Below, piece by piece: positions 1 to 54,638 of a stretch of DNA of 54,638 nt. This DNA is from Fibrobacter sp. UWR4 (GTDB lineage Bacteria; Fibrobacterota; Fibrobacteria; Fibrobacterales; Fibrobacteraceae), in NCBI RefSeq assembly GCF_003149045.1, contig NZ_QGDU01000027.1:1-54638 (forward strand). The letters run 5' to 3'. The number at the start of each line of letters is the position of its first letter. The first letter of the stretch is position 1. Both the position numbers and the translations under genes were made by a program. The notes under the pieces were generated by a model. It did not search any database. It was not told where the DNA came from and worked only from the letters and a program-made list of their open reading frames with translations.

Positions 1-63
1 TCTCGGTTAAGTCTCATCGCTTGTCCTTTTCTTGGTCGAAAACGCAAGTTAGAAACCTAACCA

Positions 64-96
64 TCCCTAGAATTCACTTTCTAGGGATTTTTTTTT
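64..96 (+). terminator. Intrinsic terminator of an upstream gene
   Basis: Perfect 9-bp arms TCCCTAGAA / TTCTAGGGA with a 6-nt loop, followed by nine T. It must end a transcript entering from the left edge, because nothing coding is visible in bases 1-63. It also insulates the gene that starts at 154. Confidence 0.8.
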
Positions 97-153
97 GTTT
101 TCAGCCTAGATCGGATTTACTTGACGATGAGAATCCGCGATCTTTAAAATGTA

Positions 154-984
154 ATGAAGCCCATTATAGAATATCAGGATTATCGCAGCTATATTTTTGA
201 CTATTATGACGAACGCCGGAAGGAATCTGATTTCTCCTGGCGTCGTTTTGCGGCCTTGGCTGGCTTTGCGTCGGTTTCCTATCTGAAACTGGTTTGCGAT
301 CGGAAGACGCGCTTGTCTGCGAAAAGTGCTCCGCAGGTTGCTGCTGCCATGAAACTTGTGGGCTATAAGTACCGCTACTTCATCTTGATGGTGGAATATG
401 ATAATGCCAAGGATCCTTCAAAGAAAGAAAAAATATTTCAGGAGATGATGTCTCTTGGCGAAAAACATCGTGTACACATCCAAAAGAAAAATGATTTCAA
501 CTATTTCGATTCCTGGCGAAATCCTGTAATACGTGAACTTGCTGCGGCTATGCCTAATGCAAGTGATGAACAAATTGCGGAAAAATGTTTGCCGGAAACA
601 ACTGCCGATGAAATTGCCCGAACTCTTGATTTTTTGTTGAACGAGGGCTTGCTCGTCAAGGATGAAAATGGGCTTTATCATCAGACGGGGAAGTTCTTGT
701 CTACGGGACCCCTCGGTAATGTTCCCATGGCGGTGAAGAATATGCATCGGCAGATGGGACAGATCGCGTTGAACGCTCTTGATGAAATGCCCGAGTCGGA
801 TCGTCTCTTTAGCGGAGTTACCTTTGGACTTGCCGGTAATGCACTGAAAAAGATTGAGGAAGAACTTGCTCGCTGCAGGCGTAGAATTGTGGCGATTGCT
901 ACAGAAAGCGATGAAACTGAGCAAGTTTTTAGATTAAATTTACAGCTATTCCCTTTGTCCAAAAAAATTCATGAAAAAAAGTAA
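154..984 (+). CDS. TIGR02147 family protein (paralog 1)
   Basis: This 276-residue soluble protein has no signal peptide. It carries the marks of TIGR02147, a paralogous family of unknown function first named in Fibrobacter succinogenes. Near the N-terminus is YRSYIFDYYDERR, and near residues 47-60 is SYLKLVCDRKTRLS. The same two blocks occur in the proteins at 9600 and 49224-50078. The N-terminal part looks like a small helical, possibly HTH-like domain; the C-terminal half is mixed helix and strand. The stop overlaps the start of the lipoprotein gene at 971 by 14 bp, so the two are almost certainly translationally coupled. A regulatory or signalling role is inferred only from the recurrent coupling to lipoproteins. 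Unlike the paralog at 9600, no 7-3-7 dyad operator is seen upstream. Confidence 0.88.
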   Translation: MKPIIEYQDYRSYIFDYYDERRKESDFSWRRFAALAGFASVSYLKLVCDRKTRLSAKSAPQVAAAMKLVGYKYRYFILMVEYDNAKDPSKKEKIFQEMMSLGEKHRVHIQKKNDFNYFDSWRNPVIRELAAAMPNASDEQIAEKCLPETTADEIARTLDFLLNEGLLVKDENGLYHQTGKFLSTGPLGNVPMAVKNMHRQMGQIALNALDEMPESDRLFSGVTFGLAGNALKKIEEELARCRRRIVAIATESDETEQVFRLNLQLFPLSKKIHEKK

Positions 985-3130
985 GACTTCTGTATTTGGT
1001 TTCCTGAGGTTTATTTGCCTGCAGATTTTTTTGTGTTTGCTCATCGTGTCTTGCGGTGATAAAGATGACAAAGGTGCTGGTGGTGCAACGGAAGAAACGA
1101 AGGGAATCGCCATTACGGATAAGGAAGTTGCGGGCGTATCTCAGAAGGGCCCGTTCCTTACGGGTTCTTTAGTCCATCTGTATGAATTGAACGGGATTGA
1201 TTTTATTCAAACTGGAAAAAGTTTTGCTGGAAAGACAAACAGCGATAAGGGTGATTTTTCCATTTCGAAAATCAATTTGAAATCGCAATACGCCTTGCTT
1301 GAGGCTCATGGCTATTATCGCAATGAAGTGACTGGAAGTAAGTCCGTTAGCCAGATTACTTTGAATGCTGTAACAGATTTGGAAAATCGCGACCGTGTAA
1401 ACATAAATCTGTTGACGCATCTTGCTTATGAACGCATCCGAGAACTTGTTCAATCGGATGAAGATGTTTCTGCTGCAAAGGAACAGTCTGAAAAGGAAGT
1501 TTTCTCTTCGTTCTACATTACAGGCGACTTTGCACAATTTGAAGATATGGATATCTTCAATGGTGGCGAAGGTGATGCCGCACTATTGGCCATTTCTGTG
1601 TTGATGCAGGGGGCGCGTAGCGAAGCGGAACTTAGCGAGCTTTTGGCTTTGTATGCAAATGACGTTGCTGTTGATGGAACTTGGGACGACGAAGAGTTGA
1701 AAGTCGATATTGCGGACTGGGCGGAAGCAGTGTGCTTGAAAGACCGCTTTGCTGGCATTCGCAAGAATGTGGAAAATTGGGGCTTTGGCCGTGTTCCTTC
1801 TTTTGAAAAATATGCAATGCGATTCTGGTGGTATAATTACGGGCTCGGTCTTTGCGAATTGAAACGCCAAGGCGAAATCAAGAAGAATCAGAATACAATC
1901 AGTAAAAATGCCGACGTCAGCTATATTTGCGAGGGCGAGTTTTGGCATCGACTGGAGGACTCAAGTTCTAGTACTGTAGAGGAATCCAGTTCCAGTCAAA
2001 AGGATGAATCCAGTTCATCGGAAAATACTGAATCTAGTAGTTCTGTATTGGAATCCAGCTCAAGCGTCGTGCCATCCTCCTCTAGCAAAGAGGATTTCTC
2101 TTCCTCGTCCGAAGAGTTGTCTTCTTCAAACGATATGAGTTCTTCATCCGAAAATATGTCGTCATCAGTCGAATTTTCTAGTTCATCGGTAGAGGCTTCT
2201 TCTTCGAGTGATTGCTATAGTGGTGATATTTCTACTTGGCCTACTGCTGAAGATGGAATGGTCGTTGTTGATTGTGATGCTAAACTTTATGTGTATGATG
2301 AAAGTGACGGCTGGCGGTCTTCTACAACGGAGTATGATCTTGAGTTGAAAATGGGTTGTACTGTTAAGCGTAATTTTAAACACGCTACTGTATATGATGA
2401 GGTTTTTGCTAGGGATGAAGTCCTTGTTTGTTTTGACCGAAAATGGAGTACCGCCGAAAGGTGGAATTGGGATTTACCCAAAGAAGCATATTTCAATGAA
2501 AATATTGATTACGGAACTATGACGGATTCAAGAGATGGACATGTTTATAGAACCACTATGATAGGGGGCCAAGTTTGGATGGCGGAGAACTTGAACTATT
2601 ATGATGTGGATGCAATGCCAGAACTCGATGGACTCTCTTGGTGCTATGGAATGGTTGGCGCTCACTGTGACGTGACAGGAAGGTTGTATACTTGGTCTGC
2701 TGCGATTGATTCTGTACGTTTGTTTAAAGAATACGGAATTCAATGTGGAACGGATTCCCCTTGTGTGTTAAAAGGGGTGGTTGAAGAACCTTTACAGGGC
2801 GTGTGCCCTGTGGGGTGGCATTTGCCTACTAAAGACGAGTTTATTGCTATGAGGAACTTGACGGGTTCAAAAAACAAAAAAATGAAAACTGTCTTTGGTT
2901 GGGGCGATGAAGCTGATGATGAATTTGGAATTTCCCTAATGCCTGCAGGAATGCGAAATAATGAAGGGTATTTTTTGGATGTCCGAAATTTCGCTTACTT
3001 CTGGACATCAACGGGAAAGGAAGGCGAATCACGTCCTCGCCATTGCTTTCTGGGACATTCTGCAAATTTTACATGCGTAGACAACCGACCTCTCTATATT
3101 GGCATGAGCGTTCGTTGCGTGATGGACTGA
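971..3130 (+). CDS. Lipoprotein with poly-Ser linker and C-terminal FISUMP domain
   Basis: A 719-residue lipoprotein. The signal peptide ends in LLIVSC (lipid-modified Cys28). Residues about 55-325 form a domain that begins near SQKGPF and is clearly homologous to residues about 215-480 of the DGR target at 41098, sharing GYYRNEVTG and VNINLLTHL. Residues about 331-415 are a Ser/Glu-rich linker of SSSS blocks. From about 515 to the end is a FISUMP domain (GGQVWMAENLNYY, then CPVGWHLPT, ending SVRCVMD). FISUMP is a Fibrobacter paralogous domain of unknown ligand that is probably surface exposed. The gene overlaps the TIGR02147 gene by 14 bp and is taken to be one unit with it. Its C-terminus does not match the template repeat at 45220, so it is not diversified by that retroelement. 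Confidence 0.88.
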   Translation: MKKSKTSVFGFLRFICLQIFLCLLIVSCGDKDDKGAGGATEETKGIAITDKEVAGVSQKGPFLTGSLVHLYELNGIDFIQTGKSFAGKTNSDKGDFSISKINLKSQYALLEAHGYYRNEVTGSKSVSQITLNAVTDLENRDRVNINLLTHLAYERIRELVQSDEDVSAAKEQSEKEVFSSFYITGDFAQFEDMDIFNGGEGDAALLAISVLMQGARSEAELSELLALYANDVAVDGTWDDEELKVDIADWAEAVCLKDRFAGIRKNVENWGFGRVPSFEKYAMRFWWYNYGLGLCELKRQGEIKKNQNTISKNADVSYICEGEFWHRLEDSSSSTVEESSSSQKDESSSSENTESSSSVLESSSSVVPSSSSKEDFSSSSEELSSSNDMSSSSENMSSSVEFSSSSVEASSSSDCYSGDISTWPTAEDGMVVVDCDAKLYVYDESDGWRSSTTEYDLELKMGCTVKRNFKHATVYDEVFARDEVLVCFDRKWSTAERWNWDLPKEAYFNENIDYGTMTDSRDGHVYRTTMIGGQVWMAENLNYYDVDAMPELDGLSWCYGMVGAHCDVTGRLYTWSAAIDSVRLFKEYGIQCGTDSPCVLKGVVEEPLQGVCPVGWHLPTKDEFIAMRNLTGSKNKKMKTVFGWGDEADDEFGISLMPAGMRNNEGYFLDVRNFAYFWTSTGKEGESRPRHCFLGHSANFTCVDNRPLYIGMSVRCVMD

Positions 3131-3150
3131 TTCCTAAATAGGTGTAAATT

Positions 3151-3726
3151 ATGAAAATCTTCATCGTGATCCTTGCTTTAGCATCAGCGATCTTTGCGAG
3201 AAACTTTATCAATCCAGGTAAATTCTCGGTCGCTGTGCCTATGTCTGGCAACTCGACCGCGCTGGCTCTCTCTACGATTCCGGTTCTCCACGAGGGGAAA
3301 TGGATCTGTCCGTATGCCGGTCGCATCGTATATCCGTACAAGAAAGATGAGGGATGCCCGAATCTCTTTATCTATCATCTGGTGGAAGTGAAACCAATCT
3401 TCGACGAAAGAAAGAATCGTTGGAAAGGCTTCATTTGTGGATATGACCAGAACATTTCGTATGGTATGACTCAGGTGGTTATTGAAAACGTGAGACAAGA
3501 TTGTCCCGATATCCTGGTCTCTACCGGCGGGTATAAATTCGTCGACTCACTATTCTATGACTTTGACGACGAAATGGATGTATACTTTGACAATGGAAAT
3601 ATCACCAAACAAGAACTGGAAATCAATGAAGATGTTTTGGAGCAATTTCCGGTGTATCGTAAGCAGCTGCAATATCGTAAAGAATACAACCGGCGACACA
3701 AAAGACTGGAGAAAAAATATTTCTAG
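3151..3726 (+). CDS. Small exported protein of unknown function
   Basis: 191 residues with a clear Sec signal peptide (hydrophobic run IFIVILALASAIFA, predicted cleavage after residue 16). The mature part has four Cys (in WICPYAG, DEGCPN, FICGYD and RQDCPD), which could form two disulfides, and a highly basic C-terminal tail rich in Arg, Lys and Tyr. I recognise no family. It lies 20 bp after the FISUMP lipoprotein on the same strand and is probably the last gene of that operon. Its stop codon directly abuts the stop of bioW on the other strand (3726/3727), so the convergent transcripts must overlap; I see no terminator hairpin here. Confidence 0.75.
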   Translation: MKIFIVILALASAIFARNFINPGKFSVAVPMSGNSTALALSTIPVLHEGKWICPYAGRIVYPYKKDEGCPNLFIYHLVEVKPIFDERKNRWKGFICGYDQNISYGMTQVVIENVRQDCPDILVSTGGYKFVDSLFYDFDDEMDVYFDNGNITKQELEINEDVLEQFPVYRKQLQYRKEYNRRHKRLEKKYF

Positions 3727-4518
3727 TTATTGGCAGCGCACCAGCACTTTTTTCTTTTGCAAGAAGTCGATGCATTCTTCGGCGGTGGCCTTGTTTGAAT
3801 CAAAGAGGAAAATGCGGCCGCCGTTGGGGTCGCCCATTTCCTTCAGCTTCATGATGCGGACGTAGCCAAGTTCCAGGCTGCCTACGTAGCCGGTGACGTA
3901 ATCGGGGTCGTCGCTGATGCAAAGTTCTGCAACGATGCCGGGAGCGTTTGCCACCTTGGTGGCAAGGACGATGGCTTCGTTAAAATGATTCTTGTTGGCG
4001 CTGGGGGCGGCTCCGATTTCGCGGGCGTCCACGGTGTTGGACTTTAGAGCGTCCATGTAGGTGGCGCGCACGCCGCGTTCCTGGTTTGGTTCCAGGCGGT
4101 TGCCGGTGCGGATGTCGTACAGCATGGCCCCGCGCATGGGGAAGGTGGCGCGGAGAAGTTCCGGGAGCTTTTCGCGGATACCGGCCGCAGCTTCTCCAAC
4201 CAACTCGAATGCTTTATCAAGGCCTTCCTGCCAGGTGTCAACGTCGATACGGGTCACGGGAAGCGCATCCAGAATCTGGATTTCTTCTTCGGGGACTTTC
4301 TCGATCTTGATGTTGATTTTGTCGGGATCGCCCTTGGGGTGTTTCATGGCGCGGCGCACCATGGCCTGGCAAACTTCTTCTACAGCGTCACGAGTGACGA
4401 TGCGTTCTGCACCGGAAATATGCTGCTCGCGGGTGGGGCGACTTCCGTCTGCAAGAACTTCGGCGGTTTCGTCCTCGACCTCTTCGGAGGCGCGCATTTT
4501 TAAGCTGTAGTAATCCAT
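3727..4518 (-). CDS. bioW: 6-carboxyhexanoate--CoA ligase (pimeloyl-CoA synthetase)
   Basis: 263 residues, the usual BioW size. BioW activates pimelate with ATP and CoA to pimeloyl-CoA, the entry substrate of biotin ring assembly in the cytoplasm. The whole length follows the family pattern: YSLKMRAS at residues 4-11, HISGAERI at 33-40, a central RGAMLYDIRTGNR block, ERGVRATYMD, and the near-invariant SDDPDYVTGYV at about 201-212. It lies downstream of bioA and a lipoprotein gene on the same strand. Because BioW uses free pimelate, the BioC/BioH route may not be needed; bioF, bioD and bioB are not in this window. The ATG at 4518 gives the best N-terminal match. Confidence 0.93.
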   Translation of the reverse strand: MDYYSLKMRASEEVEDETAEVLADGSRPTREQHISGAERIVTRDAVEEVCQAMVRRAMKHPKGDPDKINIKIEKVPEEEIQILDALPVTRIDVDTWQEGLDKAFELVGEAAAGIREKLPELLRATFPMRGAMLYDIRTGNRLEPNQERGVRATYMDALKSNTVDAREIGAAPSANKNHFNEAIVLATKVANAPGIVAELCISDDPDYVTGYVGSLELGYVRIMKLKEMGDPNGGRIFLFDSNKATAEECIDFLQKKKVLVRCQ

Positions 4519-4572
4519 AATTTTTCCAAATTGAAATTTAGAAAAATATGGCTGGTTGAATTTTGTGCGATG

Positions 4573-5487
4573 CTATTTTTTGAAAATAGATGTAATCGCC
4601 AAGGTGTCTTTGGTGTCATCCTGAGAAATAATCAAGTTCCAGGTGATTGTGGTATCATTTTCTGGATGGAATCCGTTACTAAACGAGTAAATTTTAGGAG
4701 TTGGGACGCTTATGGGATAGTGATTTATGGGAAAAGAAGTTGTTATTCCTATGATAGGTAGTGGATTAGCGAACGCAGATTTTGGTAGCCCTTCAAAGGT
4801 CAAGGTTCCATAAACTTGAACATTGAGAGTAGTGTCTGCAGGAATTTCTTTGAACTTTTCTCGAATGGCGCTAGTGTCTGCTTTCGGAGCTTCGGCTTTA
4901 TAGGGAATTACGTTGGTTGCTAAAGCGTTTTCGCCATAGTTAACGAAAATGGTATCTCGATGAATGATGTTCGTGTGGATTGTTTTTGTGGTATATGTGG
5001 TGTCGTAAAGAAATTCTTGGTCGTAGCAAATCTTTGGACAGGTGTCACATGTGTCAATGGGAGTTAATTGAGGATAGTTATAGACAACAACAACTGGTTG
5101 AAGGCCAAGATCGGGATATGTTGTGAGGAATCTAAATGAATTGCAAGAAGTAACCTTATCTCCATCAAAATAACATTTGGTGGAAACTGTGTCCGTAGTC
5201 AAGGTGTCCAATGTTCCAAGGGAATCTTTCTCGTACACGAAACTGATGTATTGTTGACTAGTTTCGGTGGTATCGTACATGGTGTCTGTATAGACTGTAA
5301 TTTGATGCCGTATCGTGTCGATAACGGTTTTGTCGCAAGGCCTTGCCTCCCAACTTGTCTGGCTGTTTGATGATTGACTATTCTGGGTGCTGTTTGGACT
5401 TGCGGAATTGTCATTGCCGCCACAGGCTATCAAACCTGCAATAAGTGCGAGCATTCCGATGAAAGTGAAATTTTGTTTGTAACTCAT
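4573..5487 (-). CDS. Hypothetical lipoprotein between bioA and bioW
   Basis: A 304-residue predicted lipoprotein with lipobox GLIAC (Cys22), followed by a short Asn/Ser-rich linker to about residue 45. The mature part is Thr- and Asp-rich with many TDT/DTI patterns, as in other Fibrobacter surface lipoproteins. Paired Cys occur in IDTCDTCPKIC around residue 150. No catalytic motif is visible and I do not recognise a family. It sits between bioA and bioW on the same strand (54 bp before bioW), but a hairpin after bioA (5553-5584) suggests it has its own promoter. A link to biotin or pimelate uptake would be speculation. Confidence 0.8.
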   Translation of the reverse strand: MSYKQNFTFIGMLALIAGLIACGGNDNSASPNSTQNSQSSNSQTSWEARPCDKTVIDTIRHQITVYTDTMYDTTETSQQYISFVYEKDSLGTLDTLTTDTVSTKCYFDGDKVTSCNSFRFLTTYPDLGLQPVVVVYNYPQLTPIDTCDTCPKICYDQEFLYDTTYTTKTIHTNIIHRDTIFVNYGENALATNVIPYKAEAPKADTSAIREKFKEIPADTTLNVQVYGTLTFEGLPKSAFANPLPIIGITTSFPINHYPISVPTPKIYSFSNGFHPENDTTITWNLIISQDDTKDTLAITSIFKK

Positions 5488-5552
5488 ATTTATTCCTCCT
5501 AATTTAAAGATAAACTTATTTCAGAAGGGAAATACGGGAAAGATGTAAGTCG

Positions 5553-5584
5553 CAAAAGTCCGTGAAAGGAATCACGAACTTTTG
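5553..5584 (-). terminator. Candidate terminator after bioA
   Basis: Read on the minus strand, 12-nt arms (AAAAGTTCGTGA and TCACGGACTTTT, one mismatch) flank a 6-nt loop and end in CTTTT. It starts 3 bp after the bioA stop. Confidence 0.55.
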
Positions 5585-5587
5585 TGG

Positions 5588-6925
5588 CTACTCGTGGAAT
5601 TCGTCGTCGTTTACGGGGCCAGGTTCGCACTGGCCTATCATCTTGATGGCTTCGCAAATCTGGTCGATTTCTGCGTCGCTTGTGATGAGGGGCGGCATGG
5701 TGTAAACGTAGTTACAGAAGGGGCGGAGCCACACACCAGTCTTGCGAATCACGCGAAGGATGTCATCGCTGGTGGGGATTGCCTTCAGTTCCAGGCAGCC
5801 GATGGCTCCGAGAACACGGACATCTGCGGCGTTTTCCAGATTGCGGAGAGGTTCCAGGTTGGCGCGAAGGCGGCTTTCGATTCGGGCGACGTTCTTTGCG
5901 TAGTCGCGGCTTTCAAACAGATTCAGGCTTGCGATGCCTGCGGCACAGGCCAGCGGGTTTGCCATGTAGGTGGGCCCGTGCATAAAGGCGGAAATCTTGC
6001 TGTTGGTGATGGTGTCCGCCACCTTCTCGGAAGCGACACAGGCAGCCATGGTGATGTGGCCGCCGGTAAGAGCCTTGCCGATGGTCATGATATCCGGGAG
6101 AATCCCGTCGCAGTTTCCATCGGCACTCTTGGTGTGATCCATGCCCCACTTGGGACCGGTGCGGTAAAAGCCTGCGGCGATTTCATCGAAGATCAGCAGA
6201 ATGCCTTTTTCGTCGCACAGCTTGCGCAGTCTCTTTAAGTAGCCTGCGTTATAAAGCCACATGCCGTTTCCGCCCTGGAAAACGGGCTCGCAGATAACTG
6301 CTGCGATTTCATTTTCGTGCTGGTTGACAACTTGTTCCATCGAAACAAAATCGCGGTCGTCCCATTCACCGTCGGCGCGGCAGTTGGGGCGTTCTGCAAA
6401 ATAATGCTGCGGCATGATTCCGCGGAACAGCGTATGCATTCCATCGGGGTCGCTTAAAGCCATTGCACCTGCGGTATCTCCGTGGTAGCCGCCCTTCAGG
6501 GCCACTAATTTGCAACGCTCGGGCTTTCCCAAGGCGAACTGGTACTGCACTGCCATCTTGGCGGCGCATTCAACGGCGATGCTGCCAGAGTCGGCGTAAA
6601 AAATCTTGTTGAGACCCTTGGGCAAGAACTTCACCAACTTTTCCCCAAGTTCAATGGCGGGCTCGTGAGTGAATCCGCCGAACATCACGTGACTCAACTT
6701 TTCGCTTTGCTTGCGTATGGCTTCCGTAATTTCTGGCGCGTTGTGGCCGTGTGCCACGCACCACCAGCTGGAAACAGCGTCAATCAGTTCCAGACCGTCG
6801 GCGGTGCGGATCTTTGTGCCTTGCGCAGACTTTGCCAAAAAACGTGCGGGAGTATTCTTTAACGCCGCATAGGGGTGCCACAAATGTTCTGCGTCAAAAG
6901 CCAGAAGTGAATTGGTGTTTGTCAT
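5588..6925 (-). CDS. bioA: Adenosylmethionine--8-amino-7-oxononanoate aminotransferase
   Basis: 445 residues, normal for BioA, a PLP enzyme that uses SAM as amino donor to convert KAPA to DAPA in biotin synthesis. Visible marks are HLWHPYAAL near residue 14, SSWWCVAHGH near 52 (the SAM/KAPA-binding Trp-Tyr area), GGYHGDTAGAMALSDP near 145, the Asp of IFDEIAAGF for the PLP ring nitrogen, and IGKALTGGH with the Schiff-base Lys. HGPTYMANPLACA and WLRPFCNYVYTMPPL complete the BioA pattern. bioW two genes downstream supports the pathway. The ATG at 6925 lies 54 bp after the regulator gene at 6980, so the two may be co-transcribed. Confidence 0.95.
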   Translation of the reverse strand: MTNTNSLLAFDAEHLWHPYAALKNTPARFLAKSAQGTKIRTADGLELIDAVSSWWCVAHGHNAPEITEAIRKQSEKLSHVMFGGFTHEPAIELGEKLVKFLPKGLNKIFYADSGSIAVECAAKMAVQYQFALGKPERCKLVALKGGYHGDTAGAMALSDPDGMHTLFRGIMPQHYFAERPNCRADGEWDDRDFVSMEQVVNQHENEIAAVICEPVFQGGNGMWLYNAGYLKRLRKLCDEKGILLIFDEIAAGFYRTGPKWGMDHTKSADGNCDGILPDIMTIGKALTGGHITMAACVASEKVADTITNSKISAFMHGPTYMANPLACAAGIASLNLFESRDYAKNVARIESRLRANLEPLRNLENAADVRVLGAIGCLELKAIPTSDDILRVIRKTGVWLRPFCNYVYTMPPLITSDAEIDQICEAIKMIGQCEPGPVNDDEFHE

Positions 6926-6979
6926 TGGTTCGCACTTTTAAAGAGATCACTTAAACAACTGGAAATCAGGATTCTTTGT

Positions 6980-8278
6980 TCAGGCTTGAAGCAAGCGATG
7001 AAGCGTTCCAGGTGTTTTTTTTGAAAAATCAGGATTGTATTCAAACAATTTGGCAATGTGCATTTCACGGTCGTCCAGAATGCCGTCCTTGAAGTTGCTT
7101 GCGATCAGGAGAAGCCTTGCATAAGGAATTTCTGGATGGAACATGAGAATCTGTTCCGTCACTTTCTTGCAAGAGTTGTAATCGCCCTGCATAAAATAGA
7201 TGAATGCCTTGGCCACGAACTGGAAAGGCAGATGTAAGGGGCTTGGGATGAGCTGGTTGTATAAATCGAGCTGCTTTAATGCATCCTTATTTCTGCCTAC
7301 GATGGAATACATCTGGGAAAGCAGTCGGCGGCAGACAATGTGCAGGGGGCTATTTACATGGATGATGGATTCGAAATAATCAATGGCGATTTTTTCGTTG
7401 CCCAGGAACATGCTGTAGAGCGCCATGGAGTACAGGGAGTAAATCGATGAGGGGTTCTCTCTCATGATTTCCATGGCGATTGCTCCCAGTTTTTGGGTGC
7501 ACTCTTCGTTGTCAATCCAGTTCTCGGTAGATGCCGCGTAATAGATTGTGGATAGGGCCGCGGAAATAAAGTCTTTATGGAATCCTTTGGAAAAAATATC
7601 CTGCAACTTCTTTTCGCAATCTTCAAATTCCGCTTTGTTGCGATTTTCCATCTTCATGATGGTTGCACAGGAGGTGTACAACCATTGCGGTGTCGCATTG
7701 GGTGTAGACTTGTAAGTTTCTGCTGCGGAAAGAATGATATGACGGAACAGCTGGATGGAAATCTGGTCGGTGTATTGCTTGATGTCTTCGCTGCTCTTTA
7801 TTTTTTGCAGAATGGACCATAGGAGTGCATCGCTATTCTTTTGCTGTAAGGCGATGAACAGGGATTCTTCCTCACTTTGGGGCGTCGCCAACTTAATCAG
7901 ATAATCGCAGTCGTCGTTGTATTCGTCGATTTGGCAAATCTTGATATGGAATACACTGCAACCCTGTAATTCCTCGACGATGGAAAGGAATAGGGTGTGT
8001 GCCAGCGGGAAATCACTGAAATCGTCATTATGGCAAAAAGCAAGCTTGACTTCCTGCTGAGAATCCTGCGACTCCTGGGAATCCAGGGTGACCGAAACTG
8101 CTTCGGTTCTGTTGGTTACTTCCAGGATTTTGTAGATGTTCGCAAGATGGACCTTGACGGTATTTGTAGAGATATTCAGGGCGAAGCAAATTTCACTGTT
8201 GGTTAACCCTTTACGAAGGAGACTGAGAATCTCCTTCTGACGGCTAGTCAACTCCTGTTTCTTCTTCGCTTCTCCCAT
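6980..8278 (-). CDS. LuxR-type HTH regulator with C-terminal TPR-like repeats
   Basis: 432 residues from the Met of MGEAKKKQE; an in-frame ATG 33 bp upstream would add 11 residues that do not look like the family. Residues 10-63 are a LuxR/GerE-type helix-turn-helix (LTSRQKEILSLLRKGLTNSE, then NISTNTVKVHLANIYK). The remaining ~360 residues are helical with TPR-like periodicity (for example the runs around LYSMALYSMFLGNEKIAIDY and FQFVAKAFIYFMQGDYNSCK). Placing the HTH at the N-terminus of a TPR protein is unusual for LuxR proteins, whose HTH is normally C-terminal. It is divergent from the LysR gene at 8464 and shares a 185-bp promoter region with it. Target genes are unknown; bioA lies immediately downstream. 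Confidence 0.82.
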   Translation of the reverse strand: MGEAKKKQELTSRQKEILSLLRKGLTNSEICFALNISTNTVKVHLANIYKILEVTNRTEAVSVTLDSQESQDSQQEVKLAFCHNDDFSDFPLAHTLFLSIVEELQGCSVFHIKICQIDEYNDDCDYLIKLATPQSEEESLFIALQQKNSDALLWSILQKIKSSEDIKQYTDQISIQLFRHIILSAAETYKSTPNATPQWLYTSCATIMKMENRNKAEFEDCEKKLQDIFSKGFHKDFISAALSTIYYAASTENWIDNEECTQKLGAIAMEIMRENPSSIYSLYSMALYSMFLGNEKIAIDYFESIIHVNSPLHIVCRRLLSQMYSIVGRNKDALKQLDLYNQLIPSPLHLPFQFVAKAFIYFMQGDYNSCKKVTEQILMFHPEIPYARLLLIASNFKDGILDDREMHIAKLFEYNPDFSKKTPGTLHRLLQA

Positions 8279-8360
8279 TATGCCAAATTTAATCAAAATT
8301 GGAAATAACATTTCTTACTTGATTATTACGTAATCTGCAGAAAAGGAATATTTTAAACAT

Positions 8361-8416
8361 ATTCCTACAATGTCTATAGGAAAATAAAATCTATTATTCT
8401 ATATTTCCTATAGGAA
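8361..8416. promoter_or_regulatory. Palindromic operator candidate in the LuxR/LysR divergent promoter
   Basis: The 185-bp intergenic region contains the perfect palindrome TTCCTATAGGAA (8405-8416). Two further half-site matches lie nearby: ATTCCTA at 8361-8367 and TATAGGAAA at 8375-8383. Repeated TTCCTA/TAGGAA half-sites upstream of a LysR gene fit autoregulation by that protein. This is inferred from position only. Confidence 0.45.
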
Positions 8417-8463
8417 TCGCCAATATCCTATATTTGGCTTGAATATTTAAATCGGGAGTCTCC

Positions 8464-9399
8464 ATGACCCTTCAACAGTTGCGCTACGCCATCGGTATTG
8501 CCAAGGTGGGTTCCTTCAACAAGGCCGCCGAAGCCCTGTTCATTTCCCAGCCTTCCCTGACTGCCGCCATTCACGACCTGGAAGAGGAAATCGGAATTGT
8601 CATTTTCAACCGCTCCAGCCGCGGCGTGACCCTTACTCCCGAAGGTGAAGACTTTATCGCCCAGGCAAACCAGCTGTACCATCATTACGAAACGGTCCTT
8701 GAAAACTACAGCAAGGCGGAACAGAAAAAGAAGAAGTTCGCTGTTTCTACCCAGCATTACTCCTTTGCGGTCAAGTCCTTTGTGGATCTGGTGAAGCGTT
8801 ACAATATCGATGATTACGAATTCGCCATTCGTGAAACCAAGACCAAGGACGTCATTGACGATGTTGCCGCCCTCAAGAGTGAAATCGGCATTCTGTATCT
8901 CAGTGATTTTAACCGCAAGTACATCACGTATTTATTGAAAGAGCATGACCTGGAATTCCATAAGCTCATCGACTGCCATGCTTACGCCTACATGTGGAAG
9001 GACCATCCCTTGGCAAAGAAAAAATCCGTGAACTTGGATGACCTGAGTCAGTATCCGTGCCTCTCTTTTGAACAGAGCGAAAGTGGCAGCTATTACTTCG
9101 CCGAAGAGATTCTCAGTACCAACGAGTACCACAAGACGATTAAGGCCAATGACCGTGCCACCATGCTGAACCTGATGGTGGGCCTCAATGGATATACGCT
9201 ATGCTCCGGTATTATCAGCGAAGAGATCAACGGTTCCGATTATGTGGCCGTTCCCTTCAAGGACGCCAAGGGCGAAGATGACCGTACCATGGAAATCGGC
9301 TATATCACGAAGAAAAACTTCATGCTCAGCACGATTTGCCGGTTCTACATCCAGGAGATGGAGAAATACCTGCAGGCCTATACTCCGGCAAGGGGTTGA
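8464..9399 (+). CDS. LysR-family transcriptional regulator
   Basis: 311 residues, typical LTTR length. Residues 1-60 form the winged HTH (LQQLRYAIGIAKVGSFNKAA, SQPSLTAAIHDLEEEIG, FNRSSRGVTLTPEG). Residues about 90-300 form the effector-binding domain, with SEIGILYL and an IRETKTKDVIDDV block that resembles the MetR/CpsY-like (MtaR) LTTRs of Firmicutes more than CysB or OxyR. That subfamily guess is weak. The gene is divergent from the HTH/TPR regulator at 6980-8278, and palindromic half-sites lie between the two. A weak G4/C4 hairpin with a T9 run follows. The effector is not evident. Confidence 0.92.
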   Translation: MTLQQLRYAIGIAKVGSFNKAAEALFISQPSLTAAIHDLEEEIGIVIFNRSSRGVTLTPEGEDFIAQANQLYHHYETVLENYSKAEQKKKKFAVSTQHYSFAVKSFVDLVKRYNIDDYEFAIRETKTKDVIDDVAALKSEIGILYLSDFNRKYITYLLKEHDLEFHKLIDCHAYAYMWKDHPLAKKKSVNLDDLSQYPCLSFEQSESGSYYFAEEILSTNEYHKTIKANDRATMLNLMVGLNGYTLCSGIISEEINGSDYVAVPFKDAKGEDDRTMEIGYITKKNFMLSTICRFYIQEMEKYLQAYTPARG

Positions 9400-9433
9400 A
9401 TTGGGTTCTAAATCGTCGCAATTTGCAAAAATA

Positions 9434-9459
9434 GGGGCCAAAAACCCCGTTTTTTTTTA
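9434..9459 (+). terminator. Weak intrinsic terminator after the LysR gene
   Basis: A short GGGG / CCCC stem around CCAAAAA is followed by a GTTTTTTTTT run. The stem is short but the T-run is long, and it sits 35 bp after the LysR stop. Confidence 0.5.
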
Positions 9460-9494
9460 TTTTAGGCCATAATGTGACGAAATTCACATTGGGT

Positions 9495-9511
9495 TTTGAT
9501 AAAATGTCCAT
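9495..9511. promoter_or_regulatory. 17-bp 7-3-7 dyad, candidate hemicellulase-regulon operator (site 1)
   Basis: TTTGATA-AAA-TGTCCAT lies 88 bp upstream of the TIGR02147 gene at 9600. It has the same layout and distance as the sites before the hemicellulase genes, with the right arm identical to the perfect dyad at 11888. Confidence 0.6.
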
Positions 9512-9599
9512 AAGGATTTGTTTGGGTTGGTATTTTTTCGAGTCCGCATAGTCTATCTTAATGTTTGTAAAGATATAACAACGAAAGAAGAAGAAAATT

Positions 9600-10463
9600 A
9601 TGGTTACTTTCTCTGACATTGCGGACTATCGCGACTTCTTGAAGGACTATTACGACCGTAAAAAAGCCGAGATGCCCTTCTATAGTTATCGTATGATGGG
9701 CGACAAGCTGGGCTTGGACTCCAGCTATCTCTACCGTGTGCTTCAGAAGAAGCAGCATCTCCCCGCCCATGCTCTCCCGGCCGCCAAGGATATCCTGGCC
9801 CTCTCTGGCCGTGAAGCGGAATATTTTGACCTGTTGTTCTCCGCTGCAGTTACCAAGGACAAGGCTAAGCGCGAAGAAATCATGGCTAAGGCTCTCGCAC
9901 TTCGCGATGTGGAACGCCACAGCCTGCAGGCCGCAGAACTTAAACTCCTGGAAAACTGGTGGATTCCTGCTGTTCGTGCCTACCTGGACTTGAATGGCGG
10001 CGTGGTGAATATCAAGCAGATTGCCCGTGAAATCTGCCCGCCCATTACCGAAGCACAGGCTCAGGAAGCAATCGATACTTTGTTGGAAGTGGGACTTGTC
10101 AAGAAGATGGCGTCTGGCCGTCTTGCCCTGACTGAAGCCCATTTGACTGTTGGTGGCCCCGAAAAACGTGCCGCCATTGGCAAATTCCAGAAGCAGGTGC
10201 TTGCTTTGGCTAGTGATTCCATTGACAACCTTCCTGCAGAGGAACGAAATATTTCTACACTTACCCTGTCGGTCGATCAGGCGTGCTTTGATGATCTCCG
10301 CGATATGCTGAGAGAATTCCGCCGCCTGGTCCAAAAGCGAGTTGATAGCGCTAAGAATACTGATAGGGTGATGCAACTCTCTATGGCCTTCTACCCGGTT
10401 GCCCGTAAGGGTGGCGTGGGGTCTGCCGATAAGACGGAGGCTGGCGAAAAGGAGACTAAATGA
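9600..10463 (+). CDS. TIGR02147 family protein (paralog 2), in the hemicellulase regulon
   Basis: 287 residues, soluble, no signal peptide. It shares the family blocks of the paralog at 154: YRDFLKDYYDRKK at residues 8-20 and SYLYRVLQKKQHLP at about 42-55. The family is Fibrobacter-enriched and without a proven function. The stop overlaps the start of the lipoprotein at 10460 by 4 bp (ATGA), so the two are translationally coupled. Its upstream region carries the dyad shared with the secreted hemicellulases, so it is probably induced together with them. The pair stands at the head of the island. A role as a cytoplasmic regulator or partner of the coupled lipoprotein is a hypothesis. Confidence 0.88.
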   Translation: MVTFSDIADYRDFLKDYYDRKKAEMPFYSYRMMGDKLGLDSSYLYRVLQKKQHLPAHALPAAKDILALSGREAEYFDLLFSAAVTKDKAKREEIMAKALALRDVERHSLQAAELKLLENWWIPAVRAYLDLNGGVVNIKQIAREICPPITEAQAQEAIDTLLEVGLVKKMASGRLALTEAHLTVGGPEKRAAIGKFQKQVLALASDSIDNLPAEERNISTLTLSVDQACFDDLRDMLREFRRLVQKRVDSAKNTDRVMQLSMAFYPVARKGGVGSADKTEAGEKETK

Positions 10464-11752
10464 TGAAACGGGTGTGGAAAATTGGATCTGTCGTGGTAGC
10501 GTCCGCTTTGGGCGTGACCATGCTGGCGTGCTCGACGAACACTGCCGGTACGACCTTCGAGACAGAAAATGATATTGCACTTACCGTTCTGAATAGGGAC
10601 GGGTCTCCTGCAGCCAATGCTCGGGTGCTGGTCCGTCGTGTTGACTATGTAGCCGGCTATGTTGATCGTGATACTGATGACACTTATGGTGTTGAAGGCG
10701 AATCCCCCATTGGCGCTATGGATACCACGCTCGGTATCTTCAATGCGGAAACCGACGCCAATGGTCAGGTCTCCATTAAGGCGAGGATGAAGCCCACCAG
10801 CTATGTGGTGGAAGTTCGTGGCGAAACGGATAAGGCCATCTCTCGTGTGTCTGTTACCGAGAAGGATACCCTTTATCCTCTCGAAATAAAGCTTGCCGCT
10901 CCTGGTTCCGTTTCTGGTAGGGTTTACCTGCCTAACGGTGTCCGTACTGCTAGTGTGGGTGTCCAGGGTGTTGATTATGTTGCTCAGACCGATACTTTGG
11001 GTAACTTTACTTTTGAATCCCTGCCCGAAGGCACCTTCAATGTGGTTGGCTATGTCCTTAGAGACGCCGGCTCCAACATGGGGGACGAAGAAGATCGTCG
11101 TAAGGCTTTGCAGAACATCGGTTTCAAGTCTACCAGTGTTAAGTCCGAAAAGGAAACTTCTAACATTGCGATTGGTACCGCTCCGTTGGACACCACCGTC
11201 GTTTATCCTGAATACTTGTTCGAAAACTTTGAAAATGGTGTTTCCGGCTGGTATAAGAACTATTCCAAGTATTCTAATGCAGACCTGTCTGCTGACGATG
11301 CTGGTAAGGGTCGCGAGGGTAAGGCCGCTCACTTCGTATATTCCAATGACTCCCTGTATAGCTGGGCTCTCATGGGTTACGGATTTGTTGAAATGCAGGA
11401 CTTCTCTAGCCTGGATTCCATTGTGCTTTGGGCACGCGGTACCGTCGATAACGATACAACCCAGTGGATTAGCGTTTCCATGGACGTCCTTCTGGATGAA
11501 CCGGATAGCGCTGCGGGTCTCATCGAAGGTAAGGCTTGGGCTCACATCAATGTGAACAATCAGTGGAAGCGCATCGTGGTTACCCCGGCTGACTTCAGGG
11601 ATTCTACCGATACAAACGGTGGCAACCTGGGTTGGAATGCGGTCAAGGACCATATCACCAACTTCAATATCTTTGGTGGTGGCAAATCCAAGGAAATTTG
11701 GATTGACGACATCGAGTTCCACGGAGTTGAGGACTTCGACCGACCGTTATAA
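10460..11752 (+). CDS. Lipoprotein with carboxypeptidase-regulatory-like and CBM-like domains
   Basis: 430 residues. The signal peptide ends in GVTMLAC (Cys24). Two beta-sandwich modules of the carboxypeptidase regulatory-like type follow: residues about 38-140, starting at DIALTVLNRDGSPAANARV, and about 145-200, with GSVSGRVYLPNG and TDTLGNFTFESLPEG. Residues about 250-425 resemble a galactose-binding-like/CBM11-type domain (LFENFENGVSGWY, SSLDSIVLWARG, IWIDDIEF). There is no catalytic domain. It is coupled to the TIGR02147 gene by a 4-bp overlap. A cell-surface glycan-binding or sensing role is inferred from the CBM-like domain and the shared operator. Domain assignments come from motif reading only. 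Confidence 0.82.
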   Translation: MMKRVWKIGSVVVASALGVTMLACSTNTAGTTFETENDIALTVLNRDGSPAANARVLVRRVDYVAGYVDRDTDDTYGVEGESPIGAMDTTLGIFNAETDANGQVSIKARMKPTSYVVEVRGETDKAISRVSVTEKDTLYPLEIKLAAPGSVSGRVYLPNGVRTASVGVQGVDYVAQTDTLGNFTFESLPEGTFNVVGYVLRDAGSNMGDEEDRRKALQNIGFKSTSVKSEKETSNIAIGTAPLDTTVVYPEYLFENFENGVSGWYKNYSKYSNADLSADDAGKGREGKAAHFVYSNDSLYSWALMGYGFVEMQDFSSLDSIVLWARGTVDNDTTQWISVSMDVLLDEPDSAAGLIEGKAWAHINVNNQWKRIVVTPADFRDSTDTNGGNLGWNAVKDHITNFNIFGGGKSKEIWIDDIEFHGVEDFDRPL

Positions 11753-11860
11753 GATGCAGGGGGCTTTGCCCCCTGGACCCCTTTCCCAAATGTTTGGATG
11801 CAGGGGCTTCGCCCCCTGGACCCTTTCCTGAATGTTTGGATGCAGGGGCTCCGCCCCCTG
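11753..11860. repeat. Three tandem hairpin-forming GC-rich repeats (42-44 bp period)
   Basis: GATGCAGGGGGC, GATGCAGGGGCT and GATGCAGGGGCT start at 11753, 11797 and 11839. Each continues as a GGGGC-loop-GCCCC hairpin; the first two are followed by TGGACCC and an AATGTTT spacer. The first copy begins directly after the lipoprotein stop codon. Loop bases differ (TTT, TTC, TCC) while stems are kept. Related hairpins occur at 31402-31570. They may act as 3'-end or processing structures. Confidence 0.75.
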
Positions 11861-11887
11861 AAATTCTTCTTGTACTTTTATGGTTCT

Positions 11888-11904
11888 ATGGACAATCTGT
11901 CCAT
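11888..11904. promoter_or_regulatory. Perfect 7-3-7 dyad operator candidate (site 2)
   Basis: ATGGACA-ATC-TGTCCAT is a perfect inverted repeat. It lies 93 bp upstream of the ATG at 11998 and is the best-matched member of the series. Confidence 0.7.
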
Positions 11905-11997
11905 GGGACTTTTTTAATGCTTATATGAAATATGGGTTATGGGGATTAGATTATAGATGGGGCGGAATAGTCCGTCTCAATTGTGGATGTGTTTTTT

Positions 11998-14293
11998 ATG
12001 AATATTTTTAAAAAAGTAGGTGGCGCCTGCCTTACTGCAGGTCTTGTCACGTTCGGCTTGGCCGATAATCCCCTTTCTACCTATCATTATCTGGCTGACC
12101 CCTCTGCCGCTTCCGATGGTGATACTTTCTACGTCCTGACTGACGTGGATGACTATTCTCCTCAAAAGAACTACGACTATGATATTGTGGGTCTGAATGC
12201 GTTCTCATCCGAAGATATGAAGAACTGGACTGACCATGGCATGATTTTCCGTTCCAAGCGTGAGTTCGGTACTTATCCTAACAACACCTGGGCTTCCGGC
12301 ATTGCCGTCCATAAGGGCCGTATTTACATTGTGTACCCCCAATGGCGCCAGCGGTGTGGGTATGATTTCTGCCGACGATATTGCCGGCCCCTATCGTGAT
12401 CCTATCAAGGAAACTCACGGCGTAGAATACATTGCCGCCCACTATGGTTCCAGCGTTATTGGTGGGTGCGATCAGATCGCTCACTGTTTTGACCCGGGTA
12501 TCTTCATTGAAGAAGATGGTACCGGCTATGTGATTTTCGGCGGTGGTGAAAACAACGACCGTAAGTATGGAAACAACCTGGATATTGTCAAGTTTACGGA
12601 TAATAATGGTAAGATTACCGTAGATAAGAATTCCCTTAAGAGAATTTCTGCCCCCGGTTCTTTCGAAGCACCCTACATTCATAAGAAGGGTAGCACCTAT
12701 TACCTGAGTTTCAATACTCTGCCCCAGAAGATTGATTACAGCATGTCCAACAGCATCACGGGTCCTTATACTTTCGTGGGTACCGTGATTCCGGGCATTG
12801 CCGCAGTACCTGATGCCCATAACGAAGGTGGTAACAACCATCAGGGCTTTGCTGAATTCAAGGGCAAGTGGTACGCCGTTTATCACGATCGTCGCTTGGT
12901 TACTGCAGACGAACATCCGGGTTCCTGTACCCAGGCGGGCGTTTGCACCAACAGTCCCAACAAGGAAAACCATCGTAGTGTTTCCATCGATGAGTTGACC
13001 TGGAATGGCGACAAGATGAATCAGCTGACCTTCACCCGCGAAGGACCTAAGCAGATCAAGAATTTCGATCCCTACCGCACTTACAAGGCTCTTACCAGCT
13101 CCAAGCAGCGTAACGTCCGCAGCCGTACCGACTGGACCAAGGGCCAGCCCGTAAAGCATGTGCTGACTCCGCTGGGAACCAAGACTTCCTGGATCCGCGT
13201 CACTGGCGTAGACTTTGGCAAGGGTGCAGAAAACCTCCGCATCAAGGCCGCTAACGTTGGCGAAAACAACAAGGTGGAAATCCGCATTGGCAGCGAAACC
13301 GGTACTTTGGCAGGTTCTTGCGAACTTGCAAAGACCAGCGGCTGGCAGGCCTATACCGATAACGATTGCGAAATGAAGGGCCTTTCCGGCGTTGTGGATC
13401 AGGTGTTCTTCGTGTTCAAGGGCGCCAAGGACTCTACCATGGGCATTCTGGAATGGGAATTCCAGGGCGCCAAGCGTGAACCTGAACCCCAGACCGCTCA
13501 CAATGCTTCCAAGACTCCCTGGCCGGTTCCGGGTGTTGTGCAGGCCGAAGACTTTGACGATCCGGGCTATGGCGCAGGCAACGACTCCTACTACGAAGAC
13601 GATACCGACAACCATTCTTGCACCGATGCCGGCAAGGAAGCCGAATGCTCCAAGTATCGCGACGGTACCGGCGTAGATATTTACAAGAAGAGCGAAAAGA
13701 AGACCGTGGTTGGTTACATCAGAAAGGGAGAATGGCTTGAATACTCCGTGAATGCCGCTGCCGCTGGTGATTATACCATGTTCATTGCGGCCGCTTCTAA
13801 TGGCGGTGCAAGCCTCACGGTTTCCGTCAATGGCGATGAGGCTGGCGAAGTTACTGTTCCTGCAGCAACTTCCTCTAGCGAAGAAGAAAACTATGATGAC
13901 TACAACAAGGTTTCTACCAATGTTACCTTGAAGGAAGGCGTGAACATTATTCGCATCACTGCAGCTGCAGACTGGTTCGACCTTGACTACTTCAACCTGG
14001 TGAAGGGCAAGGATTCCGAGGATGATAATCCTCTTGGTGAACAGGTTGTTGTTCCCGCAGATACTTCTGACAAGGATCCTCTGGCAATAGGTTTGCGCAC
14101 AGATCTTCGTCTGAATCTTGGCGCTTCCGCTGAATACCATGTGTTCGACCTTCAGGGCCACAAGCTGGGTTCTGTTCGTTTCGAAGGCACTGGTGCCGTT
14201 CTGGCTTTGAAGTCCGCCGGCTTTGCCAAGGGTGTTTATATGCTTAAGCAGGTCAATGGCTCCAGGCAGATGATGGTAAGCACTTCCAAGTAG
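11998..14293 (+). pseudogene. GH43 arabinofuranosidase-like enzyme with CBM6 modules, frameshifted
   Basis: The reading frame starts at ATG 11998 with a signal peptide and STYHYLADP, where the Asp is the likely GH43 general base. It breaks at the CCCCC run at 12336-12340. Reading four C instead of five joins IYIVYP to NGASGVGMISADD and restores a ~764-residue protein that aligns with the intact GH43 at 14501. Downstream are the second Asp (CFDPGIFIEEDG), the acid Glu (SFEAPYIHK), a first CBM6-like region (GVDFGKGAENL), a second CBM6 (VVQAEDFDDPG), and a C-terminal paralogous module (YHVFDLQGHKLG to the end). By relation to the neighbour, it probably removed arabinose from arabinoxylan. It is either a true frameshift or a homopolymer sequencing error; the rest of the frame is clean over 650 codons, which favours error or a very recent mutation. 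Confidence 0.85.
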
Positions 14294-14340
14294 TTCCTGT
14301 GGGTGCACCTAAGACTTAAAAGTCGTTCTCTCTCGTTTTA

Positions 14341-14372
14341 AGAAGCCTCCCGACAGTCGGGGGGCTTTCTTG
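14341..14372 (+). terminator. Intrinsic terminator after the frameshifted GH43 gene
   Basis: A GAAGCC-CCCGAC / TCGGG-GGCTTTC stem with loop AG, followed by TTGTGTTTT. It lies 48 bp after the stop at 14293. Confidence 0.7.
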
Positions 14373-14387
14373 TGTTTTGAGGATGTC

Positions 14388-14404
14388 ATTGTCAAATTGT
14401 CCAT
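14388..14404. promoter_or_regulatory. 7-3-7 dyad operator candidate (site 3)
   Basis: ATTGTCA-AAT-TGTCCAT, 96 bp upstream of the GH43 start at 14501. The right arm is identical to the perfect dyad at 11888; the left arm matches 5 of 7. Confidence 0.6.
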
Positions 14405-14500
14405 AGTAAGTGTGTTTTGACTAGGAATATTTGGTTAAATGTTGGGTAATTTATAAGCGGGAGATTCTGTGTGGTGCAGAATCCTAATATGGGATGACAT

Positions 14501-16819
14501 ATGAAACAGATTTTTAAGGGTGCTTTAGCTCTTACGGCTGCTTTTGGCTTGGGTTCTACGGCATTTGCCTACAACCCGATTTCTACCTATCATTACTTGG
14601 CAGACCCCGGTGCGGCCGCCGATGATGAATACTTCTATATCATTACGGACTCCGATGATCCGGCTGCTTATAATGCAACGGGCTATAATATTAAAGCTCT
14701 CTATGGTTTCCGTTCCAAGGATATGCAGAACTGGACCGACTTCGGCATCATTTATGATGCCCGCCAGGTGAGCGGTATCAATGACATTTGGGCTGCAGGC
14801 ATTGCCGCTGATTCCAAGACTGGCAAGCTCTATATTGTGTTCCCCGATGGCGGTGGTGGCGGCATTGGCTATATCAAGGCTGACAGCATGGCTGGTCCTT
14901 GGTCCAATGCGGTTGGCCGAGGTAGCGACAAACTTGTGGGCGGTCGTAACGGACTTATAGGCTGCGATGGCGTTTCCTGGTGCTTTGATCCGGGTATTTT
15001 CATCGATGACGACGGCACCACCTATGTAACATGGGGTGGTGGCGAAAGCGCTAGCCGCCCGAATACCGACAACTTTGACGTGGTGAAGCTGAATGACGCC
15101 AAGGATGCTCCGGTGGGTAATGGCTCCCATGTGAAAGTGAATGGTCTTTCTACCCGTAAGATGCTGGAAGCTTCCTACATCCATAAGCACAAGGGTACTT
15201 ACTATTTCTCCTACAGTACCGGCTGGCAGCAGGGTGCACCTACCATCGACTATGGTATGGGTTCTAGCCCCATGGGTCCCTTCACCTGGAAGGGTACTAT
15301 TCTTGGCGACCCCAGCATGAATGGCAAGAGCATCAACGGCAACAACAATCATCACGGTATTGCCGAATTCAAGGGCCATTCCTATGTGGTTTATCATGAT
15401 CGCCGTATTGCCAAGGGCCATGACGGTCTTGAAATTATTCCTGCCGATGACGGTAGGCCCAATCCGGATCCGGGTTATCACCGTAGTGTTTCTGTAGACG
15501 AAATGTTCTACAATGCCGACGGTACCATCAAGCAGGTGGTTTGTACCAACGAAGGCCCGAAGCAGATTGAAAACTTCGATCCCTATGACTGGTATCCGGC
15601 TCTCACCAGCTCCAAGCAGAAGGGCGTTCGCAGCCGTTCTCTTTATGCTCCTGGCAAGGTTTCCGGAAGCCTTCTGCTTCCTCTCGCCAGCCGCAGCGAA
15701 TCCTGGATTCGTGTTTCCGGTGTTGACTTCGGTAAGGGTGCAACAGGCTTCTCCGTAGAAGCAGCAAGTACCGCCGACAACAACAAGATTGAAATCCGCA
15801 AGGGCTCTGCAACAGGTACTCTTGCTGGTACCTGTACCTTGAAGAAGACTGGTTCCAAGACTTCCTTTGCAGAAACCTCCTGCGATGTGGATGGACTCTC
15901 TGGCATTGTAGAACAGTTGTTCTTGGTATTCAAGGGCTCTCAGGATTCTACCATGGCTATCAAGGGCTGGGGCTTCGAAGGCAGCGGCAAGACTCCTCCG
16001 GAACCGCAGAAGGCTTTTGGCGGCAAGGCCTGGGCTATTCCTGGCACCATTCAGATGGAAGATTTCGACGTGCCGGGTACTGGCCGTGGCGATGAATATG
16101 CTTCCTACAGTGAAAATGACGAAGAAAATCATGGCGATAGCGACTACCGTAAGGAAGACGCTCCGTCCGTTGATCTTTACAAGAAGTCCAACAACCGCAT
16201 TGTGGTGGGCTACATCCAGAAGGATGAATGGCTGGAATATACCGTGAACGTTGCAAAGGCTGGCGATTACACCATGTTTGCCGCTGTAGCTTCCGACGGA
16301 GGCTCTTCCTTCAAGCTTTCCATGGACGGCAAGGACATTACCGAAGAGGTGAAGGTTCCTGCAGCCAAGAAGGAAGAAGGGGCTGAACAGAACTTCGATG
16401 ACTACAACAAGGTAAGTGCAAATGTTAGCCTCACTGCAGGTGAACATGTCCTCCGCTTTACCGCAACCGCCGACTGGTTCGATATCGACTACATCAATTT
16501 CGTCGAAGGTAAGGATGCGAAGGACGATCTGCCCATTAATCCTCCTCAGGATTCTATCCCGACTGTTGTGAATCCCAGTCCGGATGATTCCACTAAGGAT
16601 GCGATTCTTGGTCAGAGCATGAAGCTGGATATTCAGGGCAAGACCGTGTTCGAAGTCTTTGACATCCATGGTAACAAGATTGCAAGTGTAATCGCCTCTA
16701 CTATGGTGGAAGCTGCAAGCAAGTGGCAGAAATCTGCTGACACTAAGAACGCTCAGGGCGTAAACTTGATTCGCAATAAGGCAACCGGCATGGTTTCCAA
16801 GGTGCGTGTAGCCCGCTAA
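14501..16819 (+). CDS. Secreted GH43 arabinoxylan arabinofuranohydrolase-like enzyme with CBM6
   Basis: 772 residues: signal peptide 1-23, GH43 five-bladed propeller about 25-355, a first CBM6-like sandwich about 375-495, a canonical CBM6 about 508-668, a Pro/Asp linker, and a C-terminal paralogous module about 690-772 (VFEVFDIHGNKIAS). The GH43 triad is visible: Asp35 (YHYLADPG), Asp163 (CFDPGIFIDDDG) and Glu223 (MLEASYIHK). The family covers arabinofuranosidases, xylosidases and arabinanases; the CBM6 and the xylan-oriented neighbours favour debranching of arabinoxylan. The C-terminal module is the kind called FPm-1 in F. succinogenes S85 hemicellulases. It also resembles type IX secretion tails, which would place the enzyme on the cell surface. 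The gene has its own operator and terminator. Confidence 0.92.
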   Translation: MKQIFKGALALTAAFGLGSTAFAYNPISTYHYLADPGAAADDEYFYIITDSDDPAAYNATGYNIKALYGFRSKDMQNWTDFGIIYDARQVSGINDIWAAGIAADSKTGKLYIVFPDGGGGGIGYIKADSMAGPWSNAVGRGSDKLVGGRNGLIGCDGVSWCFDPGIFIDDDGTTYVTWGGGESASRPNTDNFDVVKLNDAKDAPVGNGSHVKVNGLSTRKMLEASYIHKHKGTYYFSYSTGWQQGAPTIDYGMGSSPMGPFTWKGTILGDPSMNGKSINGNNNHHGIAEFKGHSYVVYHDRRIAKGHDGLEIIPADDGRPNPDPGYHRSVSVDEMFYNADGTIKQVVCTNEGPKQIENFDPYDWYPALTSSKQKGVRSRSLYAPGKVSGSLLLPLASRSESWIRVSGVDFGKGATGFSVEAASTADNNKIEIRKGSATGTLAGTCTLKKTGSKTSFAETSCDVDGLSGIVEQLFLVFKGSQDSTMAIKGWGFEGSGKTPPEPQKAFGGKAWAIPGTIQMEDFDVPGTGRGDEYASYSENDEENHGDSDYRKEDAPSVDLYKKSNNRIVVGYIQKDEWLEYTVNVAKAGDYTMFAAVASDGGSSFKLSMDGKDITEEVKVPAAKKEEGAEQNFDDYNKVSANVSLTAGEHVLRFTATADWFDIDYINFVEGKDAKDDLPINPPQDSIPTVVNPSPDDSTKDAILGQSMKLDIQGKTVFEVFDIHGNKIASVIASTMVEAASKWQKSADTKNAQGVNLIRNKATGMVSKVRVAR

Positions 16820-16845
16820 AAAGTCTCTATAACACATCCAAACAG

Positions 16846-16880
16846 GAAGCTCCTCGGGAACCCGAGGGGTTTCTTTTTTT
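16846..16880 (+). terminator. Intrinsic terminator after the GH43 gene
   Basis: CCTCGGG-AA-CCCGAGG stem followed by GGTTTCTTTTTTT. Confidence 0.85.
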
Positions 16881-16920
16881 CAAAAAACGCTTGTTCTTGC
16901 CGTAAAATGGCGTTTTTGGC

Positions 16921-16937
16921 ATTGATAAATTGTCCAT
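16921..16937. promoter_or_regulatory. 7-3-7 dyad operator candidate (site 4)
   Basis: ATTGATA-AAT-TGTCCAT, 88 bp upstream of the GH30 start at 17026. Confidence 0.62.
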
Positions 16938-17025
16938 AACAATTCCAGATGGGATTATTCGCTTTGGGATAAACAAGGGTATCTTTAGATTAGTGGTTGT
17001 GGTTAACCGCGATGGGATGTGTATT

Positions 17026-19233
17026 ATGAAAAAGAATTGGAACGGCGTATGCCACTTTGTTTTGGGCGCAAGCCTGGTCGCAGGCCTCTTCGGTCTTGCA
17101 AATGCTTCCACAGTAAATGTCGACTTGAGCGAAGAACATCAGGTGATTCGCGGCTTCGGCGGCATGGTTCACAATACCTGGCAGGGAAATGCCGGTCTTT
17201 CTGAGGCTGACGCAAAGATTGCCTTCGGTACAGGAGACGGAACCTTGGGCCTTAACACCCTCCGTATTCCGGTAAATGGCAACAAGAATGACTTCGGCAA
17301 GGAAGTACAGGCTGCCAAGTGGGCCAAGAAGTATGCTGGCGATGATTTTATTCTTTATGCTACTCCGTGGACTTCCCAGTATGCAGGCGGTAACCAGCAT
17401 ATTGCGGCATCCAACTATCAGAACTATGTGGACCACCTGAATAGCTTTGCCGAATACATGAAGAACCAGGGCGTTCCTCTGTATGGTCTTTCCATCAGTA
17501 ACGAACCGGACTGGTGCCATGAATGGGCTTGCTGGTCTGCTGACGAAATTTACAACTTCACCAAGAACTATGCCGGCCAGATGCGTAAGCACGGCACCAA
17601 GGTGATTTCTACCGAATCCTTTGCCTATGCAAAGAACATGTACGATAAGGTCCTGAATGACGCCAACGCCCTGAAGAACTGGGACATTCTTGGTGCTCAT
17701 TTCTATGCTAGCGACGCAAAGACTGCTGATTCCTGGTTCCAGTACTCTCTCGCTGACCAGAAGAAGGTGGAACGCTGGATGACCGAACACTACACCGAAA
17801 GCCAGGGCAGTGGCAACTACTGGCGCACCGTGATGCGTACCGGTGACCAGGCCAATGCTTCCAAGGTGGATACTGTTCGTGCCATGGACGTTGGCTACGA
17901 AATCCACCGTGCCATGGTGGTGGGTAACTTCAATCAGTATACCTGGTGGTACATCCGTCGTTGCTACGGCCTGATCATGGAAAAGGACTTTGGCAACAAG
18001 CTTTCCATTCCTTCCAATGAAATCGGCAAGATTTCCAAGCGCGGCTACATCCTTTCCCAGTTTGCGCGCTTTGTGCGCCCGGGTGCCATCCGTGTAGGTG
18101 CAACTGCAAAGCCTGAAGATCACGTATTCGCTTCTGCTTATAAAAGTGCCGATGGCGACTCTACCATCGTGGTTCTCGTAAACCGCGATTTCAAGAACGC
18201 AAAGACTGTGACTGTGAATGTGAAGGGTGCTGACATTGAAACCTTCCACATGTACACCACCAGCGAATCCAAGAACGCCAAGTACGAAGGTGAAATTGAA
18301 GTGAAGAACGGTTCCGCTACCATCAAGATGGAATCCGGCTCTTCCAACAAGGACTGTATCGTAACTCTCGTTGGCGTTGGCCCCCAGATCGTAATCCCCC
18401 AGGAACCTCATAACGCTACCAAGACTGCTTGGGCAATCCCGGGCAAGATCCAGGCTGAAGACTTTGACATTCCGGGTGCAGGCAAGGATGAAAATGGCAA
18501 TAGCAACGCATCCTTCTACGAAAACGATTCTGAAAACCATGGTGACAGCAAGTATCGTGCAGAAGACGCCGCTAGCGTTGATATCTACACCAAGAAGTTC
18601 GGCGACGTGATTGGTTACAACCAGGCCGGCGAATGGTATGAATACACTGTTGATGTGAAGAAGGATGGTGACTACACCATGTTCTCTTACGTGGCATCCA
18701 GCAACGGTACTGCAAGCTTCCAGATCTTTATGGACAACAAGGCCATTACCGATACCATCGTTGTTCCCAAGACTGTGACTGCAACCGAAGGCGATTTCGA
18801 TGAATTCGGCAAGGTTCAGAGTAACGTGAAGCTTACTGCTGGTAAGCATGTCATGAAGTTCCTGGTCACAGGTGACTGGATGGATGTTGACTACTTCACC
18901 TTCGTGGAAGGAGCTAATGCTACCGATCCGGAGCCGGATGTTGAAGATCCGGAACAGCCGGGTGAAAATCCGGGCGAACAGCCCAGCGTTCAGCCGACTG
19001 ATCAGCCTGTCGATTGTGAAGGTGAAGATTGCAAGACCGGTATCGCAAACGTCAACTTCAACGTGGCAAGCGCCCGTAACTATAGCGTGTTCGACTTGAA
19101 CGGTAACCTGATGGGTGAATTCCAGGCTATGGGTACTGCAGAAATTCAGAAGAAGACTTCCGCTCTCGTCAAGCAGTCCGGTTCCTACCTGGTAAAGTCC
19201 GGTAACATGACCGCTCGCGTGAATGTGAAGTAA
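17026..19233 (+). CDS. Secreted GH30_8 glucuronoxylanase with CBM6
   Basis: 735 residues from ATG 17026; upstream in-frame codons belong to the leader, since the signal peptide begins at MKKNWNGVCH. The GH30 (beta/alpha)8 and side-sandwich region is about 28-425. Acid/base Glu160 sits in SISNEPDW and nucleophile Glu254 in RWMTEHYTES. The stretch QYTWWYIRRCYG (Arg311/312) matches the XynC-type loop whose Arg recognises the methylglucuronic acid branch, so an endo-cut of glucuronoxylan is expected. CBM6 is about 455-620 (KIQAEDFDIPG), followed by a Glu/Pro/Gln linker and a C-terminal paralogous module (YSVFDLNGNLMGEF to the end). The operator is at 16921 and the terminator at 19274. Confidence 0.93.
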   Translation: MKKNWNGVCHFVLGASLVAGLFGLANASTVNVDLSEEHQVIRGFGGMVHNTWQGNAGLSEADAKIAFGTGDGTLGLNTLRIPVNGNKNDFGKEVQAAKWAKKYAGDDFILYATPWTSQYAGGNQHIAASNYQNYVDHLNSFAEYMKNQGVPLYGLSISNEPDWCHEWACWSADEIYNFTKNYAGQMRKHGTKVISTESFAYAKNMYDKVLNDANALKNWDILGAHFYASDAKTADSWFQYSLADQKKVERWMTEHYTESQGSGNYWRTVMRTGDQANASKVDTVRAMDVGYEIHRAMVVGNFNQYTWWYIRRCYGLIMEKDFGNKLSIPSNEIGKISKRGYILSQFARFVRPGAIRVGATAKPEDHVFASAYKSADGDSTIVVLVNRDFKNAKTVTVNVKGADIETFHMYTTSESKNAKYEGEIEVKNGSATIKMESGSSNKDCIVTLVGVGPQIVIPQEPHNATKTAWAIPGKIQAEDFDIPGAGKDENGNSNASFYENDSENHGDSKYRAEDAASVDIYTKKFGDVIGYNQAGEWYEYTVDVKKDGDYTMFSYVASSNGTASFQIFMDNKAITDTIVVPKTVTATEGDFDEFGKVQSNVKLTAGKHVMKFLVTGDWMDVDYFTFVEGANATDPEPDVEDPEQPGENPGEQPSVQPTDQPVDCEGEDCKTGIANVNFNVASARNYSVFDLNGNLMGEFQAMGTAEIQKKTSALVKQSGSYLVKSGNMTARVNVK

Positions 19234-19273
19234 TAAGAAATTCCATAAACCAAAACACCAAATACCAAAAGGG

Positions 19274-19305
19274 CATCCCGAGTAAAATCGGGATGTTCTT
19301 TTTTA
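19274..19305 (+). terminator. Intrinsic terminator after the GH30 gene
   Basis: CATCCCGA-gtaaaa-TCGGGATG stem followed by TTCTTTTTT. It lies between convergent genes and could stop transcription in both directions. Confidence 0.85.
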
Positions 19306-19307
19306 GT

Positions 19308-20648
19308 CTAGCGTTTGCGGAGGCTTGCGAGAGCGAAAATGAGAGAGACTGCGATACCGATGTGGGGGAGATAGGCGGGGGTGCCGATTGTGCAAGCTGC
19401 GGAAAGAATTGCGGGAATCAGTCCGAATAAACCACCGATGCATACTCCTGCATACCACAGGATATTTTTAATCCGGAATTTCTTATGGCCGATAACCGCT
19501 ACCGCAAGGGGCGCCACAATGCCCGGCGTGTATACGGAATAAGTCATCGTAAGCAGGTTGATGATGTCCTTGCCACCTAGGGAGAGGAACATGGCGATAA
19601 GCCCGATGACGACCACCAGAAGGCGGACCACGGAAATGCGGCGGGTGTTCAGGATGTCGCTGCCGAAGATGGCTGCGGAATTGATCAGGCATGTGTCTGC
19701 AGAAGAGAGCAGGGCTGATAGTAGGCCTACGGAAAGAAGTGCCGCCAAGGGGAGGGGGAGCACGCCTGATGCCAGACGGAAAAGCGGGTTGATGTTTACG
19801 CCTTCCTGATTAGGAACGTAGATGTTAGCCCACATTCCCAGGAATACGATAATCACGCTGAAAATTAGGATGGCGACACTTCCGAAAAATACGGCCCTAC
19901 GTGCGGAGTTTGCGTCCTTTGCCACCAGGTTACGGGAAATGACGTCGGGGCCCAGGAAGTAAGCTCCTCCGACGGTGAACAGCATCATGGCTAAATCAGC
20001 GACGCTGAATTTTTCGTTCAGTAAGCTAAAGTCCATTGGAGCGGGAATATGGCCGGAGGCTTCGCCGCCAACTAGCAGGTAAATTGCGGCTGCGGCAAAT
20101 CCTAGGGTTAGAATGCCGAATTGTAGCGCGTCCGTACGCACCACGGAAAGCTGGCCACCTAATAGGGTATATACAATAACGATGGCTGCAGTAATGACTA
20201 CAGAGAGGGCGCCTGCGTCATGACCGAGTACTAGCCCGATAAATCCTGCGACGGCTGCAAATTGTGCGGCAATAATCCCGATCCAGGAAACCGCGATAAT
20301 AAGGCCGACCAGCTTGCGTCCGGTCTTGCCTACCGTCTTTTCGGCAAGCTCGGGAAGTGTCCTTACGTCCAGATCGTGAATGGGCTTGCTTAAGAATGCG
20401 GCCTGGAATATAAATCCGATGGCGCCTACACCAAGCCACCAGAAGGCGGCAAACCCGATGGATTCTGCACGGGCGGCGATCCCCACGGTGGCGGAAGCTC
20501 CCAGGACGGTAGCCATCAGGCTCATGAATACGAAGGGCGTACTCTGGCGTCGTCCCGCTACCACATAGTCATCGAAGTTCTTTACCCTAAATAAGTCCCG
20601 AAGGCAGATGAATCCGAGGACCAGAAAGTAAATCAGTAGAAGTTTCAT
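19308..20648 (-). CDS. Sodium:solute symporter (SSS family)
   Basis: 446 residues with about 12-13 hydrophobic helices. The N-terminus (NFDDYVVAGRRQSTPFVFMS) and GGQLSVVRTDALQFGIL are typical of the SSS (SLC5-like) family of Na+-coupled symporters. Another family-like stretch is LLSVGLLSALLSSADTCLIN (helix 8 region, Na+ site). The substrate cannot be read from sequence; SSS members move sugars, amino acids or carboxylates. It starts 18 bp after the ABC exporter gene, so the S26/PqqD/ABC/symporter genes may form one minus-strand operon. It interrupts the plus-strand hemicellulase genes. Confidence 0.9.
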   Translation of the reverse strand: MKLLLIYFLVLGFICLRDLFRVKNFDDYVVAGRRQSTPFVFMSLMATVLGASATVGIAARAESIGFAAFWWLGVGAIGFIFQAAFLSKPIHDLDVRTLPELAEKTVGKTGRKLVGLIIAVSWIGIIAAQFAAVAGFIGLVLGHDAGALSVVITAAIVIVYTLLGGQLSVVRTDALQFGILTLGFAAAAIYLLVGGEASGHIPAPMDFSLLNEKFSVADLAMMLFTVGGAYFLGPDVISRNLVAKDANSARRAVFFGSVAILIFSVIIVFLGMWANIYVPNQEGVNINPLFRLASGVLPLPLAALLSVGLLSALLSSADTCLINSAAIFGSDILNTRRISVVRLLVVVIGLIAMFLSLGGKDIINLLTMTYSVYTPGIVAPLAVAVIGHKKFRIKNILWYAGVCIGGLFGLIPAILSAACTIGTPAYLPHIGIAVSLIFALASLRKR

Positions 20649-20666
20649 GGCGTTATGGTCTATTCG

Positions 20667-22277
20667 TTACAACTTGACGATTTCGTCGCACAACTTGCAG
20701 ACCGCATCACGATGGGTGATAAAGACCATTGTCTTGTTGGGATATGCAGCGAAGATGCGGCTATACATTTCCCGTTCCGTATCCACATCCAGGGCGGCGC
20801 TGATTTCATCCAGCAACATGATGTTGCCATCCTGGAGAAGACCGCGGGCGACGGCGATACGCTGGGCTTGGCCTTCGCTGAGGCCGTAACCTCTTTCACC
20901 AATTTCCGTATCAAGACCTGCGGGAAGATCCTTCACGAAGTCGGCGCATGCATTATGGAGCGCCGTTTCCATTTCCTGCTGGGACGCCTGGGGATTGGCC
21001 ATTTCCAGATTCAGCCGGATGGAACCGCTCATGAGGGAATTGCCCTGGGGAACAAAGACGAAATGGCTGCGAGTTGCGGCTCCTGCGACGGAACTGCCCA
21101 CATGTACGCTTCCTTCCTCTGGCTTGATAAATCCCATCATCAACCTAAAGAGCGTTGTCTTGCCGGCGCCGGTTTCGCCCATCAGAGCGGTCTTGCTGCC
21201 TGCCTTGAATTCAAGATTGATATTTTCCAGAATACGCTTGCTTTCTTCGTATCCGAAAGAGACGTTTTCGAAGCGGACGCCGACGGAATTCGTCTCGGAT
21301 TTTTCGGATCCGCAGTCATTCTCTTCCGGACGGCAAAGAGTGATTTCCTGGATACGGTCAATGCTTGCTGTTGCGTGGATAATCTGCGGGGCTGCATTCA
21401 GGAGGTTGAAAATGGGATGCTGGATCTGACCGACCAGCTGTAGGAAGGAGGTCATGACGCCGAAGGTAATTGTCCCGTGTCGTAAACCCAGACCGCCGTA
21501 CACGAAGGCGGTGATATATCCCAGTCCAAAGACGAGTCCCATTAAAATTCGGACGATGACCGTAAAGCGGCTTCTTTTTTTAACCCGGTTCATCAGGTGG
21601 TCCTGCTTTTCTTTCAGCAGGTTCCCTACGAAGCATTCGCTGCCCATGGAACGGATCAGTTCGTCGTGTTCCGCACATTCCTGTACATGCATCTGGATGT
21701 GGCTTTCGCTCTCGCGGATTTCCGCAGTCATCTTTCTCAGGCGCTTGGCGATGAGCTTCCCTAGGGCGAGTACAACGGGGGTGGTCAGCAACAACGCCCA
21801 GGCCAGTCTGGGGTCGAACCAGCGCATCATCAGGAAGCCGCCCATAAGCTGCACGGTCGTGACGATCATCTGGGGTATTTTATCGAAGGTCACGTCGCAG
21901 GCGGTTTCCACATCCTTCATCACACGGGAGGAGACGTCACCGGAGTGGAGCGCGCCCTTGCAGAAAAGTTTCCTCTGGAAAATTTTTCTGAAAACATCTG
22001 CCCTCAGGCAGTTTGCCCCGCGGGTATTGCACTTGATGTTCAGATAATAGTTCAGCTGCCGCAATAAGACGCCGGCAACTACGGTTCCCACCAGGAACGC
22101 AATCATCAGGATGATTTCCTGGTCCGTTCCCTTCTGGATGGTGTCATCAATAAAAAGCTTGCTGAGCCAGATTGTCAACAAGCCAATGGCGACCTGGAGT
22201 ACACCGACCATCACGCGAACGCTCATGTTCAGGCGCTCGCCGCGGGAGTTGTGCCACAGCCAGGTCAGATACCTCAT
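20667..22277 (-). CDS. ABC exporter, fused membrane and ATPase domains
   Basis: 536 residues. A type-1 exporter membrane domain (about 1-300, with VMVGVLQVAIGLLTIWLS as the first helix) precedes an ATPase domain. Walker A is GETGAGKTTL, the signature is LSEGQAQRIAVARG, Walker B is IMLLDEISAALD and the H-loop is FITHR. There is no N-terminal C39 peptidase domain. It overlaps the PqqD-like gene by 4 bp (ATGA), giving tight coupling to PqqD and an S26-like peptidase. That trio suggests export of a modified or processed peptide. No precursor peptide was found, so the substrate is unknown. Confidence 0.92.
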   Translation of the reverse strand: MRYLTWLWHNSRGERLNMSVRVMVGVLQVAIGLLTIWLSKLFIDDTIQKGTDQEIILMIAFLVGTVVAGVLLRQLNYYLNIKCNTRGANCLRADVFRKIFQRKLFCKGALHSGDVSSRVMKDVETACDVTFDKIPQMIVTTVQLMGGFLMMRWFDPRLAWALLLTTPVVLALGKLIAKRLRKMTAEIRESESHIQMHVQECAEHDELIRSMGSECFVGNLLKEKQDHLMNRVKKRSRFTVIVRILMGLVFGLGYITAFVYGGLGLRHGTITFGVMTSFLQLVGQIQHPIFNLLNAAPQIIHATASIDRIQEITLCRPEENDCGSEKSETNSVGVRFENVSFGYEESKRILENINLEFKAGSKTALMGETGAGKTTLFRLMMGFIKPEEGSVHVGSSVAGAATRSHFVFVPQGNSLMSGSIRLNLEMANPQASQQEMETALHNACADFVKDLPAGLDTEIGERGYGLSEGQAQRIAVARGLLQDGNIMLLDEISAALDVDTEREMYSRIFAAYPNKTMVFITHRDAVCKLCDEIVKL

Positions 22278-22540
22278 TCGATTACGTCAACTTCTTTCCA
22301 CTGGTCGACAATGGCGGTAACATCCTTGGTTGCCTGGTCCAAGGTTACGTCATATTCTTCGCAAAGTTTTTCTGCCAGACTATTCACGGTGAATTCGCCT
22401 TCTGCAGCAACTTTCCAGAGGAATGCAGCGGTGTCGTTCAAGCACAGCAGGCGACCGAAATTCAGAGCCCCGACGCCTTCTCCCATAATCACCTGTTCGC
22501 CGCACACATCGCGGAGAACAAAACCGTTCTTGATTTTCAT
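22274..22540 (-). CDS. PqqD-like peptide-binding protein
   Basis: 88 residues from the Met of MKIKNGFVLRDV at 22540; an earlier in-frame ATG at 22609 runs into the upstream gene and adds non-family residues. It matches the PqqD/RRE fold pattern: a strand-rich N-terminus (FVLRDVCGEQVIMGEG), LCLNDTAAFLWKVA, then LAEKLCEEYDVTLDQATKDV and a final helix. PqqD-type proteins hold the leader of a ribosomal precursor peptide and present it to modifying enzymes. The gene lies 2 bp from the S26-like gene and overlaps the ABC gene by 4 bp. No radical-SAM or other modifying enzyme is adjacent. Confidence 0.82.
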   Translation of the reverse strand: MKIKNGFVLRDVCGEQVIMGEGVGALNFGRLLCLNDTAAFLWKVAAEGEFTVNSLAEKLCEEYDVTLDQATKDVTAIVDQWKEVDVIE

Positions 22541-22542
22541 GG

Positions 22543-22989
22543 CTATAAATTTCCTGGGTGAGTTTTTCGATAGATAAAAAGTAAATATTTTCGCACAGGA
22601 ATTGCCCACTTCCAGAGCTTTGCGGCAATTCTGCGACGTTTCGTATACAGGTCGCGTCGGATGCCGGCTGGGTTTACGGCGTGGGTGGCTAAGGCCTTTA
22701 CGTCACCGATCTTGCAGTACTCTTTTGAACCCAGGTTCCCGTCGCCCATCAAGGTGATGTTTTCCCCCTGGATGCAGGACACACGGTGGATGACAAAACG
22801 TTTTCCGTCCACAAAGGCGAGAATGATGTCTCCCACTTTTATTTTTTCGGGCTTGGCCAGGATCAGACTTTCCTTGCCTCCGATAATGAAGGGAAGCATG
22901 CTTCTGCCGTTTACGGGGAAAGTGACGCTGACGCCGCTTTCTACCATGCGGATGGCTTCCAGGAGAATTTCATTGCCTGAGGTTTCCAT
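22543..22989 (-). CDS. S24/S26-type signal-peptidase-like serine protease
   Basis: 148 residues. VNGRSMLPFI gives the nucleophile Ser30 in the signal-peptidase SMxP box. GKRFVIHRV gives His68 where bacterial type I enzymes have Lys, which is the Ser-His arrangement of SipW/ER-type signal peptidases. Between them is KIKVGDIILAF. There is no N-terminal membrane anchor, so it is probably cytoplasmic or membrane-peripheral. Its position as first gene of a PqqD/ABC operon suggests a leader-cleaving or maturation protease for an exported peptide. The C-terminal ~35 residues are strongly basic. Confidence 0.82.
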   Translation of the reverse strand: METSGNEILLEAIRMVESGVSVTFPVNGRSMLPFIIGGKESLILAKPEKIKVGDIILAFVDGKRFVIHRVSCIQGENITLMGDGNLGSKEYCKIGDVKALATHAVNPAGIRRDLYTKRRRIAAKLWKWAIPVRKYLLFIYRKTHPGNL

Positions 22990-23168
22990 GATTTCCCAAA
23001 GGTTGGTTGTCTTACGGATTTAAAGGTAGAAATACCCGATGTTTTTTCCAATTCAAGCGCTTGGTTCTCCTGGATCCGTATAAAAAACGCAAATTATGCG
23101 TAAAAAGCTCGAAAAGTGCCGAAAATGACGCAAAAATGAAAATAAATGGGGTTTGTAAAATCCAGTTT

Positions 23169-23185
23169 ATTGACATTTTATCCAT
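23169..23185. promoter_or_regulatory. 7-3-7 dyad operator candidate (site 5)
   Basis: ATTGACA-TTT-TATCCAT, 89 bp upstream of the CE6 start at 23275. Spacing and outer bases match the series; the spacer is TTT instead of AAA. Confidence 0.58.
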
Positions 23186-23274
23186 GAATGATACGTTTTT
23201 TGAGGGTATATTTAAGGGGGTATGGAATAGATTTGGTAATAGAGATTTTGGGAAAACTCAAAAAGAGGTGTGTT

Positions 23275-24936
23275 ATGAATCTGTTCCACAAGTTTGCCGG
23301 TGCAGCTTGCTGTGTGTTTGGGCTTACGATGCTTGCGCCCCAGGCGGAAGCGGCTCCTAATCCGAATTTCCACATTTATATCGCGTACGGTCAGTCCAAT
23401 ATGGCCGGCGCAGGTCCCATTCAGACAGGGGACCAGGACCCTGTGGATAATTTCGTGATGATTTCCGGTGTGGACTGTAACTCCCGTAAGGGCGGTACCA
23501 ATATCAAGCTTGCCAAGGGACAGTGGTCCAAGGCGGTTCCTCCCATGTTCCACTGCCAGGAAGGTCTTTCTGTTGCGGACTACTTCGGTAAGACCATGGC
23601 CAAGGAAATGCCCAACGTGACCATCGGTATTATTCCCGTGGCTGTGGGTGGCGCCTCCATCAAGCTTTTCGACAAGGCTCAGTGGCAGAGCTATGTGAAC
23701 TCTTCTGAAAGCTGGCTTGCCAACTGGGCTAAGGATTATGATTCCCAGGGCAATGACTACGCTGCTATTATCAACCTTGCGAAGAAGGCTCAGGAAGTGG
23801 GCGTCATCAAGGGTTTCATTTTCCATCAGGGCGAAACTGATGGCGGCATGGGCAACTGGGAACAGGTGGTCCAGAAGACTTACAACGATATGCGTAACGA
23901 CTTGGGCATCAAGGAAGAACTGCCCTTTGTCGCTGGCGAAATGGTTTACAATGGTGCCTGTCATGGCATGAGCACCCGCGTGAATGGCCTTTCCAAGTAC
24001 TTTGCGAAGTTCGGTGTTGCAAAGTCCCAGGGAACGGGCATGCAGGGCGACCGTCTGCATTTCGACCATGACGGCTACGTTGAAATGGGTAAGCGTTACG
24101 CCCAGGAAATGCTGAAGCTGATCGACAAGACCGTGGATCCTGATGCCCCGGCCGTGCAGGTGCCGCTCTATGGTGGTGGATCTGCCGGTAGCGAAAAGCC
24201 CGAAGAATATGGCCCCTATGGCGATGTATTCAAGATTCCGGGCAAGGTCCAGGCCGAAGACTACAACAAGGGCGGTTCCGGTGTTGCCTACTCCGATATG
24301 GATAGTAAGAACCAGGGCGACGAATACCGCGGCGATGGCGTGGATATCTACAAGGCCGGCATGGGCATGGCTGTAGGCTATTGCCAGAAGGGCGAATGGA
24401 TGAAGTATTCCGTCCATGTGGAAGAAGATGGCGAGTACGAAATGATCGGCCGCCTGGCTGGCGATAATGGTACCGGTGCAATTGCAGTCTATCTGGGTGA
24501 CGACAAGATTGGCGAGACCATGGTTTCCGAAAAGGGCCCGGATTACGACACCTATTCCGATGTTAGCGGCGGCAAGGTGACCTTGAAGAAGGGCGATTAC
24601 GATCTCAAGATCCAGATTGAAGTGGACTGGGTGAACATCGACTATGTGGAGTTCAAGAAGGCTGAGGCCGAAGTTGTGGAGCCGGACCCGGAAAATCCCG
24701 TTCCGTCTGATACCACAGTGAAGGATACGTTGCCTGTTGTATGCGAAGGCTCTGAATGCTTTGAACCAATTGGCATTCGTGCCGGCGTTTTGGCTAACCG
24801 TGTAGAGGATATGTCTAAGGCTCAGTACTTCGATATGGCTGGCAATCGTATCGGTAAGGCTTCTGCCCTGAAGCAGGGGGCTTATCTGGTTCGCATTCCG
24901 GGTGTAAAGACCTTCGTTGTGCGTAACGAAAAGTAA
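23275..24936 (+). CDS. Secreted CE6 acetylxylan esterase with CBM6
   Basis: 553 residues from ATG 23275 (signal peptide MNLFHKFAGAACCVFGLTML, cleaved near AEA). The SGNH-type CE6 esterase domain is about 30-290, with Ser41 in IAYGQSNMAG, the FHQGETDG block at about 183-190, and Asp259/His262 in GDRLHFDH. CE6 enzymes remove acetyl groups from xylan and open it to xylanases. CBM6 is about 320-470 (KVQAEDYNKGG), followed by a linker and a short C-terminal paralogous module (AQYFDMAGNRIGKA to the end). F. succinogenes S85 is known to have two such Axe6 enzymes side by side, as here. The next gene starts 16 bp after the stop, probably on the same mRNA. Confidence 0.92.
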   Translation: MNLFHKFAGAACCVFGLTMLAPQAEAAPNPNFHIYIAYGQSNMAGAGPIQTGDQDPVDNFVMISGVDCNSRKGGTNIKLAKGQWSKAVPPMFHCQEGLSVADYFGKTMAKEMPNVTIGIIPVAVGGASIKLFDKAQWQSYVNSSESWLANWAKDYDSQGNDYAAIINLAKKAQEVGVIKGFIFHQGETDGGMGNWEQVVQKTYNDMRNDLGIKEELPFVAGEMVYNGACHGMSTRVNGLSKYFAKFGVAKSQGTGMQGDRLHFDHDGYVEMGKRYAQEMLKLIDKTVDPDAPAVQVPLYGGGSAGSEKPEEYGPYGDVFKIPGKVQAEDYNKGGSGVAYSDMDSKNQGDEYRGDGVDIYKAGMGMAVGYCQKGEWMKYSVHVEEDGEYEMIGRLAGDNGTGAIAVYLGDDKIGETMVSEKGPDYDTYSDVSGGKVTLKKGDYDLKIQIEVDWVNIDYVEFKKAEAEVVEPDPENPVPSDTTVKDTLPVVCEGSECFEPIGIRAGVLANRVEDMSKAQYFDMAGNRIGKASALKQGAYLVRIPGVKTFVVRNEK

Positions 24937-24952
24937 TAAGAGGTTAGTCTCA

Positions 24953-26554
24953 ATGAACTTTTTCCATAAAGTGACTGCAGCAGCCTGCTGCGTATTTGGA
25001 TTGACGATGCTTGCTCCTCAGGTGGAAGCGGCTCCTAATCCGAATTTCCACATTTACATTGCCTATGGCCAGTCCAACATGGCGGGTAACGGTGAAATCG
25101 TTCCTGCTCAGGACCAGGCTTAGAATCCCAAGAATTTTATCATGTTGGCATCCCATAATGCAAATGCGGGTAATCGTACGGGTAGTACCACCCAGTCCAT
25201 CAAGACTGGCGAATGGTATCCTGCTATTCCTCCTATGTTCCACGCTTTTGAACAGCTTTCTCCTGCAGACTACTTTGGCCGAGCCATGGTGGATTCCTTG
25301 CCGGGCGTAACTGTGGGTATTATCCCGGTGGCCGTGGGTGGCGTAAGCATTCGCGCCTTCCTTCTGGACCAATATGCAGCCTACTTTGATGGCGATGGCA
25401 GAAGCTTTAAGGGCTGGGCGGGAGACTACGGCGGAAATCCCATGGGCCGTATCCTGGAACTGGGCAAGAAAGCTAAGGAAGTAGGCGTCATCAAGGGTGT
25501 TATTTTCCATCAGGGCGAAAGTGACGGTGTGGACGATAACTGGCGTAATCGTGTTTATGCTTCTTATAAGACCATTATCGATGAACTCGGTTTGGACGAA
25601 AACGAAGTTCCCTTCGTTGCGGGCGAAATGCTTCAGGCGCAGGGTGCCTGCTGCGGTAGCAAGAATGGTGGTATCGCACAGCTCAAGACCAAGTTCAAGA
25701 AGTTCGGTTTGGCTTCCTCCCAGGGACTTGCCGGTAATGGTAAGGATCCCTACCACTTTGGACGTTCTGGCGTGATTGAACTGGGTAAGCGTTATGCCTC
25801 CGAAATGCTGAAACTTATTGATAGGACCATTGATCCCGATGCTCCGGCAGTGAACGTGGTGGATCCTACTCTGTCTACTGTTCCTGACGCTCCTCCCGAG
25901 GAATATGGCCCTTATTACGGCGAACCTATGACTATTCCTGGCCAGATTCAGGCAGAGGATTACAACAAGGGTGGCGCAGGCAAGGCTTACTACGACTTGG
26001 ATAAGGGCAATAGCGAAGGCAAGTACCGTAAGGACGATGTGGACGTGAAGCAGCCCAACAAGGGTATGGCTGTGGGTTCCTGCCAAAAGGGTGAATGGCT
26101 TAAGTATACCGTGAAGGTCGAAGAAGCTGGCGAATACGAAATTTCTGCCCTTATTGCAGGCGACAACAAGACTGGTGGCTTTATCCTCTACATGGACGAC
26201 GAGCGCATCGGTGACGAAATTGTCAACGCCGGCCTGGGCTGGGATGACGACGGTTACTCTATGGTTAGCGGTGGCAAGGCTTCCCTGGCTGCAGGCGAAC
26301 ACGAATTGAAACTGGAAATCACCAACGACTGGGTGGATATTGACTATGTGGAGTTCAAGAAGGTCGAGGCAAAAACCGAAGACAAGGATGCCATCGGTAA
26401 TAGCCTTAAGATTTCCGACGCACTGAACATGGACAACGCCCAGTACTTCGATATGACGGGTAATCGCGTAAGCAAGGTTGTCGCTCAGAAGCAGGGTGTA
26501 TTCCTGGTTCGTATTCCGGGTGTAAAAACCTTCATTGTCCGTAACGAAAAGTAA
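24953..26554 (+). pseudogene. Second CE6 acetylxylan esterase with CBM6, interrupted by one in-frame TAG
   Basis: From ATG 24953 the signal peptide and the Ser41 block (IAYGQSNMAG) are nearly identical to the upstream CE6. Codon 57 (25121-25123) is TAG. The same frame then runs on without interruption to 26554 (533 codons in all), with the HQGESDG block, the C-terminal His region (DPYHFGRSG), CBM6 (QIQAEDYNKGG) and a C-terminal module (AQYFDMTGNRVSK). The catalytic Ser lies before the stop and the His after it, so neither fragment alone could work. An internal ATG at 25142 would give a protein without signal peptide or nucleophile. This is a recent nonsense mutation, a sequencing error or readthrough. 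Confidence 0.85.
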
Positions 26555-26572
26555 AAAAAGGAGAATTTCTCG

Positions 26573-26656
26573 ATGAATCGCCAAGATATTTCCATCGTGA
26601 AGCAGATTGCGGTCTTTATGGTCATTGCAATCGCTTTGGGACTGATCTACGGTTAG
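26573..26656 (+). CDS. 27-residue single-span membrane peptide
   Basis: ATG at 26573 follows AAGGAG with good spacing. The peptide has a short polar N-terminus (MNRQDISIVKQ) and one hydrophobic span (IAVFMVIAIALGLIYG). It lies 18 bp after the second CE6 gene and immediately before a strong terminator, so it is the last gene of the CE6 transcript. Function is unknown; small membrane proteins of this kind often attach to transporters or secretion machinery. Confidence 0.6.
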   Translation: MNRQDISIVKQIAVFMVIAIALGLIYG

Positions 26657-26684
26657 TTTCGGGAGGAGATTGAGAGTTTGAAAA

Positions 26685-26710
26685 TCCGGCCTTGGGGGCC
26701 GGATTTTTTT
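26685..26710 (+). terminator. Intrinsic terminator ending the CE6 operon
   Basis: TCCGGCC-ttggg-GGCCGGA stem followed by seven T. Confidence 0.9.
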
Positions 26711-26720
26711 GCATTTTAGG

Positions 26721-26747
26721 GTGTTCCTGGTGTTCCTGGCGTTCCTG
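26721..26747. repeat. Three tandem 9-bp repeats
   Basis: GTGTTCCTG, GTGTTCCTG, GCGTTCCTG in direct succession in the leader region of the GH-A gene. A possible slippage site. Confidence 0.7.
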
Positions 26748-26770
26748 GCTATTGCAATTTTTGCAAAAGT

Positions 26771-26787
26771 GTTTGCAAAACATCCAG
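26771..26787. promoter_or_regulatory. Degenerate match to the 7-3-7 operator
   Basis: GTTTGCA-AAA-CATCCAG lies 79 bp upstream of the start at 26867, the expected distance, but each arm keeps only about 4 of 7 consensus bases. It is listed because every other island transcription unit has a site at this position. Confidence 0.25.
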
Positions 26788-26866
26788 AATTTTACGCATT
26801 CCAGTAGGTAATTTTGAGATTAGGAAATCAGACACGATTGTGTGTCTGAAAAAAAAGGAAGATGGG

Positions 26867-28897
26867 ATGTTTGATAAACTTTTTCGCATGAAGCCGGTAC
26901 TTGCTGCCGCTTTTATGATGGCTCTGCCGTGCAGCACTTTGGCTGCTCCTACCGTTAGTGTTAGCCTTGGGGATAGCATTCGCCCTGTAACTCATGTGGG
27001 CTCCGGTTCCCTTTACGGTTTTACGGAAACGCTCCCCAGTAATGTGGATGCCGATGTGGCTCCCCTGAAACCCAATGTGTTCCTGGCTCCCGCTCGTAGC
27101 GGTCAAGGTCGCCAGCAGGGAATTGGTGGCGCTTTCTTGATTTCTCCCCGCCTTAAGAATACTACAGGCAAGGTCCAGATTCGCTTGGCCGATATTCTGC
27201 CGGGTTGGCCCTACAAGTACCAGAATTGGGATTCCTGGAAAAAGGAAGTGACTTCCGTGGTGAACGACAGGAAGTCTGCTGCCACCCAGAATTTTGACGG
27301 TTATGAAATTTGGAACGAACCTAACGATACTTGGAAAGGTTCTGACAACTTCGAAAGGGACTTGTGGAAGCCTACCTATGATTTGCTCCGTCAGTTGGAT
27401 CCGGGTGCAAAGATCATTGGACCTTCCTACTCCTACTACAATTCCTCCCGCATGGAGAACTTCCTGAAGTTCTGTATCCAGAACAATTGCCTGCCCGATG
27501 TGATCAGCTGGCATCAGTGGGGGTCCGAAGGTCTTGCTGGCGCAATTGAAAATCTTCGCGCACTTGAAAAGAAGTACAATATTTCTCCCCGCGCCATTAG
27601 CATTAACGAATACTCCTCCAGCAAGCATGAACTGGAAGGATGCCCCGGTGTTTCCGTTCCCTTCATTGCAAAGTTTGAACGCCATGGTGTTGAAAGTGCA
27701 ATGATTTCCTGGTGGTTCGTACCGCTGCCGGGGCGCCTAGGTAGCCTCCTGACCGCTCAGAATCAGCGTGGCGGCGGCTGGCATATGTACAAGTGGTATG
27801 GCGACATGTCCGGTTACATGGCCAAGGTTACTCCTCCTAACGACAAGAGCGATGGAGTTGATGGCTTTGCTGCAGTAGACTCCAAGAAAAAGGTTGCAAG
27901 CATTGTTGTGGGCGGTAACACCCTTGGCAATGTTGACGTAAAAATTGACAAGATTCCGAGTTTCATGGGCAATAAGGTGGATGTTTCCGTAGAATACGTG
28001 ACCTGGGAAGACAAGGACAAGGCAGTTCCTTCTACCACTCCGGAATCCAGCAAGGAATATACGGTCAATAACGGCTCCATTACCGTTCCTATCAACATCA
28101 AGAATGTCTATTACGCCTACCGCATTTACATGACTCCGGTTATCCCTCAGGCACCTTATGGCGACAAGGCAGTTTCTGTTCCTGGTAAGATCGAATTCGA
28201 AAATTATGATGTCGGAGGCGAAGGCAAGTCCTATCACGATGAGGATTACGACAACAAGGGCGGTGAATACCGTGACGATGGCGTTGATATCGTGAAGGCT
28301 GGTGACGGCAAGGCTCTGGGTTACACCATTGCAGGAGAATGGACCGAATACACCTTCAATGTGGAAGCTGATGGCGAATACGAAGTCTCCGCAAATGTGG
28401 CAACCTCCATGGAAACTGCAGGCTTCAAGCTCTATGTGGACGAAAAGGAAGTGCTGCAGCCTATCGATGTGGAAAAGATTGACGATTCCTTTGATGTGTA
28501 TAAGGAACTCAAGCTTGGCAATCTTGCATTGACCAAGGGTGAACATGTTCTCAAGATGGAAATTACCAAGAGCTACATCAATATGGACTGGATCAAGTTC
28601 GCTCTCCCTGTAAAGGAAGACCCGAAGGATACTGTCCCTGAAGTTGAAAACCCCAAGGATTCCGTCCCTGAAAGTCCCAAGGATACAACTCCTGATTTCG
28701 TCCTGACGTCTCTTCAGGTGACGGGTCCTACCTCTTACAGCGTCTTTGATCTTCAGGGCAACCTGTTGGGCAAGATTTTTGGCCAGGGAAACCAGGAACT
28801 GAACTCCAGGACTGCAAACCTGGTGAATCGCTCCGGCATTTACCTGCTTAGGTCCAAAAATGGCGCAAAAACGCTGAAAATGAGCGTTTCTAAGTAA
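26867..28897 (+). CDS. Secreted clan GH-A glycoside hydrolase (GH39-like) with CBM6
   Basis: 676 residues from ATG 26867 (signal peptide ending STLAA). The catalytic domain, about 28-430, reads as a (beta/alpha)8 clan GH-A enzyme. The probable acid/base is Glu151 in GYEIWNEPNDTW and the probable nucleophile Glu248 in AISINEYSSS, with VISWHQWG between them. The family cannot be fixed by eye: GH39 or a related family, perhaps one not named in S85 work. CBM6 is about 440-590 (KIEFENYDVGG), followed by a linker of KDSVPE/KDTTP repeats and a C-terminal paralogous module (YSVFDLQGNLLGKI to the end). The setting predicts action on xylan side chains or oligosaccharides. Confidence 0.85.
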   Translation: MFDKLFRMKPVLAAAFMMALPCSTLAAPTVSVSLGDSIRPVTHVGSGSLYGFTETLPSNVDADVAPLKPNVFLAPARSGQGRQQGIGGAFLISPRLKNTTGKVQIRLADILPGWPYKYQNWDSWKKEVTSVVNDRKSAATQNFDGYEIWNEPNDTWKGSDNFERDLWKPTYDLLRQLDPGAKIIGPSYSYYNSSRMENFLKFCIQNNCLPDVISWHQWGSEGLAGAIENLRALEKKYNISPRAISINEYSSSKHELEGCPGVSVPFIAKFERHGVESAMISWWFVPLPGRLGSLLTAQNQRGGGWHMYKWYGDMSGYMAKVTPPNDKSDGVDGFAAVDSKKKVASIVVGGNTLGNVDVKIDKIPSFMGNKVDVSVEYVTWEDKDKAVPSTTPESSKEYTVNNGSITVPINIKNVYYAYRIYMTPVIPQAPYGDKAVSVPGKIEFENYDVGGEGKSYHDEDYDNKGGEYRDDGVDIVKAGDGKALGYTIAGEWTEYTFNVEADGEYEVSANVATSMETAGFKLYVDEKEVLQPIDVEKIDDSFDVYKELKLGNLALTKGEHVLKMEITKSYINMDWIKFALPVKEDPKDTVPEVENPKDSVPESPKDTTPDFVLTSLQVTGPTSYSVFDLQGNLLGKIFGQGNQELNSRTANLVNRSGIYLLRSKNGAKTLKMSVSK

Positions 28898-28925
28898 AAA
28901 AACAAAGAACTTATTCAAACACCCC

Positions 28926-28942
28926 GTGGACATTTTATCAAC
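28926..28942. promoter_or_regulatory. 7-3-7 dyad operator candidate (site 6), inverted and inside a terminator
   Basis: GTGGACA-TTT-TATCAAC is the reverse-complement orientation of the sites at 33268 and 36089. It lies 95 bp upstream of the GH43 start at 29038 and overlaps the left arm of the terminator at 28928-28979. Confidence 0.6.
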
Positions 28943-28979
28943 GAAACGTTGTTTCGAAGGTAAAATGTCCTTTTTTTTT
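28928..28979 (+). terminator. Terminator of the GH-A gene, overlapping an operator
   Basis: Perfect 10-bp arms GGACATTTTA (28928-28937) and TAAAATGTCC (28961-28970) enclose a second small stem (CGAAAC / GTTTCG) and are followed by nine T. Confidence 0.85.
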
Positions 28980-29037
28980 GAACTTAATTTTAGACTATGA
29001 AAACGGGGGTGTGGTGTACCCTGTAAAAGGAGTTCTT

Positions 29038-31401
29038 ATGGGATGCTTTAGTGCGTTTAAGAAGGTTGTTGCAACTACCGCTTTGATTGGATCTGCTTTT
29101 GTGGGTTCCGCGGTTGCCGCATCCGTTTCCAATCCGTGGATTTATTCCGATGTTCCGGACCTTTGCATTGCCAAGGGTGAGGGCGACAACTATTACATGG
29201 TGAGCACCACTATGCACTATGCTCCTGGTGTGCCTATCATGAAGTCTACCGACCTGGCCAACTGGCGTACTGTCAACTACGCTTACCAGACCTTGACCAA
29301 TAGCGACAACATGAACCTGAATGGCGGCAAGAACGCCTACGGTAAGGGTTCCTGGGCATCTGCCATTCGCTACTTCAAGGGTAAGTGGTATATCCTTACA
29401 CCGTCTTATACCACCAACAAGACACATCTTTACATTACCGACGATATTGAAAACGGTCCCTTTACCGAAAAGCTTTTGCCGTTCTATCATGACCCCAGCA
29501 TCTTCTTCGATGACGATGACAAGGCCTATGTGATTTATGGTGGCGGCCAACTTAGCATTGTCAAGCTGAAATCTGACCTTTCCGGCCCTGATGGCGGCTC
29601 TACCGTATTGGTGAACGAATCCCTGCGTAATCAGACCTCTGGAACAAGCAGCTACATTGTGGCTCTGGAAGGCGCCCACATGGAAAAGGTCAACGGTGAA
29701 TATTACCTGTTTGGCATTAGCTGGTTTGGCCCCTGCCGTACAGAACTGGTGTTCCGTTCCAAGAACCTGATGGGCGGCTACTCCGGTAAGATTTTCCTGC
29801 AGAACAACGGTGTTGCCCAGGGCAGTATCTTTAAGACCGAAGGTGGCAAGTGGTATGGCTATCTGTTCCGCGATAGCGGTGGCATCGGTCGTATTCCGTA
29901 CCTCATGGAAGTTGAATGGAAGGATGGCTGGCCTACAGTTGTGGGCGGTAAGGCTCCCGCTACCTTGAATTTGGAAAATGAAGTGGATCCTGGCTATGGT
30001 ATGGTCACTTCTGATGACTTCGACGGTTCTGAACTTCCTCTGGAATGGCAGTGGAACCACAATCCCGACAATAGCAAGTGGGCTCTTTCCGACGGCAAGC
30101 TGAAAATTACTACCGGCCGTGTGGATGGCAAGCTCTACACTGCAAAGAACACCTTGACCCAGCGTACCTATGGTCCCAAGTGCTCTGGCCGTACTCTTGT
30201 AAACGGTAAGGACATGAAGGATGGTGACGTTGCTGGCCTCGTTGCGCTGGCTGACTCTCTTGGCTTTGTGGCTCTCGAAAAGAACGGTAATAGCTTTGAA
30301 GTGGTCTACTACGAACGCGAATTTAAACTGAAGAGTGTGCCTATCAACGGTAACGAGGCTTATTTCCGCATTGACTTTGACTTTACCAGGGATCGTGCAA
30401 ACTTCTACTACAGCCTTGATGAAAAGAGCTGGACGAAGATCGGTAACGAACTGAAGCTGCCCTACACCTTGGGCATGTTCGTAGGCTATCGCTTCGGCCT
30501 GTTCAACTTTGCCAAGAAGACCGCTGGCGGTACCGCTGCATTCGACTGGTTCAAGGTGGGTAACGATTATAACGACGAAATTTACCTGGATGGTGCTGTA
30601 GAACCTGTTCCTCAGACTGCTCATAACGCAACTCAGACTGCTTGGGCAATTCCTGGCCAGATCGAAGCCGAAGATTTTGATGATCCGGGTAAGGGCAAGG
30701 GCGGCCCGTCTTACTCCGAAGGCGATGCAGAAAACCATGGCGATAGCGACTATCGTGAAGGTACTGGTGTTGACCTGTATGCAAAGGCAACCGGCGTAAT
30801 CGTTGGTTACATCCAGAAGGATGAATGGCTGGAATACACTATTAACGTGTCTAAGGCCGGTGATTACACCCTGTTTGCAGCAGTTGCATCCGATGGCGGC
30901 TCCAGCTTCAAGCTTTCCCTGGATGGAGAAGATATTACCGAAGATATTGCGGTTCCTGCTGCAAAGAAGACTGATAGTGAAGAACAGAACTTCGATGATT
31001 ACAGCAAGGTAAAGGCAAATGTGGTTCTGCCTGCTGGCGAACATATCCTGCGTTTCACTGCAACTGCAGACTGGTTCGATATCGACTACTTCAACTTTGC
31101 CGAAGGTAAGGATGCGAAGGATCCGGCTCCTATCGTGGATCCCAAGGATCCCGAACAGGGTCTGGATCCGGTTTGTCCCGAAGATGATGAAGATTGCAAG
31201 ACTGGTATTGCCAAGATCCAGATGAATTTTGGTGGTGTGCAGAACTATCGTGTCTTTGACCTGAAGGGCAATATGCTGGGCATGATTCGTTCCAATGGCA
31301 TGGACATCGTGAAGGCTACCCGTCAGTTTGTCAAGAGCAATGGCATTTACATTGTTAAGCCTACTCGTGGCGGCATGCTGCACAAAATTACCGTGAAGTA
31401 G
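29038..31401 (+). CDS. Secreted GH43 xylosidase/arabinofuranosidase with CBM6
   Basis: 787 residues from ATG 29038 with a ribosome site (AAAAGGAG). Signal peptide 1-27; GH43 propeller about 30-330 of the type YYMVSTTMHYAPGVPIMKST, as in xylosidase subfamilies. Likely catalytic residues are Asp41 (SDVPDLCI), the Asp of YHDPSIFFDDDD and the Glu of EGAHMEKVNGEYY. A beta-xylosidase C-terminal ConA-like domain follows at about 345-525 (DDFDGSELPLEWQWNHNP), which normally shapes the +1 subsite for xylo-oligosaccharides. CBM6 is about 545-705 (QIEAEDFDDPG), then a linker and a C-terminal paralogous module (YRVFDLKGNMLGMI). It probably trims xylan fragments at the cell surface. Confidence 0.92.
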   Translation: MGCFSAFKKVVATTALIGSAFVGSAVAASVSNPWIYSDVPDLCIAKGEGDNYYMVSTTMHYAPGVPIMKSTDLANWRTVNYAYQTLTNSDNMNLNGGKNAYGKGSWASAIRYFKGKWYILTPSYTTNKTHLYITDDIENGPFTEKLLPFYHDPSIFFDDDDKAYVIYGGGQLSIVKLKSDLSGPDGGSTVLVNESLRNQTSGTSSYIVALEGAHMEKVNGEYYLFGISWFGPCRTELVFRSKNLMGGYSGKIFLQNNGVAQGSIFKTEGGKWYGYLFRDSGGIGRIPYLMEVEWKDGWPTVVGGKAPATLNLENEVDPGYGMVTSDDFDGSELPLEWQWNHNPDNSKWALSDGKLKITTGRVDGKLYTAKNTLTQRTYGPKCSGRTLVNGKDMKDGDVAGLVALADSLGFVALEKNGNSFEVVYYEREFKLKSVPINGNEAYFRIDFDFTRDRANFYYSLDEKSWTKIGNELKLPYTLGMFVGYRFGLFNFAKKTAGGTAAFDWFKVGNDYNDEIYLDGAVEPVPQTAHNATQTAWAIPGQIEAEDFDDPGKGKGGPSYSEGDAENHGDSDYREGTGVDLYAKATGVIVGYIQKDEWLEYTINVSKAGDYTLFAAVASDGGSSFKLSLDGEDITEDIAVPAAKKTDSEEQNFDDYSKVKANVVLPAGEHILRFTATADWFDIDYFNFAEGKDAKDPAPIVDPKDPEQGLDPVCPEDDEDCKTGIAKIQMNFGGVQNYRVFDLKGNMLGMIRSNGMDIVKATRQFVKSNGIYIVKPTRGGMLHKITVK

Positions 31402-31589
31402 AAATGCAAGGGGGTGCTGCCCCCTTGGATCCCCCGTCGCGAAACTGCGGCTTCGCTGATACTAGCCTTGTCCTGCTCGTTGAGTGGCAGCGGAGCTGCC
31501 TACTCAATTTTATAAGGAAAATACCGTCAAGTATCTTCAGGAGTGGGGCGCTGCCCCCTCCCTGAAATTGCGAAAAAAACAGAATTTAG
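31402..31589. repeat. GC-rich hairpin repeats between GH43 and CE1
   Basis: The gap from 31402 to 31707 is gene-free. AAGGGGG-TGCTG-CCCCCTT follows the stop directly. A GGGGCGCTGCCCC copy lies near 31544. Between them is a GC-rich stretch with AACTGCGGCTTCGC. These match the hairpin family at 11753-11860. The operator and a leader of about 97 bp fill the rest of the gap. Confidence 0.65.
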
Positions 31590-31614
31590 CCCTATGGATA
31601 AAATGTCCATAGGG
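31590..31614. promoter_or_regulatory. Extended dyad operator (site 7), 11-bp arms
   Basis: The core ATGGATA-AAA-TGTCCAT at 31594-31610 extends to arms CCCTATGGATA / TGTCCATAGGG with one mismatch, followed by TTTTT. It may double as the terminator of the upstream GH43 gene. It lies 97 bp before the CE1 start. Confidence 0.68.
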
Positions 31615-31707
31615 TTTTTGTTATGCCTATGTACTTTACGTCACGATGGGTATAGATTTAGACTAACCCGAATTGGAGTGGTGTCCAATTCATAAAGGAG
31701 TGATGGG

Positions 31708-33264
31708 ATGTTTTGTAGAAAATTCTTGACAGCCACAGCTGTGGCTATAGTCTCTTTTGTTGGTGCAACAAACTCTTTCGCAGGAAATGCAAAAGCCGAA
31801 ACTTTGAATGGTCGATCCATTTATGTTTATGCTCCTGCAAATATCGAAAAAAATAAGCCGCTGTTGATTTCTTGCCATGGCATGAATCAGGATGCCGCCT
31901 ACCAGAGCAATCAGGCCCGCTGGGAAGATATTGCGGATACGGCCCGCTTTACGGTGGTGTATCCCAACGGTATCAACAAGGGCTGGGACCTTGGTAGCGA
32001 TAAGGATATCAACTTGATGAAGGACATCATTAACGAAATGTCCAAGCGCTATCAGATTGATCTTTCCCGCGTTTATTTGTCCGGCTTCAGCATGGGTGGC
32101 ATGTTTACCTATTATGCCATGGGCAAGATGGCCGACAAGATTGCGGCTTTCGCCCCTGTTTCCGGCTACATGATGGGTGGTCCGGGCAAGGCCCAGCGTC
32201 CTGTACCTATTATTCATCATCATGGTACCAGCGATGATGTGGTTACTTACAGTAACGTGATGACTCACATCAATGCTTATAAGAACCAGTTTAACTGCCC
32301 TGCAAATCCGTCTGAAACAAAAACTTTCCCGGCAAATTCCAAGTCCGAAATGTGGGGCCCCTGTGACGGTGGCGTTAGCGTCAAGCTTGTCACTTTAGGG
32401 GGCAAGGGTCACTGGCATTCCAATGATGACGCCGTGGTTCATACTAGCAAGTCTATCTGGAATTTCATCAAGAATTACACTCTGGACGGTCCTGCTGATG
32501 CCGTGGAACCGGAACCGCAGAAGCCTTTCAATGGCAGAGCCATTGCTATTCCTGGTAAGGTTGAGGCCGAAGATTTTGATATTCCCGGTGTAGGCCGAAA
32601 TGCTGATGGCTCTACAAACCAGTCTTATAGTGTGGGAACTTCTGAAAACAAGGGCGATTCCGATTACCGTAAGGATACTCCCGTCAGCATCTACAAGAAG
32701 GCAACCGGCAACATTATTGGCTACAATGCGGAAGGCAACTGGTACGAATACACTGTTGATGTGGAGGCCGATGGCGAGTATACGGTCTATGCAGCCGTTG
32801 CATCTGCTAACAATACTTCCAGTTTCCAGCTTTCCATGGATGGTAAGGAAATCTCTGAAAAGATTTCTGTTCCTGCAGCTAAGGCCGGCGAAGATAACTA
32901 CGACGATTACAATAAGGTGAAATTTGACGTAAAACTGTCCAAGGGACAGCATATCCTTCGCCTCACAGTAACAGGCGCATGGTTTGATATTGACTACATG
33001 ACCTTTGTTGCAAAGGGCGAAGCTGATCCGGAACCGATTAAAACGACTACTGAGGATCCGGAAAAGTGTGGCGCTGCTGCTGAAAAGTGCGACGATACTC
33101 CCGATGCAATTGGTTCTCGTATCGTGCTGCAGGGTTCTGACTCTAGGTCCTATGGGGTCTATAGTCTTACGGGTGCATTCCTAGGAAAGGTTTTGCCGAA
33201 AAAGCCGGGTGTGTACATGGTTCGTACCGGTAACGCCTTAAAAATAATTCGAGTCAACAAATAA
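31708..33264 (+). CDS. Secreted CE1-type esterase (feruloyl/acetyl esterase) with CBM6
   Basis: 518 residues. Signal peptide 1-25; alpha/beta-hydrolase of the CE1/PHB-depolymerase-like type about 30-250. The nucleophile is Ser128 in LSGFSMGGMF, the acid is in GTSDDVV (about 176), and the base His is in GKGHWHS (235 or 237). CE1 members split ferulate or acetate esters from arabinoxylan, which suits the other genes here; the exact ester is not readable. CBM6 is about 275-440 (KVEAEDFDIPG), followed by a linker with two Cys pairs and a C-terminal paralogous module (YGVYSLTGAFLGKV to the end). It has its own operator 97 bp upstream. Confidence 0.9.
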   Translation: MFCRKFLTATAVAIVSFVGATNSFAGNAKAETLNGRSIYVYAPANIEKNKPLLISCHGMNQDAAYQSNQARWEDIADTARFTVVYPNGINKGWDLGSDKDINLMKDIINEMSKRYQIDLSRVYLSGFSMGGMFTYYAMGKMADKIAAFAPVSGYMMGGPGKAQRPVPIIHHHGTSDDVVTYSNVMTHINAYKNQFNCPANPSETKTFPANSKSEMWGPCDGGVSVKLVTLGGKGHWHSNDDAVVHTSKSIWNFIKNYTLDGPADAVEPEPQKPFNGRAIAIPGKVEAEDFDIPGVGRNADGSTNQSYSVGTSENKGDSDYRKDTPVSIYKKATGNIIGYNAEGNWYEYTVDVEADGEYTVYAAVASANNTSSFQLSMDGKEISEKISVPAAKAGEDNYDDYNKVKFDVKLSKGQHILRLTVTGAWFDIDYMTFVAKGEADPEPIKTTTEDPEKCGAAAEKCDDTPDAIGSRIVLQGSDSRSYGVYSLTGAFLGKVLPKKPGVYMVRTGNALKIIRVNK

Positions 33265-33267
33265 GCT

Positions 33268-33284
33268 GTTGATAAAACGTCCAT
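33268..33284. promoter_or_regulatory. 7-3-7 dyad operator candidate (site 8)
   Basis: GTTGATA-AAA-CGTCCAT starts 4 bp after the CE1 stop and ends 75 bp before the GH27 start. It is identical to the site at 36089. Confidence 0.65.
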
Positions 33285-33359
33285 GAAAGGTGTGGCTTGA
33301 CCACGCCTTTTTTGTGTTTTAACAGGTAGTTTTGTATTGAAAAAATCAGGAGTATAAAG

Positions 33360-35327
33360 ATGTCTAAAAATTCAAGTTTTGCTCGTCGCGCTTTAGCAAC
33401 CGTAGCCTTTACCGCTATGGGCTTTGCTGCCTCTGCAAACGCCCACCCCGATAGCCTGGTGCTTACGCCCCCTCTGGGCTGGAACAGCTGGAACGTGTTC
33501 CACGAAAATATTAACGAAACCCAGATTAAGGAAGTGGCCGACGCCATGGTTTCTTCTGGCCTTCGCGACGCTGGCTACATCTATCTGAACTTGGATGACA
33601 ACTGGATGGATACCAAACGCGACGCCAATGGTGACCTCCAGAACCATCCCAAGACTTTCCCCAGTGGCATGAAGGCTCTGGCCGATTACATTCATAAGAA
33701 GGGCCTGAAGTTCGGCGTGTATGGCGACCGCGGTAAACGTACTTGCCATCATTACAACAGCAACTGGGACAGTGAAAACGGCTCCTACATGCACGAAGAG
33801 CAGGACGCCAAGAAGTTTGCTGAGTGGGGCGTTGACTACCTGAAGTACGATAACTGCGACCCGGCTCCCGGTTCCAATCAGGAAGCGGATTACACCCGCA
33901 TGAGTAAGGCTCTCCGCAATTCCGGCCGCGACATCGTGTTCAGCATTTGCGCCTGGGAATATAAGGACTGGATGCCGAAAATCGCCCATCTGTGGCGTAC
34001 CACTTTCGATATTGGCCCCGAATGGAGATCTACCTCCTGGTACCGCGGCGTTTACGAAATTATCGATGCCAATGACAAGTACTGGAAGATTGCAAAGCCG
34101 GGTAACTGGAATGACCCGGACATGCTGGAAGTGGATAACAGAAACCTGACTTACGAAGAACAGAAGTCCCAGATGACCATGTGGTCCATTATGGCGGCTC
34201 CCATCATGATCAGTTCCGATGTCCGCAAGATGAGCGACCAGGTGAAGGATCTTTACCTGAACAAGGATATGATTGCCATTAATCAGGACTCCCTGGGCGT
34301 TCAGGGCCATCGAATTTCCAATGTGAACGGCAAGCAGGTCTGGACCAAGCCCTTGCGCAATGGTGACCTCGCTGTAGCCCTCCTGAATGACAATACCTCT
34401 ACCCAGACTATCGAAGTCAACTTTAAGGATATTGGCGTAGAAGGCGAGGTGGAAGTCCGTGATGCCTGGCAGAAGAAGGATCTTGGTCCCAGATCTAGTG
34501 TTTCGGCAGAAGTTCCTGCTCATGGCTCTGTGTTGCTCCGCCTTGTTGTAAAGCCTGTTCCCCGTGAACCCTTTGGCGGTAAGGCTGCTACAATTCCTGG
34601 CAAGATCGAGATGGAAAACTTCGACATTCCGGGTACTGGCGCAGGTAACGCCTCCTTCAACGAAATGGATTCCGAAAACCACGGCGATAGCGATCTTCGC
34701 CCGGGTACCGGTGTGGACCTCTACAAGAAGGCAACTGGCGTGATTGTGGGCTACAACCAGGCCGGCGAATGGCTGGAATACACCGTGAACGTCGCTGAAA
34801 CGGGCGAATACACCTTGTTTGCCGCTGTCGCATCTGCTGGTGGTTCCGCTTTCTCTCTCTCCATGGATGGCAAGGCTATTACCGAAGTTCTTGATGTTCC
34901 TGCCGCAGCTTCCGGCGAAGATAGCTATGACGACTACAATAAGGTGGAAGCCAAGGTGAACCTCACCAAGGGTGAACATATCCTCCGCTTTACTGTAGAA
35001 AAGGACTGGATGGACATTGACTACATCAACTTCACGACCGATGGTATTGATACGGATCCGATCTGTAAGGATGTCAACGGCAGTATCATTGAATGTGAGG
35101 AAAATCCTGAAGATCCTGAGGATCCGAAGGCAATTGCCAAGGTTACTGGACTCGTCAAGGCTAGCGAAAGCTATAACGTATTTGGCGCTATCGGTAAGTT
35201 CATGGGGCGCGTAGATGTCGTGGGTAACAACATGACTGAAGCTCTCAAGAATGCTGGCTTTGCCAAGGGCGTCTATATGGTCCGTGGCGTGAACGGCGGA
35301 AAAGTTTCCCGAGTTCTGGTAAAGTAA
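33360..35327 (+). CDS. Secreted GH27 alpha-galactosidase with CBM6
   Basis: 655 residues. Signal peptide 1-28; GH27 (beta/alpha)8 domain about 35-310 plus a C-terminal sheet to about 405. Family marks are PPLGWNSWNVF, LDDNWMD, GLKFGVYGDRG and VDYLKYDNC with nucleophile Asp164. The probable acid/base is Asp217 in LWRTTFDIGPEW, and NWNDPDMLEV follows. It releases terminal alpha-galactose, here most likely from galactosylated xylan or galactomannan side chains. CBM6 is about 412-570 (KIEMENFDIPG), followed by an EDPEDPE linker and a C-terminal paralogous module (YNVFGAIGKFMGRV to the end). One to two residues of the GH27 pattern vary but all catalytic residues are present. Confidence 0.93.
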   Translation: MSKNSSFARRALATVAFTAMGFAASANAHPDSLVLTPPLGWNSWNVFHENINETQIKEVADAMVSSGLRDAGYIYLNLDDNWMDTKRDANGDLQNHPKTFPSGMKALADYIHKKGLKFGVYGDRGKRTCHHYNSNWDSENGSYMHEEQDAKKFAEWGVDYLKYDNCDPAPGSNQEADYTRMSKALRNSGRDIVFSICAWEYKDWMPKIAHLWRTTFDIGPEWRSTSWYRGVYEIIDANDKYWKIAKPGNWNDPDMLEVDNRNLTYEEQKSQMTMWSIMAAPIMISSDVRKMSDQVKDLYLNKDMIAINQDSLGVQGHRISNVNGKQVWTKPLRNGDLAVALLNDNTSTQTIEVNFKDIGVEGEVEVRDAWQKKDLGPRSSVSAEVPAHGSVLLRLVVKPVPREPFGGKAATIPGKIEMENFDIPGTGAGNASFNEMDSENHGDSDLRPGTGVDLYKKATGVIVGYNQAGEWLEYTVNVAETGEYTLFAAVASAGGSAFSLSMDGKAITEVLDVPAAASGEDSYDDYNKVEAKVNLTKGEHILRFTVEKDWMDIDYINFTTDGIDTDPICKDVNGSIIECEENPEDPEDPKAIAKVTGLVKASESYNVFGAIGKFMGRVDVVGNNMTEALKNAGFAKGVYMVRGVNGGKVSRVLVK

Positions 35328-35394
35328 GTTCTTTAAAGAGTGAATGCAGGGCTGTCCTGCAGAAAACCTTTAACATTTTGTAGTGTCTTATATG

Positions 35395-35430
35395 AGACTC
35401 GCAATGAACGTTGCGGGTCTTATTTTTTTG
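35395..35430 (+). terminator. Intrinsic terminator after the GH27 gene
   Basis: AGACTCGCAA-tgaacg-TTGCGGGTCT stem (one mismatch) followed by TATTTTTTT. Confidence 0.8.
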
Positions 35431-35534
35431 GAACTTATATTCTCAATGGAGGGAAGGTTCCCGTTTTTTTTCGGTATTTTTCGGAATGATTGTTGGAAAA
35501 TGCTCATTTCTTACGAAAAAAGTAATTTATTCTC

Positions 35535-36056
35535 ATGTTTGAAAGTTGGCACGGCCTTTGCACTAGACATTGCGTTAATGAACTGGAGGTGACTGCCTCC
35601 GGCGAAATCACGACGGAACGGGATTCCAGCGCCTGGTCGTTTACGCCTGCCTTGGAATATTCCTTGATGAGTTCGTCCTTCATGTTGGATGCCAGCGTGG
35701 ATTTCAATTTTTCCTCGGATACGGATTTGATGTTGGGGTACATGCTCTGGGGTCAGAAGCGTCTGTGGAAAACCCCTGACTACAATATGAATTTGACGGG
35801 GATGCTCTGGTGACCCGCATAGGCCCTAATGTAAAAGGGACGCTTTCCTACAGGTTTTCCGAGAACCTTTCTCTGGACTGGTCTGAAAATTTCCGGTGAT
35901 GTCCAGCTAAGCTGGAAATGGAACAAACTTGCCTTCTATACCGTGCTAAGAAGTATTTATAGGCATTATTTTGGTATACCTGCGGGGTACTCCGGCGTTT
36001 TCACCGAAAACAGTAATTACCATTCCGCAAAAGTTGGCGTAAAGATTGGTTTTTAG
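35535..36056 (+). pseudogene. Decayed outer-membrane beta-barrel gene
   Basis: Three adjacent frames each give amphipathic strand patterns. Frame 1 (to 35813) has FTPALEYSLMSSSFMLDASV and DLMLGYMLWGQKRLW. A shift near 35810 continues with IGPNVKGTLSYRFSENLSLD. A second shift near 35897 gives GDVQLSWKWNKLAFYTVLRS and ends in SAKVGVKIGF, the C-terminal Phe typical of outer-membrane barrels. No signal peptide remains. It is read as the 3' half of a barrel gene that has lost its start and two frames. It sits in the long gap between the GH27 and GH5 genes. Confidence 0.65.
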
Positions 36057-36088
36057 CTGTTATTGTAGATTTTTTATAGAGTCACATC

Positions 36089-36105
36089 GTTGATAAAACG
36101 TCCAT
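36089..36105. promoter_or_regulatory. 7-3-7 dyad operator candidate (site 9)
   Basis: GTTGATA-AAA-CGTCCAT, identical to the site at 33268, 121 bp upstream of the GH5 start. It lies just downstream of the barrel pseudogene. Confidence 0.63.
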
Positions 36106-36226
36106 GAAAGATTTCTCGGGAGGGTATATTAGCCCTCTTTTTTGAGGTATTTTTCTTCTTGTACGGTTGTTGTGGTTGGCAACCTGATGCGCTTTGTGGT
36201 GGTAGCGTGTCAACAGAGAGGAAAAT

Positions 36227-38056
36227 ATGGGAATGTTAAAGAGTTTTAAAGGCTCGGTTTCTGCCGTGGCCGTTGCAGCCTTTATCGCAGGCTTTGCTAC
36301 ACAATCTTTCGCTGTTACAAATCAGTTCCGTGGTACAAACTGGGCTGACAAACGCGATAACTTCGTTTCCGATGTGTTGAAACTTTCCGGTATGACTGGA
36401 ACTGAAGACTATCAGGCGGCCTATGCGCTGTCCGATCGCGTCATGAGCCAGTTTGTAGAAAAACTGGGCATCAACAGTTTGCGTATTCCTATTAACGAAC
36501 CTACGGCTTTAAAGGCCTGGAGTTCCTACAAGGGCATTATCGATGGCATCTTGGCTCATGGCCGTATGCTTATCGGTTACTGGGGCCCTGCACAGCCCGC
36601 TGGCCCCAAGAATATGGACGACTGGTGGAAAATGTGGGATACCGTTGTCAAGGAATACGGCAGCAATCCCGATGCCTACTTTGAAATCTTTAACGAACCC
36701 CACATGTACAGCAAGACTGAACTTCGCGACTTGTACGCAAAGTGGCTGGCTCGTTATCCGGATCTTCCCCGCGATCATGTTTTGCTGGATGGTTCCGGCT
36801 TGGCATGGAATGTGCCTGATATTGCCGACGACTCCCGCTTTGACGGCTGCCTTTTTGCAGTGCACGAATACACCTTCTGGAACATGAGTATTACCACCGA
36901 ACAGGGCTGGATGAACAGTTTCAAGGGCAAGGTGGGCAAGTATGCCGACCGCACCGTGGCAACCGAATGGGGTGGCGCCATGGGACCTGGTGACAAGAAC
37001 GGTGTCCATTACGAAATCATGGATTACAACGATCCCAATCCCACCAACTACTTCATGGCTTACATTCGCGGCATGTCCGAACAGCTGCGTCAATGGAAGA
37101 TGGGTAGCTTCTACTGGGTGGGCCTCCGCGATGGAGACTGGTACAGCATGGTGACCCGTTCTGGGGAAGGTGCCAACACCACCTTGAATATTGTGAATCA
37201 GTCCGGCGTAGATCGCATGCAGTATTCCTGGACCGATACGGTTGAAGTGAAGCCTGTTCCTCAGGAACCCTTCGGCGGTTATGATGCGTCTGGTGCTGCT
37301 GTCGCAGGCAAGGCCTGGGCAATTCCGGGTAAAATCGAGGCAGAAGATTTTGACATTCCGGGCGTTGGCAACGGTAACGATTCCTATAAGGATAGCGACA
37401 AGGAGAATCACGGCGATTCCGACTACCGCAAGGATACCGGCGTTGACCTGTACAAGAAACCCAATGACCGCGTTATCGTGGGCTACAATGCAGAAGGTGA
37501 ATGGCTGGAATACACGGTGAATGTTGCTGAAAACGGTGATTACACCATGTTTGCCGCGGTGGCATCTGCAAACAATACCTCCAGCTTCAAGCTCTCCATG
37601 GATGGCAAGGACATTACCGATACCATCAAGGTTCCCCAGGCTACTGCTGGCGAAGACAATTACGACGACTACAACAAGGTATCCGCCAACGTAACGCTAG
37701 AAGCCGGTGAACATGTACTGCGCTTCACGGTGACCGGCAGCTGGATGGACATCGACTACATCAACTTCGTGAAGGGTAAGGACGGCAAGGACGATGCTCC
37801 CATCGAAGGAAAGGAAGAAGTTGATCCGGTTCCCGTTGGTCCTTGCGACGACTGCGATGCAATTGGCCAGACTCTGGAATTGAACCGCGACATCGTCCAG
37901 AATTATCGCGTATTCTCTATGAGCGGAAAGCTTCTGGGAATGGTTCGCGGCAACGCTTTTGAATTGGCTGCCCGTACTCGCCAGCTGGTAAAGACCGACG
38001 GCATATTCATTGCAAAACCTGCAAAGGGTGCCGCAACGATTGTGAACTTGAAATAA
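36227..38056 (+). CDS. Secreted GH5 endo-glycanase with CBM6
   Basis: 609 residues. ATG 36227 follows GAGAGGAAAAT; the Met two codons on is an alternative. Signal peptide 1-29; GH5 (beta/alpha)8 domain about 32-345. Marks are GINSLRIPIN, acid/base Glu157 in YFEIFNEPHMY, AVHEYTFWN, and nucleophile Glu247 in TVATEWGGAMG. The subfamily is not clear by eye, so cellulase, xylanase or mannanase activity is open. CBM6 is about 365-520 (KIEAEDFDIPG), followed by a linker with CDDCD and a C-terminal paralogous module (YRVFSMSGKLLGMV to the end). It is the last gene of the island that shares the operator. Confidence 0.92.
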   Translation: MGMLKSFKGSVSAVAVAAFIAGFATQSFAVTNQFRGTNWADKRDNFVSDVLKLSGMTGTEDYQAAYALSDRVMSQFVEKLGINSLRIPINEPTALKAWSSYKGIIDGILAHGRMLIGYWGPAQPAGPKNMDDWWKMWDTVVKEYGSNPDAYFEIFNEPHMYSKTELRDLYAKWLARYPDLPRDHVLLDGSGLAWNVPDIADDSRFDGCLFAVHEYTFWNMSITTEQGWMNSFKGKVGKYADRTVATEWGGAMGPGDKNGVHYEIMDYNDPNPTNYFMAYIRGMSEQLRQWKMGSFYWVGLRDGDWYSMVTRSGEGANTTLNIVNQSGVDRMQYSWTDTVEVKPVPQEPFGGYDASGAAVAGKAWAIPGKIEAEDFDIPGVGNGNDSYKDSDKENHGDSDYRKDTGVDLYKKPNDRVIVGYNAEGEWLEYTVNVAENGDYTMFAAVASANNTSSFKLSMDGKDITDTIKVPQATAGEDNYDDYNKVSANVTLEAGEHVLRFTVTGSWMDIDYINFVKGKDGKDDAPIEGKEEVDPVPVGPCDDCDAIGQTLELNRDIVQNYRVFSMSGKLLGMVRGNAFELAARTRQLVKTDGIFIAKPAKGAATIVNLK

Positions 38057-38083
38057 AAGAATCTCATACACACATCCCAAAAG

Positions 38084-38112
38084 GGCCAGCGAGAAATCGC
38101 TGGTCTTTTTTC
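38084..38112 (+). terminator. Intrinsic terminator after the GH5 gene
   Basis: CCAGCGA-gaaa-TCGCTGG stem followed by TCTTTTTT. Confidence 0.9.
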
Positions 38113-38481
38113 AAAAACTCAAAAAAAATACGCAGAGTGTATAAGCTTCGTCACATTCCGATTTGTAAAACGAAGTAGGATAAACGAATTTTTACAAATT
38201 AAGGTATATTTACCAGAGTGAGAAAACTTTGCTCAAAACAGGTGTATGGATATATGACTGGCGTTGCTAGTTGTATATATTTTTCTGTATTGCTATGTTT
38301 GACTAGTGCTAATGTGTGCAGGGGGGGCTAGCAAGTTTGTTCGCAATCGGCTCCCTGGATGGGCAAAATCTTTAAGAAATTCTGAAAACTTTAACCGCGT
38401 CGCAAATTCGGCGATGCTTTCTGTGGACTGCGTCATATTCTGGCGTGGCCTTTTTTGCGTTTTGAAACAAGTGAAATACGT
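38113..38481. promoter_or_regulatory. Gene-free leader with a 10-bp inverted repeat
   Basis: No gene is seen here. ATTTGTAAAA (38161-38170) and TTTTACAAAT (38190-38199) form a perfect inverted repeat with a 19-nt spacer, followed by the AT-rich AAGGTATATTTACC. It is a candidate operator or promoter of the operon that begins at 38482. The island's 7-3-7 dyad is absent, so the DGR operon is probably under other control. Confidence 0.45.
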
Positions 38482-40035
38482 ATGATGAAGAAAAGATTTT
38501 TTATAACTCTAGGTTTAATGTTAGGGACAGCTTCCGCTCAGTCCGCGAACGAAATTGTGGCTGAATCTGCAGGCGAGGCTGCACCCCAGTCCGCGTCCAT
38601 CTTCGTGCAGGATCCGGCGATTTTCCACCAGCGTCAAGCGGACTTGGAAAAGTTGAAGGCCTCCGTGGAGGGCAAGAACGAGGGGCTTGATTCCCTGCTG
38701 GAGCGGACCAACCGCATTACCGCCATGAACGACCGCTGTTCCTCCATCAGTATCAACGATGTGATGGATGACGAGTGCTGGACTTTCTATCGCGTTGAGT
38801 TGCCCGCCTTTGAGGAACAGTACATGAAGGTCTCCGGCGAGGTGCGGCTGGGCCACATGGAGACTGCCCGCGGTCTCGAGGATCGCAAGCTGCAGATCAA
38901 CGCCTGCGTGGATGCGCTTTACAGCTTCGCCCAGAGCAAGGACCAGTTCCTGAATCTGGAGGGCGGCGTGTTTCTGGAACCTCTCAGCGAAGGCTTCCAG
39001 GCCAACTACGATTTTACCCTGCAGTACGAACCCAACCATCGCAGGCATTCTTTTGAAATTGCCCAGAAATGGGGTGAGACCTGCCGCGAAATGGTGGTGC
39101 GTCAGGACGGCGAGGGCTTTGCTCCTTACTTCCTGGAACGCCTTGAAAGTTTAAATGCGGACCTTGCCGGCAATGGATCCCTGGCCGTCTATAAAACCGA
39201 CACTGCGGATGTCAACGCGCCCACGGTCTTCATGGATATCGCGAAGCCGGTGCGCAGCGCCTACTACCTGAATGGCGTCAAGCTGTTCCATGCCCGCGTC
39301 AGTGCTGGCCCCGCTGCAGAAAGCCCGGTGCAGATTCGTTTCGAGAAGGAGGCCGTGAAGGTCGCCGGCGAGCCTGTGGTCATCAAGCGCGGCGAACCCC
39401 AGAAGTTCAAGGGTTCCGTGCAGTTTGCCGAAAAGTCCGCCCGTCTGAACGGCCGCTGGATCTGGGAAAACCAGGGCAACAACGCCGGCGTGGATTTTGG
39501 CCCCGAGGAGGACGAGGCTGCGCTGGATAGCATCTATGCCGCGGAACAGGCCGCCAAGGCTGCGGAGGCTGCATCCGCTGTCGAGAACCGTCGTGGTGTT
39601 CATTTCTCTCCCTGGGTGGGTGTGTCCGCTGCGTTTGCTCCCTTCAGCGACAAGAACTACAAGGCTTTTGCTCTTGAAGAAGACCAGCTGATGATTCTGC
39701 CGGACCTGATTGCGGCGGCCCGCCTGCGAGTGGGCTTTGGCGATCAGGCTGAATTCCATGTGGCCTTCGGTGCGGGTGTCTATGTGGGCGCAGGTCTTGG
39801 CGACGGTCTGCAGCGCGTCTATTTTGCGCCTGTGGCCCAGCTGGAATTGGGCTACCTGGACTTCGGCCTTCGTGAGACCGCGGTTATCGCCATCCCGGAA
39901 AAGGATTCCGAGGAATGGATGCAGTTCAAGACCGGCGTGTTCTACAGCTTCGGCATGTTCGGCGTGGAAGCCGGCTTTGATGTGATTACAAACCTCGGCA
40001 ACGGCGGCTATGTCACGCTGTTCTGGAACCTGTAA
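38482..40035 (+). CDS. Exported protein of unknown function, first gene of the DGR-target operon
   Basis: 517 residues from ATG 38482 (a TTG-started extension of nine residues is unlikely). Signal peptide MMKKRFFITLGLMLGTASA. Residues about 25-215 are largely helical and charged, with three Cys. The middle is strand-rich. The last ~130 residues (from HFSPWVGVSAAFAPF) show alternating hydrophobic strands with Gly and aromatic ends (FHVAFGAGVYVGAGLG, FGVEAGFDV), finishing in LFWNL, which suggests an outer-membrane or surface beta-structure. No family is recognised. Two FISUMP lipoprotein genes follow at once, so it may help assemble or display them. This is inference from order. Confidence 0.78.
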   Translation: MMKKRFFITLGLMLGTASAQSANEIVAESAGEAAPQSASIFVQDPAIFHQRQADLEKLKASVEGKNEGLDSLLERTNRITAMNDRCSSISINDVMDDECWTFYRVELPAFEEQYMKVSGEVRLGHMETARGLEDRKLQINACVDALYSFAQSKDQFLNLEGGVFLEPLSEGFQANYDFTLQYEPNHRRHSFEIAQKWGETCREMVVRQDGEGFAPYFLERLESLNADLAGNGSLAVYKTDTADVNAPTVFMDIAKPVRSAYYLNGVKLFHARVSAGPAAESPVQIRFEKEAVKVAGEPVVIKRGEPQKFKGSVQFAEKSARLNGRWIWENQGNNAGVDFGPEEDEAALDSIYAAEQAAKAAEAASAVENRRGVHFSPWVGVSAAFAPFSDKNYKAFALEEDQLMILPDLIAAARLRVGFGDQAEFHVAFGAGVYVGAGLGDGLQRVYFAPVAQLELGYLDFGLRETAVIAIPEKDSEEWMQFKTGVFYSFGMFGVEAGFDVITNLGNGGYVTLFWNL

Positions 40036-40098
40036 GGGGGAGGATTGAAAATGAACAATGAAAAATTAACAATGAATAATTTTTTGAAAGTAATCTCC

Positions 40099-40212
40099 CG
40101 TGTCATTCTGAGCTCTTTCCCTCGTGTCATTCTGAGCGAAGCGAAGAATCTAGGAGTTCATTCCATGGCCGCTTTCTCTCACGTCATTCCCGGCTTGACC
40201 GGGAATCTAGCG
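40099..40212. repeat. Dispersed palindromic repeats inside a lipoprotein leader
   Basis: There are two GTCATTCTGAGC-type units (from 40099 and 40122), the second continuing as GAAGCGAAGAATCTAGG. A third unit at 40181-40212 has arms ATTCCCGG / CCGGGAAT. They are of the dispersed extragenic kind, yet here they supply the Shine-Dalgarno region and part of the signal peptide of the gene at 40165. A further unit, GTCATTCCGAGCGGTAGCGA, lies at 40360-40379 within the Ser-rich linker. Confidence 0.75.
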
Positions 40213-41094
40213 GTCCTCTCCGTGGCCACTCTCCTGCTCGCCTCCTGTTCCGTCTATGACAACTACGACATCGACCTGATGCAGGACGCCACCGCAAGCA
40301 TAGATTCCAGCAGTTCCTCCTCCGAATCCGTCGAGGGGACCGGCAATTCTTCCTCCTCCGTCATTCCGAGCGGTAGCGAGGAATCCAGTAGCAGCAAAAA
40401 AGATACCACCTATGTGGTAATCGTCAATCCGTCCAGCTCCTCGCAGAAGGTCGAATCCGCAGGCAGCTCCGCGGTTGATAATCCCGGCAGTTCCTCCTCC
40501 AAGGTCCCCGAGCCCGCCGAAGAATCCAGTTCCAGCGAAGCGGGGTTCCCCTGTGGCGATTCCACGATGACCCGCGGCGGTGTGGAATACGAAACCGTCA
40601 GAATCGGTAAGCTCTGTTGGACTGCGGAAAACCTGCGCTACAAGGATGCCATTCCCGAAAAGAACTACACCTGTTCCCTGGACGATGATCCTGATTGCGC
40701 CACCTACGGCCTGATGTACAACTTTGCTGGTGCTAAGGAAGTCTGCCCCGATGGCTGGCGCTTGCCCACAAAGACCGACCTGGACAATCTTCACGACTAC
40801 CTGAAAAAGGCAACCTCCGAACTGGCCGGCAACTGGCTCAAGTCTGAGAATGGCTGGAGCGGCGAGCCGGGAAACGGTTCCAACAAGGCGAAGTTCAACG
40901 GCCTTCCCGCGGGTTATTGCGATGAGGACGCCGAATGCGAAATGATGGGAAAACTCGGCTTCTGGTGGACCTCCGAAGAATCCAGCATTGATTTCAGATA
41001 TGTCCTGAAACTGTCCGGCAATTCCGACGAATGGTTCAACAACGAAGAACTTGACGAAATATACTACGCCTCTGTCCGCTGCGTAAGGGAGTAA
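40165..41094 (+). CDS. FISUMP-domain lipoprotein with repeat-derived leader
   Basis: 309 residues from ATG 40165, which has AGGAG nine bases upstream. An in-frame ATG at 40045 would give a 349-residue form whose extra N-terminus is just translated repeat DNA. The signal peptide ends in LLLASC (Cys28 of the short form). Residues about 40-125 are Ser-rich linker (SSSSS, ESSSSKKD), part of it translated from another repeat copy. Residues about 132-309 are a FISUMP domain: RIGKLCWTAENLRY, CPDGWRLPT, GFWWTSEES, ending YASVRCVRE. It lies 3 bp before the DGR target gene and is surely co-transcribed. Its C-terminus does not match the template repeat. Confidence 0.85.
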   Translation: MAAFSHVIPGLTGNLAVLSVATLLLASCSVYDNYDIDLMQDATASIDSSSSSSESVEGTGNSSSSVIPSGSEESSSSKKDTTYVVIVNPSSSSQKVESAGSSAVDNPGSSSSKVPEPAEESSSSEAGFPCGDSTMTRGGVEYETVRIGKLCWTAENLRYKDAIPEKNYTCSLDDDPDCATYGLMYNFAGAKEVCPDGWRLPTKTDLDNLHDYLKKATSELAGNWLKSENGWSGEPGNGSNKAKFNGLPAGYCDEDAECEMMGKLGFWWTSEESSIDFRYVLKLSGNSDEWFNNEELDEIYYASVRCVRE

Positions 41095-41097
41095 AAT

Positions 41098-44000
41098 ATG
41101 AATAACAAAATGACTAAAGTTTTTGGAACCTTCGGTGTAGCATTTTCCCTCGCAGGACTCATTGCCTGCGGCGACGAAGTTACCCAGATCAACCAGACCG
41201 GCCTCGACATGGTCTCCTCCGTCGAAGACTTGCCCAAGTGCACCTCCGATAACGAAGGTGAACAAATCATCGTTAAGGATGATGGGACGATCCGTTATTG
41301 TTCCGATGGCAAGTGGTATGCGACAATGGGCAGCGCGGGTTCGGGGGCCGCAGATACAATTTTTGTATCGAAGAACGATACCGTTTTCGTGGGTGGGGAC
41401 TTTGCCTGCACAACGGAAAAACTGAAGGACGATAGCGGCATTAAGATTATCTGCAACGGCGATTCTATCGGCGTTGTGCTGAATGGTGCTGACGGTAAGG
41501 ATGGCGTTGACGGTGCTAAGGGCGATGCTGGCGAAACAGGCAAACCTGGTGAAAATGGTCAAGATGGTGCCGGTTGTACTGTAGCCAACGAAAATGGTGC
41601 GCTGACTATTACCTGTGGCGACAAGTCTGTTGTGATGAAACTAGGGGAGGACGGTTCGCTGATTGGTGGTGAGGAAATTGTCCTCGACTCCGAACAGGTG
41701 GCCGTCTCTCTGGACTCTGTGAAGGGTGCCTCCCAGAAGGGGCCGTTCCTCAGCGGTTCCAAGGTGCTGGTGAAGGAGCTTCGCGATGGTCGCAGCCTGA
41801 CCCAGACCGGTAACAACTTCGATGGTAAAATCTTGAATGACAAGGGCGAGTTCCGCATTACCGCCCGCATGCTGGTCTCCCAGTATGTGATGCTGGAAGC
41901 CAACGGTTACTATCGTAACGAAGTCACCGGCGAAAATTCCAGTTCACCGCTGACTCTCTTTGGCATTACCGATGTCACCGGCCGCGACATCGTGAACATC
42001 AATTTGCTGACGCACTTGGAATATGAGCGTGTCTATTATCTGGTGACCAAGGAAGGTTACACTGTCAAGAAAGCCAAGAAAAAGGCCCAGCAGGAAATCT
42101 TCGACATCCTCCATATCGATAACTCCAACTTCAGCAATTCAGAAGACCTTTCAATCGCAGGCTCCAGCGACGAAGACGGCGCACTGCTTGCATTCTCCAT
42201 CCTGTTCCAGGGCGACCGCAGCGTTTCCCAGTTGACGGAACTTTTGACCCGCGTCTCCACCGCCATGGAAAAGGAAGGTAAGTGGGAAGACGCAACTGCT
42301 AAGGCAGAAATTGCCGACTGGGCCATGGCCGCTGACACCAGCGACCGTCTGGCCGACATCCGCGGCAAGGTGGATGCCTGGAAGCTGGGCTCCATGGTTC
42401 CGAAGTTTGAACCGTACATCAGAAACTTCTGGGTGGAAGAATTGAAACTTGGAATATGTGATGCTGGCAAGGCAGGGTCAATTTCCTTTGTCGCTAACGC
42501 CAACAGCAAGTATTACGCAAAGACATACACGGACACGACCAAGACAAAGGTCCGCTTTGTCTGTGCGGAAAATGCAAACGGAGAAAATGAATGGCGCATC
42601 GCCACTGACTTCGAAAAGGATACCTACAATTGGAAGGCTGGGACTGATGGCAAGACGATGAATGGTCAAGTGACCGGAAAGGTGTATATCTACGATGGTC
42701 TTGGCAAGTACACGGCTGACCACAAGGCCGGATGGCGTACCGCCTCCAAGCCGGAATCCGTCTATGGCGGCTGCACCGAAATTTCATACGAAAAAATCGT
42801 GAAGTACACTGGTGCGGATAGCTCCGGCTATTACCAGTGCCAGGAGAAAACCCGCAGGTGGGAACAGATCAGCAGTGCCGTGGTGGATATCGCAAACCTT
42901 ACCGAAGGTGACGACGGATTTGCCCAGTGGGGTTCCGTAAATACGAATGTCTGCTATGTCTATGATACCGCACCCGCCTATAATGGCTGGCGTACCGGTC
43001 AAAGTACGGATTGCACTTTGGGCTTGAACGGTTGCACCAAGGCGGTGGAAGCCAAGGGCGAGATGAAGTACGCCAAGAATGGCAACTACTATATGTGCAA
43101 AAACAATAAATGGAATCTAATAAGCGACGATGTTCAGAAAAATACTTACAAGCTGACTTGCAACGCGGATAACGATGGCTCCGTAATTCCGGGAACTGCT
43201 GATACTTGGTATTATGTGTGCGATGCAAACCAGTGGCGCAAGGCCACACAGGCCGAATACGAGGCTTGTTATCTGGATGGCGTGTGCAATGCCTGTACCC
43301 AATCTACCGAAGGAACTTTCGCCACATTCGACAAAGTGGTATATGGCTGCGCTTCCAATGCCTGGGTCAAGACAAAGATCAGTGCGGAAAACGCCAAGAC
43401 CAAGTGCGACAGGGAGAACCCCGGCAATGTAATGTTCGATGTGGATACCATCGCCGTTAATGGTGTGGTTGCCAATACGATTGACTGGCTCTGTACCGAA
43501 AAGGGCTGGCACCGTGCCAGCTGGGAAGAATATACCCTTGAAAACTGGAAGGCCCACCTGGAAAAGACTCTGCCTAAACTGGATTCCTTCCAGGATGCTC
43601 GCGATGGCCGCTGGTACAAGAAGGTGACCATCGGAACCCAGGTCTGGATGGCCGAAAATCTGCAGTACGCGGACTCTGTTGCAACCTTGAACCTAAAGGG
43701 AAATTCTTGGTGTTACAACCATAAACCGGAAAATTGCGAAACTATGGGTCGCTACTATACCTGGACTGCTGCCATGAATATTAACAAGAGCTATCAATCT
43801 ACCAGTGTTCCTGCAGGCATGATCCAGAATCCCCACCGAGGAATCTGCCCCGAGGGCTGGCACATTCCGACCAGTAGTGAGTGGAGTACAATGAATTCAA
43901 AATCTGGTGGCTACGCAGCCCAGCAGGCAATCGGCAATCCGGGTTGGCCTAACGCTACCAATGCAAGTGGCTTTACTGCGCTCCCTGCTGGCGACTACAG

Positions 44001-44169
44001 TGGCGGCTTCTGCAATGTTGGCTCCTACGCTTACTTCTGGAGTGCTACTGAGTACAGTGCTAGTAGCGCCTACTACTGGGACATGTATGCGAGCGATGCG
44101 GACCTCAACATCAACTTCGACTTCAAGAACTTCGGGTTCTCTGTGCGTTGCCTCCAGGACCTGAATTGA
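41098..44169 (+). CDS. DGR target: large FISUMP lipoprotein with variable C-terminus
   Basis: 1023 residues. Lipobox LIAC (Cys24). Residues about 130-160 are a collagen-like Gly-X-Y stretch (GADGKDGVDGAKGDAGETGK). About 215-480 is the SQKGPF domain shared with the lipoprotein at 971. About 530-790 contains repeated units ending in YYxCxxxxW (YYQCQEKTRRW, YYMCKNNKW, YYVCDANQW). About 831-1023 is a FISUMP domain (IGTQVWMAENLQYAD, CPEGWHIPT). Residues 960-1021 are encoded by the variable repeat, so the ligand-facing end of the FISUMP fold is diversified. Lipid anchor, stalk and variable tip fit a surface receptor with changeable binding; the ligand is unknown. It is last in an operon with two exported proteins. 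Confidence 0.93.
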   Translation: MNNKMTKVFGTFGVAFSLAGLIACGDEVTQINQTGLDMVSSVEDLPKCTSDNEGEQIIVKDDGTIRYCSDGKWYATMGSAGSGAADTIFVSKNDTVFVGGDFACTTEKLKDDSGIKIICNGDSIGVVLNGADGKDGVDGAKGDAGETGKPGENGQDGAGCTVANENGALTITCGDKSVVMKLGEDGSLIGGEEIVLDSEQVAVSLDSVKGASQKGPFLSGSKVLVKELRDGRSLTQTGNNFDGKILNDKGEFRITARMLVSQYVMLEANGYYRNEVTGENSSSPLTLFGITDVTGRDIVNINLLTHLEYERVYYLVTKEGYTVKKAKKKAQQEIFDILHIDNSNFSNSEDLSIAGSSDEDGALLAFSILFQGDRSVSQLTELLTRVSTAMEKEGKWEDATAKAEIADWAMAADTSDRLADIRGKVDAWKLGSMVPKFEPYIRNFWVEELKLGICDAGKAGSISFVANANSKYYAKTYTDTTKTKVRFVCAENANGENEWRIATDFEKDTYNWKAGTDGKTMNGQVTGKVYIYDGLGKYTADHKAGWRTASKPESVYGGCTEISYEKIVKYTGADSSGYYQCQEKTRRWEQISSAVVDIANLTEGDDGFAQWGSVNTNVCYVYDTAPAYNGWRTGQSTDCTLGLNGCTKAVEAKGEMKYAKNGNYYMCKNNKWNLISDDVQKNTYKLTCNADNDGSVIPGTADTWYYVCDANQWRKATQAEYEACYLDGVCNACTQSTEGTFATFDKVVYGCASNAWVKTKISAENAKTKCDRENPGNVMFDVDTIAVNGVVANTIDWLCTEKGWHRASWEEYTLENWKAHLEKTLPKLDSFQDARDGRWYKKVTIGTQVWMAENLQYADSVATLNLKGNSWCYNHKPENCETMGRYYTWTAAMNINKSYQSTSVPAGMIQNPHRGICPEGWHIPTSSEWSTMNSKSGGYAAQQAIGNPGWPNATNASGFTALPAGDYSGGFCNVGSYAYFWSATEYSASSAYYWDMYASDADLNINFDFKNFGFSVRCLQDLN
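43974..44160 (+). other. DGR variable repeat (VR)
   Basis: 187 nt encoding residues 960-1021 of the lipoprotein. Aligned to the template at 45220-45400, it differs at 20 positions. All 20 are A in the template and become T (12) or G (8); no other base changes. Seventeen of the 21 AAC/AAT template codons are altered. VR also has two extra codons (6 nt) near 44123. The 3' end from GGGTTCTCTGTG to CAGGAC is identical and would be the homing-initiation side. Confidence 0.96.
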
Positions 44170-44245
44170 ATTGGGGTCGGGGCCCCAATCCAATTCCGCG
44201 GGGCTGCGGAGCGCCCCCGCGCACAATCCGCCGCGAAAGCGGCGG
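44170..44245. other. Hairpin cluster directly downstream of the VR
   Basis: Three stems follow the target stop codon. ATTGGGG-tcgggg-CCCCAAT is at 44170-44189. A CGCGGGG/CCCCGCG stem lies around 44197-44221. CCGCCGC-GAAA-GCGGCGG is at 44228-44245, followed by an AT-rich run with T5. A stem-loop just after VR is known to aid target recognition in the Bordetella phage DGR. These could serve that role, terminate transcription, or both. Confidence 0.6.
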
Positions 44246-44286
44246 TCCGAAAATTTTTGAAAAAAAATGAGCTAGACGAATAGTAA

Positions 44287-45108
44287 ATGAATTCCCTGGA
44301 AATCCAAAAAATGGAACAGGCCAACCACGCCGAAATACACCTTCTGCGTGCAGGTGGTTTTATGCATGCCTACAATAGGTCTGCGTTCCATTTTTCCAGG
44401 CATTTCTTTGAATACGAAGTCCATTGCAAGTATGTAAAGAAAATCAATGCCGAAATGTTGTATCTAGGTTTTCCGAACAGCTCGTTACCGCAAATCCAGA
44501 CCATGGCTCAACAAAAGAAGATGAACTTCACCAAGGTGGACGACAATCATTTTGTCATTACGGGCTTCCTGGTCTATTCGGATTATGACCTCTGGAAACG
44601 GGAAAAGTTCAAGGCTCATGCGGAAAAATCTGCGGTGGAGGATTCCGTTCCGTCGGAACAAAAAAATTCGGGGCTTGAACCACCCGCTTTGCCAAATCAA
44701 AAGCCTTCCCACTCTTGCGATATAAAGCCTGCACAGATGATGTTCGCCACCAAGGAATTTTATGAATGCACCCGCTATATCGTGGGCCGCACCTCCGAAA
44801 TTTCAAGAAGTCTTCGTGTAAGCATTGTTGAACGAATCCGAAATGCATGTCTGGACTTGTACCATCATCTGGACCTGTGCCAACACGGCTTAGAAACCTT
44901 TGACAAGGAGTTCTCGAAAAAACAGTTTATACAAATATCTGAAATTCTTCGTCTGCTCATGGATCTAAAGCAGATTTCCAAGGAGCAGTGGTTTTATATC
45001 AGCGATAAACTTTTGACAGTCAAGAAAACTCTTAGGCTACAGTCCGGTGACTCAAGGGTCGCCGGTGATGCCGCCCAGGAGTCCAGCAGCCCACTCGCCC
45101 CAGGGTAA
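44287..45108 (+). CDS. DGR accessory protein, probable MutS-N-like plus Avd-like fusion
   Basis: 273 residues, no signal peptide, between the VR and the template repeat. The N-terminal ~95 residues (HLLRAGGFMHAYNRSAFHFS, LGFPNSSLPQIQTMAQQ, FVITG) resemble the DNA-binding N-terminal domain I of MutS. A charged linker spans about 105-150. The C-terminal part, about 155-255, is predicted all-helical (FYECTRYIVGRTSEISRSLR, LCQHGLETFDKEF, FIQISEILRLLMDLKQIS) and basic, like the four-helix Avd accessory protein that binds DGR reverse transcriptase and RNA. Position fits Avd. MutS-like accessory genes have been reported in some DGRs; a single fused protein would be less usual. Both domain calls are from pattern reading. 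Confidence 0.6.
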   Translation: MNSLEIQKMEQANHAEIHLLRAGGFMHAYNRSAFHFSRHFFEYEVHCKYVKKINAEMLYLGFPNSSLPQIQTMAQQKKMNFTKVDDNHFVITGFLVYSDYDLWKREKFKAHAEKSAVEDSVPSEQKNSGLEPPALPNQKPSHSCDIKPAQMMFATKEFYECTRYIVGRTSEISRSLRVSIVERIRNACLDLYHHLDLCQHGLETFDKEFSKKQFIQISEILRLLMDLKQISKEQWFYISDKLLTVKKTLRLQSGDSRVAGDAAQESSSPLAPG

Positions 45109-45219
45109 CTTGTGCCTTGATAGAGTAAACAAAACGATTCGGTGGCTCGTCCTGCATTATAAGTGTCTGGAAACCTGCTGAATCACTGCTTAGCGGCTGC
45201 TGTCATTTCCATCGGGGCG

Positions 45220-45400
45220 TACTGCGCTCCCTGCTGGCAACTACAATGGCGGCTTCAACAATGTTGGCTCCAACGCTAACTTCTGGAGTGCTACTGAGAA
45301 CAATGCTAGTAACGCCAACAACTGGAACATGAATGCGAGCAATGCGAACCTCAACAACAACAACAAGAACAACGGGTTCTCTGTGCGTTGCCTCCAGGAC
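45220..45400 (+). other. DGR template repeat (TR)
   Basis: A 181-nt noncoding copy of the VR, very rich in AAC/AAT codons when read in the VR frame (21 of them), ending in an (AAC)4-AAG-(AAC)2 tract at 45352-45372. It lies between the accessory gene and the reverse transcriptase. The flanking stretch 45109-45219 has no gene and is presumably the 5' part of the template RNA. TR ends 4 bp before the proposed RT start, so any RT-adjacent spacer RNA must overlap the RT coding sequence. Confidence 0.96.
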
Positions 45401-45404
45401 TCCT

Positions 45405-46460
45405 TTGTTTTATTCGCAATTAGTACAGGCTTACTATGATGCTAGACGGCACAAGCGTAATACGGTAAATCAGCTGGAATTCGAGTGCAACCTAGATGAA
45501 AATTTAGTCAAGCTAGCTCATGAGTTAGAAAACCGTACATATAAATTGAAACCGTCGGTGTGCTTTATCAGTACAAAGCCTGTTAAACGAGAAATTATCG
45601 CTGCAAACTTTAGAGATAGAGTTGTTCATCACCTGCTCTATAACTGGATTTATCCGGTTTTTGACCGACAATTTATTTACGATAGTTATAGCTGTCGTAA
45701 AGGCAAGGGAACTCTTTTTGGAATCAAGCGGGCTGCTCATTTTATCAAGAGCGAAAGCCGTAATTTTATGTATCCCTGTTATGTATTGCGGCTGGATATC
45801 AGTGGCTTTTTCATGTCGATAGATCGGGATGTCTTATATAGATTATGCATAGAAGGGCTTTACCGCACTCATTGGAAGGAAGTTCCAGACAAGGATTTGT
45901 GTGTGTTCCTTCTGAAGACATTTATATACAATGATCCGTTAAAAGATGCCGTTTTCAAAAGTTCTGAAGATATGTGGTCTGACTTGCCCAGGAATAAGTC
46001 GTTGCGTTATACCCAAGACAATTGTGGGCTCCCTATCGGGAATTTGACAAGCCAGCTTTTTGGGAATGTCTATCTCAATCCTTTGGATCAGTTTGTAAAG
46101 CGCGACTTGCGGATACACTGCTATGGACGCTATGTAGATGACATGGTGCTTGTTCATCGGGATAAATCGATTCTCCTGGATGCAACAGAAAAAATTCGCA
46201 ATTATTTGGAGAAAAATCTGTCGTTGCAATTGCACCCCAATAAGGTGTATTTGCAAAATGTTCAGCACGGTTTTTCTTTTTTGGGTGCGTTCATTTTGCC
46301 TTGGCGAATCTATCCGAGTCGCCGACTTGTAAAAAGTTTTAAGCGCTGTCTTAAGTGTCCGTGGCAGCCTGCCTGGCGCCAAAAGAACCGTGTCATCAGC
46401 TACTGTGGCTTGCTAGGACATTTCAATTCGTTTAATCTGTTGCACAAATTTTTAACTTAA
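45405..46460 (+). CDS. DGR reverse transcriptase
   Basis: 351 residues if translation starts at the TTG at 45405, which has AGGA seven bases upstream. The ATGs at 45333 and 45342 lie inside the template repeat and would add a non-homologous Thr/Arg run. Family marks are QAYYDARRHKRNT near the start, ISTKPVKREIIAANFRDRVV, motif A CYVLRLDISGFFMSI (Asp131) and GLPIGNLTSQLFGNVYLN. The GNLTSQ is the DGR-type GxxxSQ box that replaces the QGxxxSP of other RTs. Motif C is GRYVDDMVLV (243-246), followed by QNVQHGFSFLGAF. It copies the TR RNA with adenine-directed errors and the product replaces the VR. There is no maturase or endonuclease domain. Confidence 0.95.
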   Translation: MFYSQLVQAYYDARRHKRNTVNQLEFECNLDENLVKLAHELENRTYKLKPSVCFISTKPVKREIIAANFRDRVVHHLLYNWIYPVFDRQFIYDSYSCRKGKGTLFGIKRAAHFIKSESRNFMYPCYVLRLDISGFFMSIDRDVLYRLCIEGLYRTHWKEVPDKDLCVFLLKTFIYNDPLKDAVFKSSEDMWSDLPRNKSLRYTQDNCGLPIGNLTSQLFGNVYLNPLDQFVKRDLRIHCYGRYVDDMVLVHRDKSILLDATEKIRNYLEKNLSLQLHPNKVYLQNVQHGFSFLGAFILPWRIYPSRRLVKSFKRCLKCPWQPAWRQKNRVISYCGLLGHFNSFNLLHKFLT

Positions 46461-46795
46461 GGTCTATTGGAGCAGGGTAGGAACATGTCGAAATCCCGTT
46501 GAATCTGTTCTCCCGTAGATTTGTAGAAGTTGTCGCCAAGATAGTAGTCGCATACGGCTTCACGCATGCGGGTGAATTCCTTGAGATTGTGCTTACCTCT
46601 CTGGGCGTCAATCGTCAAATCAATCAGTTCCAGAGCCCTGAAAATGGCGCGTTTAACTTGATTCTGGTTGCCCTTTGATTTCCAGCGGTTTGCACGAGAG
46701 ATTTCACTGCCGATATTCAGCATCTGAAGAGCGAGGGGCATTTCTGCCCAACGTCCTGCCGCAAGTTCCTTATGTTGTGCGTTATCTATTTGCAT
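46457..46795 (-). CDS. Uncharacterised helical protein paired with DUF5674
   Basis: 112 residues, mostly helix. The phrases MLNIGSEISRANRWKSKG and KRAIFRALELIDLTI, then CDYYLGDN, belong to a small conserved family without known function that I recall next to DUF5674 proteins. Its start overlaps the end of the DUF5674 gene by 10 bp, so the two are coupled. Its 3' end overlaps the RT gene by 4 bp in convergent orientation. A toxin-antitoxin-like or nucleotide-handling module is possible but unsupported. Confidence 0.75.
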   Translation of the reverse strand: MQIDNAQHKELAAGRWAEMPLALQMLNIGSEISRANRWKSKGNQNQVKRAIFRALELIDLTIDAQRGKHNLKEFTRMREAVCDYYLGDNFYKSTGEQIQRDFDMFLPCSNRP

Positions 46796-47124
46796 AAGGT
46801 TGCGATTATCTCCTTGATAGCATCTTGGATAGCCGGGTCTTCGACTCCACGACTACGGTTGCCCTGGTTGGGGCGAATGTTTATTAGAGAGTCAAATTCC
46901 AAAAAATCCTCTCCCTCCATTTCGGGGTAAAGGTTAATCCCCCAAAGATTCTTTTGCTGAGACCCTTCCTGCAAAAGAAGTGTCTCTAGGTCAGCATGCA
47001 TTTCTGCATCTAAAGCAATTTTTCTTTCGGAGATATCAACAACTCCCTTGACCATATCGCCAAAGTAGTGAGTCTGCATTTCTAGGAGAATTTTTTTGTC
47101 AAAAGGTTCTGAATAAATAATCAT
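46786..47124 (-). CDS. DUF5674 family protein
   Basis: 112 residues. The pattern FGDMVKGVVDI, then AEMHADLETLLLQEGSQQKN, LWGINLYPE, EFDSLINIRPNQGNRSRGVE and a short C-terminal helix, is the DUF5674 signature as I know it. The many conserved acidic residues and the NxRPxQxNRSRG box suggest a small enzyme or nucleic-acid binder, but no function is established. It is the first gene of a two-gene minus-strand unit with the helical protein at 46457 and sits back-to-back with the AAA-ATPase gene across a 150-bp gap. Confidence 0.82.
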   Translation of the reverse strand: MIIYSEPFDKKILLEMQTHYFGDMVKGVVDISERKIALDAEMHADLETLLLQEGSQQKNLWGINLYPEMEGEDFLEFDSLINIRPNQGNRSRGVEDPAIQDAIKEIIATLCK

Positions 47125-47170
47125 ACGCCTTCAAATATAAAAAAATCAGGGTGCAGCGTTTGGACGGAGC

Positions 47171-47267
47171 CCTTTTGTTATATGGCATACTTTGCATGCA
47201 TGTAGTGTGGCTCGGCAATGCCCGCTTAAATAAGCCCGGTTGTCCTTGCTTTCGCCTTTTGTTATAT
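47171..47267 (+). promoter_or_regulatory. Duplicated promoter-like element before the AAA-ATPase gene
   Basis: CCTTTTGTTATAT occurs at 47171-47183 and again at 47255-47267, the second copy ending 7 bp before the start codon at 47275. The 84-bp spacing and TATAT ends look like a duplicated promoter segment; this is inferred. Confidence 0.35.
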
Positions 47268-47274
47268 TGTAAGC

Positions 47275-48855
47275 ATGGCGTTAAAGAATTTTCCCATCGG
47301 CATCCAGGACTTTGCGAGCATTCGCAACGAAGGCTTCTTTTATGTAGACAAAACGGACCTTGTTTACAAGTTGACTCATACAAGCAAGTATTACTTTCTC
47401 AGCCGTCCTCGCCGCTTTGGAAAATCCCTTTTAATTAGCACTTTGCAATGCTACTTCGAAGGCCGCAAGGAACTGTTCACTGGCCTAGCCATGGAACGCC
47501 TGGAGACCGAGTGGAAAAAGTACCCGGTCATCCGGCTCGATATGAGTACCGTGAAAAATTTGGATGCAGAGGTCTTTGCTTCCAACATGAACGATATCTT
47601 TGCGCCTTATGAAAAATGTTACGGAATCAAAAACGACAAGACAAACCAGGCATGGGGAAGTCGTCTTTCTGCGTTGATCCGTGCCGCCAATGAGCAAACA
47701 TCTGAACAGGTTGTGGTGCTCATTGACGAATATGACGCGCCAGTGCTAGAGGCTATGCATAATGCGGAACTTCTTGAAAAGGTTCGCAATACAATGCGGG
47801 ACCTTTACGCACCCCTCAAGGCCCTTGGCGGCATTCTCCGCTTTGTGTTCCTCACGGGCATCAGCAAGTTCAGCCAGCTCAGCATTTTTAGCGAATTGAA
47901 TAATCTGAATGTCATTACCATGGATGACGAGTACGCAGCCATCTGCGGCATCACCAAGGAAGAATTGCTCTCCCAGATGCAGCCCGAAATCCAGGCGCTG
48001 GCCGACAAGCAGAAAATGACCTACGACGAGGCTGTGGCTGCTTTACAGCGTCAGTATGACGGCTACCATTTTAGCGAAAACTCACCGGACATCTACAATC
48101 CATTCAGTTTGATAAACTCTTTAAGTAAGCTGAATTTCGCAAATTACTGGTTTGCCTCCGGAACGCCGACCGTTTTGACAAAGCTTGTGAGCAAGTTCAA
48201 GATGGAGCCGGAAACGTTTAATGTGGGTTTTCCTGCGACGCTTGGCATGTTTGATGCGCCTACGGAAACGGCTACGAATCCTATTCCCATGCTTTACCAA
48301 AGTGGCTACCTGACCATCCGGAATTTTGATGGCTATGAATATGTCCTGGGATTCCCCAATGAAGAGGTCAAGGTTGGTTTTTGTGGAAGCCTGATGCCTT
48401 ATTATGCTTTTGAAGACGTGGTGACGAACGAATCGTTTGTCCTTGCCTTTACCCGCGCCATGCGTGCTGGCAAGCTGGAAGATGCCCTTTTGCAGATGCG
48501 AGCATTTTTCAGCAGCATTCCCTACAATGCGGAGCGTCAAGACGAAAATCATTACAAGACGTTGTTCTTCTTGATTTTTAAGCTATGTACGCCGTACCTC
48601 GTTCGCACCGAGGAATGCAGCGCCGCAGGCCGCGCCGATGCCGTCGTAGAAACTGCCGACGCTGTTTATGTTTTTGAATTCAAGCTTGATGCAAACGGCA
48701 CCGCAGACGATGCCCTCAAGCAAATCGACGACAAGGGTTACTTGGTGCCCTATACCGTGACTAAGGCCGCAGACGGCACACCGAAAAAGTTGTTCAAGAT
48801 AGGTGTTGCCTTCGATGCCGAAAAGCGCACCTTGGGCCAGTGGAAAATCCTATAG
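47275..48855 (+). CDS. AAA-ATPase-like protein with C-terminal PD-(D/E)XK domain
   Basis: 526 residues of the widespread AAA-like/PD-(D/E)XK type. The N-terminus IGIQDFASIRNEGFFYVDKT and the P-loop-like SRPRRFGKSLLISTL (about 42-56) are diagnostic, as are VVLIDEYDAPVLEA (Walker B region, about 147-160) and FVFLTGISKFSQLS. The C-terminal ~130 residues contain CSAAGRADAVVETADAVYVF, then EFKLD, the D-(x)n-ExK core of a nuclease-like fold. These genes are multi-copy and mobile-looking in gut bacteria, and their cellular role is not known. It is unrelated to the DGR as far as I can see and is flanked by a bidirectional hairpin. Confidence 0.9.
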   Translation: MALKNFPIGIQDFASIRNEGFFYVDKTDLVYKLTHTSKYYFLSRPRRFGKSLLISTLQCYFEGRKELFTGLAMERLETEWKKYPVIRLDMSTVKNLDAEVFASNMNDIFAPYEKCYGIKNDKTNQAWGSRLSALIRAANEQTSEQVVVLIDEYDAPVLEAMHNAELLEKVRNTMRDLYAPLKALGGILRFVFLTGISKFSQLSIFSELNNLNVITMDDEYAAICGITKEELLSQMQPEIQALADKQKMTYDEAVAALQRQYDGYHFSENSPDIYNPFSLINSLSKLNFANYWFASGTPTVLTKLVSKFKMEPETFNVGFPATLGMFDAPTETATNPIPMLYQSGYLTIRNFDGYEYVLGFPNEEVKVGFCGSLMPYYAFEDVVTNESFVLAFTRAMRAGKLEDALLQMRAFFSSIPYNAERQDENHYKTLFFLIFKLCTPYLVRTEECSAAGRADAVVETADAVYVFEFKLDANGTADDALKQIDDKGYLVPYTVTKAADGTPKKLFKIGVAFDAEKRTLGQWKIL

Positions 48856-48872
48856 TTGTCGGGTTAAAAAAG

Positions 48873-48903
48873 GGCCAGCTCAAAAATGAACTGGCTCCTT
48901 TTC
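48873..48903. terminator. Bidirectional terminator between convergent genes
   Basis: GCCAGCTCA-aaaa-TGAACTGGC stem (one mismatch), with AAAAAG on the left and CTCCTTTTC on the right. It serves the ATPase gene and, on the other strand, the small lipoprotein gene. Confidence 0.7.
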
Positions 48904-48904
48904 G

Positions 48905-49234
48905 TTATTCTTCGTCCTTAATGCATCGGATTGTTGTTGACCCGTAGAAGTAGCCGTGAACGCCTTCGGCACCGTAGGGGTAAACTCCGCTGGGCAATCC
49001 GGAGAAGCAGAATTCATCCTTGTCTTCAACAATGTCGGTGTTTATGTTCAGGTCCCAACCGCCCCTGGATCGCAGCATCTTGCTTGCGATATCGGCGCCG
49101 CCAACGGTGTTGAACAGGGTGGTCCATTCGGTGCCGCCGGCAACGCTATTGTCGTCGGAGCAGGCGATAAAGGTGCCTAGGGTCAGGGGCAGAGCAAACT
49201 TACAAACTTTTGAAAAAGAAATCCTACGGTTCAT
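48905..49234 (-). CDS. Short lipoprotein with a shrunken FISUMP-like end
   Basis: 109 residues from ATG 49234; a longer frame to 49447 merely overlaps the TIGR02147 gene in another frame. Signal peptide with LGTFIAC (Cys24). The mature ~85 residues read like pieces of a FISUMP domain with the middle removed: TEWTTLFNTVGGADIASKML, then FCFSGLPSGVYP, GYFYGSTTIRCIKDEE. It overlaps the upstream TIGR02147 gene by 11 bp, repeating the coupled arrangement seen at 971 and 10460. It is either a minimal functional lipoprotein or a remnant that keeps its frame. Confidence 0.75.
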   Translation of the reverse strand: MNRRISFSKVCKFALPLTLGTFIACSDDNSVAGGTEWTTLFNTVGGADIASKMLRSRGGWDLNINTDIVEDKDEFCFSGLPSGVYPYGAEGVHGYFYGSTTIRCIKDEE

Positions 49235-50078
49235 TTTTCTGTTCCTTCTTCTTGATGCGAAGGGGTGTGGAGAGGGGGAATGCATTTGTCTGTACGCAAT
49301 AGACTCTTTCGATTTTCTGGTCTTCTGCGGCAATGGCAAGAATGCGTTTGCGGGCTGCTGCGATTTCTTCGCAGATTCGCTTGTAGTTCTCGTTTGAAAC
49401 TCCCACGACCACTTCGGAAATATCGCGGTCGTCGAAAGGAATTTCATCGATGGCGTTTAGGCCAAGCTGTGCCAACTGCTTGTGATACTGGTGCAGGATA
49501 ATGGATGATGTCTCCAGGTTTCCCGTGGAGATGATTGCGTCCGTCTGGACATAGCTGCCGTCTTCGTTCTTCTTGAGAAGGCCCTGATTTTCCAGGTACT
49601 TGATGGCGGCGGAAACCTTAGTCCCGGAAATGGGCGGAATGACCTGCCGTCCGATGTTTGCGGGGTTTGTATTTGGCTGCGCCAGCGGAACCAATTCGCG
49701 AAGGACTACGTTATACCAGTTGGAAAAGAAACTGAAAAAATCCTCGTTGAGAATTTTCACATTGTACTTTTCGGCTACGGCGGAAATGTTCTCTAGCGCC
49801 TTTTGTTTGTCGGCAATTTTCTTTGCCTGGTTGAAGTGTACCAGTGCCTTGAAATAGTCCTTTTCGAAACCTACCAGGTTCATGGAATCGGCGGTCTTTT
49901 CGATCCCGTCGTCGCTGAGGTTCGCCTTGTCCTGACAGACCAGCTTGAGGTAGGAGGCCGATGTAAAGCCCGCCTTGTCGGCGAAAATCTGCCAGGTAAG
50001 GATTCCCCGGTTCTTAAATTCTTCGTAATAGTCCTGGATATAGGAACGGTAATTCTTGTAGGTTGTAATTGGTTGCAT
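49224..50078 (-). CDS. TIGR02147 family protein (paralog 3)
   Basis: 284 residues, soluble. Family blocks are YRSYIQDYYEEFKNR at the N-terminus and SYLKLVCQDKANLS at about 42-55, closest to the paralog at 154. C-terminal phrases VVVGVSNENYKRICEEIAAA and RVYCVQTNAFPLSTPLRIKK parallel those of the other two copies. Its stop overlaps the start of the small lipoprotein by 11 bp. It is divergent from the gene at 50196 with a 117-bp AT-rich promoter region that lacks the 7-3-7 dyad. This third copy strengthens the view that TIGR02147 genes travel with a lipoprotein partner. Confidence 0.88.
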   Translation of the reverse strand: MQPITTYKNYRSYIQDYYEEFKNRGILTWQIFADKAGFTSASYLKLVCQDKANLSDDGIEKTADSMNLVGFEKDYFKALVHFNQAKKIADKQKALENISAVAEKYNVKILNEDFFSFFSNWYNVVLRELVPLAQPNTNPANIGRQVIPPISGTKVSAAIKYLENQGLLKKNEDGSYVQTDAIISTGNLETSSIILHQYHKQLAQLGLNAIDEIPFDDRDISEVVVGVSNENYKRICEEIAAARKRILAIAAEDQKIERVYCVQTNAFPLSTPLRIKKKEQKNEP

Positions 50079-50195
50079 GGTATGAAATATAGTTTTTTAT
50101 AATTTATGAATCAATATTTTTAATGTTCTTGAATAAAAATTTCGGTGCCCATTTTTTTTATATTTAATCTGAAAAATTATACATGCGGAAACACA

Positions 50196-51047
50196 ATGCA
50201 AAAAGAATTTGAAAACGCCCTGGAAGGCTTGCTGAACTTTGACCATTCCGAAAAGAATGCGGAGCAGAAATTCAACACCCTTTTTAAGCAGATGATTTCG
50301 GCTTCCATGAAAATCTGTGCCGAAACGGATTTTGCCGCTCTCATCGACCAGAAGGCTCGTGTCGCCGAACAAAAATACGGTGTCAAGATGGCCCCCTACG
50401 AAGATGAAAACGATCTCTACCGCAAGTTGCGTGATGTGGTCCGCTTTGAAATGTCCCGCGAGGCGGTTCTTACCAATATGGATTATGAAATCTGCTGTAC
50501 CGAGGAAAATTACAGGAACGCATTGGGCAAGTTCCAGGCGGATCTAGAAAAGATTGTTCCCGGTAACCAGCCGGAAGTTCTTGCTTCCATGTCCCAGGCT
50601 CTCTATTCTGATTTCACCAACTTCTTCGTCAGCGAAACCCTGGATATGGTGGCCGATGCCAAGATCTACCAGATGGCTGAATTCCGTCCGCTGCAGTTGA
50701 ATGCCTTGGGCAAGGAAGTCCGCACCTGCGCAAATATTGTAAAGCAGCAGAATTCCAAACCGCAGAAGTCTGAAACCGTAACGGACTGGTTCCGCGTCAT
50801 GTTCGTTCTGCCCGCTCTTCTTTTCAAGAGCCAGTACGGCGTCAATATGGTAAACGTTTTTGACGTAGCTCAGAAGTACGTGGACGATGCCGCTCACATG
50901 TACAATATCTTCCGTCGCAATATGGATTCCTTTGTGGCCGGTGACGAGTACAAGATTCTGCTTCATTTCCTGGCGGAACTGGGCTTGAGCAATTGCTTTA
51001 CGGTCCGTCCCAAGGTTGCCGATAAGAGTAAGCCGGTGGTGAACTAA
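50196..51047 (+). CDS. Conserved-looking cytoplasmic protein of unknown function
   Basis: 283 residues from ATG 50196; an in-frame codon further upstream lies in the AT-rich promoter. No signal peptide or membrane segment. Predicted mostly helical, with several Cys in the first half (KICAETD, MDYEICCTEENY). No motif that I recognise. It is followed 11 bp later by a 67-residue gene on the same strand, so the two probably form an operon. Codon use is ordinary for the window. Confidence 0.75.
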   Translation: MQKEFENALEGLLNFDHSEKNAEQKFNTLFKQMISASMKICAETDFAALIDQKARVAEQKYGVKMAPYEDENDLYRKLRDVVRFEMSREAVLTNMDYEICCTEENYRNALGKFQADLEKIVPGNQPEVLASMSQALYSDFTNFFVSETLDMVADAKIYQMAEFRPLQLNALGKEVRTCANIVKQQNSKPQKSETVTDWFRVMFVLPALLFKSQYGVNMVNVFDVAQKYVDDAAHMYNIFRRNMDSFVAGDEYKILLHFLAELGLSNCFTVRPKVADKSKPVVN

Positions 51048-51058
51048 GCTGGTAAAAT

Positions 51059-51262
51059 ATGAACGAAGAACAGAAATTGAACATCCCGGCAGACGATGCC
51101 GCAGCTAGTTCCCCTCGTGATTCTGCGGAAAAGGCTAGGGCTGACCGCATAAAGAGAATGCGCGGATGGATGGGCGTGAAAAGTACGGTGGAAACCCACT
51201 GCATTGTTGGGAACAGCGACCCCCTCATCGAAGTGGATGCCCCCAACGGCTGGAACCGATAA
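51059..51262 (+). CDS. 67-residue protein of unknown function
   Basis: Starts 11 bp after the preceding gene. The N-terminal half is hydrophilic and Ala/Asp-rich, followed by a basic stretch (KARADRIKRMRGWMG) and a C-terminal part with ETHCIVGNSDPLIEVDAP. No membrane span. The setting (close spacing, same strand) supports it as a real gene; no function can be read. Confidence 0.6.
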   Translation: MNEEQKLNIPADDAAASSPRDSAEKARADRIKRMRGWMGVKSTVETHCIVGNSDPLIEVDAPNGWNR

Positions 51263-51406
51263 ATAGCTGACGCGGGAATGTTCCGCTCGTTATTTTACAA
51301 ATGTTGTCCTAAAAATCTTTTTACACTCTTTTGTCTGCAAAACTTTGTCTCAAAAGACTATGTTTTATTCGTTTCCCTGAAAGGAAGAATAAAACAGGAG
51401 CTCTTT

Positions 51407-52234
51407 ATGAGAAAACTTAATTTTAGTGAACAGACGCTTGTTAGCAAGCTTGTCGCAAATTCCGCAGACGCTACTGCAAATTTCCCGATCAAGGCTCTGG
51501 AATCCGTTTTCCAGGATAACAAGGTTACCTTCCATAATGACGAAGTGGCCTATTTCAATTTTTACGTAAGTGAAGGCAAGGAAGAATCCGTCAGTGAAAA
51601 GTCCAAGGGCTTCATCAACAAGATTCTTGAAGCAGTTTCCCTTCTGGATTACCTCAAGAAGGAAGGCCTGATTCTGGAACTTGAATCCAATAAGGATTCC
51701 ACCCTCATTTATGGGGATGACGTATCTTATGTCTCTGCCGGTCTGGTAGAATCCCGAGTGTACATTGAAACTGATCTTATTGCTCAACAGCTGGTGCGTT
51801 TCGTCAATAATTCCATTTACGTAACCGACTCCCTCAAGGAACTTCTGACCAATGAGTTCAAGGGTATCGAAGACGACATGCTTGCCCAGGCCAAGGTTCA
51901 GACCAAGAAAACAGGCAGGGCAATCATTCTGGCGTTCCTTGCAGTAATCATTTCCGTTGCAGGTGTGGTTGTTTCTTCTCTGAACTCATCAGAAAAGGGT
52001 TCCGAAGACAAGTCCGCTGCTGTGGTTCAGCCTCTGGAAAAGATTCAAGGCGTCCTCGAGAATAATATGCTCCCCGCAATCGTAGATCTGAAAACTGAAA
52101 TCGCGGGCGTCAGAACAGCGGTCTCCGAGCTGGATGCAGAACCTGTAAGTCTCAGCGATTTAAAGAAGGACGAACAGGAAGAACCCAAGAAGGATGAGCC
52201 TAAGAAAAAAGCCAAGAAGCATAAGCGCAAGTAA
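51407..52234 (+). CDS. Membrane-anchored protein with charged C-terminal tail
   Basis: 275 residues from ATG 51407, which has CAGGAG upstream; an upstream extension of 43 residues has no ribosome site. Residues 1-160 are soluble, with no signal peptide. A single transmembrane span follows at about 173-192 (AIILAFLAVIISVAGVVVSS). After it come a predicted coiled helix (LEKIQGVLENNMLPAIVDLK) and a Lys/Glu/Pro tail (KKDEPKKKAKKHKRK). The topology suggests a cytoplasmic N-terminus and an extracytoplasmic tail, or the reverse. Family not recognised. A clear terminator follows. Confidence 0.78.
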   Translation: MRKLNFSEQTLVSKLVANSADATANFPIKALESVFQDNKVTFHNDEVAYFNFYVSEGKEESVSEKSKGFINKILEAVSLLDYLKKEGLILELESNKDSTLIYGDDVSYVSAGLVESRVYIETDLIAQQLVRFVNNSIYVTDSLKELLTNEFKGIEDDMLAQAKVQTKKTGRAIILAFLAVIISVAGVVVSSLNSSEKGSEDKSAAVVQPLEKIQGVLENNMLPAIVDLKTEIAGVRTAVSELDAEPVSLSDLKKDEQEEPKKDEPKKKAKKHKRK

Positions 52235-52242
52235 GAAAGGAG

Positions 52243-52273
52243 CCCACCAGTAAAAAAGCTGGTGGGTCTTTTT
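52243..52273 (+). terminator. Intrinsic terminator after the gene at 51407
   Basis: CCCACCAG-taaaaaag-CTGGTGGG stem followed by TCTTTTT. Confidence 0.9.
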
Positions 52274-52353
52274 ATAATTATTGTACATTTTGGTACATGT
52301 TTCCTCGCTTCTTTTTCGTCTTTGTTAATTTCGTAATCCGTTAGGAGGATTAC

Positions 52354-52416
52354 GTGAAAAGTTATTCTGTTTTGACGCAGTGCAATGATGCTCTGCGAGA
52401 GGTTGCGTTTGTCTAG
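52354..52416 (+). CDS. Possible 20-residue open frame with a strong ribosome site
   Basis: GTG at 52354 is preceded by AGGAGG at 5-nt spacing. The peptide reads MKSYSVLTQCNDALREVAFV and ends at TAG 52414. The ribosome site lies in an 8-bp inverted repeat (CGTAATCC / GGATTACG, 52332-52354). It may be a small regulated peptide or the truncated start of a lost gene. Confidence 0.3.
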   Translation: MKSYSVLTQCNDALREVAFV

Positions 52417-52712
52417 ATAGTTCTTGGCAGGTGTGTTAAACCTTATTCGGGTGAAGAATATACTATAGACTTGTGGCTGTGATGCAGAATGATGCGGTCG
52501 AATACATAGACAATAAAAATTCTTGGATGAGAATCCGAGGATTCTCTTTAAATACAGCTATATGGATGGAAAATTGATAACTAGTCGATTCTCTATTAGA
52601 GAAAAAAACTCTGTTTAGATTCTGAATAGTGAAAGAATGCCAGCGCCATTAAGGCGCTGGCTGTAATAACTTTTTCTAGGGATGTTTGTAATTTTATGAA
52701 GAATGCAGGCTA
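52417..52712. other. Gene-free stretch with several small palindromes
   Basis: No gene is seen. Three hairpins are present: GAGAATCC-GA-GGATTCTC at 52529-52546, TTCTCT-ATT-AGAGAA at 52589-52603, and GCCAGCGCC-attaa-GGCGCTGGC near 52640-52662. The last probably ends the minus-strand protease transcript. The rest is AT-rich and looks like decayed DNA. Confidence 0.5.
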
Positions 52713-54611
52713 TCAAATACTGACAAAGCAATATCTGTAATCATTGTCTTTTTCGTACAAACTAAATCCTAATTGCGCTGTTCCGTAGTTTTCAGATTGG
52801 GGGTTGTCTGAATAAAGCGTGATGATGAAGGTGGCGTAGCTGTCGCGATTAGCGTTAAAGGAAACGGCTTCATACGGATTGTAGGAAGTCCTTGATGAGG
52901 CAATGAAATTGCTTCTGCCGCCGGTGTAATCGGTGGTGTACTCCTCAATCCCGTTAATGGTTGTTTTGGTTGCCTTGTCATGGTAGTAAACTGCTAGATC
53001 GTAGTCTTGAGGAATTGCACCTAATTTTTCGATGTCGTTTCCGCTACTAAGCCAGGAGATTGCAGCCTTATAGCTGTAGCCTTTACGAACCTTGACGGTA
53101 AGGCGGATTTCGCGACTGCCATTATAGTCCTTGAATATGGCGTTTGTGTTACCGTTCCAAAAACGGGAAAGACGATTGTTTACGAAAGAGCATTTGTAAG
53201 GGTCTCTACTTAATACCGCATCCACGTTAGCGAGTTTTGGATCGCTGTCCATGTCAAAGGGGATGGTTTCCCCAGAGGAGAGAAGGACTGCTTTTACTAC
53301 TTCCGGATGCCATCTATAGAACGGTTGTTTAGCCAAAAGTTCGGAAACTGTTGCGGCGGTATGTGATGCTGCGCCCGGAGTTCTCCATACGGAAGGAACG
53401 TAAGTGTCTCCGTTGGGATACTGTCTTGGCGTAACAGGGGACACCATATTACGCCTTGGATAAGAGTGGAATTCGGCGTGTACAAAATCCGTATAATCTA
53501 CGATTTCGGGCTTTTCGGCTCCGTAGGAGGGATTTATATAAGAAGAGTAGGTGGCTTTAGCAAGTCTATTCTTGTCTAAGGTCACTGCTCCGACTGTAAT
53601 TGCATTTGCGGCGTGGCCTTCTTCTGTCATGTAATTGCCAAAATCGCCTGCAGCAACGATGTCTACGGTGTGGTTTTGATAGATGTAGTTATCCAAAGCT
53701 TTTGCTCTAGAGGTGTAATTTTGGGTACCAGAGCCGCCATTTAATGTGGTTGCCTTGCGAGTGTGCAATCCCATATATAGCTGAGGTTTTCTCAATTCTG
53801 GGGATACGGGATATCTAGATGTGCACAGTGTGTTATGGGAGTAAGGAACGATATAATTTCCTGATAAGCGTTTGACGGCTTCTAAGTATGAAGATACGTT
53901 GCTTTCATCATATGGATCTGGCCTATTGTAGCATTCTTGTGTTGCTATGTATCGGGTATTGTCGTTTTCGGAAAACTTGACGAAGTCTGCGTCGTGAGAA
54001 AAGAAAACGCCAATGTTTTTAGTGTGATTGTCGTGCTCATGGGCGTCTTCTCCTCGACCATTATATTTCGCAATGTCTAGGTATGACGTGGTGATTGTGT
54101 TGTAGACTTGGTTAAGAAATTTTACCGTGTATTTGGTTTTGGTCATGGGAACGGTTATCATTTCTGAACTTTCAGGATCATCGAAAGTTACCGGAGTGAA
54201 GTTTTGATTCATCGCAGTAAAGTAACCGCTCTCATCTGTTGTTTTGATGGTGTGCCCATTTGATGTGTAGATTTCGTACAGATAATCGTAGTCGCAATCG
54301 TTTTCTGCAAAAAAGTTATTGGTATAAAAGGTGCCGGAGATTGCCTGGACGTTGCTAAGCCCTTGGCGGGCTATTGCTTTGGATTCCTGGAGGCGGTTAT
54401 TTGCGATTTTTGAGCCAAGATTTGATCCCTTATAGACCATTGGGGAATTCATTTGACTTCCCTTTCTGCCCAAAAGATCGTAATTTGCAGCGAAAGTTGT
54501 GCCTGTTAAGCTTGACAAGGCAGCAACAAAAACAACATTTTTCGGCTCTTCATCAACATGTGTGGGTGGCTTCGCCACCCTTTTTTGTTGACTTTCGCCT
54601 AAATTAAACAA
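52713..54611 (-). CDS. Subtilisin-like (S8) secreted protease, start uncertain
   Basis: 632 residues in the open frame. S8-type marks in the second half are VDIVAAGDFGNY (about 317-327, where the usual oxyanion motif is AAGNxG; Asn326 may serve), HAANAITVGAV (about 333-343), and TPGAASHTAATVSELLA with the probable catalytic Ser416. The Asp and His of the triad are not obvious; HDNHTKNIGVFF (about 193) could hold the His. The last ~150 residues form a beta-rich C-terminal domain. The N-terminus is odd: the first 25 residues are polar and derive from a hairpin, and the hydrophobic core (VVFVAALSSLTGTTFAA) lacks a basic Met start. A MKSRKMLFLLL start at 54553 lies in another frame, so a 1-nt deletion is suspected. 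Confidence 0.65.
   Translation of the reverse strand: MFNLGESQQKRVAKPPTHVDEEPKNVVFVAALSSLTGTTFAANYDLLGRKGSQMNSPMVYKGSNLGSKIANNRLQESKAIARQGLSNVQAISGTFYTNNFFAENDCDYDYLYEIYTSNGHTIKTTDESGYFTAMNQNFTPVTFDDPESSEMITVPMTKTKYTVKFLNQVYNTITTSYLDIAKYNGRGEDAHEHDNHTKNIGVFFSHDADFVKFSENDNTRYIATQECYNRPDPYDESNVSSYLEAVKRLSGNYIVPYSHNTLCTSRYPVSPELRKPQLYMGLHTRKATTLNGGSGTQNYTSRAKALDNYIYQNHTVDIVAAGDFGNYMTEEGHAANAITVGAVTLDKNRLAKATYSSYINPSYGAEKPEIVDYTDFVHAEFHSYPRRNMVSPVTPRQYPNGDTYVPSVWRTPGAASHTAATVSELLAKQPFYRWHPEVVKAVLLSSGETIPFDMDSDPKLANVDAVLSRDPYKCSFVNNRLSRFWNGNTNAIFKDYNGSREIRLTVKVRKGYSYKAAISWLSSGNDIEKLGAIPQDYDLAVYYHDKATKTTINGIEEYTTDYTGGRSNFIASSRTSYNPYEAVSFNANRDSYATFIITLYSDNPQSENYGTAQLGFSLYEKDNDYRYCFVSI
54564..54586 (+). 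terminator. Strong hairpin with T-run in the protease leader
   Basis: GGGTGGC-ttc-GCCACCC followed by TTTTTT on the plus strand. It is antisense to the protease leader. It could stop plus-strand readthrough or be a dispersed repeat of the same style as those at 11753. Confidence 0.6.
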
Positions 54612-54638
54612 AAAATGGGCTATTTTCTAAAATTTAAT

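Follow-up and report, generated by a model that had tools for sequence, protein, structure and literature searches.

The TIGR02147 locus and its products

The window analysed here is the whole of a 54,638-nucleotide contig (C27) of a Fibrobacter genome of 3.6 Mb in 93 contigs. It carries a pair of genes for a TIGR02147/DUF4423 protein and a predicted lipoprotein, with a stop/start overlap of 4 bp (ATGA) between them (Table 1). The CBM6-bearing hemicellulase genes 3' of the pair encode GH43, GH43, GH30, two CE6-type, GH39-like, GH43, CE1-like, GH27 and GH5 proteins. Two frames, 11983-12399 and 12260-14293, make up the first GH43 gene and correspond to successive stretches of the GH43 profile; the split is due to either a frameshift or a sequencing error.

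Table 1. Features of the gene pair and of the hemicellulase island, in window coordinates
Feature	Position	Strand	Predicted -10	Basis or remark
CRP-type dyad TGTGACGAAATTCACA, TGTGA-N6-TCACA	9473..9488			21 bp upstream of operator start; sole zero-mismatch match in the window
Operator of TIGR02147/lipoprotein pair	9494..9512	+		kept in 67/67 ortholog promoters scored
Predicted -10 of pair, TATCTT	9554..9559	+		51 bp past dyad centre
TIGR02147/DUF4423 protein, 287 aa	9600..10463	+		profile matches, predicted model; proposed activator
Lipoprotein, 430 aa	10460..11752	+		lipobox Cys24, ETEN box, two Ig-like domains, C-terminal CBM11-like domain (247-425)
Operator before first GH43-CBM6	11887..11905	+	11947	dyad pattern, matrix
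GH43-CBM6 gene, frameshift-split	11998..14293	+		Pfam
Operator before GH43-CBM6 (14501-16819)	14387..14405	+	14447	pattern, matrix, Pfam
Operator before GH30-CBM6 (to 19233)	16920..16938	+	16980	pattern, matrix, Pfam
Operator before CE6 (SASA)-CBM6 (to 24936)	23168..23186	+	23228	pattern, matrix, Pfam
Second SASA-CBM6 gene, after CE6 (SASA)-CBM6	25142-26554			Pfam
Operator before GH43-CBM6 (to 31401)	28925..28943	+	28985	pattern, matrix, Pfam
Operator before CE1-like esterase-CBM6 (31708-33264)	31593..31611	+	31653	pattern, matrix, Pfam
Operator before GH27-CBM6 (33360-35327)	33267..33285	+	33327	pattern, matrix, Pfam
Operator before GH5-CBM6 (36227-38056)	36088..36106	+	36148	pattern, matrix, Pfam

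TIGR02147 and DUF4423 are the sole families in Pfam and NCBIfam matched by the first protein of the pair. The TIGR02147 profile is matched over its full length with 196.7 bits (curated cut-off 50) and the DUF4423 profile with 101.2 bits (cut-off 30), so the protein is a full-length member of the family. Its nearest named relative, at 95% identity, comes from a Fibrobacter MAG from horse faeces. The AlphaFold2 model (mean pLDDT 83, pTM 0.55) contains a predicted XRE-like HTH domain at residues 7-90, with the HTH at 30-48, and a predicted winged helix at residues 105-187 (121-177 in one reading). In VIA-align, HigA and P22 c2 come closest to the HTH, and ArsR/MarR proteins to the winged helix; these are local matches only, with a Z of about 8 for both domains, which is modest and in the range of common arrangements. 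A Foldseek search with the whole chain gave no significant match (best E 0.07, none below 0.001), and the CapH N-terminal domain was matched with a TM-score of 0.70 on the target. The predicted N-terminal fold thus resembles those of the XRE-type regulators HigA, P22 c2 and CapH. Unlike them, the TIGR02147 protein adds a winged helix and the DUF4423 helices, and it is proposed here as an activator rather than an antitoxin or a repressor. No hydrophobic segment was found in the protein (maximum mean hydropathy 0.75). It is predicted to be soluble and cytoplasmic, with two domains of DNA-binding type.

The second protein is a predicted lipoprotein. Its lipobox cysteine is invariant in 30 orthologs, as is the ETEN box among the lipoprotein orthologs. 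In the predicted model (pLDDT 81), two Ig-like domains are accompanied by the C-terminal domain, for which the top Foldseek match is CBM11 (E 1.9e-8). VIA-align of this modelled domain gave Z values of 17.0-17.3 with CBM11 crystal structures, compared with 14.6 for the next fold; with the C. thermocellum CBM11, the Z is 17.3 and 159 of 170 residues are aligned. A Pfam search of the lipoprotein found no catalytic family. The first-pass annotation had described a CBM11-like domain and no catalytic site, and both descriptions agree with these results. The modelled domain shares the beta-sandwich fold with CBM11 of Lic26A-Cel5E, but sequence identity is 15%, and here the domain comes with a lipid anchor and two Ig-like domains and no enzyme. 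Bacteroides SGBP-B (7k44), ranked fourth by Foldseek, is likewise a lipoprotein without a catalytic domain in a glycan-degrading locus. In contrast to SGBP-B, no SusCD system was noted here, and the lipoprotein gene is co-transcribed with the TIGR02147 gene. The simplest reading is that the lipoprotein is a regulon member that would bind glycans at the surface.

An operator common to the pair and the hemicellulase genes

A search of the window with TTGATAAAATGTCCATA, the sequence in front of the pair, gave 8 matches with at most 3 mismatches, against 0.12 expected, and 8 was reached in 0 of 100 shuffles. A search with the dyad pattern raised the number of sites to nine by adding a perfect dyad at 11888. 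The general form is a 19-bp dyad, YATGGAC-N5-GTCCATR. One of the nine sites stands before the pair and eight stand before hemicellulase genes, namely three GH43 genes and the GH30, CE6, CE1-like, GH27 and GH5 genes. The earlier proposals that the pair carries the operator of the enzymes, heads the hemicellulase island and is a member of its regulon are upheld in silico. The operator of the third GH43 gene also forms the left arm of a hairpin (28925-28970) that resembles a terminator and has a T run behind it, so that operator and terminator seem to overlap.

Genome-wide, TTGATAAAATGTCCATA has 19 matches, mostly on C27 and on contig C24; at this loose setting the reversed pattern has 15, so it is the stricter tests that carry weight. 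A stricter form of the dyad has 14 matches in the source genome compared with 2 for its reverse. We also built a symmetric weight matrix, trained solely on the promoters of 46 TIGR02147 orthologs. The matrix scan covered 164 kb of selected stretches of the source genome, and the whole genome was covered by pattern. The pair and the eight enzyme promoters in the window score at least 17. The window's own promoter is among the 46 used for training, so the score of the pair is not independent, while those of the enzyme sites are.

Nine more operator promoters lie beyond the window, bringing the total in the source genome to 18 sites. Six with a score of at least 17 are on C24, which holds a second hemicellulase island with GH43, GH2, GH95, GH10 and GH141 genes. 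They are found at 1266 (GH141), 6711 (GH43), 9054 (GH2), 13219 (GH95), 18454 (GH10) and 22566 (no gene). The others at this threshold are at C8 39609 (GH10) and at C6 96958 and C14 65782, before two esterases (alpha/beta-hydrolase lipoproteins). Further matrix matches are one of 15.9 inside a gene at 32028 and two weak ones (11.7 and 12.1), and the reversed control over the same 164 kb gave 3 matches scoring at least 9. The site at C24 22566 (L047:2566-2704) consists of an operator and a -10 that lead to no gene; next comes a terminator-like hairpin. Its operator matches that of the C8 GH10 gene, and it may therefore be the remnant of a lost or moved xylanase gene.

Promoter geometry

The first-pass annotation had placed the operator of the pair at the same distance as those of the enzymes. 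Measured to the seven clear starts, the distance from the dyad centre is 84-130 bp (97 bp for the pair), and the exact invariant is the distance to the -10 hexamer, 51 bp at 9/9 window sites. Across the source genome, a TAnnnT hexamer begins exactly 51 bp past the dyad centre at 17 of the 18 sites; the next best offset accounts for 4 of 18. The exception is the C14 site, which reads TATATC. The same spacing is found at 11/12 sites in another genome, G005, and in 24/29 ortholog promoters of the same genus, and in other genera the -10 lies at 50 or 51 bp in 14 of 16 ortholog promoters. A -35 box was sought with spacers of 16-18, and the mean match was 1.6-1.9 of 6 against a background of 1.66; the 11 G005 sites in this analysis had been picked for having a -10.

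If the start of the -10 hexamer is taken as -12, the dyad centre would fall some 62-63 bp before the transcription start. Such a class I position is known from CRP. The predicted promoters share with those of CRP-type class I activators (dyad near -61.5) a fixed helical position of the site relative to the -10 and a poor -35 region. The TIGR02147 protein differs from CRP in having no CRP domain; it has the predicted XRE-like HTH and winged helix instead, and its dyad is of a 6-7-6 type, TATGGA-N7-TCCATA. A dyad near -62 or -63 together with the lack of a -35 box is the geometry of an activator. It is very improbable that the TIGR02147 protein is instead a repressor of the regulon that is relieved by an inducer. 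Many repressors are autoregulated, and many proteins with an XRE-type HTH act as repressors, but the dyad lies clear of the -10/-35 region and the promoters are of the activator type.

Conservation and co-occurrence of operator and ortholog

Most genomes of the genus have a TIGR02147 ortholog with at least 81% identity, and the next paralog is at 42-48%. The dyad is found at the ortholog's own promoter in 30/30 loci of the same genus and in 16/16 loci of other genera, down to 53% identity. In a set that overlaps these 30 and 16, all 67 ortholog promoters on named contigs have a matrix score of at least 18. In nearly all ortholog loci a lipoprotein gene comes next, usually overlapping by 4 bp, and its product has the AG-type and ETEN box. 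G005 has the pair at the front of a single island, where nearly all of the 13 sites precede hydrolase genes.

The number of sites follows the presence of the ortholog. When the site was counted in an IUPAC form, the 91 genomes that have the ortholog gave 788 matches compared with 95 for the reversed control (8.3 times), whereas 22 genomes without it gave 49 compared with 28 (1.75 times). In one genus (g4; 12 genomes), which has no ortholog, there are 26 matches and 19 for the reverse. A rank test of ortholog presence against sites gave p = 4e-10, which is not a true probability since the genomes are related. Two genomes without the ortholog still have sites (G006 and G052); they are 65% and 72% complete. 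The related genomes are not independent, and site and gene may have disappeared together because the whole island was lost.

Other TIGR02147 groups and candidate binders of the dyad

The source genome has 26 TIGR02147 copies (L001-L026). A lipoprotein gene lies directly 3' of 20 of the 26, in most cases overlapping by 4 bp, and an AG...E..N-type box follows the lipobox in 13 of 18 TIGR02147-linked lipoproteins (loose pattern). The orthologs of one paralog, L025, have another dyad, CTTTGC-N7-GCAAAG or CATTG..CAATG, likewise in a 19-bp layout and about 100 bp before the start codon. By a strict count, this dyad stands 50 or 51 bp ahead of a TAnnnT hexamer in 16/30 promoters. Two paralogs with different recognition helices thus have different dyads in the same frame, as expected of a DNA-binding family. 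In the source genome, the full L025 dyad is found at L025's own promoter only, and we do not claim a second regulon under it. The L023 group was considered as a further test and set aside, as it is present in 2 genomes only, too few for a footprint. Promoters of the MKPI clade (L005 group) are laid out differently, with ATAC-N5-GTAT (by eye), so the architecture of operator and -10 may not hold for the whole family.

These results bear on whether the TIGR02147 protein is the factor that binds the dyad. The pair could be a regulon member only, with another factor, encoded elsewhere, bound at the dyad and the TIGR02147 protein acting otherwise, for example post-transcriptionally on the lipoprotein. 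The site is indeed equally present at the enzyme promoters, and Bd3700, a Bdellovibrio protein of the same family, was reported just as an induced protein (PMC12546842). This reading is nevertheless unlikely, given that the sites track the TIGR02147 ortholog across genera, that the L025 group has its own dyad at equal spacing, and that the protein is predicted to have two domains of DNA-binding type. The neighbouring LysR gene (8464-9399) was considered as the source of the dyad binder and rejected, with a homologue beside the pair in just 4 of the ortholog loci searched and none upstream of the pair in G005.

A possible CRP-like input

A CRP-like site with at most 2 mismatches lies within 60 bp upstream of the operator in 35 of 67 ortholog promoters, against 1.6 expected. 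The spacings are mostly -21, -30/-32 and -42, about one helical turn apart. No such site was found at the enzyme promoters. The source genome has one Crp-type HTH match, at C6:58569, and its recognition helix, RETVSR, is close to that of E. coli CRP. These sequence matches suggest a cascade in which Crp would act on the TIGR02147 gene and the TIGR02147 protein on the hemicellulase genes. The presence of CRP-like sites in about half of the ortholog promoters makes a global growth or starvation signal a better-supported input than xylan.

Discussion

PMC3079729 calls the regulation of enzyme genes in F. succinogenes S85, both cellulases and hemicellulases, unanswered; F. succinogenes is a main rumen fibre degrader. 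Our literature search found no paper on TIGR02147, one on DUF4423 and no biochemical report of DNA binding for any TIGR02147 protein. The family as a whole has no assigned function, whereas the present results link one of its orthologous groups to an operator and a regulon, and a role can thereby be suggested for the family. Taken together, sequence, promoter geometry, co-occurrence and predicted folds make it likely that the TIGR02147 protein binds the operator and activates the hemicellulase regulon.

In the proposed mechanism, the TIGR02147 protein, presumably as a dimer, would bind the 19-bp dyad YATGGAC-N5-GTCCATR, whose centre lies about 62-63 bp ahead of the predicted transcription start. 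From this class I position, it would recruit RNA polymerase to promoters with no -35 box, and would thus switch on its own operon and about 17 other promoters, nearly all of them for xylan or hemicellulose hydrolases. Growth limitation may be relayed by Crp to the TIGR02147 gene and from there to the hemicellulases. The co-translated lipoprotein would display its CBM11-like domain at the cell surface.

Published expression data, which come from S85 and not from the source genome, can be compared with this mechanism. In PMC6204037, co-expression cluster 16 contains CBM6, CE6, GH10 and GH30, and cluster 17 contains CBM6, GH27, GH43, GH95 and GH141; these families match those of the operator-bearing genes in our source genome. 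The same source has the CBM6 hemicellulases higher at slow growth on several sugars, even glucose or cellobiose. Several enzymes of the cluster are also raised on cellulose (PMC6851124). According to PMC3079729, S85 hydrolyses xylan without using the products. Slow-growth expression on any sugar in an organism that does not use xylan fits a growth-state switch better than a xylan switch. The S85 cluster Fisuc_1762-1804 contains the same enzyme types (CBM6 GH43, CE6, GH27 and GH10), but there its regulation is attributed to two response regulators, and the passages found mention neither the TIGR02147 pair nor the operator (PMC3079729).

The first-pass annotation had further suggested a sensor role, in which the lipoprotein would detect xylan fragments at the cell surface and signal to the TIGR02147 protein, which would then control the island. 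Such a sensor would extend the proposed mechanism rather than compete with it. Regulon membership stands, and in silico the TIGR02147 protein is the most likely regulator; the xylan signal from the lipoprotein is the part that finds no support. The tight pairing of the two genes in nearly all orthologs, the CBM11-like domain, the invariant ETEN and the recurrent AG...E..N-type box would all suit a sensor. The pairing is family-wide rather than specific to the island and is therefore no evidence for xylan in particular. In addition, it is not apparent how an exported lipoprotein would signal to a protein that is soluble and cytoplasmic. The glycan regulators of the HTCS and ECF sigma/anti-sigma types have a membrane-spanning sensor linked to the regulator, and the TIGR02147 protein has no such link. 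The S85 observations above, on the unused xylan products and on hemicellulase levels on glucose and cellobiose, also speak against it, and a sensor pair of this kind seems rather doubtful.

Our analysis names a candidate activator, an operator, a promoter architecture and about 18 target promoters, all of which are directly testable. More tentatively, TIGR02147/DUF4423 proteins might be a large, lineage-expanded family of one-component activators that have their own dyads, in many cases at a constant spacing from the -10, each co-translated with a boxed lipoprotein of differing outer domain. It is possible that such pairs of surface lipoprotein and activator make up a new type of regulatory module in fibre degraders.

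Elsewhere in the window, a diversity-generating retroelement occupies 43974-46460. Its reverse transcriptase ORF lies at 45333-46460, the template repeat at about 45220-45400 and the variable repeat at 43974-44160, where a FISUMP-domain gene (41098-44169) ends. Between the two repeats, 20/20 substitutions are at template adenines.

Follow-up and report, generated by a model that had tools for sequence, protein, structure and literature searches.

REPs that carry a CGTC tag form a superfamily of dispersed palindromes with no dedicated transposase; as described by Di Nocera et al. (2013; PMC3733652), a stem of 8–9 bp in which A-T pairs come first encloses a loop of 4–5 nucleotides, and the tail that follows is mostly CCA. 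According to the same source, intragenic CGTC REPs lie in frame in Rickettsia and other genera, DNA-repair genes included, and in-frame palindromes are also known in other genera among the GTAG REPs. The Rickettsia palindromic elements (RPE; Ogata et al., 2000, 2002) are dispersed palindromes that are translated in frame within functional genes, and RPE-4 and RPE-6 have been described as CGTC repeats (PMC3733652; PMC2229807). In Yersinia, the YPAL/RU-2 element (Delihas; PMC2229807) is about 168 bp long, has a hydrophobic-rich translation of 56 residues and forms a predicted signal peptide, with one such locus named.

The DNA analysed here, referred to as the window, is a whole stretch of 54,638 nucleotides from Fibrobacter sp. 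UWR4 (contig NZ_QGDU01000027.1), in which short palindromic units are found in the reading frame of a lipoprotein gene. Like CGTC-tagged REPs as described in PMC3733652, these units have a CGTC or TGTC tag and no transposase linked to them at the loci read, and they agree in part in their short stem-loop with A-T pairs first and their CCA-like tail; two of the three full units end in CTA, and units of the GAGCG type have an internal GA/GA mismatch in place of an unbroken stem. Fibrobacter is absent from the main text of that paper, and we found there no description of a concentration in export leaders and Ser linkers such as is seen in Fibrobacter. The resemblance to RPEs, as PMC3733652 and PMC2229807 present them, is that the units lie in frame in real genes of which homologues without the insert exist. 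RPEs, however, include several kinds of 105–146 bp and are found in conserved housekeeping proteins, whereas the Fibrobacter units are of about 25 nt and fall in exported, disordered segments; the contrast is a partial one, as core enzymes of Fibrobacter carry units too. With YPAL/RU-2, going by the account in PMC2229807, they share the property of being small dispersed repeats that contribute to a predicted export signal, but the 25-nt Fibrobacter units give the n-region and the start of the hydrophobic core in several gene families.

Protein-coding REPs, in-frame palindromes in Rickettsia and a repeat-derived predicted signal peptide in Yersinia are thus already on record; what is new is the lineage, together with the way units concentrate in export leaders and Ser linkers, their bias in strand and length, and the pairs of near relatives with and without units. 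No report of translated palindromes in Fibrobacter was found in the open-access literature, in a search that covered few subscription journals. It is an old question whether new protein segments can come from non-coding repeats, and where such segments are tolerated, and the evidence has come largely from Rickettsia. To this the Fibrobacter lineage adds many recent cases in which close relatives differ; the proteins concerned are exported, and the effect on export or on linker length can be measured in them.

The host gene and its start site

All repeat pieces of the window lie in one gene, the features of which are listed below; G011, G036 and G040 denote other genomes, and C9 is a paralogous locus in the window's own genome.

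38485..40035, + strand: upstream gene P0002, the locus marker in G011, G036, G040 and C9
40036..40044, + strand: ribosome-binding site GGGGGAGGA, 5' of all units, with equivalents at G011, G036, G040 and C9
40051..41094, + strand: lipoprotein gene, an open frame whose start is backed by alignment with four homologous loci
40051..40245, + strand: extended leader of 65 codons ahead of the putative lipobox Cys (40246-40248), from the LLASC motif in the sequence
40102..40113, + strand: 5' half unit GTCATTCTGAGC, read VILS (core match)
40126..40150, + strand: full unit GTCATTCTGAGCGAAGCGAAGAATC, tail CTAG, read VILSEAKNL (pattern match)
40183..40207, + strand: full unit GTCATTCCCGGCTTGACCGGGAATC, tail CTAGC, read VIPGLTGNLA (pattern match and fold)
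40360..40385, + strand: full 26-nt unit GTCATTCCGAGCGGTAGCGAGGAATC, tail CCA, read VIPSGSEES amid the Ser blocks of the linker (pattern match)
40570..41088, + strand: FISUMP domain (TIGR02145 / PF09603), from domain profile matches

A single open frame runs from ATG 40051 through every unit to the stop at 41094; the encoded protein has a leader that ends in LLASC, followed by a Ser-rich linker and, at the C terminus, a FISUMP domain (TIGR02145, 121.6 bits against a cut-off of 41.65, E 5.8e-35; PF09603, E 1.1e-28). The host protein is a clear member of the FISUMP (Fib_succ_major) family and a predicted lipoprotein, the lipid-modified Cys being that of LLASC, which we take to be a lipobox. The window's genome has 96 FISUMP domain matches, most of them in genes without a unit. 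P0002 (38485..40035) gave no match in Pfam or NCBIfam.

Just 3' of the P0002 stop, a GGGGAGG(A)-type site followed by an in-frame ATG is found in the window, G011, G036 and G040, and C9 has GGAGG and then ATG at the same place. The sole in-frame start that C9 possesses ahead of its lipobox is 5' of its unit, and the C9 unit must therefore be coding. From this alignment, the most likely start of the lipoprotein gene is ATG 40051, ahead of the units, the alternative being the internal ATG at 40165. The original prediction had the repeat itself supply the ribosome-binding site, which is at odds with a shared site (40036-40044) and ATG that both lie upstream of the units. Were translation to begin at 40165 instead, 40102-40150 would be an untranslated 5' leader giving AGGAG (40152-40156), with the units at 40183 and 40360 still coding; AGGAG is placed 8 nt 5' of ATG 40165, the same arrangement is seen in G011, and the resulting leader of 27 codons would be of normal length. 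We nevertheless consider this unlikely, since the upstream site and ATG 40051 are common to G011, G036, G040 and C9, the frame is open throughout, and the unit of C9 can only be coding. A second start inside the gene, at 40165, may make use of the AGGAG with which the repeat ends. Codon changes in the leader stretch 40102-40164 (two synonymous, two non-synonymous) are too few to prove coding constraint.

Two further features of the window were noted. The first codons of the gene (40051-40086), like those of the leaders at L066 and L067, are of low complexity, AATGAAC.AATTAACAATG or AATTATGAATTACGAATT (MNNEKLTMNN, MNYELRIM); this leader start has matches elsewhere in the genus and is possibly another dispersed leader repeat. 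Many diverged direct repeats occupy 12490-38056, the largest family having seven copies of 117 nt; at least one of these repeats is within the open reading frame at 36227-38056, and they are probably domains common to neighbouring genes.

Repeat pieces in the window

The repeat sequences originally reported for the 5' region of the lipoprotein gene were all recovered there, GTCATTCTGAGCGAAGCGAA at 40126, GTCATTCCCGGCTTGACCGG at 40183 and CTAGGAG at 40150. The four pieces, at 40102, 40126, 40183 and 40360, are confined to the 5' third of the gene. The 12-base core GTCATTCYNRGC has four matches in the 54,638 bases of the window, every one inside this gene (mean 0.11, maximum 2 in 100 shuffles), and both full-unit patterns match once in the window and never in shuffles.

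The tags of the full units are, in order, TGTC, CGTC and CGTC, and the tails are CTA at 40126 and 40183 and CCA at 40360. Unit 40183 has a stem of 8 bp and a loop of 5; units 40126 and 40360 form 5 + 2 pairs round an internal mismatch, with loops of 3 and 4, respectively. RNA folding gave -12.2 kcal/mol for unit 40183 (z -3.1 against shuffles) and a weaker result for unit 40360 (z -2.3), while unit 40126 folded no better than its own shuffles (z -0.3). A half unit about 10 nt 5' of a full unit was seen in four leaders (window 40102-40150; L004, L023, L090), and 6 of the 39 CTGA-type units in the window's genome have a half unit at most 40 nt upstream.

A dispersed palindromic family in the genome

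Across the window's genome, the pattern GTCATTC-N6-24-GAATC has 61 matches, against 4 for a reversed control, and GTCATCC-N6-24-GGATC has 53, against none in the control. Distinct units with matching stems, read in context, number 93, a count limited to stems in which 7 or more of the outer 10 positions pair; it leaves out weaker stems (the C60 linker, UvrA, RlmL-like), stemless matches and five pattern places (C24:36067, C38:1934, C70:1880, C26:8200, C38:19419). GTC is preceded by C or T in 82 of these units, and GAATC is followed by CA in 52 and by TA in 18 (70 of 93 together). The majority of the 93 lie outside genes, as called by codon scores, which are rough. The repeat pieces of the window belong to a dispersed family of palindromes, probably of the CGTC-tagged REP type: the same units recur elsewhere in the genome and the genus, many of them outside genes, and several different stems, both arms matched in each, are found in the same frame. 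Codons AGC and TCC favour strings of this kind, and the likeness might be thought that of Ser- and hydrophobic-rich coding sequence which happens to be palindromic; such a coincidence has practically no chance of being the explanation, given the absence of full patterns from shuffles, the identical units elsewhere and the different matched stems in one frame, and it is already refuted because dispersed copies lie outside genes.

Genes of the Y1_Tnp family are present in 20 of the 61 genomes. At the 12 loci read, no 25- or 26-nt unit lies within about 1.5 kb of Y1_Tnp, one locus having a 35-nt unit of another kind, and linkage of the units to a RAYT-type transposase is not supported by these loci.

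Units in Ser-rich linkers

A genome scan for in-frame units in Ser-rich linkers, proposed with the original prediction, placed 16 of the 93 units in Ser-rich frames (12 or more Ser among the 40 residues that flank the unit), compared with 0.204% of the 107,962 coding positions of a 400-kb sample; the comparison is mildly biased towards this result, since units could use any open frame of at least 100 codons and the null scored coding frames only. All 16 are on the sense strand, and 14 of them have a length of 26 or 29 nt, as do 6 of the 77 other units (Fisher's exact test, P = 2.7e-10; P = 9.1e-8 with paralogues merged by judgement, 9 against 1). By coordinates, eleven FISUMP genes have an in-frame unit (C1, C5, C9, C16, C27, C29, C34, C49, C56, C72 and C75), and unit-bearing Ser linkers, some with imperfect stems, are found in seven other genomes (G010, G030, G034, G037, G038, G040 and G051). 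When 84,980 species were scanned for a Ser-flanked 26-nt unit, with a pattern that itself demanded two TCN codons 5' of the unit, the frame was strongly Ser-rich (at least 18 Ser of 40) at 9 of 10 Fibrobacter sites and at none of 73 other sites, among the 80 of 108 stretches listed. Genome G045 has at least 405 pattern matches (3 in the control), a figure several times that of the window's genome, and none of the 23 units examined there is in a Ser linker, so the linker habit is not general in the genus.

Several simpler accounts of the linker units were rejected. One took the 26-nt unit for a specialised coding form of an intergenic unit of 25 nt, but 26-nt units are common among the G045 matches listed and are found outside Ser-rich frames in other phyla; what is left of that idea is the excess of 26- and 29-nt units in linkers. 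Another had a single linker unit spreading across the genus, but GTCATTCCGAGCGNNAGCGAGGAATC, with at most one mismatch, is found in only 2 of the 61 genomes, at four places, and the linker units are therefore of several kinds. A strand bias along the G045 contig, looked for among the matches listed, was dropped.

Read with its tail, the linker unit gives V-I-P/L-x-x-x-x-E-S-S; the 26-nt class plus one base makes 27 nt, and the tail TC[C/T]AGC encodes Ser-Ser, which lets the unit sit amid Ser blocks without a shift. The Ser-rich reading of the unit had been put forward as a possible explanation of how the poly-Ser linkers of this lineage originate, and repeated insertion could be argued from the S-x-S-E-E-S-S that unit and tail spell out and from the 16 of 93 units in Ser-rich frames. 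Such an origin is very improbable, however: the same SSSS blocks are already present in the unit-free homologues G036 and C9, and within the small 400-kb sample none of five Ser-linker ORFs has a unit inside its linker, one of the five having a unit in its leader. Because poly-Ser blocks occur without units, the units appear to join linkers rather than create them, and of the Ser-rich reading it is the role of spacer between Ser blocks that stands, and not that of source.

Units in export leaders

Units were also found in the leaders of the C9, C16, C31 and C5 lipoproteins of the window's genome. A search of the genus for the CTAGC-tailed unit, allowing one mismatch, gave matches in 11 of 61 genomes, and among the 30 loci listed nine are unit-bearing leaders (three in the window's genome and one each in G011, G040, G036, G009, G025 and G024), those of G011 and G024 looking like ordinary and not lipoprotein signals. 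With its CTAGC tail, the unit reads R/S-V-I-L-S-x-A-K-N/D-L-A in leaders. The C16 leader MKNSFPSVILSVAKNLAMLSIAAIMLIAC, which has the unit, and that of its paralogue C52, MNIFKNLAMLSIAAVMFVAC, which lacks it, form a further pair of this kind. In the G024 leader (L356), what appears to be a second kind of repeat (VIASVATQSK) lies 5' of VILSAAKDL.

The same locus in relatives

Over the last 400 residues of P0002, identity to the window is 99.5% in G036, 98.8% in G011 and 84.5% in G040. The leader downstream is more variable: 25 codons precede the lipobox Cys in both G036 and G040, 34 in C9, 53 in G011 and 65 in the window, and G011 has all of the units, whereas the leaders of G036 and the more distant G040 are short and unit-free. 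As G036, with its near-identical P0002, and the distant G040 share this short leader, the leader units look recently gained, and a gain in the line of the window and G011 would be the simpler reading. Compared with C9, the window and G011 have an extra in-frame segment of 57 nt between two AATCTAG copies, which brings unit 40183; part of their leader resembles that of C9 and may be derived from such a paralogue. The unit-free allele in each leader family retains one end of the unit, which makes recombination or deletion as possible as a clean insertion.

At the linker position, VIPSGSEES is found in the window, G011 and G040, and VKNDD or VKKDD in G036 and C9. The linker unit is older than the leader units, being present in G040 and absent from G036. 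A Fibrobacter sp. record (L195) has an identical linker unit in the same linker, and the G040 unit differs from that of the window at 2 of 26 bases, both changes silent, leaving VIPSGSEES unchanged. The comparison with orthologues lacking the insert, suggested at the outset, thus yielded leaders without units in G036 and G040, linkers without units in G036 and C9, and the C52 leader set against that of C16; with loci of both kinds in hand, and other genes built alike, the central proposal that dispersed palindromes have turned into a lipoprotein leader and linker is borne out.

These alleles also bear on whether the units are kept for a hairpin function in RNA or DNA, for example in mRNA stability, with their translation incidental. 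Two of the three units do fold better than shuffles, and a role as RNA elements has been proposed for REPs elsewhere (PMC3733652). We regard such a function as quite improbable for this gene, as unit 40126 folds no better than shuffles, the leader units are absent from near relatives, the two changes in the G040 linker unit are silent, and the strand and length bias in linkers favours the peptide.

Beyond the linker, the FISUMP domain of G036 shares 90.6% identity with its C9 counterpart and 32% with the domain in the window. At the DNA level, the window gene matches C9 over query positions 349-498, and its match to G036 stops at 498, short of the domain. It seems that linker and domain were exchanged at this locus, and homology switches at the poly-Ser linker. 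The G036 domain pattern at the same locus is as if the poly-Ser linker were a recombination hinge for domain swapping (window; L066; L068).

A possible origin of the in-frame units

We think it likely that the units are palindromes of the CGTC-tagged REP type translated within the lipoprotein, and that their present distribution reflects spread, selection, in-frame retention in leaders and linkers, and copying between paralogues. The starting points are direct observations: units in frame, a near relative free of leader units, other genes alike, and the bias of linker units in strand and length. Some activity would have spread the units over the genome, although no insertion or movement was observed, and insertions into genes would mostly have been purged by selection, as is suggested by most units lying outside genes. 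The units kept would be the in-frame ones of export leaders and disordered Ser linkers; both tolerate extra residues, which would be harmless or useful there, and the units would persist for this reason. In a leader, unit and CTAGC tail would give a Lys-bearing stretch leading into the hydrophobic core, and in a linker, unit and tail would act as a spacer between Ser blocks. Once inside, units may also have been copied between paralogues along with linker DNA, and they may have entered or been lost by recombination at short homologies, or by deletion, besides clean insertion.

A broader scheme, which we put forward tentatively and consider possible rather than probable, is that the CGTC-type palindromes of Fibrobacter are portable protein modules, one frame with its CTAGC tail giving an export leader (VILSxAK[N/D]LA) and another length class giving a Ser-linker spacer (VI[P/L]xxxxESS), and that the palindromes and repeated poly-Ser linker DNA jointly form recombination hinges by which leaders and FISUMP domains are swapped between paralogues and species. 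For annotation, VILSEAKNL, VIPGLTGNL and RHSERSEES are to be read as translated repeats and not as protein motifs, and they can shift start-site calls.

Units in core enzymes

By family match, in-frame units were also found in UvrA, an EF-G-like protein (two units), MnmE, an RlmL-like methyltransferase, an aminotransferase and a glycosyltransferase, and antisense units in the genes for RsmG and a DEAD helicase. The core-enzyme loci with units in the window's genome are L115, L012, L121, L081, L106, L071, L002 and L082. MnmE-like proteins of two species (L352 of G040 and L121 of the window's genome) have units that differ from each other, in what seems to be a similar position ahead of DLVLYTKAD or DLILQTKAD.
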